A DNA stretch of 64,000 nucleotides from Cerrena zonata (lineage: Eukaryota; Basidiomycota; Agaricomycetes; Polyporales; Cerrenaceae). A program made the translations under genes and the position numbers. This document shows, piece after piece, positions 1-64,000 of the stretch (positions within the stretch are counted from its first letter, which is position 1; every line of letters starts with the position of its first letter). The stretch covers positions 186,001-250,000 of the forward strand of contig JASBNA010000037.1 in NCBI GenBank assembly GCA_038087015.1, given 5' to 3'. The notes under the pieces were generated by a model. The model saw nothing but the letters and a program-made list of their open reading frames with translations. It made no database searches and was not told where the DNA came from.

Positions 1-394
1 ATTTACAGCTAGAAATCTAGAACTAGAATAGAACGCTTATGGAAAGTCATCCAGTCTTAGCTGTTGAGATACGTACCAAAGTCTGGTATATAGTCCAATA
101 CATAAGAGTAGAAATAATGAGATGCTAGCGCAGCGGGTTTACGATCTGTTACGGTCCAGACCAAGCTCGCCGTGGTTACCCCTGCGGAGGTCCTCCCCTG
201 CTCCTCTGTCGGTGCGAAGTATATCCTGGGCCTTCGACCGATACGAGAGGTGGCTCTGACCGGACAAAGGGCGCTGATCACTGAGGACCTTATGTGGGTG
301 GTCTGAGAGCTCGTGAACATCTCCTTTTTCCTTTTTCCTTTTAGCGGGGTCTGGAATAGGTGGGCGGAGTGTGTTGTGGTCGATTGCTTGGTAC
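1..394. other. Intergenic, left edge; no gene seen
   Basis: No coding region with convincing composition or family resemblance. The long open frames on the minus strand here run straight across the tRNA gene and are treated as chance. Confidence 0.5.
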
Positions 395-466
395 AGCAAC
401 TTGGCGCAGAGGTAGCGCGCGGGGCCCATAACCCCGAGGTCCCTGGATCGAAACCAGGAGTTGCTA
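395..466 (+). tRNA. Initiator tRNA-Met (CAT)
   Basis: A 72-nt cloverleaf without intron. The acceptor stem is 395-401 with 459-465 and the discriminator is A466. The D stem is 404-407 with 415-418. The anticodon stem is 420-424 with 432-436, and the loop 425-431 carries anticodon CAT at 427-429. The T stem is 442-446 with 454-458. Two eukaryotic initiator marks are visible: the A1-U72 first pair and a T loop reading ATCGAAA (A54 and A60) instead of TTCRANN. It should therefore be the start tRNA rather than elongator Met. A T-run follows 20 nt downstream. Confidence 0.95.
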
Positions 467-485
467 GCAATCTAGGACGATATGA

Positions 486-490
486 TTTTT
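486..490 (+). terminator. RNA polymerase III terminator of tRNA-iMet
   Basis: Five consecutive T residues lie 20 nt after the tRNA discriminator base, as expected for Pol III termination. Confidence 0.5.
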
Positions 491-757
491 CATTGAGTCC
501 ATAAACAACAACGGTGCTATGCCAAGTCTTTTCCTGCCATGCCTCATGGATGTTGCAGCTGTGTCGAGGTTGCCAGATGTTACATAGAGAGAGCCATAGA
601 CGAGAAGATACATTTAGGCCTCCGGACAATTTACCCACGCGACTTGATGACCGAAATCAGTGTCTGTTCGGCAGGACCGTATTGGTAACCGTACTAGCCA
701 TCTTTGTCTTCGCCGACTCGACTTTGTTTGCGATCTCCATTATCCTCTGCATATGCC

Positions 758-3054
758 ATGAAGCGCAAAGTAGACTCTCCCAATGGATACAGCTCCGACG
801 CTACACAAGAGCGCCATCAACGAATAAAGCTCTCCCCATCCCTCCAGCTCGAAGCAAATCTAGCCTCTCTATCCGGAAAACTCTCCTCAGCATACAGGGA
901 AGAACTACAGGAAATATGGACCCAGGATCAACGCACACCTTCCCTTCGGTCCAGGAAACTCTGGTCCTTAGCTCGGGGTGTCGATCCGAAATTCGTCAAT
1001 GCTTGGTTCTCACGCAAACGCTACAATGTTGCCAAACAGACTGGGGAACCTTTGCCTAGAGGGACCTACGAGCTAGACCCTAAAGCACCACACTTTCTCC
1101 CGAAGACAAAACGACCTAGCTTCTCGGATACTATTGACAAGAACGAAATCCAGAATGAGCTTAGGATAAAACGCGAACGCATCGCTTCTCCCGGTCTTAG
1201 CATCTTGCCTCCATCTGTCGTAGAATCACTTAGAAAACTCCCATCTAAACTTCCGGTTCAGAAGAAAAAGAAGACCCGTACCTCTCAAGTTGTCAAGCAC
1301 ACGCGAGCCCATGATTCTGCTCCTCACCCTCTGTGTCACGTTTGCAACCAAAACTTCGTGCTGTTTGCCGACTCTTCTGAGGCTCTACCAATCGAACAGG
1401 ACGGTAGCGCAGGGGAAATATCACGGTACTCTACACCTGGCCTACTACGTGGACAAGTATCTTCCGATTTTGACTTCGAGGTATCAACACCCCGAGATCT
1501 AAATAACGAAAGCGATTCTTTGCCGACGAATGAAACTACGACTCCTACGAGTGAACTGGAACCTGTTCACGGTTATGTGTCTACGAGAAGGTCACTGCTG
1601 AACCCTACAACTGCCTCCAAACCTGAACATTCACAAAGACCCTACGCATATACCCAATTTAAAGCAACATCGACACTACATTCTCCTCATTTAACCGCAG
1701 ATCCTCTACTATCTCAGTTACTGAAGCCTCTTCGTGGACTCTCTGCAAGTACTCCCCCTCCCCGGCTTGGCGGAAACACTGACCTTGCCCCAAAACATCC
1801 GACACCGAAACACGGGAGAACACCGCCGTCTTCTTCCTCTATGATACAATCTCCATCTGATCATCGTACAATACACCTTGTACCCCCACTACCAGCTGCT
1901 GCTACTAACCGTCAACTTGGCACCGACCTTCCATCACCTTCTGCAACTCCGAGTATGTTCGATGATTATTCCGCGGAATGTTTTCATAACCACCCTATAT
2001 TTACAGCACTTTCGAGGAAGAGGAACGCATATACTCAACTAGCTCAGAACGATAGTACTTTTATACCAGACACTGACAATACAAGAACTCCTCACTATCC
2101 GATGCCTCCACAAACACCGATCCCGAGACGAGGGCTCGATTCTGACCATTCCTCACCAAGTAAGGCAACACATCCGCCTGCGGAGTTACAACAAGTGCGT
2201 CCTCCACGTTATATCATAACCAAGAACCTTTCCTAACGTGTCCTTATCCAGACGAACACCCCTGTAATCAAACTGGAGATTTTTGATGGTGGGTCACAGT
2301 AGTATGATTTCTAACAAGGACTCTGTCAATACTTCTCGGGCAGTCTCGTCCGTCACTAGTATAGCTTCGCGACCAGATGGGAAGGAGAACATACCACCCT
2401 CAGAGGTGCTTGAATCCGAAGTCAAGATTGAGATCAAAAATGTGCTCCCTCGTTCAGGTTTGTGAACAACGGTCATGTGAAACGCCCAAGAGAAGGACTA
2501 AATATCATATGTGACTAGTGAAAAAGAAACCTAAAAGGATCTCTGGTAAAAAGGTGGCCGGGATACGCACCCGTCGCCCAATACTAAGAAGAGTATCTCG
2601 ACACATTCTTCTCGATCCTAATCTCACATACCCAAAGGCTCCGATGACGTCTACACAGAAGACACCCTCTAAACCGAAGGGTCGGAAGCGTATACCCAAG
2701 ACAGGCAACGACTTGAACGACACCTCGACCAAGATCCCCTCTTTGCTCGAAGGAATCTTCACATCAGTCACAAAAACCAAGAGTAAAGCCCCAACCTCCA
2801 CACCCGCGTTCGACTCTACGAGTGACACACTCGTCGACTCATCACTCCCACCTTCGTCGGATATCGAAGAGGACGACGACACACTCGATGACTTCCACCC
2901 ACCTCGAATACACCCTTACCGAGATTCGGATTTGGAAATGTTCAATGAAGTACCGTGGGATTCGAGGTATGCCGGAGATTTGTCGTCGTGGAGGTTGAGT
3001 GCTATTCCATGGTTGGCTTGTTCAGATGGCTATGGTGAAGTAGAGCCTGTCTGA
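758..3054 (+). CDS. Lone homeodomain transcription factor
   Basis: Exons 758-2194, 2252-2288, 2344-2457, 2519-3054 (707 aa; introns 55-61 nt, all GT-AG). An ATG at 704 is also in frame, but its extra 18 residues look unlike the rest, so 758 is preferred. A homeodomain-like fold covers about residues 35-92. Its recognition helix reads VNAWFSRKR, keeping the W-F-x-x-x-R core of homeodomains. The rest is Ser/Pro/Thr-rich and probably disordered. A Lys/Arg-rich stretch opens exon 4 (KKKPKR, likely nuclear localisation) and an acidic patch (DIEEDDDTLDD) lies near the C-terminus. It is probably a nuclear DNA-binding regulator. No second, divergent homeodomain gene lies beside it, so it does not look like a mating-type A pair. 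Target genes are unknown. Confidence 0.8.
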
Positions 3055-4067
3055 CGTGGTTGTTGCGTCCTTTTCTTATTAATATTCCGTCTTTGAGCTG
3101 TGGACTGGATGTACGACTGCGGAAAACCTTTGTCAATAATCAATGCTGAATCGCTACACCCACCATTTTTGTTGCTGGGGCTACTATCACCCACTGCGTA
3201 CTGGGTATTGAGAGGGAAGGATTCTCAAAGGGGTAGAGTACGACGTTCGTAACGAAATCCGAACAGTCGAGCCGAAGTTCGGATAACTCCAGTTGGCGAC
3301 AAGCGCTTCGTCCTAACTTTTTCCATAACCAGTTTCATGGAAGGTACACTCTTTCGTACTCTTACATTGTTGTCTGAATCACAATCTCCTTCATAGGTCC
3401 GTCGCTTTGAATAGGACTGCAATACTCTTGCCTTCAGGAGGTTCCATTGTCTACATCCAGGCTCTCAGGCACCCTCTGCCAGGTACATTGCGCTCAACTA
3501 ACTCGGAGACAACGCCCATCCGACTTCAGGGCTGAGATGTTGAGAATCGCGTATATTTCCGAATCTAGAGAGTCTGCTACTCAGGTGTTCCAATCTCTCA
3601 TTAAATCTCTGGCAGACTGTTCTCGTCGATGCTGTATGACCTGACGTCACCTTGCGGAATCAGAGCTATTTCTCTTCTGTCTGCCAGAAGTATGAAGTAA
3701 GTACCTCGTTGATGAGCAAACAGATTTCCTCACTAGAGAGCTGTGATGGAGAACCGATATAGATACAACGCCTGTAGGACGACCAGATACCAAGGTACTG
3801 TGCCTCAATGTTGGCGTGAGGCACAACATGGATGACAACAAGAATGTACGTCCCTCTTGCAAGCACTCATAGAACCTTTCCATAGACTAGTGGAGAACTA
3901 GATCCACTGCGGGTGTTCCTCATACCTTCACACAAAGCGTCAAACCAATGGAACATCGATCTCGTATCTTTGCGGTCGATGCCAAACTCTAAGATCCTTC
4001 TTATAAAAAGCTCTCTACGCTATTGTTGGCTGCGTAACCCATCTCATTACACTTTAGCTCTCCAGAC
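3055..4067. other. Intergenic; no gene seen
   Basis: About 1 kb with only short frames (under 80 codons) on both strands and no recognisable protein, RNA or repeat. An upstream non-coding exon of the next gene could lie here but cannot be supported. Confidence 0.4.
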
Positions 4068-6614
4068 ATGTGGATTCAACTCGCTGACCTATTGGGATCG
4101 CATCTCAATGAGGTTTTCCTCGATAACTTCAATGACATCCCGAAGGAAGGTACCCCCAACGCTATCCGCGCTTCACGTCCCGTTTTGCATTTCTCTAGGG
4201 TACAGGATTCGCAAGAGGCGGACTTTGCCAACTATTCGGCCACCCAGACAGATTTTAAGCATGTCGCAATTTTTTGCCTATTTGATGTTCTTTTCCTGCT
4301 CCGTGTTGCAAGTACGTTTTCCTGACTATCTTAGTATGTCTCATCTACTAACCAGCGTTTCAGAATGGAAGAAAGACTATGCAAAGACTAGCAAGTTCGA
4401 ACGTACCGAACAATTACCGTACTGTGAGTCGTATCATTGTGATCTAACCACCATGTATATTGACTTCGAACTCTTCAGATAAGGGCCTTCGCCCGGGTTC
4501 TGCGATGAAGGAAGCTGCCTATGCGGTCATCACGTCTACCTTTGGGCAGACTCCCTTCGAAAACACCGCGAAGGCTGTTGTCGACAAACTGCTAGCAACT
4601 GAAACAACTTCGGACATAGCTGGGGTTATGCCCGCAATCGCGAAACTCCACGAGGATGGCCTTCAAGCACTCGATGCTACAGAGCTAGCAACGTTCAGAC
4701 CACTCGGTGGCGATTTCACCAATAGTAATCCTGACAAAGAATTCAACTTCCGGGTCTCTGATGCCGACTCTCTGGATATACGCTGGCCAACACAATATGG
4801 ACCGGACTTAGTTGGTGCGCTTGTCAAACTCGCACAGAACCTGCGCGACGACCAAAAAGACCCATCCTTCCTCGACTTTGTCGTAAGTGCACCTCGTTAG
4901 GGTTTCACCGAGCGCGACTGAAGCATCATGCATAGGCGTTCCACTTCGGCTATCTGTTACTCTCTCAAGGGGAGAACCTTCCAACGCAGGACATACGATT
5001 TCTGGGCACGCCAGGTTTCCGAAAGGACTTCCAAACATACTTGAGTCTTACAGACCCAGGTGACGGTCACATCCATGGTACAACTCGAAAATCGCGATGG
5101 ATGAAAGGTGCTATCGTGCACGTCGAATGTGAGTAAGCCTGGGATTTAATAGGCCACTATTACTCACTATTATCTCCGTTATATAGACCTTGAGCGTCCA
5201 AAGGATCCGAGCTCAACCCAAATCGAAGGGGAGACTAAACGACCAGAGGTCGAGACCTATCGTATCTCTTCAATCCTCGACTTTGCTCTTGTACGTCTGC
5301 ACACGGGAAGCGAAGCCCCAAACTCGATGTTCATCGGACGGGTCATGCGCGATAGCAAGAGCGGAGACTTTTCCAAAGACTTCATCAAGGTCGTAGGTAC
5401 AACGGCAGCAGCAGTCACGGGCCTACTCAGTCGCGGTTCTGCGGAGTGTAAGATCGCGATGGAAGGGCTAACGACGAGACAGATGGTGGACTACATGCAA
5501 ACCCTGAAGGCGAATGTATCGCGCAAGCCTACGCAATACTTGTCTGCAGCGTTCAACATCAACACAACCATGATCGACGACCTGGTCTTGGTTGAGGGCG
5601 AGAAGCCTCGCGTATTGAAGGAAAGAATGGATATTGCATTGAGAGGTATTGTGCTTGCGGCCATGGGCGGCTTCGACAAAGTTACTTTTGATGGTGCTGC
5701 TCTCGTCTATCCGTCTGTGGTCAGTCTATCTTCCTGCAATGCGCTTACTAATGAGCTAACTCTTCCATAAGCCCTTCACCGAGCAACTGACGTCTAGTCA
5801 AGCTCTAAGACTTGTACACGAGGCGCACTCTGTCGGACTAACCACATACTTCTCGGCCGGTTTCAAGTTCGAGAATATCAAGGATGCGATATACACAGGT
5901 GTCGACGGAATCGGTATCGGCGGTGCGCAAGTCCTTCGATACATGGACCATGACACTGGCATGCATGGGCCGTATGTAAGTTCTATTAATTACATTCGCA
6001 AAAAAGCATTTTATGTACCAATTTTTAACAGACTGAGGAGAACATTGACCGTATTATGGTCGAGCGTTCAAACGCAGAGAATAGCATCCGTGGTCGATCA
6101 GCACGACTACTGGCGCGCCTCGACCAGATGCACTTCGAAGGATCGCTCAAGCCTGAAGAAGTCGTTCTCCGGCATGATCTATACAAAGCACTCTCTGAGT
6201 TCGTCCCTGAGGATACAGGCAACTTGGGCGAGCCAGGATTGTATGCTCTTCTTGAGGACCGTGCGGCGAAGGATATTCTTGCATTCCCAGATGACGGAGA
6301 GAAGCCGATGCTCGGTTACGCTAGGAGGATTTCGCGCTCGGACAACGTTGTGCTTCGGCAGGCCACTAGTGACAAGGACTGGGAAAAATTCAAAAACCAG
6401 CTGAAGCAAGCGGTGGCTAATGATAACGAACGGGGTGTGAGGAGTATGTATGCTACCAAGCCTTGGGTAGAGCTCCGTGCGGGTTATCGAAAGGCCATTG
6501 ACGAGAACCACAAGGTAAGTGTTGTCAAGGTGTATAACTTGACCTAAAGAACTTATGCATACACTATAGTATTTCCGGGGTGAGCCGGATTTGCCCGTGA
6601 AACAGCCACGATAA
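4068..6614 (+). CDS. Uncharacterised 721-aa protein, possible TIM-barrel segment
   Basis: Exons 4068-4311, 4364-4423, 4479-4882, 4936-5128, 5187-5719, 5772-5975, 6032-6514, 6570-6614. Seven GT-AG introns of 51-58 nt join in frame, which strongly supports one gene. I do not recognise a family with certainty. The section around exons 5-6 has alternating hydrophobic strands and helices (e.g. GLTTYFSAGF, GVDGIGIGGAQVL) reminiscent of the C-terminal half of small TIM-barrel enzymes. The N-terminal 80 residues are the least certain part: the reading there ends in a hydrophobic stretch just before intron 1, so the true start may differ. No signal peptide is obvious. The gene converges on the astacin-lectin gene, with 154 bp between stop codons. 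Confidence 0.7.
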
Positions 6615-6768
6615 TTCAGCCGGGAGCCCAAACCAAGAGATTCGAGCTAATGGATTGAATTGAATGACGCTTGTAGAAATCCGTTGTAGTAGAACTACCG
6701 CTGTAACACATGTGTGTAACCCGAAGATATCACCGTTTAACGAGTATCATTGCGGACCGGAAGCCCAT

Positions 6769-8751
6769 CTATTGACTCGATCCAACAACGATGTAGGTTG
6801 CCTGCGCATACTCTAATACCGTCTTTCCCCACGTATCAAACTTCCAAGTCATTTCCTTCGTCGTGATGCTTTCGTTCTTTACTGACACACACGTGTCACC
6901 TGCACCGAGGCGGAGCTCGCTGAAGGCCATGAATACCTTGGGTGATTTATCGAAATCAGACGAATCGTCAAGCACTTCTGACCCTGTAAATCTACGTATG
7001 AGTGTTAAGGTCTCGGCTACAACATCCCAGATCCCTCACCTGCATCACCGGTCCCGAAGGAACCACTCTGGGTGTCTAGCCTCTTTGTCGAGTGAGCAAA
7101 CCATGTTACACCTATCTGGTGAACTCGACATTTGGAATATAATCCGACGAGACATTCGAGCCTGAATCCCTTGCGGTCAACGTTGTTCGCCGACACTTTG
7201 AAGTCGTGTCCGGAGTCGCCTTCAGAATCAATCGCATGAATCCAGACGGAAACCTTAGGGATATCATCATTGGAGTATGGTGGATCGAACGTAATTCGAG
7301 TGGTAGGGTTTGATGGTCCCGGGAACTTCAGTGTTTGTGCGTCGAACGTGATACGGCCAGACCGAAAATGGACACTGGACGTTGGCAGTGCGATCCAGGC
7401 GCAGTCAGAACGATCTGTCTCTTCATCAGTCGATGATTCCATATTGATAACAGGACCTTGTCCGTCGACATGATCTACGTCGCAGCTGATGTAGATGCGC
7501 TCGTGCTTCGTGTCCAAGCTGTTGATCCCAGGAAGTAAAGAACGCGGAGCCATTGGCAGACTCATGGTAGAATCCGACGAGAAAGGATTTCCGATAAGCC
7601 GCCTGAGACCGCCAGCGATACGTATAAGATTCGTTTTGGCCAGCTGGAGGACTCCAGTGTCGAGACCAGCGGTAAACGGATAGTACTTGGCGATAAAGGA
7701 TTTATCTTCCTTTGAAAGGTCCACACCTCCAGACATGGGTTTCCCCTCTAGCAGAAATTCCGAGCCAAATTCATACTGCATGATAGAAAGCTCGTCGTAT
7801 TTTGTAGATGCGATATTAGGGTTGAAGCGGGAGTAGTGTTTGAAAATGTTCTTGTCTACGGTCGTCGGACTCCATTTGTGGAGCTCATAATAATAGTTAT
7901 AAACGTAGTCCTTGTTCCATTTGATCTCGGCATGAGGTTGTGAATGCTCGTGAATGCAACCCAGCGCGTGTCCGAATTCATGCAGAACGACCTGTCTAAA
8001 TCGTTTATCACGAGTGTTCTCGTTGATTTCTTCGGGATCGAGATTCATAGTGGGTTCGTCAATGGACTTAGACTTGCAATCGGTTCCGACGATGCACGAA
8101 TGTCCCTTTCCTCGTATGAAACCGACGCGGATAGTACCACTCTGATTGTTAACGAAGTCGAAGGTGATGTTGGCATACTGGCTCCATATGTTGGCGTATT
8201 GTTTGACTTTTGCAATGACGGCACTGGAGACGTGTGGGCAGTCCATGAAGGACACTGTAAGGGTTGTGCCTATCTTCCACATCCTTCGTTTGTGGAGAGC
8301 TAATTTGAGTCTAGAATCTGCGCTCTCCTCGTCGGATATATAATTGTCATCGTCCGTAAGCTCTGCGCAAGGAATAATCCTCGTGGGAGTCCTTTGAGAT
8401 ATGGTAACGTTAGGGGCGGATCGATCCCCATAATGCGAATTTACATTAATGGGCGACCCATTATGGACCTCACTATTCAGCAAAATGTTATCGTTCAATC
8501 CCCCTGTCATTTTTATGAACGATACATACAGAACGGTCTGTTTTCGTTCGTCTTCATCGGATGAAGACAGCTTGAGTGAGGAAATGGACAAGAGAACGTC
8601 GTCCCCAGTGTCAGGCCTCACATTCGAAATGGTGAGCAGCATGTCAGATGGGTCTAAGATCGATCTATGGGCATCCAGTTAGTTTGTAAATACACAAGAT
8701 TGCCCCCAGATTGAGAGAAACGCACTCAGGTTGTGAGTTTGAGGTTGACAT
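6769..8751 (-). CDS. Astacin-like metallopeptidase fused to H-type lectin modules (copy 1)
   Basis: Exons on the minus strand: 8751-8726, 8664-7040, 6983-6769 (621 aa). Residues about 130-335 form a zinc peptidase with the astacin signature HEFGHALGCIHE (zinc ligands H237, H241, H247) and a Met-turn SIMQY at M304, so family M12A. After a linker, about residues 430-545 match an H-type (Helix pomatia agglutinin-like) lectin module: strand RITFD, then PPYSNDDIPKVSVW, GHDFKVSANNV, and GVTWFAH. A second, partial copy of that fold covers about 565-621. No signal peptide is visible, so the protein should stay in the cytoplasm, as many fruiting-body defence lectins do. A role in defence against grazers or in glycoprotein cleavage is inference. 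Its paralogue lies head to head 1.5 kb away. Confidence 0.85.
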
Positions 8752-10215
8752 CACAGAATCAACTTCAACTCACGACTCAGCCCGTACAGAGAGTTTGTCG
8801 TGGATATTGTTGAGACGGTGACGGAAAGAATACTTTGAGCAATGATTTTAGGTTCAAATCTGTATATCACAATCAACGTGTAGCGGCTTCGACATGCAAG
8901 TCAGCTGAGGCAAAAATGGAGACGCGATATCTATATCGAGTCCTTCCAGTTCCATGCTTCGTGTCAATCCATGGTATTTCCCGTGCTAGAGGCACACATG
9001 CATCGCTAGGAGATCTACAATTGCTAGTAGCCTAGCCTGGGGGTGATCGCATTTCCCCGATACCTGTGGCGTGAGGTCTGAAGCCCACATCTTGTTATGA
9101 TAGACACAAGATAGAATATGATTGCGAAATGATTCACAGAGAGCCCAAACACCAGCAAGTTTCTTCAAGTTCGACCACTGGCAGACTTAGCAAGTTTGAG
9201 AGTCTGGGTTACCCGCCGACCCATGTAGCGGGCCTATTTACATTTGCTTGGCCATTCGCGATAAGATAAGATAATATCTTTGCCAGATCCCGAGCTAGTA
9301 CTATAGTATTACTACAATTTTGGACATACCCACTACAAAACGGTGTATCTGATCCCGAATTCATTAACCGAACTTGAGGTAAGCTAAGTCACTGACCACG
9401 ACCATGAGGCAAATTAGGACCAACCTGCATTCGATGCAGACTTCTGCTGTCAAAATTCGTTCCAGTGCTCTTATTCCGGTTATTCGGCCCTACTACGGTG
9501 CATATTAGGATCGCGAGTTTATATCCTCCGAGTCGGCGACAGTTTTGGCACTCGAACCTGAGCTTTGAGGCTCGAAGTTTCCGATGAGACCTTTCTTCTC
9601 CTGTGGACATCACCAGCAACTCACCAGCAATACTGCTTCCTAAAGCGCTGCAAGACGTACAATATCAACGTCGTAGTACCCTCGGTATGTAATACACCCT
9701 TTCTACGAGATCATGCGACGTCCATTAACTGCACCCGTCAGTAGTTACTGACACCTTAGGCCTCAGGCCCCACTGACTCGCTCCTATACAGTGATCAAAT
9801 AAGTCAACGGCGATAACAATCACTACCCCGATGTTGATTTAAGGTTCGACTCGGATCAACCAGGCAACTCTAACTCACAAGTAGACGTTCTCGAAATCTG
9901 AACGCCAGATCACAAGGGTGTATACTCCGGGAGTTTTTATGTACCGACGAGTCTTTGTTGACAGTGTTCATAGAAGGTCAGAGACATGGACACTTCTTTC
10001 AATATGCAACACCAGTATCGTACGGCTATCGACATCGATTGACTAGATACACCCTCACAAGTCACGCTCCTACTGTCTTACAGCCTTGCGAACAGGGAGG
10101 TATTTAATCTCAGTTGCGGTCTGTGTCTGGTCAACGCCTTTCTCCTGGTAGATTGACACTCAACACCTCTTCGGTGGATTGTCTAATAACGTGCCCTTAT
10201 CATACAGAGCGCGAA
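8752..10215. other. Divergent intergenic region between the two astacin-lectin genes
   Basis: 1.46 kb without a supportable gene. It must hold both promoters. The clearest sequence signal is a run of overlapping GATA motifs at 9260-9275. Confidence 0.5.
9260..9275. promoter_or_regulatory. Overlapping GATAAG motifs (candidate GATA-factor site)
   Basis: GATAAG at 9260-9265 and 9265-9270 and GATAAT at 9270-9275 overlap in one strand. HGATAR is the binding consensus of fungal AreA/Nit2-type nitrogen regulators, which prefer closely spaced sites. It lies about 510 bp upstream of copy 1 and 940 bp upstream of copy 2. Confidence 0.4.
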
Positions 10216-12177
10216 ATGAACAAGTATGTCCGACTGTGGCACAGGACTATATTGTCTTGACCTAATGATTTGGACTCCCTTAGTATCATGCAGCCCTCTT
10301 CTCCCCCTCATTCCGATGGAGACACAAGGAATCAGCCAATGCTAATGTACGTTTCATTCAATATATCATTTCCTTCTTCATACAACTAAAATGTCCCATT
10401 TCTCATCCATAGTCAAAACCAGCATGTTGCGTAAGTCTACTATTATTCTAACGATCTAAATCTAATACATCACTGACATTCTGATCTTACACAGGATGCC
10501 CCCAAAGGTCATATCGTGCAAGCAGATTGTGGTACCCACTACCATCTTCAACACGCAAGATGCTTCAGTCAACAATGATTCGTCATTGAAGATGGCTGTC
10601 GAGGTCGCCAAGACATGGAAACCAGGTTCAACGTTGTCTGTCTCCTTCATAGGCCGTGCTAATGTTCCCGATGCCGTCATCGAGAGCGTAAAGGAATTCG
10701 CCCATATCTGGAGTCAGCATGGCAATATCTTCTTCAACTTCATCGGTGATGGACTCGTGGGCTTGATTCGTATCTCTTTTACCCCTGGCGGCGGGAATTG
10801 CTCCGCTGTTGGAACCGATTGCCAACTCAAAGACTTCAACGGACAGTACACTATGAACCTCGATCCTGAAGAAGACATCAACGAAAGGTCTCTCCAGAGC
10901 GAAGAAGGCAAAGCGGTATTCCGGCAAATTGTCTTACACGAGTTTGGCCACGTCTTAGGCTGCGTTCACGAACATCAACAGCCTAAGGCCAACATCAAGT
11001 GGGACAAGGACCGTGTGTATACTGCATTCGGCGGTCATTCGAAGAAGAAAAGAGATCTCATTGATGTCAACATCTTCGAACACTACCCTCAGAATCCAGC
11101 TATCGTTGCAGGCACCGAGCACGATAAAGATTCGATCATGCACTATGAATTCACCCCGACTTGACTGTGGACAATTTGGATTTACCAGGAGGTCTCGATC
11201 TTTCACCAAAGGACAAAGCATTCATCGCACAATGTTATCCCTTCCCATCCACCATCGATACCGCAGTCGTACACTGGAATAAGCCCTCCGCGAACCCCGA
11301 TACACATAACAGTCACTTACGACGGATGTCTATCCCATTCTCTCCGTATGCCGGGACGGGCCCTTCCAATGTTCCCCGGTCGATCCTTCTCGGAGTTAGT
11401 TGGTTGAATGCCCAGAACCAACCGCGCTTGAACGTCAACTGTAGTGTGTCGCAGCCTAATGGGCAAACCCCCGTCATTGATCTGGACGCGTCGATCGAGG
11501 AGGAGATAGGTTCATTTGGATGTACCTGGCTTGCATTGCCCACTTCGGACTCTGATTTCCGATTTGGTCAGATTACCATCGACACAAACCACCCAGCTAT
11601 CCAACCATCGAGCCAGCCTTACTTACCTCGTAATACCAGTATCCCGATTTCATTCACTACTCCCTACTCCACCGGCAACATTCCCAAAGTTGCCGTTTGG
11701 ATCCATGGCATCGACTCCGAAAGTGAATCCGGACACGACTTCAGGGTGTCTGCGAGCAACGTCGACCATAAGGGATTCAGGATAGATTGTCTCGTCGGGT
11801 TGCAAACCCAATGCTGTGTCTGCCAGATAGGTGTGACATGGCTCGCGTATCCGACAACGAGGTCAGACATCTACAGTGGGTCCTTTGATACGACGGAGGC
11901 AGTAGGTACGCGAGAAATTGAAGACAAAACACCTAACTCGGGATCAGGCCAGACGATAGCTTCCTATATGGGTTCGACAGAGTTCGACATCCAGTTCACG
12001 AAGATACCAAAGGTATTCATGGGTTTCAGTCAGCTTCACATTGGCGAGGGGGATGCTCGTGTTTGGTTGAAGAATGGAGTCGTCACGCCGGAGATGTTAC
12101 CCTGGCAGGTTGATACTTGGGGGAAGACGATGTTGGTAAACGCACAGGGAACCTATATCGCTGTTGACTCGACGTAG
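10216..12177 (+). CDS. Astacin-like metallopeptidase/H-type lectin (copy 2), with apparent frameshift
   Basis: Exons 10216-10223, 10284-10346, 10413-10430, 10495 onward. The first three short exons join perfectly in frame to the peptidase. The zinc motif HEFGHVLGCVHE (H178, H182, H188) and Met-turn SIMHY are intact, and the spacing follows copy 1. The frame ends at a TGA at 11162-11164, shortly after the Met-turn. The conserved continuation (end of peptidase, full H-type lectin module with KVAVWIHGIDS and GVTWLAY, then a second lectin-like module) runs to 12177 in the next frame. The shift must lie in 11149-11161, which contains a CCCC run. No GT-AG intron can repair it. Either it is a base-calling error or this copy makes a peptidase fragment only. 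Without the shift it would be a full-length paralogue of copy 1. Confidence 0.75.
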
Positions 12178-12518
12178 GTTCCTACACACATTTTCAGTGT
12201 ACATTAAGGTATCACCATTATATCTCTTTCGTTCACCATTGGACATGTCGAGAGTATGTTCTTGGAGATGGAATTATGGTGAAGGAATTCAAAGTACTGT
12301 TAAGTGTCAGTACGAAGCTTGAGATCGACTACAGAACTCAACGTGTCAGTGCCCTCATGGCTGAAATCACACATGACGTAATCTACGACGAAAGAGTTAT
12401 TTTTTCATACATTCATATGTATGATACACATAGCATGGAGCCTACGAGGCGTACGTATGTAGCGTATGAAGGAAGAGGAATGTGAGCGGAATATAGTACA
12501 TCGGCCGAGAAAACACAA
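12178..12518. other. Intergenic between convergent genes; nothing seen
   Basis: 341 bp between the stop of the astacin-lectin copy 2 and the stop of the cellobiohydrolase. No gene or clear repeat. Confidence 0.4.
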
Positions 12519-14174
12519 TCAGTAACACTGCGAGTAGTCTGTCGGTGAATAAGTTAGTACCAGTTTAGAACAGAGAGGACGAAGAAGACTCACAGTCGTT
12601 GAGTACATGACAAGTGAAAGGAGAAACACAGGCAGTTGGACCACTGTACCCGATACCACCGCACTGACCCCACTGTGCAACAGTACCGGAACCGCTAGTA
12701 GGGGTGCTACCGCTACTGGTCGTAGGGGGAGTTCCTCCACCGGTGTTGCCTCCACCAGTGGTGGAGTACGTCGAGTCGATGTCACCAAATCGGATGTTGG
12801 AGTAGGTAACGGAAGCGCTTCCTTGCTGGGATTCGACATCAGCAGGCTTACCACCACTGGCTGGGCAAGGACCACGGGTGACTCCGGGAGCGGAAGTGGC
12901 CTTGTCAGGTGGGTAAGAGCTATCGAGCCAGAGCATGCTCGCGGCGTAGTCGTCCCAAACAGAAAGAGCCAACACCATACCGGCATCGAGAGCTTGGCCC
13001 ATCTTGGCCATACCACCGAGTGTTCCGAAATAGTTCTTGTCGCCGAAGGCTTGCTTTTGTTGCACGCAGAAATTGTCGGTGATGGAGTTGACGGGGTCGA
13101 TACCAGGGATGTTGACCTTGGAGTTCTGGATAACCTTGCCATCCTGAACATACAGACGACGGATTTCGGAGAGAGCGCCGGAGGCGGTACCGTCAGCCGT
13201 GACGAATTGGGTGACGATGGTGAACTTGCGACCAGTGTCGACAGTCTTGCCCTTGCCAAGGAAGGTCTGGTCACCCATACGGAAGGAGTTGAAGTCGCAA
13301 CCGTCCTTGTCGCAAATACCTCCGTAACGGTTGTCACCGTCGCCACATTGAGTACCTTGGCATCGAGTCTGGCCACTAGCAGAGCAGACATGAGGGGTGT
13401 ATGCGGCTGCATTGGAGTTGGCTTCCCAAATATCCATCTCACTACAGCATGTGCCGTACTGTCCAGATCCAGAGTTGGCAGAAGTGCCATTCCACCCGAG
13501 GATGTTGGCCTACAAGACAAAGAAAAAAAATATTGAGACATAATTCATGAGAGGCTTAGAATAAGACTTACCTCGCCATTGATGAATTTGATGTCGTGAG
13601 GGCACTGCGAATCGCAGTAACCAGTACCGTACTTGGCACCAGCTTTGTTGGTGGTGAATTTAGACATACCACCATCCTTGTCCATCTGAACGAGGTAAAC
13701 GGCACCGTTCAAACCACAGCCGAGGTTGGACATGTCAACATCGAAACTGAATTCCTGGTTCTTCAGCTTGAACAGCTGGTATGTGCTGTCATCTTGCAGA
13801 AGGTAGACACGAGAGCCGACGTTGCTCCCAGTGACGAATTTGAGCGTGAGGGCATCACCAGTAGAGGTGATACCGTAGGTACCAGAATAGTCAGCACCGT
13901 CGAGAGCGCAGTTCTTAGCGCAAGTCGCGGGATCTGGGCAAAGAGAGGCGTCCCACGTGTTACCGGTGTAGCAGTTAGTGAAACCGCTGGTAGTGTGCAA
14001 CCAACGCCAGTTAGCGTCGAGCACGACTGAGGTTTGGGCTGTGGTGCAGCCACCGCTTTTAGTGCAGTGTTGTGAAGTGAGTTTTGGGTGGTTCTCAGCC
14101 TGCTGTGTACCGACCTGTTGGCCATACACAGAGGCAAGGAAAGAAAAGGCGATCAAGGCTTTGGCACGGAACAT
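12519..14174 (-). CDS. cbhI: GH7 cellobiohydrolase I with C-terminal CBM1
   Basis: Exons 14174-13572, 13509-12594, 12538-12519 (512 aa). A signal peptide of about 18 residues ends at SVYG, so the enzyme is secreted. The GH7 domain follows, with the catalytic motif EMDIWE (E225, D227, E230; 207/209/212 after signal removal), the usual nucleophile, helper Asp and acid/base. A Gly/Thr/Ser/Pro linker leads to a fungal type CBM1 with QWGQCGG and a final YYSQCY that is completed only by the last 20-nt exon. It should release cellobiose from cellulose chain ends. Length and domain order match typical Cel7A/Cel7D proteins. The two introns are 62 and 55 nt. Confidence 0.97.
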
Positions 14175-16545
14175 AGCCTACAGATGTTCGACATTAGATA
14201 TTGCGTCGAGAACGAAAGCTGTATATACATACCAACAAATCAGGAGTAGTCCGGAAGAATGTGGAGGGGGTATGAGTAAATCAGCCTAAAGAAATTTTGT
14301 TAAACGATGTTTCCAACAATGAGAAGAAACAAGTCGTACAACTGTGTGGTGCGACCCTGGGGTCTTGAACGACCTCAAGAGTCTCCTTTATACCTGTAGA
14401 GGACGGTCTGGATGTCCGTCTCGTCTGTAAACATAGCGATGCGGATAAACACAATGTCTTGAAACCGACGCAGCTGATTCACAGAGGTCACAAGTTAATG
14501 AAGGTTATTTGTCGTCCAAAGACATTTGAATTGCGGTTACACAGAATGAATAGTCACGCCGTCATTCTTCGAGTGTAATACCATCCGCTTCGTCAACTCT
14601 CTGCATGGTCAGGTCAATTACGGCTGAAATTCGGTGACGGGTCAAGGTATGTTACTGACTTTTTCATTCGCTTGGCACCATCATCAGGCGAGCCGGGCCT
14701 CCAAATCAGTTCCGGGAAATAACCCGCTGAAGACTGGTAGTGTGCCTTCTCTCGGGCCTGAAAGAATGTGTACCGGTGTCAGTGTGTATAAAATGTAAAA
14801 ATACACCCGTGACCAAGACTTCTCTACCTAGATCATTCGAAGATCCCATCGACGGCACAACTTCGGGCACATTCGTCTGAGAACCTTGTTGTGAATGCCA
14901 CGGTCCATGACATTCCTCGCCTCGAGGGCTTTTGAGAGAAAGCACAGAGTCAGGGCACACTAAGTGATCAACCGAGAGTATGAGCCCGAAGGTCAAAAAA
15001 ACTGTATTAGCATTTTTATTGGCAATAACATGTCGCATTTTCGACACTACCGGCTGAGAGAAAATGGAGAGGAGTACGCAGATATCTAGTATATCGTACA
15101 TTACCTCTAAATGAGGTCTAGACAGTGGAGTATGTCGAAGAGCGAAGCATTCCCGATCTCAAAATTGGCTTTCACAGCTTGCGAATCGGATAGAGTAGTG
15201 CGGGGTAACCAATCGTTGAGCTGGCAGATAACGAGCGATTGGGAAAGCCCGATGGGGATTCGCCGGCATGCGCCCCATGGTAGCAACGACTTCTCAGAAA
15301 AGTCTGCTTATTTTAGAGCATCCGTGAACATAAACGTTCAGCGAAGACAAGGAGTTTCAGTATTATGTCGATCTAAATGGCGTTGAGTATCACGGTGTCG
15401 CCAAAAGGGTGACTGAAAATCAGGAGTTCCGGTTGTCCGCACTGTCGAGTTGGAGAAATGCTTACACGATTGTAAATACCCCAGTTAAACAACAGGGGAG
15501 AGGTGGTCTCGTCGGACCTCAGGCTTCAAGCTTCGGGAAGACGTTGTATCCATAGGCATACCGCACACAAGCACCAAAGAAATTATTCCGCACAGATATT
15601 CGAGCACCATCAGGATAGGATTTGAGTGGGTCGCTCGTTTAGTAGTTGTGACAACTTGGCGGAAATCGGCATCGATTCAGGGAGCAAAGAGATATGAAGG
15701 GAGCAGATTCATTAACATTGATAAAGTTGGGATATTCAAAACAACGATGAGGCAATCGCAGCCAAAATGGCGTATAGTAAGTCGATAGTTGCTTGTAGAG
15801 GTGGATGTTGGTCAATTCAATTGCAAATTGAAATTACCAGTCGTCGGCATTAGACGCCTGTCTCCATAGGCGCTCAGCATGCTGTACAGTGCCAGTGACA
15901 ACTTGTTTTGACGGTCAACCCCTAGCAAGTTCAGTTGTTGCCCAAAATTCATAGACTGACAAGGATCTTTTGAACTCTTTGACGACTATCGGTATGATAA
16001 AATATATACAACGCTCACACAAGACTAACAGAGTATATTTAGTGCCCACATTAAGTTTAACCTTGACGAGGACGACTAAATGTCACCGTGACCCGGGTGA
16101 TGATGTTCGTGGACAACCACATTGTACTGATACTATGTTTCATTTCGAACTGTATGTACTTGGGGGATATTCAAGCTTCAAGGCTCTTCAATCTGCTGAT
16201 CTTTGACTCTCCGAGCAATACTTCTCATGGACCCAGCTCTGAAATATCTTGGGTGATGGATCTGAGGGCTAAGATACTTATAGAGGCTAGCCCAGATCTT
16301 TCATGAACATCTACTGGAATATATACTGCTTGGCCGGGGCACTCGGAATGACACGAGCCACTCTACGCGCTTTTGATCCCACCCAATTTGACTCTCAAAC
16401 AGAGCGGCTTATCTCGTCATCCCTAAATGGATCTGAGAACTTCTCCCGAAATGCAGGATATTCTTAAAGCTGAGGGTCTTACCAACGCGTCTTGTCGGAT
16501 TCCTTTACCTAGACAGTCCAACCCATATACACGACTGTGCCAATC
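14175..16545. other. Intergenic region between cbhI and the nitrate transporter
   Basis: 2.4 kb with no supportable gene; frames are short and without family resemblance. It carries the promoters of both divergent neighbours. A GATAAG site (minus strand, 16408-16413) lies about 135 bp upstream of the transporter start. Confidence 0.45.
14387..14392 (-). promoter_or_regulatory. Candidate TATA box of the cellobiohydrolase gene
   Basis: TATAAA on the minus strand, 213 bp before the ATG. A second TATA-like stretch lies about 50 bp before the ATG, so the choice is not certain. Confidence 0.3.
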
Positions 16546-18796
16546 ATGGACAACGGTGGTAAAACTAGTCTTTGGGCGATGCTTACCACAGTGAAAATCA
16601 ATCCTGAAAACCGCAAGTGTACAACTCTGCCTATTCTTTCCTTGAGAAATCAATATTCTCGAAACTTCCACCTGTATGTCTTCTCACTTCTATACGCATG
16701 TAACGAGATCTTATCTACAGTCTCCAGGTCATGGTTGGGTTTCTGGGTCGCCTTGTATGTGAAGTCTATCAACACGAATACGCGAGATACTGACTCTTAT
16801 CACTATAACAGCTTATCATGGTTCGCCTTTTCCCCACTTATCCCAGAGGCCGTCAAGACGGATCTCAACTTGACAGCTGAAGAAATTGGTAGGTAACTAT
16901 AAATATATGTTTGTTATCTTTCTAACTAACCTTTATATAGGCAACTCAAATATCATCTCTCTCTGCGCTACCCTCGGAGTTCGTCTGATTGTTGGCCCTC
17001 TTGTTGACAGTGAGTTATCGTTTGATTACTATTCAGTGGTGGTTGTTGAACTGCCCCGTTCGCTAGAATATGGTCCCCGAAAGGTCATGGCCGGTGTCCT
17101 TGCTCTTGGCGCGATACCTTCGGGTCTGGCAGGTACGGTGAAGTCGGCGGAAGGTTTATATGTTGTCAGGTTCTTTATCGGTATGCCGTATATTCTCCGT
17201 TCATCGTGCGTTCATAAATCAGTATTAGGTATCCTTGGCGGAACATTTGTTCCATGCCAAACATGGACGACCACGTTCTTCGACCAAAATGTGGTCGGGC
17301 GAGCTAATGCACTAGTGGGAGGTTGGGGAAACTCAGGTGGAGGCTTCACCTTCCTTATCATGGTGGCTCTGTATGATCGTTTAGTTTCTCACGGTCTTTC
17401 TTCCCATACCTCATGGAGAGGTATGTATTTTCGGTATCTCGGTACTTTTATTCGCTCACTCTAATTCTTGCAGCTGCCTTCGCTATCGTCCCTGTTCCTG
17501 TCTTACTGCTTGTTGCTCTCATCACGCTTCTATTTGGAACTGATCATCCGAACGGCAAATGGAGTGATCGGTTTTCGGATCCTAATGATGGTAGGTCCCA
17601 AGACATAGAAGACAACTCATTCGTCGACGGTGAAACCAAAGATGAGACGAGAGCCACGGCGGTGGTTGCCGCAACGAACGAAGGTTAGAAAATGACGAGC
17701 TCATCATTTGTGGTAATGTTAATATTCGAGGACTTTTCACAGATACCAATGCGCTGGGACCCAAGGAAGAATCACTGGGAATGATATACCTTCGCTCATT
17801 GAAGATGCCTTCGACCTGGCTCCCGGGTTTAGCCTATCTGAGTGAGTTGGCTTATTCCAGCTACGATGGAATAGCGCCAGTACTGAATATAACATTAACT
17901 AAAGCGACATTTGGATACGAGCTGGCAATCGACGCGAACCTTGCCAATGTTCTTTTTGGTCTATTCCAATCTCCTACCTTCGGACAAACGAAAGCGGGTT
18001 ATGTACGTCTCCATCTTTTTTACACTTCTGCACCGGATTTACAGGATCTCACTTGTCAGGTCGCAAGTATCTTTGGTCTCCTTAATGTTTTCACCCGGCC
18101 ACTTGGTAAGATTCATTTTTCTTTTGGAAATGCAACACGCTCAAAACAACCACTATTATGTAGGTGGCTATTTTGGTGACTTGGTCTTCGCAAAGTACCG
18201 CGTGCCGGGAAAGAAGTATCTAACTTTGGCCTGCGGGTTGTTACAAGGTCTCCTATCGCTCGCGTTAGGCCTCTACATTGATAATACCACGAACCCGTCG
18301 CGTGAGCAACTTACACTTTTGTAACGCCCCGACCCCCACTCACATTTTGCTCACGCTAGTGACCGTCATCATTGTTATTTTTGTTTTATTAGCGATCGCC
18401 AACGAAGCCGGAAATGGTGCCAATTTTGCACTCGTTCCACATTGCAATCCCGGTAAGCTATTTATTCTGCCAAGTTCGCCGTCTGCTCATGGTAGCATTT
18501 ATAGCTTATAATGGTTTCATGGTACGTGATTGTTCTTTGTCAAAGTACCCACGGATAGGGGCCTGAGAAAGCGTCCATAGAGCGGATTTGTCGGTGCGAT
18601 GGGTAACCTTGGCGGGATCATCTTTGCTTTGATATTTCGTTTCCAATCTAGACCATTTGGAAAGGCTTTCTGGGTATCTGGGGTGGTCGCCGCAGTCAGT
18701 GTCATTCAACTTAAACTTTCCTCCTCTCTGAGCTAAACCCGCCATTCTGATAGGTTATCAATATACTCCTGGCGGTGGTGCCCGTCCCAAAATGAT
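16546..18796 (+). CDS. nrt2: Nitrate/nitrite transporter of the NNP family (MFS)
   Basis: Fifteen exons: 16546-16673, 16728-16754, 16812-16888, 16941-17009, 17067-17180, 17229-17420, 17474-17683, 17743-17841, 17905-18002, 18060-18105, 18164-18301, 18360-18452, 18505-18521, 18581-18694, 18755-18796 (487 aa). All introns are 48-63 nt and GT-AG. It has the 12-helix major facilitator layout and the nitrate-porter motif GGWGNSGGGFTF in helix 5, a second related motif near GAMGNLGGI in helix 11, and the hydrophilic loop between helices 6 and 7 typical of fungal CrnA/NrtA. It should import nitrate across the plasma membrane. The protein ends in VVPVPK, close to the usual family end, so the gene looks intact. 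It lies 161 bp upstream of nitrate reductase on the same strand. Confidence 0.95.
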
Positions 18797-18842
18797 GGGA
18801 GCAGGAAGCTCAGAACCCGCGCGGACGCTCGTTTTTCGCTAC

Positions 18843-18858
18843 TTATCGTTGAGATAAG
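18843..18858. promoter_or_regulatory. Inverted pair of GATA sites upstream of nitrate reductase
   Basis: CTTATC (18843-18848) and GATAAG (18853-18858) face each other across 4 nt in the 161-bp gap between transporter and reductase, about 100 bp before the reductase ATG. A further GATAAT starts at 18874. Paired HGATAR sites are the usual target of AreA/Nit2-type activators of nitrate assimilation. Confidence 0.55.
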
Positions 18859-18957
18859 AGAATGTCGCTTGTGATAATAATATAGTAATACATCCTCTGA
18901 TTCCCTGAGCTGTGTTCCTGCCGTTTGTGCTTTCATTTGGACGACGAGCTGCCCACT

Positions 18958-21900
18958 ATGTCCAATGTACAATCTGAACCTATTACACTGCCTCAACCGT
19001 TTATTCCGCCCTCCTTGCAAGAGCCTTTACGACCATCCCCGAGCGTACCATCAAGCCTCCCACAGCTCCCTGTTGATGATACACCTCTAAAAGTAGCCGA
19101 TGCAGTGAGTTACACGCTCGATCATACGGCTTTTGATTTGGACTCACGCTGCTCTATTCTCATAGGATCTTCGTACCCCCGATAACTGGATAAAGCGAAA
19201 CCCTAAGCTTATCAGGTTAACTGGCCAACATCCATTTAATGTTGAGCCGAATTTAGACGACCTGTTTGATGCCGTATGTGTTCTCTGTCGATCTCCCGAT
19301 ATACGATCTAAAGAAGCTCCGTCTTTATCTAGGGCTTCCTTACTCCGGCACATCTTCACTTCGTACGAAACCACGGTGCTGTTCCTCAAGTTGATGAAGA
19401 GAAATTACGGAATTGGAGGATACGTGTTCATGGACAAGTCAAGAATGAAGTTTCATTGTCATTGGACGATCTACGAACGAATTTTAAGACTGTTACGATC
19501 CCGGTAACTCTGGTATGTGCAGGTAATCGAAGGAAGGAGCAGAATGTTGTGCGCAAGAGTCTAGGATTCAGTTGGGGTGCTGCAGGGGGTAATTAACGTC
19601 TCATTGCACTCTTAATCGCTATTCACATCACATTTCTTTCAGTTTCGACTGCATTGTGGACTGGAGTCTACTTGGCCGACGTCTTGAAATATGTTCAACC
19701 TATCCGTCCTCATGCTAGACATGTGATCTTCGAAGGAACTGACGACCTCCCCAATGGTCGCTACGGAACATCGCAGAAACTCAGTCAGGCTATGAACAGG
19801 GACAAATGCATGCTTATTGGTATACTGAATAATTATGGCGATGTTTGTGCCCCTACTGATATGTTTGATATAGCTTGGGCAATGAACGGTCTTCCCCTCG
19901 AACCGGATCATGGCTTCCCTGTACGCGTGATCATTCCAGGACAGATTGGTGGTCGAATGGTGAAGGTACATATCACAACGTCTAATCAATGAATCGAAAC
20001 TTATATTATTTTTATCTTCGTACCAGTGGTTGAATCGCATAGAGATTTCGGAAAATGAGAGTCAACATTATGCACGTACAATCAAGCATAATTATGATCT
20101 GCATACTAACACGATATTGATACTAGCTTCACTTTTGGGGTACATCATCTGGTATAAATTTGTGTCATGCTTCGTGCTTACTTGCCTCTCCTCAGACAAC
20201 AAAGTCTTGCCGATGGAATTGTCACCTGATCGCGCACGTTCGGAAAAGGACTGGTGGTATGACCCCAAGTAAGTAGGTGAATACATCATATAATTTGCAT
20301 GCTTACGCAGATATATACAGTTACATTATTACGTGAGTACTATCTGAAAAAGTCGTTCACTATGGCATCTCAATCCAGGGTATCTGCTTCACAGAGAACT
20401 CAACGTCAATAGGTGCGTATGCAAGGCACCTAGTTAATTAGAAATCTCTGAACATGTCCCAAATACAGCGCAATAGCGAAACCCAGCCACGATGAAACAC
20501 TTATAATAACGCACGGCGAAGATCCTGGGTGCTATACACTCAGGGGATACGCATACACTGGGGGCGGCCGTCGTGTCACCAGAGTGGAAATATCACTCGA
20601 TGCGGGTGAGACGTGGACCCTTGCCAATATGTGGGCAATCGAGCAATACCCTCGTATACGTTATACTCATAACATCGTAGCGATTACCCAGAAGATCGAT
20701 ACCGCTCTGCCTCTTTCCAGAGCCCCGTCTATGGTACACTGGATCTCACCGAAAGCGATTTCTGCTAGTGAGTCCCATTCTTCCTTCGCACTTTTGCTTG
20801 GTAATAACGCGGATCTAGTTGCTGGTGTTTCTGGGATTTCAAAGTACCGATAGTTGATCTCCTATCGACACACTCAATTGCCGTCCGGGCAATGGATGAG
20901 TCGTTGAACGTTCAATCCAGAGATATGTGGGTAATTTTGATTCTGTTGTTGCGACTCTGTCTCAGTAACTACTCTTTAGGTATTTAAATGCGACGTCTAT
21001 GATGAACAATTGGTATACAGGGTTTCTAGGCGTTTATGTCGCACCTTGTTAACCAAATCATACTAGGTGGTTCCGTGTTGCTATTCATAGAGAAGATACT
21101 CGGCGAGGCTCGATCCTCAGATTTGAGCATCCAACTTTGGCCGGAGGTCGTTCTGGTGGATGGATGGAAGTACGTGTTTCTAAATCCATCAGTCATGCTG
21201 TGTGTTGATCTCGCTCCTGTTTCATAGCGTTTGAAGGCTTCAGGCTTGAATCCTCTTCACCCTGATTTTCAGCCAGCCACTTCTAAACCAGAAGTGCCAC
21301 AAGTTCCCACACAACTCCCCACCAAAATTACGGCGACGAAACCTGGTATTGATCGAAAAATCACTGTTGCTGAATTTTGGGCCCAAGATAAGTCAAAACC
21401 CTGGGTACGTAACGAAGGCGTGCATTATATACGCTAGCACTGAATTCAGGCTGTGTTAGTTCATTGTAAATGGCGAGGTGTATGATGCAACAAAGTATCT
21501 TCAGGACCATCCTGGCGGAGCAGATTCGATTATCCTTATGGCCGGTGAAGATGCTACTGAGGACTTCACTGCGATTCACTCTTCCGATGCTTGGACAAAG
21601 TTATCAGATGTCAGTTGAACATAATTTATACTCCTCTTTTCCCCGTTCACTTATAGTCCATCCCTATAGCTTCACATAGGAACATTGGTCGGATCCCTTT
21701 CTGCGCCTTCCTCTACTGAGCAAGCAATCGGAGCATCCTTCCTTCAACCAAAGCAATGGAAGAATATGACTATTACTGAAATCCGAAGGGAGAATCATGA
21801 TTCATGGTACTTCGTACTTTCCGCATCCAACCCCGAACACGAAATCGGCCTTCCAACAGGTCAACATGTATTCTTACGGGTCAAGCGCAGGGATACAGGC

Positions 21901-22644
21901 GAAGTTGTACAGAGGGCATATACGCCTGTATCACGGGAAGTTGTTCGCGGGAGGATCGAGTTCTTGATCAAGTACGTTCTCGTTGCTCAGTTAACACACG
22001 ATGAACGAAGTGTTAATAATGATCTTGATAGACTGTACTTGCCTACGCCTGAATATCCCAATGGAGGGAAAATGTCCGTTCAACTAGGCCAGATGCACGT
22101 TGGAGATACTATCGAAGTCAAAGGACCGCTTGGGTCTTTCACATGGTTGGGTCCTGGAAGAGTGTCCTTCCATGGTCAAGAGAGGAAAGTCAGAAAAGTC
22201 GGTTTGGTTTGTGGTGGATCTGGTACGCCATTCCATATCCTTCTGTCATGTTTCGTTTTCTCACAACTACCTTTCTCAGGTATCACGCCCATCCTCCAGG
22301 TTCTTCGCGCAATTCTCGAAAATCCCGAAGACCAAACTCGGGTCTGGCTCCTCGACGCTAATAAATCTGAACTCGACATTCTCTGTCGCGAAGAGCTCGA
22401 CGCCTTGGCCAAAACTCATGGGCCGGAGCGATTCAAGCTTCACTACGTCGTGAGCGCGGCCCCTAATGGGTGGACGCATAGTATTGGTCGTATCACCGAC
22501 AACTTGATCAAAGCCCATTTACCCGCCCCATGCGCTGAAGGTCTCATATTGGCTTGTGGACCGGAACCTATGATCTCGCAAACGTTGAAACCGAGCCTGC
22601 AGAAATGCGGTTGGGATATTGAATCATCACTCGTTGTATTTTGA
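18958..22644 (+). CDS. niaD: Assimilatory nitrate reductase (NAD(P)H)
   Basis: Twenty exons: 18958-19104, 19166-19273, 19333-19588, 19643-19819, 19874-19965, 20027-20071, 20127-20139, 20196-20268, 20321-20332, 20395-20412, 20469-20630, 20681-20767, 20819-20926, 20980-21012, 21067-21169, 21228-21404, 21460-21609, 21670-21971, 22032-22222, 22280-22644 (872 aa). Order: Mo-molybdopterin domain (ligand C147 in LVCAGNRR), dimerisation domain, cytochrome b5 with HPGG (heme ligands H554 and H577), FAD domain (RAYTPVS) and NAD(P)H domain ([17 protein letters not shown]), ending in Phe. It reduces nitrate to nitrite in the cytosol. Exon 7 is only 13 nt and is preceded by a GC-AG intron (20072-20126); both are needed to recover HFWDNKVLP. 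The gene looks functional. No nitrite reductase is adjacent. Confidence 0.95.
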
Positions 22645-22789
22645 TGTTGTTCATCAGTGGATGACATGCATGTCATAAACTTGCGAGTGAATTGTTCGCC
22701 AAGAAAATAGGGTGTTATTACAATAATGATAAGCATGTAGAAGAAATAGTAGTGTGACAACAGCTCTTTTAGTTCGCCTCTAGATCCAC

Positions 22790-24686
22790 TTAGCAGTTTT
22801 CCTTTGACAACTCCAACCATATGTCTAAGTTCTCCCAAAGCTTCACTCGCTCTCTCGTCCAATGCTCCCTCCAGGATTTGACACATCCTTCGCAGAAACC
22901 CAAAGTCACCCAGTCAATCGCCGACAGTTCTTGCAATCCACATAACGGATCATAGAGATGACTCTCGAATATACCAGACCTCTTGACCTTTTCATCCCAA
23001 TGTTGCAAAGCTTTCTCGCAAGCGGCAGCACAAATCTGCTGGTCCAAAGAAAGCGGAGGCGTCCCAGGCTCTTGAGACGGGTTTTCTGGCATAGACCCCA
23101 AAGGACAGGGGAATAGATCGATACTGGGCGGTCGATCCGCTGATAAATACCAGTTAAGAACCAAATTTTCCCGTGTTTTGATGAGCATGACAAGGTCGTC
23201 TCTTGAGATGGTGCGTTTGTCAATGTCCTCTTGCGTTTCCCCATCCTTTTCGTCAGTGTCTTGGCCTAAGACAGCACTGCGAAGGAGGTCGTAGTACGCC
23301 CGTTTCAGGATTTCGGGCATATCACACTCCCGAGCAAGGAGGATGGTGGCTGCAGCGTTTGGTACGCGTTCGGATGTAAGCTGGGTGAGATCGGAGGGCC
23401 ACATCGCACGAATAGAGCGTAAGGCGAACTGATATTCTCCTGTGAAGTTAAGCTTGCTAGCAGCTCGCAGGACCGAAGCCAAGATGTGGAACGGAGGAGG
23501 CTCAAAAACATAAGCACTACAAAATAGTCAGTACGGAATAAGCATGAATGATCACAAAACTTACACGCCAGAGTCGATGGCTTTTAGCAATCGCTCAAAG
23601 TCCAAGACAGACACGCCAGAGTCAGAGATGTCATGTTTTGGGACATCGTCACTTCCACGCATAGAAGACATGAGATCTTTGAAATATCGTGACTTGTTCA
23701 CGAGCGTGGAGCGATGAAGCTTGAAAAGAGTCCTTTGGACGCAGATGATCACAGAACCATCGAGAAGCCAGTACTCGTTATGTTTTGTCTCCTTTGGATT
23801 GATGGTGCTAAGGGAGGTTCTTTTTATGGGGGAAGGAGTAGGTGCAGATTTACGGGAGCGTTTGTTCTTACGAGGCTCCTCATCTTCTTCATCCAGTGTA
23901 CGATGCTTTCGTATTTTCGGTGCCGGTTGAGACACAGGCGTGGCCACATGGTTCTTCGTGGGACGGACAATTGACTCTGCGAACGCTTTCTGAGATAGTG
24001 AAGCGCGAGGTTTCGGGGGAGGTTTTTTGAATACGCTTGGACTAGAGGTGCTTGGTGAGGATTGCGACACGGGTGGGAAGCTTACACCTGAGCCACATGT
24101 TAGTTTCTCTATCAGGTCTGGGACTTCAAACGTGTATTCAGCTCACGAGAACGGGGTTTTACAGCGGGCTTTGGACTCGGAGGCGGTAAGAAAGCCGTGA
24201 GTGCTCGATGAACTTCGTCTTGACTGCTCTCTTCAATCGGCCTTCTGGGAGAAAGCGCTTCATCGACCATTTTTGCGTCTTCATCATTTGTTGCATCATC
24301 CGGAGGATCTTCATACATATCTTCCACGTCAGATTGTCCGCCTTCCTTCATGTCGACGTCTACATTTCCTATCTTCAGATTCGGTAGACAATAGGAAAGT
24401 GTTTTGATAAGTACCTTCGGCATCCGATTCACTATCGCTTATAAGGTTTATTGGAGAGGAAGTCCCCCTACCACTACCAGGGGTAGGGATGAGAGGACTC
24501 ATTGGAGTCGTATCCTTCTCCTTCTTTACTCGGATACCAGAGATGGTATCAGGTAACTCGTCCTCGGACGGGTCGAGCTCATCCTGGTTGAGGGCTTGCG
24601 AACTTTTGAATATTGGACTAGATTGTTCTAGAGTGCTCAGAGGGAGGAGGCGTCACGCTGGGTGACTCGGAGGCAAAGGCAGACAT
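22790..24686 (-). CDS. BTB/POZ domain protein (BTB-1)
   Basis: Exons 24686-24657, 24583-24415, 24368-24147, 24087-23565, 23516-22790 (556 aa; introns 46-73 nt). The first 250 residues are low-complexity, rich in Ser/Pro and acidic clusters, with a basic stretch (RKNKRSRK) that may be a nuclear signal. A BTB fold begins near YWLLDGSVIICVQRTLF and continues with KLHRSTLVNKSRYFKDL. A helical C-terminal region follows (ASVLRAASKLNF, then a Cys-containing CEGC motif). This is the common fungal BTB layout; the partner and role are unknown. It shares its architecture with the three tandem BTB genes at 35-42 kb but is clearly more distant from them than they are from each other. Confidence 0.85.
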
Positions 24687-25060
24687 GGTTTAGCAATAAG
24701 TACAAGTCAAGTCTAGGGTTGAGTCTTTGTCTGAGACACTCCAGATCCTCATTTACGCGAATGTAACGCATCATATGACCGTGACAGACCGCGTATTCGC
24801 TGTCACTCACGACCTCATGAGGAGAGACAGAGAATCCAGGACTCGATACGAGCTTCCATGACAACAACAGTATTAGTATAGGGAATCTGATAAGTATGAG
24901 ACTTTGATTCTCCAATCAATGTAGAGCTCAAATATTTGTCCCTACATGGCTGACTCGGACGCTTTCTACTATACCACCAAGCACTGGGCAGAGGTCAAGC
25001 CAATCACATCTTTCTTCCTAAAAATATATCCTTCGAAATTTATATGTAGGACTATCGGGT
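24687..25060. other. Intergenic; nothing seen
   Basis: 374 bp between the BTB-1 start and the stop of the first acyltransferase. The open frames here have no support. Confidence 0.4.
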
Positions 25061-26767
25061 TCATGCTTCAACATTCGATAATTGAACGGATGGTTGTAGC
25101 TGGATACCCAAAGCATCAAGCTCTCCGTACAGAGAACTCTGGAAAATTTCTCGATGTTCTTTCAACACAAACAATGTCACTTCTGCCGCACCCGGATATT
25201 GAATCCAACTACTCTCCTTTGTATATGTAGGGTTGGGTTGTACAATCTTGATCCACCGCAGCTCTTCCAAGATGGTATGGAAAAACTGAATTCGAGAGGG
25301 AAATCCGAAATGGGCTGACGTCCAATCAAAGCTGGTCAAAGATCAGAGTTGCGTTTCACTTGTATGCTTGGATATATACTCACCGCCAAGTAGAATTTAC
25401 ATCCATCGTATTATTCGTAGGGGTAACATCCATAGTCATCCCTTTATAAGCGGCCTCTTCGACTAGTCGACCTGACTTCGCCATAAGTGCCTCGAGGTAT
25501 TCAGGATCTCTCGCGCGAATTACACCACGGCGAACGTAGCTTGCGATAGATTCAATTGTTCCCTCCGAGTCGAATTTATCAGTTATTGGTCCGAGGTTGC
25601 CGTTACAGGCTGCGTTTGAGGGTGTACAGCCAACACCACGATACTAGAATTGGTACATAATGAGCATATAAATCACGAACTATGATGATGGATAATTGCA
25701 CTTCACCATAAAAAAGTTCAATATATATTGGATAGGATTATTAGGGTCTGTCTTGGTTAATGTTCGAGCAAGTAGGGCGATCAAAGTGTCTTGCTTCGAG
25801 AAGACCAGTTGTTCATCTCCTGCTGTATTGTGGACGGCTAAGGATGTGATAGCCTCGTGAACCTTTGTAATCACGTCCGCAGAGAAATGTATGTCGACTC
25901 TAGACAATTTGCCCCTATGTCTCCCCATGATTGTTGGAGGACCTCCGACTACGAATGGAGATTCAAGATGTGGGGTAAGAAGGCTGCTTTCCAGGTACCT
26001 GGTCGATTGAGGGCCCTCAATTGCAGGGAAGGAATATGCATAGGAAGGTGCTGGGTCCAAGGGAGGTAATCCTTGATAGTTTTGAGAAACAAGCCGAAGG
26101 AAATTGAGTACCGTGAAACCATCACCTAAATGTTAGAAGGTTCTGAGTACAGAATTTTAATATGCGAAAGAAGAGAGCGGATATACCAATGGTATGATGT
26201 TGGGAGAAACCAATCGCAGTGACACCCAGTTTCACGAATTTAGTAATTGTAAACCTCGCCAAAGATTCATCGGAGTCGCGTTCAAGGATCTTGTTGATAT
26301 TGGCACGTTCGACTAGAGCCACAGCACCTTTATTTTGAATGATATGATTGGTTGGCATCACCGTCTCTGCTTCGCTCTCCAGGAATTTTATTGGTACAGG
26401 TGAATTGGTCAATCGAATCTAGATGATCATATATGAATGTAGGAAAGTCGCTTCGGTTCTACAACAGAGACATAACGAACTTTCCATTTTCCTTTCGTGT
26501 CGTTAGGCTGCTCGAATCTACCAGCTGCTAACGGGTACACGGATAATGCTTTGGACAAAGCGTCGATGAAACGGGTAGTATCGAGTTCGCCGGGGACGAC
26601 GTGAACAGTCTCGATCTATATATAATCAACGATGACTACTTCATATTCAGTTAGAGAGCCTCTTGACTGACCGAAATTGCACATATCAAGTCCAATGGCA
26701 ATAGTTCATGATAGAGTTGAGACCCTAAAATTGTAGGTAAGGTTGGTTTCACTAAATGTTCCGTCAT
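25061..26767 (-). CDS. BAHD-like acyltransferase 1 (HxxxD family)
   Basis: Exons 26767-26672, 26615-26481, 26418-26187, 26125-25707, 25643-25384, 25331-25061 (470 aa; introns 52-63 nt). The catalytic HxxxD motif is present as HHTIGD (H152 to D156), with the early family hallmarks YPLAAGR and ARFTITKF. The second BAHD motif, usually DFGWG, is degenerate here (HFGFP in exon 6). Such enzymes move an acyl group from an acyl-CoA to an alcohol or amine in the cytosol. The substrate cannot be read from sequence. It forms a tandem pair with the next gene, with identical exon phases and an identical 232-nt third exon, so they arose by duplication. Confidence 0.85.
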
Positions 26768-27194
26768 CACGGCTGTTATTCAATTGCTAGATCACAAAAG
26801 GTGCAATCACACCCTATAAACGTTGAAGCCTAAAGTGGGGTATTTATATACTTCTTTGTACACAAAGTTCACGCTGCCAGGGGACAAGTCGAGTCATATC
26901 AGGAGCTCGATATAAGCTCCATCAGTGACATTGTAATTTGTAAACGAGCACAGGTTGCTTGTGCGTCTGTGCAGAGGTGAGAAGCTTGAACAAAGGGAAG
27001 CCTGAATAGACAATAGCCCACGTCAAAATATGCGCATTACGCCATCCTTAGTGGAAGAAGCGGAACGTCGTGTAGTAAAAGCATGTTTTGTCCTTTTGTA
27101 TTGATCTATGAACTACAAAACAAGCAAGGTTAGTTGTATCCCTACGAGTTGACTGCTCACTCACAAATGGCTATACAGCATACATGTCATTCTA
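26768..27194. other. Intergenic spacer of the acyltransferase tandem
   Basis: 427 bp holding the promoter of acyltransferase 1 and the 3' end of acyltransferase 2. No other feature seen. Confidence 0.4.
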
Positions 27195-28935
27195 CTACGA
27201 AAGCACGGAATGAATAATCTCAGGCTTTTCCTCGATACCAAATTCTTTCAACTCCCCTAATATAGCCTCTTCAAAAGCGATTCTCTTATCCTTGAGAACA
27301 CTCAAAGTAATTTCCGCATCCCCAGCATAAGTTTTCCAAGTCCCATCCGAAAGACAAGTGGGGTTCGGCTGGAATATCTTGATGAACCTTGGTTCTGGTA
27401 GAATGGTGTGATAAAACTGGGTTTGGCCTGGATATCCAAAGTGCGGTGAAGTCCAATCAAGCCTAGTTACAAGAAGGAAGTAGAATCAAAATCAGTGGGG
27501 ATCCAGTGAGAATGTAAGGGGCAAGACTTACTTCCAAGTCGAGTTCACCGTCATTTGTCCATCCCAAGGTGTGAAATCTTGACCCAAGAGTTTGGCCGCT
27601 GCATAGGCCATTAATTCTGTAGATTTCACTCTATATGCGTCAAAGTAGTCTGCATCACGTATGCGTTGTAGTGCTTGACGAGAACGTAGAGCTATCGATT
27701 CTATTGATTCGAAGCCGCCATTGAAAGAGTCGTGTTGGAGTGGATCGCTGATAGAGGATATAATGGAGTTGCAAGCTGCTGTCGGAGGAATTATACTAGT
27801 ACCTCGATACTGCCGAAAAATGATAACGGTGAGATTACTTGAGAGAGAAAGAATAGATGAAGTAAACGAACGTTGAAGATACTGATCAGATATATGATAG
27901 GATTTTCCGGATCGGATATCGAGAACACTCTTGCTAGAAGGGCGAGAAGAACATCTTGCTTTGATAACACCGCCGTTTGTCCATTCGATTTTGCTCTAGA
28001 ATTAACTGCTTTCTGAAGCTCCGCGATTAAACTAGCACCCAAATGAAGAACAATCTGCGATACGTTTCCCTTGTTTCTCCCCATCAGATGGGGAGTGCCA
28101 CCATAAGGGAACGGCTTGTCATTCATGAAAGTAGGCATGGTCTCCAGTGGGTATTTGATGGACGTCAAAGGGTTGATAGGTTTTAGGGGTGGTGTATCGT
28201 AACACGGAGAGGGGTCTAGAGATGGAAGACCTTGGTAGAGCTGAGATAGAAGCCGAAGAGTGTTGGCTACCGTATAGCCGTCACCTATACATGATTGTTC
28301 AGAATGAGATGAAGTGGTTGGAATACATTCTTACCGATTGGATGATATTGTGAGAATCCTATGATAGTAGAGCTAGCTCTAGGAAAGCGAGTTATGGTGA
28401 AACGAGCCAGAGGTTCATCTGATTGAGTCGCGAGAACTTTCTTCATATCTAAAGCTTTGACAAACGATGCAACGCCTTTGTTCTGTACGACTCGAGCGTT
28501 AGGCATAACCTCTTCAGCATCGCTCTCTAGGAATGTGACTGGAACTCCGGAATTTGTTAGACGTATCTATTTCCATAAAGAAGTTAAGTATCAGCAGCAT
28601 CGTATCCGGTTAGAGTATCACCTTCCATGGGCCTGACTCAGAGGTTATTGGACGTTCGAGTCTTCCCGCTGCTAAGGGGTAAACTCGCAAAGTTTGGGCT
28701 AACGCATCATTAAAGAGAGAAATCTTTAGTTCGCCCGGAATAACATGGATAGTTTCCACCTAAGAAAGTGAAGTTTAATATCAAGGATCCAGACAGCGTT
28801 AGTCGTATGACATTGAAAATACCGTACCGAATGAGCGATTAATAGATCGAGAGGGGTCAATTCGAAGTGAGATCGAGAACCAAGCACAGTGGGTTCAACA
28901 GGCTTAACGAGGTGCTCAAGATGCTCGATTGCCAT
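27195..28935 (-). CDS. BAHD-like acyltransferase 2 (HxxxD family)
   Basis: Exons 28935-28828, 28759-28622, 28566-28335, 28284-27872, 27809-27532, 27462-27195 (478 aa; introns 50-69 nt). The start at 28935 aligns with that of the neighbouring paralogue (shared EHLVKP near the N-terminus), although an in-frame ATG also occurs at 29013. HxxxD is present as YHPIGD (H157 to D161), with YPLAAGR and ARFTITRF. The position of the DFGWG motif reads HFGYP. Exon phases are the same as in acyltransferase 1. Divergence is substantial, so the two copies may use different substrates; this is inference. Confidence 0.85.
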
Positions 28936-29762
28936 GAGGGAACTGTTATGTCCTGTGCAATGGAGTTGCAATAGTGGGAGAAAGTTAGTAGATCGAGTGC
29001 CGATGGCGCCCACGTAAAAGACAGTGGTGACTCATAGGTTTGGTGCTCTGATAAGGAATCCCCTCGGCACGGTTAAAATCATATGCCCGTTACTGAAGTG
29101 AAGAGCGAAGCAATCATATTCCGCCATGATATATAGTATAGTAAATAGCGTACTTCAACACAGTGCTAAGACCTCTAGAGGACTATTTTGTGGTTGTCTC
29201 CTACCATTCTTCCGAGAGCTCGTTTCTCAAACTATGGCTAGAGGATTGGGCAAGAAAATCGACAGCGCTCATGAGCTCAAGTTCGTTTGGAAGTCGTCGC
29301 CAAAGTTGCGCAGTGGTTGAAACGATGCATGGCCGTAAAGCCCGAGGCTGAGGGTATTGAGACAACTTGACAGGTGTATGATTGCATGGTGTTTCCTGAA
29401 ATATTGAAGAGCAAGCAGGCATGATATACAAGCATAACACATTTTGTAGTGGTGGTAAGAGAAGAAACAAGCGTGGTGGTAAAGTGCCACTCGCCGAGCC
29501 TGTTTGACAGGAAGCGCCGAATCCTTGACCTTGTCTCTGACGTTCTTGCAAGTGCTATTGCTAACCCATCCGTCTGGTGGTGAGTTCTGTTGTATATATT
29601 GTTACGGGTTCCTCAATATTGACGAAACGAATACATCCAAAGAGCATTCACTCCGGACCCAAAATATTGGCAACGCGCCTCGATCGGTGTATACAGTCAA
29701 ACATCCGAATTTAAAGACGCGTTCCACTCATATTGTCATAACGCGTTGTTTCCTCCCCAAGA
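28936..29762. other. Divergent promoter region, acyltransferase 2 and nucleoporin
   Basis: 827 bp without a supportable gene. A minus-strand frame at 29201-29551 has a short Trp/Leu-rich stretch but no intact domain. Confidence 0.4.
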
Positions 29763-32700
29763 ATGGCCGATGCACTCTACTCATCTTGTGCGGAGGTACT
29801 CTCTCTAGCCCAGTCTCACAAAGATGACCTGAATGCGCTACTCGATCCTGTGGACGGCTTTGCGCCTCGTCTGCGGCAAATATGTCAAGAGAGGTACCAC
29901 TTACCGAATAGCCAGCTAGGATTACTCTAACAATGAACCCCTCTAATAGATTAATTGACTTGGAAGCGAACCCCTCTGCGTCGCAGGAAGAGTTGGATGT
30001 GTTAAGAATGGAGAGTGATACTTGGGGTCTATTACAAGCTATTATGCCGTAAGTCCATACACTGACTGTATTCCTCTGTTATCTTTACCTTGCTCTACAG
30101 TCTTCGAAAACTCGCCCCGCAAACACAACCCGACCCTCAATCCCTTCTCATTGATAACCCCTACACACCAACTGCCGACCTCGCCAATGCCATCATGGGC
30201 TCATCCCCGTTCTTTACAGAACTCGTTGCAGTACGAGAGTGGCTACACGAGACAGCGCCATACCCACCAGCAGATCCGGGACCTGTGACAGGGTACTGGA
30301 AGTTCACGAAATACGAAGTCTTGCAAAATAAACGTCTGGGGAAGGGTAAAGAGAGAGAACCGGCTGGTGGTTATGTATTAGATCTGGACCCGGACGCACC
30401 AAATAGAGGGGAAGGGAGATCTTTAGCTGCTGACGATGCTGTTAGTCTTACAACTCCATTCAACTGTCTACTATCTAATCAGAATTGCTGTAGGTTTACG
30501 ACAGGGCACTAGTCCAAGCGCTCTATGTTCTTGTACGAGCTGGAAAGCTGGACGAAGCTATTGAACTGTGTCAGACGGCACAACAACCCTGGCGAGCAGC
30601 TACTATTCGAGGTACACAGCCGTTCCAATGGAGGGCACTCAATCGTAAGTCGTTCATCCTGTCTACTTATAGACCCTATGACCGTAGCAAGAACTTACCT
30701 CTCGTAGAAAATCAATCAAGAGACGAAGATGCAATGGAAGAGGATGATTTCGATGGTTGGAGAGGAAATCAACGCCTGAAACTCTGGAAATACTCATGTG
30801 AAAAAGCCGCGCTGAACGTATGTTTCTAATTCTATGATCCACCCCGTGCAGTTCGTACTCATATTTTCCATCCATCTTCTAGCCAAACCTCTCGGATATC
30901 GAACGTGCATTATACGCCGCCCTGGCACCATGTGCTCAAACCTATACATTCCTCAAAGCAGCGTGTCGAACATGGGAAGATCACCTTTGGGCGCAACTTA
31001 GTATCCTTTGTGAAGAGAAAGTAAGCGCAGAACTGGAGAAACTGAAGAATATGTTCTGGGAGGATAGTTTGACCCTCAAGGAGACTGATGGCGTGGATGT
31101 GAGTATGAATGTGGAGGAGGATGAAGAGGAGGATTGGGCGACTGAGACGATGGCAGCGTTGGAGTCATTGTCGGAAGTCCCCGTGGAGGAAGGGTAAGTG
31201 TTTTTTCAACATGAGTGTTAACGAAAAAAATCCTTATGTTGAGGTAGGCCACCTGCGGACGATCCATATCACGCTACGCAGCTGCAGATTATCCTTGACC
31301 GAACAGATCACTTGTTAGAGTCTTTCGCTGCGAGTTTAGATATGGGAGAACACGATCCTGAATCTCCACAGTAAGACCAACCTTCCTATACATCATCCAA
31401 GTACTAATGTTATGCTAGGTATCCTGCACTGACCCGTTTCTTTGCACATTTATGTTTATATCTCCAAATGATCGACATGTCATCACCACCACTAGCAACC
31501 CAACGCGTACTAGAAGCATATCTCCAAGTACTCGAAGTCAGTCGGTTCTTTCTTCTTCGATAATGTATTGTCTGACTTCATGCATATTACTTTCAGTCTA
31601 CAGGGCAACGAGATCTGATCGCTATGTACGCCGGTGCATTGGGAGACAATGCAGTCGAGCGATACGCCATGTTCCTCACATCATTAGGCATTTCCGGCGA
31701 GAAAGATGACCGAAGACTAGCATTGATCCGAGCGAAAGATCACGGACTGGACATGAAAAAGGTCGCGCTTGTCACAGCCGAACGAACTGTTGAGAAGGCC
31801 CTCGCGGTAATTAATCTATGTTTATGACGCAATTAAAAGTCCCATTCTGACGACAATGCTCTCTGATAGACATTATTGCCGCCACCTGAGGGTTTGTTGC
31901 CCGACTTCTCTGAACACCAACCTCCAGCAACGGACGAAGAAACGTTCCTCCTCCGATCCATCGAATGGACCACCCTTCTCGAATCAACCTACGACATGGC
32001 TCTTGAGCAAGCTAATGTCATTCTTCGTTATTTCCTTGGAAGGGGCAGATTACTGCTCGCCAAGAAGTTCTTGGATGGACTTCCGAAGGATTTGAACTCG
32101 TTAAGAGAACCTGAAGCACCTGCGACCGAGTTCTTGCATTATAGGCAATTGTTCATGGTTTGGGAAGTGCTGGATCGGGTGGTTGAGTGCCAGGGGCTTG
32201 AGAAGCCGCATATGGCGGTCCAGACGAAAGCTGATTGGTTGCAAGATTATAAGGTTTGTCCGATGAGATGGGTTTCGTAAAGAGTTTTGCTGATGCGTGT
32301 TGGACTTTTAGCTGTTGACACAACAGGCGAGAGAGCAAGTGACAAGGCTACTGACCACCGAGTGGTTACTTTCAGAAGATGAGAGGATGAAAGGTAATTT
32401 GCTTCGCCTCTCTGTAGGAGTATGTGCTGATTCGACTTGTTTTCAACCCTTTTAGTGGACTCTCGTCGTCTCCTCGAACTCGTCCGCATTCGTCAGATCT
32501 ACATCCCCATCGTGATTATGCGCCTACACAACGTCCTATACGATTCACGACGCAAGATCTCAGAGTACGTCACATCATATTCACACATTCTCGTCGAAGC
32601 TCTCATATCATTTGTTGAATAGGAACCTTAAATATGTATTACTGCTTGCCAACACTGTCGCAGACTCGAGATACAAGCTTTACGAAGATTTCGTTGCTCA

Positions 32701-32806
32701 GGATGGCCGACGGTTGGGTGATTACCTCCAGTTGGTAAGGGAAGCGACACTTGGTGGACTTGAAGGTGGTGGATCGGATCCGTTTAGAATTTTGCATACA
32801 TTGTAG
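29763..32806 (+). CDS. NUP84: Nucleoporin Nup84/Nup107
   Basis: Thirteen exons: 29763-29893, 29950-30048, 30101-30440, 30494-30644, 30708-30817, 30883-31193, 31248-31370, 31419-31536, 31597-31806, 31870-32253, 32312-32393, 32456-32564, 32623-32806 (783 aa). The protein is almost wholly alpha-helical and matches the Nup84/Nup107 family along its length: ALYVLVRAGKLDEAIELC, then PWRAATIRG and WRGNQRLKLWK, then the acidic insertion (EEDEEEDW), and a C-terminal helical region ending in DYLQLVREA. It is a core component of the Y-shaped scaffold complex of the nuclear pore. It converges on the farnesyltransferase gene, with 261 bp between stops. Confidence 0.92.
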
Positions 32807-33067
32807 TGTAGTTGTTTTGAGTATACAGATATCTTTTCATATTGCTTACAGTGCGTCAGGCCGTGATGGCGACCTCGCTAAAGTACATCTTGAGAAGATC
32901 GGTTGTGGTAAGAATACATTTCATCCCAAGAAATATTCGAGTTCAAGTTACAATATCGATACATGGATTCATACGTTTACGCTTTGTGATTTGATGGTAG
33001 GAGCTCAGAGAGGATCAACACACAATTTAATCGTACACTAACTTATCTGGTAAAGTCCGATGATTCG

Positions 33068-35024
33068 TCATTTCGAGGCTTTATACCTGCTCGGGACTTT
33101 CCTATTGTAAAAGTGGGCCATCATAGCCTCGGAATGAGTCACCGTAAGATTGAACAATGGATGGGTGGCGTTCTATGTAAAGAACAATTCATCTTAAGTT
33201 CTGCCTGAAACTGGATATGAGAGTGAAATAGACGTACGACCCGATTGCTACCAGTAAATTTTGAAGTACCTTCTTCTTCAAGCCAGCTCAAGGCGAATGC
33301 GAAGAGCTCCTGTCGTAATGGCTCGATCTTGTCTTTGCTCACTGTAATCGTGAGTCCACAGGTGAGTTAGATATGCGAAGTGTCGAATAAGTGAAGGGCT
33401 CAGACTTACGCTCTTCCTCTGTCCAACATGCCAACAGTTCTTTCTTGCGGCTCTCATTTGGTATTACTCTATGCTGGGCCGCAGAGAGTCCAGAAAGATC
33501 GTATAGTGTATGATAAGCATCCGCATTTCTTGAATCGCTGTGTCAGTATCCCGTCCAAAACTCGTTCACAAATAGGATCATGTACTTTGGTGGTTTATCG
33601 ACAAGACCGCCTGCTGGATGTTGACCAGCATAAAGAATGTACTCCTGAAGGGCCTGTCTGTTATACAGAGAATCTGAATGTAACATTAAGAAGCGTTCCA
33701 AGCTCATAACAAGAAACATACCATCAACGTCATCCCAGGCCTCTTCTGGTTCGTTCTTCTCCGCTTCAGCTTTTGGGACATGACTTGATTGCTTCCCATC
33801 ACTTGCCAGTAGCCCCTCAACAATACCAACGGCCCCTCCAACCCACCAGCTATAACATCCATCGACCAACTTATTTGTTCTACCTTTGAAACCCCCTAGT
33901 TCGATTTCAGTTCCTTGCATCAAAGTCAGCCATCGTAGAAGTGACTTCATGTTGATACTTGGTTTGGGATAAGAGGGTCTATATGTCGGGTAGTTGTTTA
34001 TATAGGGAAGGAGAAGAACCCATGATGCGAAAGCACAGAAGGTATATCCTCCATGCGCTTCACCAAGTGATGGGCGGAGAGAGGTTGGGTCGATGAGAGG
34101 TTCACCCGGAGTTGGATCTACATCGAGTAACTTGTTAGGTTCAATTTTGAATCAACAATATTAGAAAAGTACCATCATTAAGAGCCCAGCCTGGGAACGA
34201 GGCGCTCCCAAATCCACCTTCGTATGTTTGACATGAGGCAAGGAATTCAGGGGTTCCGGCAACAAGCTCGGGTGTGACGATATTCAGCAGTGTGGCTGCT
34301 GCAAGTAAGCAATATATGCCGCTGTTTGTGTTGTCACTATTTGTTTAATCTAGGGTATAGGAATAGAAATACCAACCGAACATCCACTTCAGCGTCGTAA
34401 GAGACTAGGAAAGACCCATCTGGTTGCTTTAGCGACATGAAGAAGTTATACATGCCTTCCCTGGAGAAGAGTTGGATAGAATCAGATCGAATCGTACGAA
34501 GACATACCGATCAATCTTCTCCCAACCGCCGTCCTCACCTGTGCCGCCCGCAATGGCAAACGCGCAAATCGCCGCATAAGTTGGTAGCAAATGAGGTGCT
34601 TGTCCAGGTCCACCACAGAATCCGCCCTGTGGATGTTGCAAACCAAGAAGCGTCTCAACAGCTCTACGCATATCTTCGTTCGTCAAAGTTCGAGCGACGT
34701 AGCTTACTTTGCCTCATACCTCTTCTTGTTCCGTTCATCGAGAGAGACACCCAGAACACTAAATCCTTGCAAAGTCCAGAAAATTAACCATGGCTGACTC
34801 GCGTCCTGAGAAGTATAGCGAGCAGGGAATCCCTGGATGAGGTTTCGAAGTAGAAACTGAAGATGTGAGTTTCGTTGAAGAACGCCTGAGGTACCTGAGT
34901 CCGACGGAATAGATGGATGCCTTGCTTTGAGGATGTTCTCTGTTTGTATTTGCAGGTCCGAGGTTGGACTCGGGAAACCGTCAGTGGGGGTAGGCCGTAG
35001 GTTGTGAGCAGCCAAATCAACCAT
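33068..35024 (-). CDS. RAM1: Protein farnesyltransferase beta subunit
   Basis: Exons 35024-34720, 34663-34508, 34460-34377, 34321-34173, 34117-33722, 33673-33586, 33537-33410, 33341-33238, 33172-33068 (504 aa; introns 47-68 nt). It shows the prenyltransferase repeat motifs (GGFCGGPGQ, EGGFGSAS, GGFKGR, GGLVDKPPK). The zinc ligands are visible as D and C in DGCYSWW and H in YHTLY. The DKPPK and LSGLS motifs favour farnesyl- over geranylgeranyltransferase. With the alpha subunit it farnesylates CaaX proteins such as Ras and lipopeptide pheromone precursors. The last exon restores the conserved NATHPLFNLT end. An open frame with ATG at 35235 upstream is not in frame with this start. Confidence 0.93.
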
Positions 35025-35353
35025 TCTTGGATGACTGGATTAAGAGGATTGCTAGTAACACAATATTGTTGTATGGAACGAAGGTCCACGTCTTCAAGGT
35101 GAGACTACAGACAATAATACGATTGTGCCGAACATGTACTTGCAACGCACCGTCCAATGATCGATGATCGATCGAACTAACATCACGGAATAATGAGTCG
35201 GAACGGACTTTGACTTGACCTTTACTCATTTCCACTATAGCTAATCAGACAGTGAGAACCTTCTAAACATGCGAGTTGTCTATCTTATCAGATTTCCCTC
35301 TGTACTGATGAGGTTGTGTTTGCCCCCTTTACAGGCGTTATCGTTGAATTCAT
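35025..35353. other. Divergent promoter region, RAM1 and BTB-2
   Basis: 329 bp. A short ATG-led frame on the minus strand (from 35235) could be a 5' exon but no in-frame join to RAM1 was found. Confidence 0.35.
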
Positions 35354-37157
35354 ATGTCATCTTCATCCCGCTCACCTAGCCCTCTCACCTCTCTCAGTCA
35401 TGATAGCGACTCTGATGACAATCCAACGCAAGATGATTGTATCTCAAATAAAGACAGTATGTAGCCCCTAAATTCCTACATGAAGGGGCTGGTATTCATT
35501 TTGCGCTTAGGTTCTCTGGCAGATAGCTCAAACCAAAGGCTAAAGTCAAGAGAACAGAGGCCTTCCCTTGCCTCTTTGAAATCTCGTACCAATAATGGCA
35601 TTCGTATCGGAAACTCTCCATCAAAACCGCCAGCAAAAAAGCTCAAACTCGAGGTCGTCATGACAGTCCCACGTAGGCGGACATCAACTACCACACAAAG
35701 GACTGCATGCTCTAGTGGTCGTAGTAACCACAAGGATAAATCAAAGCTGGTATCTGAAGAACTATCGAATGTGAGTAGAGCAGTACATCCAAATATTGGG
35801 ACATCTCCGTACATACAGTTTAGTGGTGTGCTCACCAACAGATATCCGACAGGCTTCTGCAGTCTCTAATCAAAGTATCAAGGGACCGGCTCCAATTGCT
35901 TCTGTTCCTACTATCCCACCAACTAGGCAGATCCTTGGTACGAAAAGTTCCAAATTTTCTAGGTTGTAGAGCTGAGTGACCCACGTTATCAGGCCTACGT
36001 CGCGATCCAACGAAGCAAGATCATAGCATCTCTGGCAGGACAAGAGATCTTTCACTTCCAGGAGATATTTCCCCAGCACAACTCACGCTCCGCCAAACTG
36101 TAGACAACGGTTTCGCTACAAATTCGCCCCAACCCAGCAAACGGCCGCGAGTAGACGAACAAGTCGAGATATCGTTGGATAATAACCAGACATCCGGTCC
36201 AAATTCAGTATCACCTGCAGCCGACATCAATCCATCAGTATCAGCCCCACAATCTCTCCCTATCATTCATGAATCTCGTTCGGCGGTGGCTGGTTATGTC
36301 GGATCACGCCCCGCGGGTCCTATCATCTATGTCCATGTACGGGGGGATGTTTTCGAATTCCAGAAGTCTAAACTTGCGCAGCAATCAGCATGGTTCTCTC
36401 AAAGACTGAATGCTTCAGGAGATGACAAGACTATCCGCTTCACATTAGACCATCTCAACCCACTCGATTTTCGAAACCTGGTTATTGCTTTGGATAGAGC
36501 CTTGTGAGTCTCACACAGTGTTATGTTTACAATTCGACTTAACTATTATGTAGCGAGTTGATGCTTCACCCACCACAAACGCTAGACCTCCTGTCTATCT
36601 TCAGAGCATCAAACTCACTAGAATTCACTGCAGTCAACGCTTTTATTATTAATCGTCTCGAAGATTGCTGGACATCAGACTGTTCTCTTGTTACTGAGAC
36701 TCGACTTTCCCACGCAGTTGAGGTCATCTCTCTCGCTCGCCAGTCCAATATACCCAAACTGCTTCCCCGTGCTTTTTACGAGGTTATCAGGGATGATGCG
36801 GATGTCAGTGAGCGGAATTTATCAAATCAAGATTGCATGATCGCCCTGAAGATGCAAACGTCTCTTCGGAAAGAATGGATGCTATTTGTGAAGACACCAC
36901 CCCATACGACATGTGACCAAAACCAAGCTGGATCCTGCTCACCGCGATCTGATCGAAGAGAAAAATGGACATTGAATGTCATAGACAGTTCAGTATATGA
37001 CGCGGGCATGCAAGACCCTCTTTTTGCTCTCAGACGTCTCATGGATTTGGACTGGACTCAACAAGGATATTGCTCCCCTTGTGCTAATCATTGGTATACT
37101 AGTCTCGTAGAGAAGAGGATGACCTGGTGGGATCTTTTGAGTTCGTATATTTCTTAG
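35354..37157 (+). CDS. BTB/POZ domain protein (BTB-2, tandem array)
   Basis: Exons 35354-35456, 35523-35770, 35853-35937, 35993-36503, 36554-37157 (516 aa). The N-terminal half is disordered, rich in Ser/Asp/Pro, with basic clusters (PAKKLKL, SKRPRV) that resemble nuclear signals. The BTB core starts at IIYVHVRGDVFEFQKSKL and runs across the last intron. The C-terminal region is alpha-helical and ends with WWDLLSSYIS. First of three co-oriented paralogues that share intron position within the BTB domain, motifs REFYE-like RAFYEVIRD, KEWMLF and GYCSPCANHW. Function unknown; a substrate adaptor for Cullin-3 or a chromatin factor are the usual options for BTB proteins. Confidence 0.82.
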
Positions 37158-37484
37158 AATTTGATCGAAATACCTTATATCGTCTTATATGTAGAGCTTT
37201 TAGTTAGATATGGCATATGTTATTCATATTTATATATATGGCTATCTAGCAGTAATTAGCGTTTGCTTCAGTACTTATAAATAAATAATATTACTTTGAT
37301 ACTTTATAGCTATGTATTTAATTAGATTGTGGTGTAGACGCTCGATCTCAAGCTTCATTCCGAGCCTCGATTCCAGAACAAGTCCGAGGTATACTATGAC
37401 TAGTACGCCTCACGACCCAAGTATCCACTCTTCACTGATCTGTCAGACCAATTCACGAACCTGAATTCAACACCTGAATATGAA
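37158..37484. other. AT-rich intergenic stretch
   Basis: Unusually AT-rich just after BTB-2 (37190-37320, with TATATATATG and AAATAAATAATA runs). No gene. Confidence 0.4.
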
Positions 37485-38130
37485 ATGGCCCCGAGTCTTG
37501 CACTGCCATATCACACGCGAGTCGCCCGTCAACGGGATGAAGTCTCTCTTTTAGGTGCTTTCAAATTCTATTTGCTAGAAAGTGTAGAAGTCATCTTACA
37601 GCTTAATACTCTTAGACGAAAATGAAATGCAATACTACACCTGCCTTAAACATGCATTTTCAGCATTGTTCACTGTGGTTGACTATGTCACATTTCCGCT
37701 TTCCGGTGACGATATAGCTCGCCTACCCCAAGATAGAATCGGGAGATCAGCTGACGGTACTTATGCTGCTTGTTCTGCGGTCTTCCAGGGACCTATCCTC
37801 CCCCTTCCTATCATGGGCAAAGTCAACGATTTCTGGGTATGCACTGTTTTAGGGGAGGAGGCGATCTTTTACAAAGGCCAGGAGGGCTGGATACGCTGGT
37901 CAACTTCAAATTTCTCGGATGCTGTCGTCAGAAGGGGACGCGTAGTCCGATTTTCAGCTTCAGATGCGAGTCCCTTTAGTTGGTACACAAAGGAGTCCAC
38001 CCCTGAGACACCGCTTCCGGTCAGCATTCGACTCAGGAACTTAATGATCACTAGTAAGGATTATCATTATCCCATACTGGTATATTCTACTGTATCTCAC
38101 TGGCGGATCATTGCTAAGCCCAAACCATAA
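37485..38130 (+). CDS. Small orphan protein between BTB-2 and BTB-3
   Basis: Exons 37485-37554 and 37616-38130 (194 aa). A 61-nt GT-AG intron joins an ATG-led exon in frame to a 171-codon open frame, which is better than chance but not proof. The protein is not a fragment of a BTB domain. It has alternating hydrophobic and charged stretches (NDFWVCTVLGEEAIFYKG, RGRVVRFSAS), with no signal peptide or clear transmembrane helix and no family I recognise. It sits on the same strand as its BTB neighbours, 106 bp before BTB-3. Confidence 0.45.
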
Positions 38131-38236
38131 GACAACATCCTCAATACTTGCTGGACCCATTGGTTGCAGGAACTATAGGTAGACAACTATCTTTCTCAAA
38201 CACATAACATAGATCCACTAAGCGGAACTTTCAGAT

Positions 38237-39849
38237 ATGTCCCTAACGCTTCTCCATTATATCTCTGGAACGCCCATTGAACAGGCATGCAGTGGATATA
38301 CTGTTGCAGAGCTCAAGGCTCTGTGCAAATCACCCGACAAAACTGTGTTTTCTGTGGATGATTCTCAGCTGTCAAATGAAGCCGCCGTACCTCGTCACAA
38401 CAGTCTTCCCATGATTAAGGATGACAGCAAATACTCCAGCTACTGCCCTAGCGAGTCGGCCATCGAGTCTAAACCTCCCGTAGGGGTCCGTCCATATTCG
38501 CCGCGATCACAATCTTCTAGCTCTCAAATAACAGGTTTGACACCTCCAGATTCGACGAGAAACCACGAAGAAAATAATGTATCACGTAAACGACCAAGAG
38601 ATGACAGCCGTATGCCTATTTCTGCATCACCTCACAATACTCTACATTTTGGGTCAGGTATTGGTCCCGGTACTACATCTTCGAGGCTTAGCGCAATGCG
38701 TTCCCAGTCCGCTTCGAGGCAAAATTCCGCTCCCCTTCCAATCACCGTACCTTCAAGTCCCCGGGCCCCTATGAATGTCAGCGGGGATTGCGGTACATTG
38801 GCAATGACTCACTCGACAGACCAAATACCTTCGAACCATCATACGGATAACGACTATGATACTGAACCCCAGAATAAGCGTGCGCGGATTGAGCAACAGT
38901 TCGCTCAGACCAAACCTGCGTTGGTAAGCTATACCAGTGTCGCAGTTGAGACCGAAGCAGCAAGTCCCACTCCTCCGGAGACACCTCTCTCGGATCCTGT
39001 TATCCGTGTTCAGGTCGAGAATGAAGTATTTGAACTCCAGCTATCCAATCTAGTTCATCATTCAGCATGGTTCTCGCGAAGATTTGACAACGGCGGGAAG
39101 CGAGACACTCACATCGCCTTGACAAATGTTTCAGCTCATGATTTTGGCAGATTGGTTGGAGTGTTAAATCGGACATTGTGAGTTTTCTTACATCATGGTT
39201 ATTCTTCCGATAGAGTACTGACTAGTAGCCTAGCGACTTCTTGGCATCCCCTCCTTCGCCCTCTGTCCTGTCGGCCATTCTCGGGGCATCCAAAGCGCTA
39301 GAATTCTCCACCATTAGTGACTTTCTTGTGCAATATATGAGCACTGTTTGGTCTTCCGACTGTTCCCTGATTACCGAGGGACGACTCGAGGGCGCTGTGG
39401 TCACTATCCAACTGGCACGGGAATTCCGCGTACCCCAACTGCTTCGGCGTGCTTTCTATGAAATAATACGAGATGGGACTGATGTCACTACACTGGGTCT
39501 GGCCGACAAGGACACCATGACTGCCCTCAAGATCCAAGGTTTATTTCAGAAGGAGTGGATGTTATTCGTAAAGGCTTCACCACAGACAGCCTGTGACCAA
39601 GGCCCGTCCGACTCTATGACATGTTCCTCTCGTTCCATTAGGAAGGAACAGTGGACGTTGAATGTCACTGACAGTACGATCTACGAGCTGGGCATGCAGG
39701 ATCCTCTATATGCTCTCAATCGTCTTATAGATCTGGGTTGGACCAAACAGGGATATTGTCTATCATGTGCGGGTCATTGGCGTATGGGTCTGAGAACGAA
39801 GAGGGCTGCATGGTGGGATCTTCTGGGGTCTCACGTTGGCGAGAAGTAA
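38237..39849 (+). CDS. BTB/POZ domain protein (BTB-3, tandem array)
   Basis: Exons 38237-39177 and 39234-39849 (518 aa). The N-terminal 250 residues are Ser/Pro-rich with basic stretches (RKRPRDD, NKRARIEQ). The BTB core opens with DPVIRVQVENEVFELQLS, followed by HHSAWFSRRF and, after the intron, FLASPPSPSVLSAILGASK. The C-terminal helical region ends WWDLLGSHVGEK and is very similar to that of BTB-2 (KEWMLFVK, GYCLSCAGHW). The first exon here is continuous, whereas BTB-2 and BTB-4 split the same region, so the true 5' end may differ from this model. Confidence 0.8.
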
Positions 39850-40397
39850 CTGCAATTCCCATACTGCTCAGAACATGCGCTCCGACCATACATTATAGCA
39901 CGATATAATTCATCTGTTTTGCCACGTTGAAAAGCAGGATTAACGTCACGGTTCAATGTATGCTTGACGAGCGAGTGCCTTCCCCGATTCGTTACCTGAT
40001 GATCGACCGTTCGGATGATCGATCGACCTCAGTCGGAGTCAGGCAGTCGCGCTGCGCCCAGCCTCACATTTCACTTGGGTTCAGACCGTCAACGTTTCAA
40101 CTTGAAGAGGTTGGGGCAGACAATTTGCCCGATCCCACTGGTAAGAGTCTAATCTACATACCCTCTTTGCTGCTCGATTCTCACGTTCTTGCTATGTCTA
40201 TTATACATCAAATTTATCATTGGTCCTCAAAATATTCCTATTTTGTATTAGTAAAGTTCAGTACTCAGAACTTATCTATTCGCAGCAAAAACTCCTTCCA
40301 ATAGTTCCTGGTAATCTCGAACCATAACATCTCGCTCGGATTCCTATACTAACGATGTATGTAGTATCCCTCTACCTTCTATCCCATCATTGGAATC
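39850..40397. other. Intergenic between BTB-3 and BTB-4
   Basis: 548 bp without a gene or clear repeat. Confidence 0.4.
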
Positions 40398-42070
40398 ATG
40401 AGTGTCAGGTGAGTATCTTGTTGCAGAGCAAGCTTGAATATCATTTAATAGGTTTCCAAGCTCGGATATAGAACCAATCTCGGATGCACCAGCCACTACC
40501 CGCACTTCTTCCAGCAGTGAATCAAGGTTAGACATTGCTTCTTATCCCACTTCAACCAATACGTGTTCAGTCGTGCTAACTAATTGAAGCCTCAGCATTA
40601 TACCAGACCATGACGACTCTGATTATTCATCCAGCGGATGCGACATCGTAGTGCAACGAGCCTCATCACAGCCTATCTCTCAGCGATTACGATCTGCTGG
40701 TTCAAAGGTGCTAGAGGATGAAGAAGACGAAAGTGTGACCAGCTCGAGAGAAAGTAGCGAGCCGAGGAAATCACCACGTAAACGGCTGAAAAGGGGGAGT
40801 CCAGCACCGACTCCAGTAACTCCCAGTCCTTCCCGTAAAGGACGCAGCACCGGTACCAACCCATTCACTACACCCTCAAAGCCTAACGCAACACTCCCCC
40901 AGTCCGCTTCAAAGCGACAACTTCCAATCCGAGATTTCTTCTCTCCACCGAATCCCCTTGGTAGTAACGGAAGCCCCCGAGTCGGTTCATCGCACAAGAA
41001 TACCGTCACGAGTCATGGCTCCAACCCTGAACATCAGAATAAACGACGAAGAGTTGAGCAACCGACGAGCCACGGAAGTGTCGCGCTCGAGCTGGACGCC
41101 ACAGATGTAGCTCCTTCAGAGACGCCTCTGTCTGATCCAGTCATCCGTGTTCATGTCGAGAACAAAGTATTCGAACTCCAACTGTCTAGGCTTGTTTTCC
41201 ACTCAAAGTGGTTCTCGCGACAGTTTCATCAGAAGGAGAAACATGATACGCACATTGTCCTGACGAACGTCTCAGCTTGTGATTTTGGTAATCTAGTTGA
41301 GGTGTTGGATAGGACACTGTGAGTTGAAATCATGTTTAAAGATCCCTCTGACGATTAATTGCTAATCAACTATTTATAGTCAATTCTTTCTAAACTCTCC
41401 CTCGCCCTCAGTATTTCTTTCCATCCTCCACGTAGCCGAAATACTGGAATTCGAAAGTGTCATCACTTATATCATTCAATATCTGGCTAACGTTTGGTCA
41501 TCCGACCCTTCCAAGATCTCTTCGGACCACCTCGAAGATGCCGCCGTCGTCCTCCAAATTGCACGGGAATTCAAATTACCTCAACTCCTTCAGCGCGCTT
41601 TCTATGAAGTGGTGAGAGACAAGAAGGGTATCATTGCACAGGAGCTATCGGATACGGACAACCTAATTGCCCTCAGGATACAAGCTTCTCTCCAAAGAGA
41701 GTGGGCGTTGTTCACTAAGGCCCCACCCCAAACGGCCTGTGACAAAGAGTCCAAGGAAGGACCAAATTCATGTTCGTCTCGTTCTATTAGGAGAGACCAA
41801 TGGACGACAACTATCATGGAAGGTGAAGATTCCATCTATGAGAAGGGCATGGAAGATCCATTCTGCGGGCTTGATCATCTCTCGCAATTGGTCTGGAAAG
41901 AGCAAGGGTATTGTGCGTCATGTGCGACGCTTTGGCTTGCGGTTATAAAGGAGAAGAAGACTGCGTGCTGGAACAGTGTTAGAGAAGTATGTTTATTAAG
42001 AGAGACTATACGCTCGGAGGGCCTATTTCGTGTCGCGGAGTCGTTAGTCGTTAACGCTCGATTTATCTGA
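40398..42070 (+). CDS. BTB/POZ domain protein (BTB-4, tandem array)
   Basis: Exons 40398-40408, 40452-40526, 40596-41318, 41380-42070 (499 aa; first intron only 43 nt). The first 170 residues are acidic then basic and low-complexity (PRKSPRKRLKRG, NKRRRVEQ). The BTB core DPVIRVHVENKVFELQLS is nearly identical to that of BTB-3, then FHSKWFSRQF and, after the intron, FFLNSPSPSVFLSIL. The helical region continues to GYCASCATLW. The last 25 or so residues differ from the other copies, so a short 3' intron may have been missed. Likely a recent duplicate of BTB-3. Confidence 0.82.
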
Positions 42071-42197
42071 GTGTCTATACCAACCCTATATCGTACAAAA
42101 TCATAACCTATACGTCGATGATATCAGGGTATAATACACCCTCAATGGAAACGTGAAAAACACATTATAACCATAACGAGAAACGAAGTCAGAACCC

Positions 42198-44258
42198 TTA
42201 ATCCTGCCTCTTCCTGAACAAGACCTTTGCAGACAGGTTAGGCGCATTCGCTGAAGCGGCCCAGAATGGATCCGGAACGACGCCCTCCTTCTCGAATTTG
42301 ACATCGTAAGTCACAACGACGTGGGCTAGCATAGCTTTCAGTTCGTTCGCAGCGAAGAATCGTCCAGGGCTATTTCGGGATCGAGAATATTGAGTAAAAC
42401 ATCCATAATCGAACATTAAGAGACATACCAGGCATGTTTTCCGTGACCGAATGGAATGTATTCCGAACCGGTAGAAACCATTTGGTGTCTTAGACCCTCT
42501 CCGTCTTCATCTCGCATTTCAGAGAATCGCCAAGGGTTGAAGACTTCGCCATCGGAATAATAATCGTCGTCGTGGTGCATCGGCATTGCAACCGCGGAGA
42601 CGAAGGTGCCCTCAGGAATAAATGTTCCATCTGAAAAAGTAAAATCCTTCAACGCGAGGCGAGTCATGCTGACTGTTAATAGTTTTTTCACGTAGTAGTT
42701 AGTTGGATATTGCGGTCTATCAAGATATTAAACTTACGAGCACCAAGACCATAGTAGCGCTGGGACTCTTTCATGAAACTGTCCACCTTACGCATCTTTT
42801 GCATTGCGAGTTTGGTCCATCCATCAGCTTTTACAACACGTTCGACTTCCTCCCGCATGGGCAGTATCCACTCAGGGTTAGCAGCTAATCTGTACAACGC
42901 ATGCGTAAAGCTCTTTGTGGAGACAGCCAATCAATTTTACGAACTCGGGTTATTGTATGACGACGTACTTGTGAGGAAGTGTGAATAGCAGCAAAATTGA
43001 CTGTCAGAATGCGCAAAACCAGAGCTCTCTCCGTTTGCTCTTCGCCTTCAGCGTCATCCATCAACCAACTGAGGAAATCATTCTGTCAGCCAGTCAGCAT
43101 GATATATCACTTGATACCGAGGCACCACTTGCCGGCTTGTTATCATAGTCCTTTCCATATTCCTCCATCATCTTTCGACGATGACGAATCATTGGTCCCA
43201 AATGCTTTAAGCCACGATCAATACTGTTGGGCACATTTGTAAAGAGTCGCGCAGCAAGTCTTGTAAAAATAGACAAATATTGAGTTCATGAAATATCTGA
43301 AACGAATGATAGGCTCACGGGCGCAGGAAGGGCGGGAACATGCCGATCTTGAAGGCACCCACGACCACGTCTATGGTAAACTGAACATTAAGTTTCATCC
43401 AGTCAGGGTCGCGACCTAAAGAACGAAACCTTAATGGACAATCAATACAATTATAGACAAGGCTTACATTTCGGAAGACCAACGAAAATCCTGTTACTGG
43501 TGCGACACACGATCTTCATCATGTTATCCACAGCGGGATAGGCAACCCAATCTGTGTGTGTCAGAAGATGGTAATGTCTGTACAAGTGGCATAAGATACA
43601 TACCATTTGTAGGGGGGATGATTTCGTTGAAGGCTTCCTTGATTTCATCACGGACTTCAGGAAACAGAATCGGTAGATTTCTTGTTAAAGTAGTCCGAAC
43701 AATCGGAATGTGGTATGGGTTATAATACACATTGGAACCGAGAGTATAGTCAACTTGAAGTGTCTATAATTACGACAAGAATCAGAATCCATGACGTTGC
43801 TTCGCTGAGAGCTAGAGAAAAATTTAGCGTACTTGTCTGGTGGCATCATCGAAGCTAAGGACATCATCCGGCGCCTTGCGTATTTCTTCCACCATCTTAG
43901 GGCCGGTAACCATAACATGCCAACGAAAGATTTCTGCCACTTTGAATGCCTTTCCTTTGTACTAAAAATACCCACGTTAGTGACCGTCGATCAGACTTCT
44001 TGCGTTGACACTCACCTTCGCGTAGCCTTCCTGCATAAGTCCCTTGTTATCGACCAAGAATCTGTATGTGCCATAAAGCGACAAGATAGGTGCAGTAGGG
44101 GTCAGGGCTGGTATATGTGGTAACTGAGAGCAGTGAGCTCAACGCCGGTTAACATTGATCAGATCACTTACCGAGGACGGGGATGGTTTAAGCCATTTTA
44201 CCAGAAGGACGATCGTCGTCAGTGCTAGCAAGCCATAGGTTAATAGGTCGCCCTTCAT
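42198..44258 (-). CDS. Cytochrome P450 monooxygenase
   Basis: Eleven exons: 44258-44172, 44123-44016, 43961-43833, 43763-43604, 43551-43468, 43415-43319, 43259-43133, 43082-42969, 42912-42738, 42672-42429, 42369-42198 (498 aa). An N-terminal hydrophobic anchor (LLALTTIVLLV) points to the endoplasmic reticulum. The helix I region reads FAAIHTSS, the ExxR motif is ESQR, and the heme loop is FGHGKHACPG with ligand C442. The intron 43083-43132 starts with GCAAGT, a GC-AG intron, which is needed to keep the frame. The substrate is unknown. The two acyltransferases are 13 kb away with housekeeping genes between, so this is not an evident metabolite cluster. Confidence 0.93.
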
Positions 44259-45366
44259 TTCGAAGGGGTCAAGCTAGTGGGTCAAGAGGTAGTATAGCGG
44301 AAGAAAGGAACAAACGTCGAGTTGAAAAGGTCAGGCGGTGAACACCGTTGCCCGATTCCGGGGAAGATCAGGCCCTGAGAAGCAGAGGGAATGTAGGGTG
44401 GTGAGAACTGGCCCTAGTCCCAGCTATTTACAGAAAGCGTTCATGTGCAGGTGCTTCCCGGAGGCACTGCGATAGAATCACACACGGCTCCCAGATTGCC
44501 AAGTTTCTCGTTCAATCTCCAGTCGTGGGTGCGCATGTCATGGACTGTATGGTATGAAAACTTTCCAGACAGCTGGAATCGTGACAAATGACTACTCCCA
44601 TGATCTCTCTGGGACTCGGAGTCCGCAGTCCCGGATCCAGGATACGGAATTCTAATAGACGCCAATTGCGATGTTCAGCTCATATGACATTATAGAGGAG
44701 AATTCAAGTTACCGACAGCTGCCCATCGAGTGTGAAATCAACATGTACATCCTCTGCGTTGTGCGTGGTGAACAAGGTATGAGAGCGTATCAAGTGCCAG
44801 AAGTTCGCCACCTGGCATATCGTACGCCTTTTTAGGCAAGCAACTTGTTTGTTGTGTCGGTGTGGCTTTGCTTATGTGAGCGTTATGATCTTTCTCAGTT
44901 GATGTGAAGGCCATAACACCGCCGTGGCGGGCGACTTACTTATGCAGCGTTATAAGTTTGACCCACACGACCATGAGTGCTGGCGGAGGTGAGTATCCAT
45001 CTTCCCAAATCAACACGAAGGTTTAGAGCTGATACCCAATTTGTCATTGCGAGCATAGGTTCGTGGCAAGCTAGGTAATCGTTTCTACGGCCATCGCTGC
45101 GGAACCACCTTGTCTGTAATGCCCGTTATCGCACAGATTCCTTCTTCCATAAACTCGACATTTGATATCAATGTCAAAAGAAATCTACTGAAGGCGCCTG
45201 CTACTTAGCAATATTGGGCGTGCCAAATCCGTCACCACATCGATAAAGAGGCTCGGCCTACGTACTAAGACTTGCTGCATGTCGCTGCTTTACATAGAAC
45301 AAGACGCACGGCGAGCTAACCAACACTTGATTCGTCCCTCTCAGTTCCTCTCAGAGAGCTATCCAA
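44259..45366. other. Divergent intergenic region, P450 and gasdermin-like gene
   Basis: 1.1 kb without a supportable gene. Confidence 0.4.
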
Positions 45367-46515
45367 ATGTTCGGACTAGGAGAATCTACATACTCTTCAC
45401 GCAAATTCATTGACCTGATTTTTACCGCGTCCTCAAAGTGGGCAAACTGGGACCCACCAAAACAGATCAAGGTGCGCTGCCAGCGTACTGGATGTCTGTA
45501 CGCCGAGACTCAAGGGTATGTCTGACTTCGTATGGAACCAGGTAGGAGACTATGGCACAATACAGCGAAAGACTGGCGAGTTCGAGAAAGAAGGCAATAT
45601 CTATGAGGACGACGCGATGGCGGACATAGTCGCCGATCATCCCCCTCAGATAGCGTCAAAGGACACCGTATTTGAAATATCATCAAATAACGTCAGACGT
45701 GTCGAATTCGGATTAGAACCTACAGCGTAAGAAACACAATCTATGTCTGAGCTTGCTATTTGTAGACGTCAAGATTTCATCGTTCATAGGAGCATTCCCG
45801 GGGTTGCCGAAGCTTCTGTTAAAGGTAGCTGGCAATTTGACACCAAGCGGGGTGCTTTGTTGGTTATGCACGAACCTTGCAACACTTACATACCTCCGAA
45901 AGCCCTACTCAAGAAGTTGTTGAATGTCCCGGTCCTCAAAAATAAATACCTCGTTACTGAAATCTTCTCCTGTCCTGCATACAGTCTTTACCTCTCGAGC
46001 GGCAGTAAGTTCTCGTGGGACCTACTGAATCATCGTGATCTAATACATCCATGTTCTATCCTATCTTGAACGCAGAGGCAGAGGCAGTCAGTCTAGCACT
46101 ACTGGCTTCCGTACCGGTACCTACTGCCCTGCCGGTCAACGTAGGCGGTTCGATCAAGTCATCTTGGTTCAACCACAATACATCTGGGTTATTCAGATGT
46201 GCCTCCGACGAAGTGTACAGCTACACTCCCTTGTATGCACTCAAAAGAATAAAGAAGCCTGGTCTTTTGAGACGTGATAGTCCTCTTCCACCTGCTCAGG
46301 ACGATGATCTGTCAGTACTTTTGTCCCATGGTAACTAAAAATCGTTTACAAATCGACGTGGTGTCTTTGTTTTAATTAGCTGGGAGGATGCTACGCAGCC
46401 ATGGGACCCTTTGAACAGCGACGGAGAAGAGGAAGATTTCGAGGACGAGGTAATTTTCACTTTTTTCGCTTGATCTGTTGTTTACTCATGAGACGGATAG
46501 GTCTTCGATGACTAG
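45367..46515 (+). CDS. Gasdermin-like pore-forming protein with short acidic C-tail
   Basis: Exons 45367-45471, 45542-45726, 45766-46004, 46076-46310, 46380-46449, 46501-46515 (282 aa; one intron is only 39 nt). The order of elements recalls the gasdermin N-terminal domain. There is an amphipathic start, then VGDYGTIQRKTGEF (from residue 36) followed by EGNIY, a central beta-rich part, then a strand pair around KYLVTEIFSC and a late glycine-rich segment NVGGSIKSS before YTPLYALKRIKK (about 226-237). The last 40 residues change to PPAQDDDL and a strongly acidic tail, rich in D and E. Known fungal gasdermins are of similar size and carry only a short C-terminal inhibitory tail removed by a protease. 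The neighbouring TPR-CHAT gene converges on it, 151 bp away. Assignment rests on pattern and context, not on a search. Confidence 0.6.
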
Positions 46516-46666
46516 TACTGGCAGCTTCGCCTCAAGGTATCATAACGGTATCATGCAAACACTTAGGTGCAGATGAGTCTGTTTGCTACCCTTCTTCTAC
46601 GCAGCAATTTTCTTTCTCGATACCTTCGATATATACCAACGGTAAAACCCATACACTACGGCGACG

Positions 46667-49600
46667 TTAAGCACCTATATGCACAAAATTGACCCATCGA
46701 TCTAGAGGAACCTTTCTCCTTCTCATCTCCTTCGTTACGATATTCAAAGCTACTGCTGATTCCTTGAAAGAGACTACATTTCCATCCTCAGGGAACATAT
46801 ATCCGTAGAATGAATCAGCCACGTCTGGCCCGTCCTCGTCAACCATCGCCCACAGAGTCCCAATCACACTCTGAAAGCCACAGAATTGAAGGGCCGCAGC
46901 AAGATGTATGACTTCATCTGGGGTCCCTTGTGCGTCGACTGCTGCTGTGTGACAGGCAGAAAGGAAAGCAAGCTCAGCGTTGGGCAATCGAGCATGTATA
47001 AGTTCGATAAGCTCTAGCCTTTCGTTCCCGTATAGTTGGAACCAGGAACGAAAAGATTCCTTCTCTCGGTGGCCGTGACAAACAAAATGAACCCAATGGT
47101 GTTGGGGTAAACAAGAAAGTACGTTATCTCTATTCGCATTTTCGCCGAAAGCTATGGTCGCAGCTCCGTTGTGCTTTTGAATACGCGTGAGCTCTTCTTG
47201 TGCGCTGTGGAGCTCTGCCCCAGGCTGGCCGACATCAGTGATAACAAATAAGTCCGGTCGTGAGCGTGCAATGTCTTGTCTTTTCTGGGATCTGGCGGTA
47301 ATCAGGACTGACAGAGTCGAAGTGTACGACGAAACATAGATATCTGGAAGATTCCTCTGTTTTGGCAGATATGGACCTGCCGCATGAAGAGGGAGAGCAC
47401 ATAGATAGGACGTCGGGCACCACCAGATTCTTGACTTTGGAGTCAAGGTTAGCGTAAGATGGTCAACGATAGGCCCAACAACCATCTTCCACAGTGTTTG
47501 CAGAACCTGACGAAGCCATTTCGGGAACTCCTCATCTCTCGTCTTGGTGGGATCGGCGCAATATGATGCAAAATCAGCGAGAGTTTCGAGGTGAATATCG
47601 GAAAGCTGCACAACGTATGGATCCTGAGTGTCATGAACAATAATCGCATCACTCCGATGTTGGCTGATATTAATAACAATGACGGGACCCTCGACGGCGG
47701 CCATACGAAGGGTTTGAAACGACACCACCTTGAGAAAATCAGCGAATCCTTCTAGCTTTCTGACCCGTGTTAGTAGATCGTCCACGCGATCCGAAAGGAT
47801 GCGATGCTTTTTCTGTCTAACTTCGAGTGGTACAGGAGACTCGTTCAAAGTTGACGTTGCCTCGAAGGACGTAGCTTGATGTTCGAGCTGAGTAGTCAGC
47901 TCCCGGAGTTCATCTGCTAACGTCGGGCTGACCTCGCGGAGCTGTTCAAGCGGTGGCCTGAAATTACGCATCTCGGACCAGAGCATGCTCCTTCCCTGCT
48001 CTAGAAATTCCACAGCAGTCTCCAGCCGTCCTGCATCCACAGCGGCAGCAGCAGCATCGGAGGCTAATGTTTTAGGGATAGTGGACGTGGATTGGAGAAA
48101 TTTGTGCTGCAGTTCGACACTAGGGGTGGCGAGGAGGAAACGTGTGAGGAGAGTTAATGATATCGCATACGCAGAGATGAGGGAGCTATCTTGGTATTCT
48201 CTCGCCTTAGCGATCCATTCAAGGCAAGCGGTAAATCTGGATTTGACGCTAGCCGAAGAATGGTGTGTAGCCTTCTCGAAGAAGTCAAACGCTGTATGGA
48301 GGTGTTTGTCGTTAGATGGATCAGCTCTGTATAGCTTGAGCAGGACGGAAGCAAGGGCTAAACGAACATCTGTATGCTTCGGATTGTCAAGAGACAACTC
48401 CTCCTCGGCATTAGAAACAAGTTCAAATGCCTTGTCCAGATCATCCTTGCTACCACCGTGCTCGAAGCGTTGAACTAACGCCAACGCTACATCCTTCAGC
48501 GAGTTAGAACGTTCCGGATGACCAGGTGGCCAGAGCGTGAGTACCTCTTCGTGCAGTAAGATAGCTTTTTCTATGTCTTTCAACTGTCTGGAAAGCTGAA
48601 AACGCTTTGCCAAAGCTCCCGCATAACTATGAAGTACTGCAGCACGATAGGTATGCTCTGGTGGTAGGGCATCGAGAGTTTGCTGACCAAGGTCTACTGC
48701 CTCATCCAGAGCTTGCGTCGATGGTACCACGTCATAACGCTGAAGCACTGCGGCCGCCAGATTCATCATGCTTTCCGCGCGATACGGATGATCGTCAGGA
48801 AGGAGTGTAAGTGTTTGACGTAGTATGTCAATACCCTCATCCGAATCCTCAATCCTTCCCGCCTGTTGGAACCGGGCAAGAATGGCAGAGGCGAGATTGC
48901 TCAGACCCATTGCCCTGTCTGGGTGTCCTTCTGGAAAGAGCTCAAGTGACTCGCGGAAGAGCTGAATGCAATCCTCTAGGTCCTCCATCTTGCCAGTTTC
49001 GCCAAAGCGAAGGAGAAGAGCAACGGGGAGATTACCTAAAGTCAGAGGACGATCAGGATGTCCGGGTGGTTGCATACTGAGGGCTTGTCGGCTCAGGTCA
49101 ATACTTTCTTCTAGATCTACCATGCCTCCCATCTGAGTGAAGCGAGTGAGGAGGATACCAACCAGATTACCGATTATCATCGAACGTTCCTGGTCCTCCA
49201 AGGGACAAGCAGCGAGGGCTTCCCGGCTGAAGTCAACCGCCTTTGCCAAATCGTCCATATTTCCTGTCTCTCGGAAATGCAAGCGCATGGAATTTGCTAG
49301 ATCACTAAAGGCGCGGTGACGAGCGGGATGGCCTACTGGACGTATGCGTAAAAGGTCATGGAAGTGTTCGATGCTAGCCTCGAGATCCTCCTTCTTGCCG
49401 CCGTGCTCAAAGCGCACACCCAGGGCACTTCCAAGATTTCCCAACGACTTCGCACGTTGGTCAGAATCTGGCGACAGTGCAAGTGCCTGTTGAGCATAGT
49501 CTATAGAGTCGTTAATGTCTTTGAGTTCGCCCAGCATCTCAAATCGAACACGGGTGACGGTGGAAAGACTGTTCAAAGATATTACACGGTCTGGGTGCCT

Positions 49601-49997
49601 AGTTGGTCGAAGCTGCAGAGCTTCTTGGTGTAGAGAGATCTCTTCTTCGACATCTTCAACTTTGCCAGCTTGATCGTACCGCTTTCTGATAAGTATTGAA
49701 AGCTGGTCTAAAGATGCAGCTCGACGGTGGTGGCCATTTGGACACAGTTCAACGACCCGACGCATATGTGCGATGGCACTCTCCAGATCTTCAGCCATAT
49801 TGTCTTTGTCAAAGTTCTTCAGAGAGCTGAGGCTCATGCGAGTGGAACGGGCTCGTTGAATGTAGAAAAGTGGTCTTAACAAGAAATTCTTGAGGCGACG
49901 TAGAGGGCTCACGGAGCGAATTACTTTCGACGAGGGCATGATCTGTGATGACAAAGTAAGTCTGCATAATAAGAAAATCTTGCTGTTGACTTACCAT
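46667..49997 (-). CDS. TPR-CHAT caspase-like protease
   Basis: Exons 49997-49995 (ATG only) and 49942-46667 (1092 aa); an ATG at 49939 is an alternative start with no intron needed. About residues 50-550 form tandem tetratricopeptide-like repeats of roughly 47 residues (e.g. DLEDCIQLFRESLELFPEGH, then AMGLSNLASAILARF). A helical linker leads to a C-terminal CHAT domain: WWCPTSYLCALPLHAAG, HFVCHGH with catalytic H957, and LAFLSACHTA with catalytic C998, then FQSVIGTLWAMVDEDG. CHAT proteases are clan CD cysteine peptidases related to caspases and separase. The TPR part is expected to sense a partner. Its likely substrate is the adjacent gasdermin-like protein; this is inference from family knowledge and position. 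No signal peptide. Confidence 0.88.
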
Positions 49998-50344
49998 GTA
50001 TCTCCAAGTTGGGTGGTGTAACTCTTACCTCGTTTCAGGGGTGTGTACCATGTTGTGTTATAAAAACGTTTCCACGCGATCTTCACCGTTGACATGATGC
50101 AGGTTGAATGGACCTAATCCTAGGTTGGCGTATGACCTGAGTTGAGTGTTAGCCGAGATTATCTAATCTCTTCATGGCATAGTGTCAACTCTCAAGGTAA
50201 GTATTTGATCGTGGTAGAACAACACTCGAAATACAACAAAGAAGTAGTACGTCTCTTCCATAAATCATGGCTCATAAGTAAAACACAAAGGATACTACAT
50301 ACAAAATCCCGATAGACTTCTCACCATACTACATGATCGATCGC
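49998..50344. other. Intergenic between CHAT and BRF1
   Basis: 347 bp holding the CHAT promoter and the BRF1 3' end. Nothing else seen. Confidence 0.4.
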
Positions 50345-52924
50345 TCAAACTTCCTGTTCATACACATCCCACTCCGCATAATCCTCGCCCTTATCACTAC
50401 CCTCCGCATCTTCATCTTCCCCATCTTCTTCAATAATGTCCACACCCTTCCCTTTCGCCGCTGGTCCGGCTCCAACCCCTCCACCACCTTCCTCGACAAC
50501 CACAGCATTACCCATGCCCTCACCATCGCTCTTCTCCTCATAAAGACCTTCATCCTCGTCTTCTTCCACTTCCATCAGCATTGCGGGAGTGGAAGGACCG
50601 GGGGTAGTAGACATTTTGATCAAGCCAGGTGCGGGTGATCCAGTATCTGTAAAAAGATCCTTGAGAGCATCATAATTGATTCGTTTACTATATCGAGGGT
50701 TCTTTTTAAGAAGATTCTTGACAGATTCAGCTGCTGTTGAGCCGTGAGGTGTCGATGCGTCTCGAGGACGATTGTTATTGCTGTCTTTCGTTTTCCGTCG
50801 CTATGGGCGCCAAAATGAGAATCAACAGCCAAAAAAAGTGCAACGGGCGGGAAACGAACCTTGCGACTTTTCTTTTGCTCTCCTCCACCGGCGGCTTCCA
50901 ATTCGGCCTTAGCTAAACACCCAAACCGTTGAACCATATCAGAAACGCGCACGCATGGGATAGACACGAGTACATCAAACGATAGCGAACCTCATCGAGT
51001 AACAAAAAAAAAGAAACTGGAAGGGAAGAAATGAAGAACTCACCAGCTAGAGCTTCCAGGTAGTCTTTGTTCAACTCTACCCATACCCGTTCCTTTATCT
51101 TCACCTCGTCTTCTGTCAGGATGAATGCATCCAACTCATCTTCGTTTAGTCCTAGGAGTTCGTCGTCCCCTGTGAATTGAGATTGACGAATCGCTTCAGC
51201 ATGTTCAACGGCTTGTTGTAGAGTAGAGCCCTGTGGTGTAGCGAAAAATCCAGACACTTCATTTGCGAGAAGAGAATCAATTTCTTGATCGACTGGAGCT
51301 AGAGAAGAGAGAGGGGGAGGAGACATGGAGCTGTCGTTGAGTGGATCTTCCATGGTGGTATCGACTGGAGTAGCCTGGGTATTTAAGATTTGTGTAGGAG
51401 CATCCCCTAGCAGAGGTGAATCGAGAAGTGCGGGGTCAATGAAGGCATTGGGGTCTGCAGCAGATTCTGCATCTTCGGGATCATCGGGAAGAAAAAGTGG
51501 TGTAGCCTGAGTGCCCCTGGAAGAGCTTGCACCAGCTGTTTGGGCGTGCTGGGAATCAGCCGGTCCGCCTGCCAATGCACCCTCTAGGATACCCTGATCG
51601 AAAAGTGCAGGATCAAGCGATGGTTGAGGGATCGACGATTCTGCATCTGTGTCATGATCCTGCTCTTCGCCGTCGCTTTCGTCCCCTCGTTTCCTCTTCC
51701 GCTTCTTCCCTCTCGCTTTCGATGTTGCCTTCCCCTTCCCTTTCCCTACGTACTGCTCGCCCTCGCCCTCTTCGTCTTCTTCCTGTTCCATTTGCATCGC
51801 CCTCAGTTCCCTCTCCCTTCCCTTTGTGAAAGCAGGCGGATCCATCGTCTCCTCCAACCACACACTCCTGAAATCCGCTACGCTCAAATTCGCACTGCTC
51901 GATTTCCTGAATTCTTCGACTCGTTTCCTGAGGGTGGTATCGGCAATCTTCACCACCTGGACAATTTCTTCGACACTTCTTCGGAAGTTGTTCATACGGG
52001 CAGCGAGGAGGAGGGCAGCTCCGCAAATACCCGAGGGTCGGCGACCAAGTGCCATCCAATCTCGGTCGAAACGTTGAACGAGGCGGGTAGCGTCGAGGGC
52101 AACCTGAGAGGTCTCGTCTCCAAACTCGAGTAGAGCGGCGAAACGGGAGATATAATGTGATGGATCGACAAGTGTGAGTCGAAGACTAAGGGTTTGCATG
52201 AGTTGTAGATAAGTGTGTCCTAGTTCAAATACATTGACCTAGAAGAATATTCAGTAAATCAATGAGACGGTAACTTTGAGGGGACATACCTGGAGTAGGT
52301 CAGAAAAATCGATAAGCATTACATGTTTGTGGTCCTTCTGTCTGCAAGCAATGTACAGACAGACAGCTACCACGTTCATACTCTTACGTCCTCTCGTGAA
52401 TTTGTGTTCTACAGCTAGAGTATACAGTCGAGTAGCAGCAAGCTGAATGATATCGGAGAGTCGCATTGCGTTGGCGACTTGTTGGATTTTGCGAGTGGCT
52501 GTACAAATTATCTCGGCAAACTGATCACAGAACGCATATAGTGAGCCCAACATACCGTTTGCGATGGTCTGTTCTCTGCTCTCGGTGCTTCCCCTGTGTC
52601 CGAATGGGCCGCCCATTCGCGCATGAGCTGAACGTGGGGGACGTCTTGTTAACAAAAATATTAGCCGAGAAAAACGTGCTTGTACTCACTGGCCCCTTGT
52701 CCGACAAAACTACCTTGCACCATCGCAGCACCGTTACTTGTCTCACCGAAAGTGACTTCATTTACAATGGTATTTTCCTCCAGGACAGTACCACATTGGA
52801 CACAGAAACCATTACCAGCAGCAGCATCATATTCGATAACGGTACCGCCGCAATCTGTACACACCGTCTGTATGATCGAGGGGTGAGTTGGTCAGATATT
52901 TCAAATGTGCGAGGTGCGTACCAT
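50345..52924 (-). CDS. BRF1: Transcription factor TFIIIB subunit Brf1
   Basis: Exons 52924-52922 (ATG only), 52867-52690, 52627-52290, 52238-51044, 50912-50860, 50800-50345 (740 aa). A zinc ribbon opens the protein (C4, C7, C23, C26, with CTDCGG and FCVQCG). Two cyclin-like TFIIB repeats follow (from YAFCDQFAEII and from YISRFAALLEFG). After an acidic and basic linker, the Brf1-specific block SKRINYDALKDLF is present, then a strongly acidic C-terminus. It recruits RNA polymerase III to tRNA and 5S genes. The first exon carries only the start codon; without it no Met precedes the zinc ribbon. The 131-nt fourth intron is the longest in the gene. Confidence 0.93.
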
Positions 52925-53259
52925 CGTTCCTGCTTGTCCCCCGACGAAATAAAGAAAGATAAGTTATTAGCCGTGGATGGCTGTTGAAATGAGGTGAGTC
53001 AAGCCAGACAAGCGAGAAGGACTCAGACTGTGACAATCAAAATCGGCGTGACATCCGTTACAGTCATGTGATAAAGTGTCACGAGGATTACATCATCGGT
53101 CTGTTGAGGGATTGCGTTATTGGATTGGGCAGAGTCTAATGCAGCCTTACTCAGAGTTATCGACAGAGGATCAGCTCAGATTCGCAGGATAAATAGCCCC
53201 AAGTCCTTCGTACCAACTCTCTCATCCCTATCCTCTCACTACCACCCGCAACAGAAAAC
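52925..53259. other. Divergent promoter region, BRF1 and Mn-SOD
   Basis: 335 bp between two start codons. Nothing else seen. Confidence 0.4.
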
Positions 53260-54237
53260 ATGTCTGGCCACACTCTCCCCGACCTTCCTTACGCTTACGA
53301 TGCTCTCGAGCCATATATCTCTCGTCAAATCATGGAGCTTCACCACAAGAAGCACCATCAGACCTATGTCAACGCTTTGAACGCTGCCGAGCAGGCCTAC
53401 GCCAAGGCTAGCACCCCCAAGGAGAGGATTGCTCTCCAGAGTGCTCTCAAGTTCAACGGTGGTGGTGAGTACCCATTACCTGACTATATGCGCGACCAGA
53501 TCAAGAATCTTGTCCGTTGTTGCGCTTGAGCATGATCGGTCTTCGGCCGAGTAGAAGCAAAAGCGCTTCGTAATACAATTTCACCTCATTCTATCTTTCT
53601 TATCCTAGTCTATCGGCTGCACCGATGTCTTCGCATACATTGACAGACGTCGGCAAGAATGTGTGTAACGGTTGCTAACGTATAATCCTCCTATAGGACA
53701 CATCAACCACTCTCTCTTCTGGAAGAACCTTGCCGGTTCCAAGTCCGAGGGCAAGGGTAACGGTGGTGTCCTCCCCGAGGGTCCCCTCAAGCAAGCCATC
53801 ACTGAGGCTTTCGGCTCCCTCGACAACCTCAAGAAGGAGTTCAACACCACCACCGCTGGTATCCAAGGCTCTGGCTGGGGCTGGCTCGTACGTCATTCTT
53901 TTTATAGTGATGTCTGGAACGCGTATTGATGACTATATGCGTTCATATATAGGGTTTGAACCCTACCACCAAGCGTCTCGAGATCTCCACCACTTCTAAC
54001 CAGGACCCTCTCCTCACTCTCGTCCCCATCATCGGTGTCGATATCTGGGAGCACGCTTTCTACCTCCAATACCTCAACGTCAAGGTCGACGTACGTACTC
54101 ATTTTTGCTCTCGAAACTTGAGCTCAGTTAATTAAATACCGTCTTATCTTCAGTACCTCAACGCTATCTGGAACGTCATCAACTTCGAGGAGGCCGAGAA
54201 GCGTTTCACCGAGGCCCTTTCTGGCTCCAAGCTCTAA
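53260..54237 (+). CDS. sod2: Manganese superoxide dismutase with C-terminal SKL
   Basis: Exons 53260-53464, 53697-53887, 53953-54090, 54154-54237 (205 aa). The whole Mn/Fe-SOD fold is present: [24 protein letters not shown] with metal ligand H28, NHSLFW, the Mn-type GSGWGWL, and [11 protein letters not shown] with the last Asp and His ligands. It dismutates superoxide to oxygen and hydrogen peroxide. There is no N-terminal extension that could act as a mitochondrial presequence, and the protein ends in Ser-Lys-Leu, a canonical peroxisomal PTS1 signal. It is thus predicted to be cytosolic or, more likely, peroxisomal. The first intron (232 nt) is about four times longer than others in the window. 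Codon use is strongly biased to C-ending codons, as in highly expressed genes. Confidence 0.95.
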
Positions 54238-54786
54238 GCTGCTTCAAGTCGTTTGAGCTTTTGGGCCCTGGATTTTGGTAAAACTGGATACTCGCGTCGG
54301 AATATGCAAATCAAAGTGAAAGAAGTAAAGTGCTTGTTGTATGTGTAGTATCTAGCATCAAGTCAAGCAATTATCAAAGACTTGTACTTTACACCCTTGA
54401 CGTATGAACCTCGAGCGGCCGATAAACCTAGAACAGAGTCTCTGACCTCAAAGGTGTGAATCTTAGTGACGTATGTCATCACCAGGTCTTCATTCTCGCT
54501 TCGAGACACTTGGGCGTGTAAACGTCAACGTAAGATGAGCAACTTTCGTGAGCTTCCATGTCATACGAATCACACCGTCTCGGGTATGGTGACAGGATAT
54601 GCCACAATAAAGGTATAGTGTTCGCTTTATGCTATCAATACTAATATCCTGTTTACACGTAAAGTGACGCTCAGTAATGCTATATTCTAATCTCGCTCGA
54701 TCTATCAGGTCCATGATTCAATATGTTCAGAAACCTAAGTCAGGTTCCCTCCCGTTAGCTTACACCAAAGTCTGCCCCAAAGACAC
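54238..54786. other. Intergenic between convergent genes
   Basis: 549 bp, no supportable gene or repeat. Confidence 0.4.
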
Positions 54787-55769
54787 TTAAGCAGCAATGA
54801 AAGTAAGAACCTGATAATAAGGATGGTGAGTTTCGATATCGTTTAGATACAAATGAGAGTGTGGTGACTTACTGCTTCCTGGGTAGCACCAAAGTTGGAC
54901 TCGAATTGGGCAACGCTGCCAATGACGGTAAATGCGTTCGAGCTAGCAACAAAACGGATCGTTTGAGCAGGAACGCTTCCATCTGTGTTCACCCAGTTGG
55001 AGCTAAGCACATTTGTTGCAGTGTTGATAGACCAAATGGCAGATTCAACGTCCTCTGGGACACCAGCAGCGGCAGAGAAAGCGTTAGCCTGTCGCTGAGG
55101 AGTCGAACCAGCAGGAGCTGTGGAAACGGACGTAGTGTTATGACCAAAGATTTAATAAAAATTAGACGAAATACATACTCTGGGTGGTACCGGCGAGGTA
55201 GACGTAGTTGTAGTTGTTCGGCGACAGGTTAGAGTCGCTGTTGGCAAAGCCAGTCACCGCACCAAGGAAGGGGTAGGTGGGATTGCCTCCGTTCTGTGAA
55301 TTTGGTCAATGATCAGACACTATCCCGTTGACGAGCTCTCGAAACTTACAGTGGGCTTAATATCGAACACGGGGCCCTCGCTGAAGCAAATCGAAACTTC
55401 CAATGCCTCGTTGAGGTTCTGAGTGTACTGGAACTCTCCGAAGGCGTTGAGAGCAGACGCAAGGTATCCAGTAGATGGAGCGCCATCCAAAGCGACACCA
55501 ATGATACCAGTCAAAGGAACACAAGGAGTAGCAGACTGGCGTGCAACAAGCCTCCTGGCATGGTTGAATCTAGGTTTCTTAGGGGGCAAACCGCGAGCCA
55601 TACGCTGGGCGTTGGTCGTGAGATAAGGTTCTGGGGCAGGTGCACGCGCGGCGAGTTGAAGTGGATTGAATGGCAGGACATCTGGAACAGTTCGCGAAGG
55701 CGTGGCCACGGCGGACAACGCAGTCACAGAGAGGGCGAGGAAACGAATGAGGTTAGAGGCTGAAGGCAT
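54787..55769 (-). CDS. Secreted protein of unknown function
   Basis: Exons 55769-55350, 55293-55179, 55117-54873, 54810-54787 (267 aa; introns 56-62 nt). A classical signal peptide covers about residues 1-23 (hydrophobic LIRFLALSVTALSAVA). A Pro/Arg-rich pro-region with a possible KEX-type dibasic site (ARRLVARQ) follows. The mature part is Ser/Thr/Asn-rich with only two cysteines, in a hydrophobic-polar alternation typical of small beta-rich extracellular proteins. I do not recognise a family or catalytic motif. It is probably a cell-wall or extracellular protein. Confidence 0.75.
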
Positions 55770-55959
55770 CTTGAGGACTTCGAGTAAGTGTAGAGAAGTA
55801 GGATGTAAAGACTGTTGGTTTGTAAAGACGGTGTGGTAAGTATAGTTGGATGGGACCAAGAGGCGGGGCCTGAAGGTGAGTTGAGGGGAGTTGAGGAGGT
55901 CAACGTCTGGGACAAAAACGAACCAGATGAGGAATCCGCCACTTGTCTGAAGGGTCCAG

Positions 55960-55967
55960 TATATATA
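55960..55967 (-). promoter_or_regulatory. Candidate TATA box of the secreted protein gene
   Basis: TATATATA, palindromic, about 190 bp before the ATG at 55769 and in otherwise mixed sequence. Confidence 0.35.
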
Positions 55968-56407
55968 CCCCCGGCATATCTTAGTTCCACTTCTGTCATA
56001 ATAGAAGACTTCTCTAGGTCTCCGGGTTTCGTATATTTCGATCTCAGCTCCAGACTTTCGAGGCGGGGAGATAAAACATACCTACCCTTTTTGGTAGGTG
56101 TTCAACATTGTTCCACCGTAGTTTCACCATAGTAGGAAGGCGCCTTTCCCAATTTGGGATAGTTGTGGCGGGGCCAGGAGATTTTGACGCATGCGCGCAC
56201 GCCGGCGTTCATTTGGCGTTTCCTTATTTGTAGATTAAAAAATCTATATTCTTTCCTACATATACTCCCGATACTACCTATCAAAAGTGTTGTCAAGACT
56301 ACATATATTATATCTACATAATGTACGCTCATATCTCCAACCAAAAACATGGCGATAGATGAGGTTTGAGTCAACTTTATCTGGTAAATATTCATTGTGC
56401 GCCTAAA

Positions 56408-56535
56408 ATGGCGTTCAATCTGGCGTACAGTCGGCGTTCAGTCTGGCGCGCATTGGCGTGCAGTCGGCGTTCATTGGCGTGCACCTGGCGTTCATTGGCT
56501 CTCTGGGTGGCGCTCATTGGCGTTCGCCGGCTTTC
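56408..56535. repeat. Degenerate tandem array of a TGGCGTTCAT-like unit
   Basis: About 12 copies of a 10-12 bp unit with consensus TGGCGTKCAT lie back to back (e.g. TGGCGTACAG, TCGGCGTTCA, TGGCGTGCAC). Unit length varies, so this is not a simple microsatellite. The array makes a GC-rich island within AT-rich flanks. Confidence 0.8.
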
Positions 56536-56810
56536 ATTTTCCTTTATAAAATTTGTATTTATGGATATCTATATACATTTGAACATAGTATTCTATTTTT
56601 ATCTATCTTATTTCATGTTTTCGTAATATTTTGATACAATCATTATAGGTATCTTAAATCAAACACCACTAAGAAAAACTTACGAATGGTAAGGAAAACA
56701 AATCCCATAGTCTTGGTACCTATAAAACATATAACACAGCTGACTTGGTACCAGAAAAAAGCGGGATACAAGTGACTGGATTTATCTTGATTTTTTATGT
56801 GTTTAAGCGG

Positions 56811-56867
56811 TGGCTCGCACGCGGCGTGCAAATGGCGTGCGTTGGCGCTCACATGCGTTCAATTCTC
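56811..56867. repeat. Second cluster of the TGGCGTTCA-like unit
   Basis: About five more copies of the same unit, 280 bp beyond the main array, again in AT-rich surroundings. Confidence 0.65.
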
Positions 56868-57789
56868 CTAGCCCGTTGTGGCGTTCAGTACGTGCCTTGT
56901 TGAATTGAAGTTTTTTATTTTCCCCCGCTGTCTAAGACCCTTCTTGACAGTTCCCGCCAGTTTAGCCTTTTAGTATGCGCCTTTCGTGATTTCGTAGCAC
57001 AGTATTCGGTCCCAGATGCGAAGCATGCACATAACAGTAGAGTGGTATTTCATTGGTGGGTGTCTTGTTTCGGTGTAGAGCTGTGGGTCCAGACCCTGCT
57101 AAAAGCTGCCCCTGGGCCTTAGGCTCTATCCCTCCCGGTATTTACGAAAGAAAGCGGCGGCCACGGACATCTATAATGAATTAGACATAGCTTTATATCA
57201 GTTGAGTATGAGTTATCGTAGGTCGGTGCCTCGATTATCGGTACCTTGCCCAGTTACTAGCCAAGGTTTGTTCCGCTGAACCGTTTCGCGTATATGCCAC
57301 CACCGAGACACAGTAAACTTTGTCAGTACTTTGCCTAGGTTACTACTCAAGCTAGAGAGGTGCTTACTCGACGATTGCCTCCGTGGTTCCCAGTATTCTA
57401 TGACCGCGATACCGATCAGTATATTCAGCTTCAATCGTCAAATCTACGCATCAAACTCTACTTTGCTTGATCTTATACTGATACTCAGCCAAACAAATGT
57501 TGGGTTTATGATACACGAGTATTTACAGTGTTATCAGGATAGGATCTCTGCGTATTGCACGGTATTACATCTTGTAACGACGGCAATCGTCGACGACCGG
57601 GTTCGCACAAATCTGAGTAGTTTACAGGTTCAATACCGTCAAGTTAGTCTGCTATCAATGAACTTCCTATAGTGTGGGAGGTTCAGCTATGTCAACGAAA
57701 TCTTTGAAAAGATAATTAAAACCTACTTAATCTCTATCTATGAATATCAGACACCAGCTGGAGGCCAGCAATCCTCTTGATGATGTTCT

Positions 57790-59335
57790 TCACTTCCTTT
57801 TCGAATGTAGACAGGTGTCCATTATGCGATTTATACTATTGACGAGGGCCAACATCTCCCCATGAAAGATGTCAGGAACGATCTTTTGTGTGTAGTCACC
57901 GTGCTCAATAGTCTTCTGTAAAAAAATATAACATTCGTCAATATCAGCCAATGTCTCCGAAAATGGGAAGGGGCACACTATCGCGATGGCAATTGTTCGC
58001 ACTTGTGAAGCAAGCTAATTTATGCATTAGTGATGAATACAACTTGAACTCTACACATGTGAAGATCTTAACGTACATTAGCAGTCATGTTATTAACATC
58101 ATGAACAAGATTCTTCGTAACATCATTAGCATTATACGAAATGGCATGTACAAGAGCACATTACCTTCCAGGCGCCCTCGAGATCAAGGTGATCGAGTTG
58201 TACACGCTGACCAAGTTTACCATCAGTACCAACTTCGTGGGTTACTCTTGCGATTTCGTAAGCCACTGCAGAGATAGTTTGCAATATATCGTGGATTATC
58301 TCCTTCACTTCTGACATCTCTCCGTATGCACTGGACCCAATTCGCCAAGTGAGATCACCATGGGCTACTACCCTATACACTGAAGCATTCCAGCGTACAT
58401 GCATGGTAACGCGATCTGCCATCACATTCAAGTTGTCGGTAAGTGCCTAGTTGAGTTCATAACCTGCAGAACAATACTGAGGATGACGTAAAAGCTCACC
58501 TTCCAAGAACCTTGCACGTCAGGAAGAAAGATTTGCGAGCCCATCACACCCTGCTGAATGTCCAGCGCAACTCTCGAGACTTCTTCAATAACAGCCCGTA
58601 AGCTTGAAATCATATGGTTGACCGTTGCTTTCAGTTCTAACATTTCGCCACGAGCCTCGACATCGACCTGCTTAGACAGATCGCCTAAAGTGACGGCCTT
58701 GGTAACTTCTGTAATAGCTCGGATCTGGTTCGTTTGATTGGAAACGAGGTCGCATATGGAAGATGTAAGATCGAACCAAGTTCCCTCAATATCAGGGGCC
58801 TCCGACTGACCACTCGGAGTACTTTAACGCGATGCTGGTCAAAACCAAATTCGCGATTGATTAAGAACTAACCTTCTAATATCGGGATCCTGCAAGACGC
58901 GAGTCATCCCCTGAGCGAATTGACCCAATTTGTCAACCTAAAGCAAATATTTATTATAGGTGTAAAATTGCATCGTATCGAGTGATAGCTCACCATCTCG
59001 TTGACGACATCCTTGAGTTGAACCATGACCGCACCTTGAACTGGAACCGTGATTCTTCGAGAGAGGTCTCCGCGAGAAACAGCATTACAAACACGAGCGA
59101 TGTCTGAGACTTGTTGCTTCAAGAGCTTGAGCTCCTCAGCAGCATTCATACCAGATTCGTGTGCAAGATTTGTGAGAGGGCCGGGAGGAATGATTAGCGG
59201 CAAGGGTGGAGACTCAACGGTAGTGGTTTCCGTGATGGTAGATGTAGACGAGTCGAAGGTGAGACCGTGACCGCAATGAGGACATGTATGGAGGTATGTA
59301 GCTTCGAGTTCCAGAGGTGTTGTTGTCGCCGACAT
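57790..59335 (-). CDS. HAMP-repeat protein, truncated relative of group III hybrid histidine kinases
   Basis: Exons 59335-58994, 58937-58873, 58821-58500, 58446-58165, 58112-58077, 58014-57979, 57915-57790 (402 aa; introns 51-63 nt). A CPHC pair stands near the N-terminus, then successive HAMP modules like those of Nik1/Os-1 kinases: VSRGDLSRRITV, then VTLGDLSKQVDVEARGEM, then VAHGDLTWRI, then IEHGDYTQKI, each linked by LDLEGAWK-like segments. The family normally continues with more HAMP modules, a HisKA-ATPase core and a receiver domain. None follows here. Just before the stop, the expected continuation is found in another frame (next finding). The protein could still act as a sensor-only or dominant form, but decay of a kinase gene is likelier. 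Confidence 0.75.
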
Positions 59336-60189
59336 GATCAAGATCCGAGTCGTTGAGATCGTCGTAAAGTGACAATGTGAGTACTTAGAAACCTGTATAA
59401 GTATATGATTCCCCAGAAGGTTCACATACACGAGGCATCCGTGCGGTCCAACCAGAGGGTAGCGTCAATCGGCATGCTTCTGGTTCTTCCAATCCTTACT
59501 GGTATATCTAATAGATCCCACGAAGATGTCATGCTCGAATTGAGTGGCGTAGCTTTATATGGGTTAGATCTTTCACAAGTACACAGATCAGCTACCCATC
59601 CCCCGAGAGTAGATCCTGTCAGAGTCTCACCGTCGTTCAAGTCGCTAGAACACTTTGGAGTAGCCTTCAATTATTATAGTCAACAACAGAGATCAGGATG
59701 TTCTGAGAAAAATGAAAGATGTTAGCTATACATGGATTTCTTGTCAGTGATTAGCTTTGGTTAGATAGTCCATGTCATAGTCTCCAGGACTACTATCATA
59801 ATAGTACACAGATGGCCGCGCTGTCAGTCGTGTCACAGATGGTACCCGTGAGGTACCAAGTATGTTCATGGCACTACATGAGTTTACATTCAGACTATCG
59901 ATGATATCTTCAAGTTGTATGGCCGGCGAAAGGTCACTGGTAGTCAAACAGTGAGTTTTGGCACTTACCTTCTCAGCCTGAGGTCGTTAATGATGACGCA
60001 AGTTCAAGCGCCAAGTTGAAAGCCACATCTTCCAAAAGCGGAAATGAACTCCGAACCACACATCGCCGTCATTGCCACTTCGAGTCCATACGGTGTCGCT
60101 TGCTAGTAACCACTTTGTACACCACCTAAAGGTACTTATGCAGCCAGATCCCACATTAGCTTCTTTATCACTACTCGAAAAGGTATTTT
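59336..60189. other. Divergent intergenic region
   Basis: 854 bp between the HAMP gene and the F-box gene. No supportable gene. Confidence 0.4.
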
Positions 60190-61956
60190 ATGACTATTCC
60201 TACGCATAGCATGTCAATAGCAACTCAGTTTATGCACTTTAGGTCGATGAAAATGCAAAATCCGATATCTACACATTGTCAGAGCGCACAAACACGAGTG
60301 TTATCCATCCCCGAACTCCTCCTTACTATTTTTGAATTCACGACGTCTCAGTCTACACCACTGTCCTTTTCACCACTGTCTGGCATTCCCCGGTTTGCTC
60401 TCGTTTGTCGTGCATGGACAGTACCTGCAGTTCGTTTGATCTGGCGTTCCCCACCACTCAAGGCAATCGTCGAATTGATACCCACATGGAAGACATTCAT
60501 TTGCGAAACAGAGTTCCCTTCTAGAGGAGGGTTTGCGTGGACAGCCGAGGAAGTTGATGGCTTCATTCTCCATTGTAATTGGCGAAAGAAACCTGAACGG
60601 TTTGACTGGAAAGCATGGGCTAGATCGTTGCTTCCTAGCCATTATGAGCGTTTCATGGTCTATCAGCAATACATCCTAAGACTTTCCCGCTTTGAGGATC
60701 CCGAGTATCAAATGATCCTGGACGCATTCATCAGGACTCCCAATTCCCCCTTCCAGCCCGACATTTCTCAGCCATTCCCGAACCTGTCTGTGGCGGTATG
60801 GCATGGAGACCGGATGTCAGTTGCTCTGCGAAAACCCCATAGTTTATTGACGTTATCGCTTTTGTCGATCCATGCGCATCAAATTCGCAGCCTGACCTTC
60901 TATGATTATAAGGTCTTAACCTATGTGTTCGATCGGCTCCCATTATTCCTATCAACATTGACTGTCCTCGAAGACATTTCTCTACCCTTTTCCATCTCAT
61001 CGTCCTTGGCGGTGTGTTTGGAAGCATTATCCAAATGCAAATACCTTTCCAAGTTGACCTCCACACCACCTGATGGCGAGCCCGAAGCCGAAGCCTCGGA
61101 TTTCCATCCATTATTGTACAAAGGATCTTTTCCTGCCTTAAAAACACTGGATATTTGGGGGTCACTGGAAAATATCGCACGCTTCTTCAACATAGACCAT
61201 GTTCCCTCCGAACTACACACACTCACCATCCATTATTGGCTGCCATTCGTCCCTCAAGTCATGACAGAAGCTTTCCACGCAATTGCAGAAAGATGTGAAG
61301 ACATCAAAGACTTCTCTTGTGAATCCGCCGAACTCCATGAATCCTCACTTGAGGAGAACGGCGTAATCACATATAAAACACTTGAATCATTCAAGCGTTT
61401 TCGCCAACTGGAGGTATTCAACTTTTCCTCCGAGTCCGTGCTAGGTTTAAGCGATCTTGACATCGTAAACCTTGTTGATGGGTGGAAATCACTTCGGAGA
61501 CTCACGCTCATCGGTGCCAAGTCACCAGATCATAAGGACAACCCAACGCCCACATTGAACGTCTTAATCCCACTGGCACAACGTTGCTCCATGCTCCAAA
61601 AGCTGGAACTATCTGTCGCGCCACGAATCTCGACGGAATCAGATGACCAATTGATTTCTCAAGCACCTTCGTTCGCCAGCCTCGAAGTCCTGGCAATACA
61701 CCCACTACTGCCGGATACGTATCCAGGCTATGTTCCGAGTGGTCGTAATCCCAGTCCTGGCTCATTCTTAGCTAATATTTGTCCAGTAACTTGCGATATC
61801 GCAAATTGCATACCCCCTTGGGCTTATGGAAATGGTCACGTTGACCGCCTCCAAGGGTGGTGGCAATCAGCCCAAGCGTCTTTCCTACGCGTACAGCGTA
61901 AACGTCTCATAGCCAGGAATCGCGAATTAGAGGCCCGGACAATACCAGACACCTGA
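60190..61956 (+). CDS. F-box protein with LRR-like C-terminal region
   Basis: Single exon, 588 aa. An F-box lies at about residues 35-90: VLSIPELLLTIFEF, then FALVCRAWTVPAVRLIW. The rest has irregular Leu-rich segments (e.g. LTVLEDISLPFS, LEVFNFSSESVLGLS, LQKLELSV), as in the many agaricomycete F-box proteins whose C-terminal part resembles degenerate leucine-rich repeats. It should bind Skp1 and present an unknown substrate to an SCF ubiquitin ligase. An ATG at 60211 is an alternative start. Lack of introns is common in this family. Confidence 0.85.
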   Translation: MTIPTHSMSIATQFMHFRSMKMQNPISTHCQSAQTRVLSIPELLLTIFEFTTSQSTPLSFSPLSGIPRFALVCRAWTVPAVRLIWRSPPLKAIVELIPTWKTFICETEFPSRGGFAWTAEEVDGFILHCNWRKKPERFDWKAWARSLLPSHYERFMVYQQYILRLSRFEDPEYQMILDAFIRTPNSPFQPDISQPFPNLSVAVWHGDRMSVALRKPHSLLTLSLLSIHAHQIRSLTFYDYKVLTYVFDRLPLFLSTLTVLEDISLPFSISSSLAVCLEALSKCKYLSKLTSTPPDGEPEAEASDFHPLLYKGSFPALKTLDIWGSLENIARFFNIDHVPSELHTLTIHYWLPFVPQVMTEAFHAIAERCEDIKDFSCESAELHESSLEENGVITYKTLESFKRFRQLEVFNFSSESVLGLSDLDIVNLVDGWKSLRRLTLIGAKSPDHKDNPTPTLNVLIPLAQRCSMLQKLELSVAPRISTESDDQLISQAPSFASLEVLAIHPLLPDTYPGYVPSGRNPSPGSFLANICPVTCDIANCIPPWAYGNGHVDRLQGWWQSAQASFLRVQRKRLIARNRELEARTIPDT

Positions 61957-62238
61957 AAACTTGATGAAGATTTGATACACGATTCGTTCTGTATCAAGGA
62001 TCCTGTCGGAGAGGCATGACGAAGCGTATCTCATACTATGATTGAGAGTCTGCGTACATATGTGACGGTTTGTGGCACCTTGAGTTTTGTAACGTTTCTT
62101 CGTCTCACTTGAAAACGCGCTTATGCTTCAATCCAACGCTTTATGTAATTTCATATCCATCTGGGAACGGGGTCGTGGGACTCAGTTCTAAACCTTCCTA
62201 TGTAACTCTCACAAGGCTTCAGAGCTACCGCCATTATC
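61957..62238. other. Intergenic; nothing seen
   Basis: 282 bp without a feature. Confidence 0.35.
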
Positions 62239-63509
62239 ATGGCCTCTACAAGTACTAGTATGTTGAGGGGACGCAAGAGGTTCTTTGCTGACATCGCCGC
62301 CACAAGTCAAATCACAGATCACGACACTGGCGGACCATGTGTGAAAGGTTTGTTTTTCGTGACTCGATCAGATGGACGGCTAACTCCTGGTGGCGAAGAT
62401 ATTCGTGTAGGAGACGATCGTGAATCGTTCATTTGCACTATACACGATGATGGAGGGCAAACAATTACATCTCTCACATTCATCACCGTACCTGGTCAGT
62501 TCTGTTTCTCCTCTCATACTATATATTTAACTAATTCTACATCAGAGGAATACCCCCACAACCACACATTCCTCTGCATCATCGATGATGAATGCCAACC
62601 TCCCGAATACATGAGAGAAATCGCAAACTCTGTTGCGGACTACGTGTCAATGACAGTCGACGCCCTCTTAAAAAGGGTGCTGCGCAGTATTTCATCCTAC
62701 ACTGGCAACAGCGATCGGAAAGGATTTCATAACATTGACAACTCGGATGACGCTCTCTACGCTGGGCTTGAGGAAGAGGAGGATGAAGATCAAAGCGGGA
62801 GCCCCTTCGCTCCTGATCTTGATCTTGATCTTGCGCTACCCCCTACTAGTAGTAATTTCCCTACCGACTGGCAAGTTCTTGGAAGGTATGCATGACGTTT
62901 TCCTATATCACCTTTCTAACATTACGCCAATCGACCAGGGATTTCACTCAAGTGATAGCAGCAGGGTACCAACCAGGGTATACCCGACTTGAGAGTAAGG
63001 GAATCATACTCTCCATCTCCATCCCTATCATAACACTAGCCTCACAAATCGAACCTCGCGCTCTGATGGCATGGGATTCTCGACTCTTGTCAGAGTCGCA
63101 GCATCTCACGCTCATCATAGCAGGTTTCCACGACGTATACCCCGTTCTGCACCACGACGGGTTTCTCGTCCCGCGTCTCAAAGACCTAGGAATAAAGGAC
63201 TTGCAATTCCGAGTGGGGTTGACACCGACCTACAAGGCGGATAAGGATACGTTAAGGGAGATACTCTGTCGTCCTGACCCAGTCAAAGTCGAAGAGGACG
63301 ATCCCCAGCTCGTTGAGGATTTGCGGCTTGCGGAAAGTCTACAATGCGAGGAATACTCGCAGTTGGATTTCCTCGACACACCTTTCAGTCCTCTTTCTCC
63401 GTATAACACAGTACCAATCGGGGGGAATATGCCCGTTACTTGCGGTTCAGATGGGGCTGCGCGGTCATGTACATATTGTCGTATGACACGAGAGGATATG
63501 CCTGACTAG
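62239..63509 (+). CDS. RWD-like protein, possible N-terminal part of a fungal PARP/UBC-type protein
   Basis: Exons 62239-62494, 62546-62885, 62939-63509 (388 aa; introns 51 and 53 nt). Joining exons 1 and 2 gives VPEEYPHNHTFLC, the Tyr-Pro motif of RWD/UBC-like folds. An acidic stretch (EEEEDEDQ) follows. Exon 3 holds ILSISIPIITLASQIEPRAL, then AWDSRLL, QHLTLIIAGFHDVYPVL. To my memory, such blocks occur ahead of PARP-catalytic and UBC domains in large fungal proteins. Here the frame stops soon after a Cys-containing end (CTYCRMT), and no PARP or UBC domain follows. It may be a natural short form or a truncated copy. Family placement is tentative. Confidence 0.6.
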
Positions 63510-63511
63510 AA

Positions 63512-63800
63512 TACATGTAATGCACCGTATATTCCGGCTCAATCAGACCGACTGATAGCCCACTCACATTGAGCCTATGGCTGGTATGCTGTGATAGAGT
63601 CTGGCCGACTCATATGAGAGCAGTGTTCAGAAGACTTGGGTGGGTCGGGCGATGCATACAATGTACCGTATACTCCGGCTCAGTCAGGCTGACTTATATC
63701 CAGCTGAAATTGAGCCTACTATGATCCGTATGCGTTGATTGAGTCCGGCTGACTCATTAGTGAGGGATATTCGGAACACTCGGATAGGTCCGGCATACCC
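63512..63800. repeat. Imperfect direct duplication of a ~143-bp non-coding unit
   Basis: The stretch from about 63512 (ACATGTAATGCACCGTATAT) returns from about 63656 (ACAATGTACCGTATACTCC). The same blocks follow in the same order: CCGGCTCA-TCAG, ATTGAGCCTA, GAGTC-GGC-GACTCAT, and a GTTCAG/ATTCGG-like end. Neither unit has an open frame. Confidence 0.7.
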
Positions 63801-64000
63801 AGGTCTACTTTTCTCACATACAACCAAGCGGTTTATCTTCCCACAAGACCGGTGAGATAGGGCTTATTGACTTACAAGCCACATGCTACGAGGCAGTCCG
63901 GTTGACTTGCTTTGGGTGGCTTGGGCCAATTGTGCAATCAAGAAAGAAGCGGTTATATTGCTGAGGTTAAAAACACATTTCGTCTCTACTTCTGCCTTGC

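Follow-up and report, generated by a model that had tools for sequence, protein, structure and literature searches.

Here, we describe a pair of convergent genes of Cerrena zonata that most probably form a two-gene module of regulated cell death, in which a gasdermin would be activated through proteolysis by the product of the adjoining gene. The window analysed is a stretch of 64,000 nucleotides (positions 186001-250000 of contig C37) from the 55.5-Mb, 171-contig assembly. Within it, a gasdermin-like gene (45367..46515, + strand) and a gene for a TPR-CHAT protease (46667..49997, - strand) end 151 bp apart (gap at 46516..46666), an arrangement already given in a preliminary description of this DNA and borne out here. 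We favour the module reading because of the fold of the first product, the catalytic dyad of the second and the proximity of the two genes, from which we infer sensing, cutting, pore formation and death.

The gasdermin-like gene comprises six exons (45367-45471, 45542-45726, 45790-46004, 46076-46310, 46380-46449 and 46501-46515, stop included), and its spliced product of 274 aa is the same, at every residue, as the public Cerrena zonata protein QCA50_014746 (P0001). The preliminary description had a protein of 282 aa; the length is corrected because the acceptor of intron 2 is at 45789 rather than at 45765, and the 8 surplus residues of the longer model, RQDFIVHR, are absent from all 24 rows inspected (24/24) in an alignment of 48 relatives (A1, hand-picked for spread from the 120 best of 199 matches). 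Pfam, PADLOC and PDB sequence searches with the protein returned no gasdermin match, and a Pfam scan of the 48 aligned family members gave a gasdermin match in none (0/48); identification from sequence alone was thus abandoned, and the identity was settled solely by the fold search. The AlphaFold model (pLDDT 87, pTM 0.85), compared by Foldseek with the PDB, matched gasdermins in all of the top 17 rows, the best being RCD-1 of Neurospora (8jyz_B, E 3.7e-5). Hence the structure prediction and Foldseek comparison suggested in the preliminary description, where absence of the fold was the outcome to look out for, revealed the fold instead; as modelled, the 274-aa product has the pore-forming fold of gasdermins, and the gasdermin-like identity first proposed for it stands.

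The protein search recovered 199 relatives of the gasdermin at E 0.01 or better, of which the best 120 were listed. Those among the matches listed that carry an organism name are presumably all Agaricomycetes, and the proteins themselves are named 'hypothetical' or 'uncharacterized'. A protein of Lentinula guzmanii (75% identity) is among the closest named relatives in the matches listed; past a few further close matches (P0003, P0004), identity drops to ~54% or less within the best 120 of 199. In a midpoint-rooted tree of 114 sequences of 230-320 aa (6 of the 120 listed were dropped by length), the Cerrena protein groups with Lentinula (0.745) and with P0003 (0.996), and Jaapia, Heterobasidion and Galerina fall within its 45-leaf clade (0.905), with Phellopilus outside. 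Viral contigs and prokaryote genome contigs, each scanned once, yielded no relative of the gasdermin. The Cerrena genome itself contains a second gasdermin-like gene at about C4:2139193-2140145 (- strand), which has colinear exon matches and is decayed, its first conserved block being interrupted by a stop codon in frame. A profile search of this copy left the tail unmatched; the genome search gave no CHAT match on C4, and the nearest S8 matches on that contig lie 1.4 Mb away.

Conservation across the 48 aligned gasdermins, together with the charge of the protein and its model, points to a C-terminal tail that could be removed by a protease. The best-kept segments are the N-terminal residues 8-36 (mean 0.71) and the tail residues 243-263 (mean 0.67), and the least-kept block is the linker, residues 228-242 (mean 0.45; 46252..46296, + strand), within which Arg234 is nevertheless kept in 81% and Arg235 in 85% of the sequences. 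The protein ends in an acidic stretch of ~38 residues that is conserved; codons 243-274 (46297..46512, + strand), which occupy the end of exon 4 together with exons 5 and 6, would encode an inhibitory tail. Exon 4 stops within codon 247, so that the segment from W248 onward comes from exons 5 and 6. Five residues of the tail, W248, P254, W255, L258 and G262, are kept in 98-100% of the 48 sequences; the charge is -16 for residues 243-274 and likewise for residues 237-274, against +4 for residues 1-236; and the pLDDT of the model is 91 for residues 241-250 and 84 for residues 251-260. HET-Q1, which is similar in length to the Cerrena gasdermin (278 vs 274 aa), loses its 40 C-terminal residues through a cut at F238, near the position of the Cerrena linker, as described in PMC10989679. 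A cut after Arg235 or Asp236 of the Cerrena protein would take off ~38 residues, and, because this size and place match the HET-Q1 loss after F238, we propose a protease site near Arg234-Arg235, the exact residue being a guess. In the account given in PMC10028731, Csx29 cleaves Csx30 around M427 and the size of the loop outweighs most single residues; therefore, the cut by a CHAT protease need not follow an arginine.

The protease gene begins with a one-codon exon (ATG, 49995-49997), followed by an intron (49943-49994) and by exon 2 (46667-49942), which corrects the earlier gene model and yields a product of 1092 aa. The public Cerrena zonata protein QCA50_017911 (P0121) has the same length and start and differs at 15 residues. 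About eleven units of 45 residues make up a TPR array spanning residues 52-546 (48308..49792, - strand), as judged from the 45-residue periodicity, the units themselves and the helix pairs of the model, and the CHAT protease domain (46673..47509, - strand) is identified by a match to PF12770 (E 6.5e-29) and by its fold. The putative catalytic residues His957 (codon 47075..47077, - strand) and Cys998 (codon 46952..46954, - strand) are each kept in 119/120 listed homologues and align with H585 and C627 of Craspase, respectively, and the fold of the model matches the TPR-CHAT protein Csx29/Craspase and separase. The TPR-CHAT protease with an intact His957/Cys998 dyad, as initially read from the letters alone, is thereby supported: by sequence and model, the protein is a TPR array joined in one chain to a separase-like CHAT cysteine protease. 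Of 7991 candidates scored in the search for CHAT proteins, 3550 matched at E 1e-10 or better, the homologues considered being the best 120 of these 3550, from which 40 were hand-picked for spread for an alignment (A2). A protein of Lentinula boryana (69% identity) is among the closest named relatives in the matches listed, and, within the best 120 of 3550, identity drops to ~45% or less past a few further close matches (P0122, P0123, P0125, Marasmius).

According to the survey described in PMC10197012, fungal gasdermins number about 1900 in 400 genomes and are commoner in Ascomycota; about 80% are clustered with protease genes, about 63% having an S8 gene and 19% a CHAT gene within 10 kb. By the measure of an S8 or CHAT gene within 10 kb, the Cerrena gasdermin gene belongs to a cluster, its CHAT neighbour being only 151 bp off. 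A search of the whole 55.5 Mb gave 4 CHAT matches on 3 contigs, namely, one on C7, the gene described here on C37, its copy on C64 and one at C64:117161, a count that is a lower bound; no gasdermin match was found within ~4 kb on either side of the CHAT genes of C7 and C64:117161. With 3 CHAT loci, a site picked at random has a probability of ~0.1% of falling within 10 kb of any of them, the number of loci again being a lower bound, and the closeness of the gasdermin and CHAT genes is not due to chance.

The association may extend beyond Cerrena. Of 13 other species, 4 (Galerina, Jaapia, Heterobasidion and Phellopilus) have a gasdermin and a CHAT protein encoded on contigs of equal size, compared with 0.6 expected (P ~0.0015), under an assumed genome size of 45 Mb and with contigs of 0.6-2.3 Mb, so that the result bears indirectly on linkage rather than on adjacency; the other nine species have no such pair among the matches listed. 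The comparison covers 14 species with both a gasdermin row and a CHAT row, including Cerrena, whose gasdermin row carries the contig size of C37 and whose CHAT row that of C64 although linkage is seen directly, and draws on the best 120 of 199 gasdermin matches and of 3550 and 2353 CHAT matches, leaving out rows without an NCBI name or contig size and one bacterial row. The second CHAT search (2353 matches) was queried with a Galerina protein already on a shared contig and is biased to Galerina-like proteins, and the Jaapia match occurs only there; without Galerina, the count is 3/12 species vs about 0.50 expected. For both Cerrena genes, Lentinula proteins are among the closest named relatives (in the matches listed), which fits the suggestion, made in PMC9815663, that clustering of gasdermin and protease genes makes it easier for the whole pathway to be passed on as a unit, both vertically and horizontally. 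Horizontal transfer of the pair is no more than a possibility.

These data bear on the alternative that the two genes are mere neighbours, such that the protease would act on some other protein and the gasdermin would be switched on in a different way, for example on meeting a variant partner, as in the case of RCD-1. In line with this scenario, the CHAT family is large, as the 3550 matches attest, the decayed gasdermin-like copy on C4 has neither a CHAT nor an S8 match nearby, and death through RCD-1, as PMC12881547 describes it, takes two allelic variants and no protease. However, CHAT loci found in the genome are few (a lower bound), and the sole one beside a gasdermin gene is the one described here; contigs of equal size are shared in 4/13 species; and the gasdermin retains a conserved tail of the size cleaved off HET-Q1 in the description of PMC10989679. 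Thus, we consider simple neighbourhood improbable and favour the gasdermin as the substrate of the adjoining protease.

A further copy of the locus occurs in the assembly. Window positions 43855-63379 align with C64:1-18822 over ~19 kb, in two pieces and with 97-98% identity. The first 4.6 kb of C64, which cover the gasdermin gene and the CHAT domain, are identical to C37, and mismatches start at window position 48488; this identical stretch may have arisen from overlapping contig ends, leaving the gasdermin of the second copy uncertain. The C64 copy may represent the other nucleus of a dikaryon or a duplication. A search of C64:22000-26000 against the assembly found no match elsewhere. The segment C37:262000-266000, past the point where the two contigs diverge, is a multi-copy element: counting itself, the assembly yields 52 matches to it, with 65-100% identity. 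The two protease copies differ at 49 nucleotides and 15 residues within the first 490 codons (dN 0.014, dS 0.101, dN/dS ~0.14), and all 15 residue differences of the protein fall in this N-terminal part, in or before the TPR array. In the flank at 50605-52355, mismatches between the contigs are about as dense as over these 490 codons.

The preliminary description also envisaged a role in allorecognition. Under this scenario, the pair would be a determinant of somatic incompatibility, with alleles of the protease or the gasdermin meeting after hyphal fusion and triggering killing, as in het-Q1/het-Q2 or rcd-1. Two ascomycete gasdermin systems work in this manner according to PMC12881547, a CHAT protease gene is described in PMC11138114 as having a part in heterokaryon incompatibility of Aspergillus fumigatus, and the confinement of all 15 protease differences to the N-terminal 490 residues could be taken to point in the same direction. 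By contrast, the gasdermin is the same in both copies, although this may reflect the contig-end overlap, and dN is low relative to dS in the TPR half, which suggests purifying selection, with mismatches as dense in the flank. The two assembled copies (n=2), a comparison weakened by the possible contig-end artefact, accordingly leave the allorecognition role unsupported; we consider it unlikely and dropped the allele comparison as proof of it.

Gasdermin-CHAT modules of fungi are already in print, and the Cerrena pair is a basidiomycete example of a kind known from ascomycetes. Podospora anserina has a two-gene cluster of a fungal gasdermin and a TPR-bearing CHAT protease (Clave et al. 2022, cited in PMC12881547), which, likened by description, shares with the Cerrena pair the adjacency of the genes and a protease that is both sensor and activator, as we infer for Cerrena. 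The function of the ascomycete cluster was tested there, whereas the Cerrena pair is known from sequence and predicted structure. The HET-Q1/HET-Q2 system, to which the pair was originally compared, remains a precedent for the kind of activation, a gasdermin by a protease, but HET-Q2 belongs to the S8 serine proteases, its gene and that of HET-Q1 being idiomorphs at one locus, in the account of PMC12881547, whereas the Cerrena protease is of the CHAT type and the genes lie side by side; the TPR-CHAT cluster of P. anserina is the closer precedent. RCD-1 of Neurospora crassa, the nearest structural match of the gasdermin, is activated by the pairing of two allelic variants, as described in the same source, unlike the protease cut proposed here. 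Craspase (TPR-CHAT/Csx29) shares with the Cerrena protease the TPR-CHAT architecture and the His-Cys dyad, with a VIA match over residues 329-1089, but, as presented in PMC10028731, it is bacterial, RNA-guided via Cas7-11 and acts on Csx30, whereas the Cerrena protease is fungal. We found no description of a basidiomycete gasdermin/CHAT pair in the open-licence PMC literature; the survey of Clave et al. may well include such pairs.

The window contains further genes. Next to the protease gene, on the side of its start, lies a gene for a BRF1/TFIIB-type transcription factor (50913-52199, - strand). Positions 36558-41322 (+ strand) hold repeated genes whose open frames resemble one another; they are perhaps of the BTB type, one of them having a weak Pfam BTB match (E 0.0021, under the curated cut-off). 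Two genes alike by eye are located at 7017-8642 (- strand) and 10496-12177 (+ strand), the first encoding a matrixin-type metalloprotease with an H-type lectin domain, and an ordinary wood-decay cellulase gene, of glycosyl hydrolase family 7 with CBM1, lies at 12565-13437 (- strand).

In the cell-death module that we favour, the TPR array would keep the protease inactive until a trigger is met. The active CHAT domain would then cut the gasdermin linker, most likely beside Arg234-Arg235, taking off the acidic tail of ~38 residues (~4.4 kDa) and freeing the pore-forming body. This body, of 26 kDa and slightly basic, would oligomerise in the plasma membrane and kill the hyphal compartment, the death of which could limit a virus, parasite or other intruder. 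Alternatively, the pore could be sub-lethal and serve secretion or development instead of killing. Secretion is named in PMC12881547 as a role worth exploring for such clusters; however, we found no sequence evidence for it, and the tested fungal relatives, RCD-1 and HET-Q1, kill cells according to the same source, which makes this option very unlikely.

The Cerrena pair reveals a family of Agaricomycete gasdermins that is missed by Pfam, and the alignment of 48 sequences provides a profile for finding its members. For a white-rot fungus, the module is compact: one predicted executioner, one predicted sensor-protease and one predicted cut site. More speculatively, and with considerable doubt on our part, the 199 matches might represent a largely unannotated gasdermin family of Agaricomycetes, shut by the acidic W-PW-L-G tail, opened at Arg-Arg by a TPR-CHAT neighbour and passing, both genes together, between mushrooms that are only distantly related. 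Somatic incompatibility of basidiomycetes is, as PMC8229728 puts it, poorly understood, with models borrowed from ascomycetes. If real, such a travelling unit would be a candidate for the effector still missing from the cell death of mushrooms in response to non-self or viruses.
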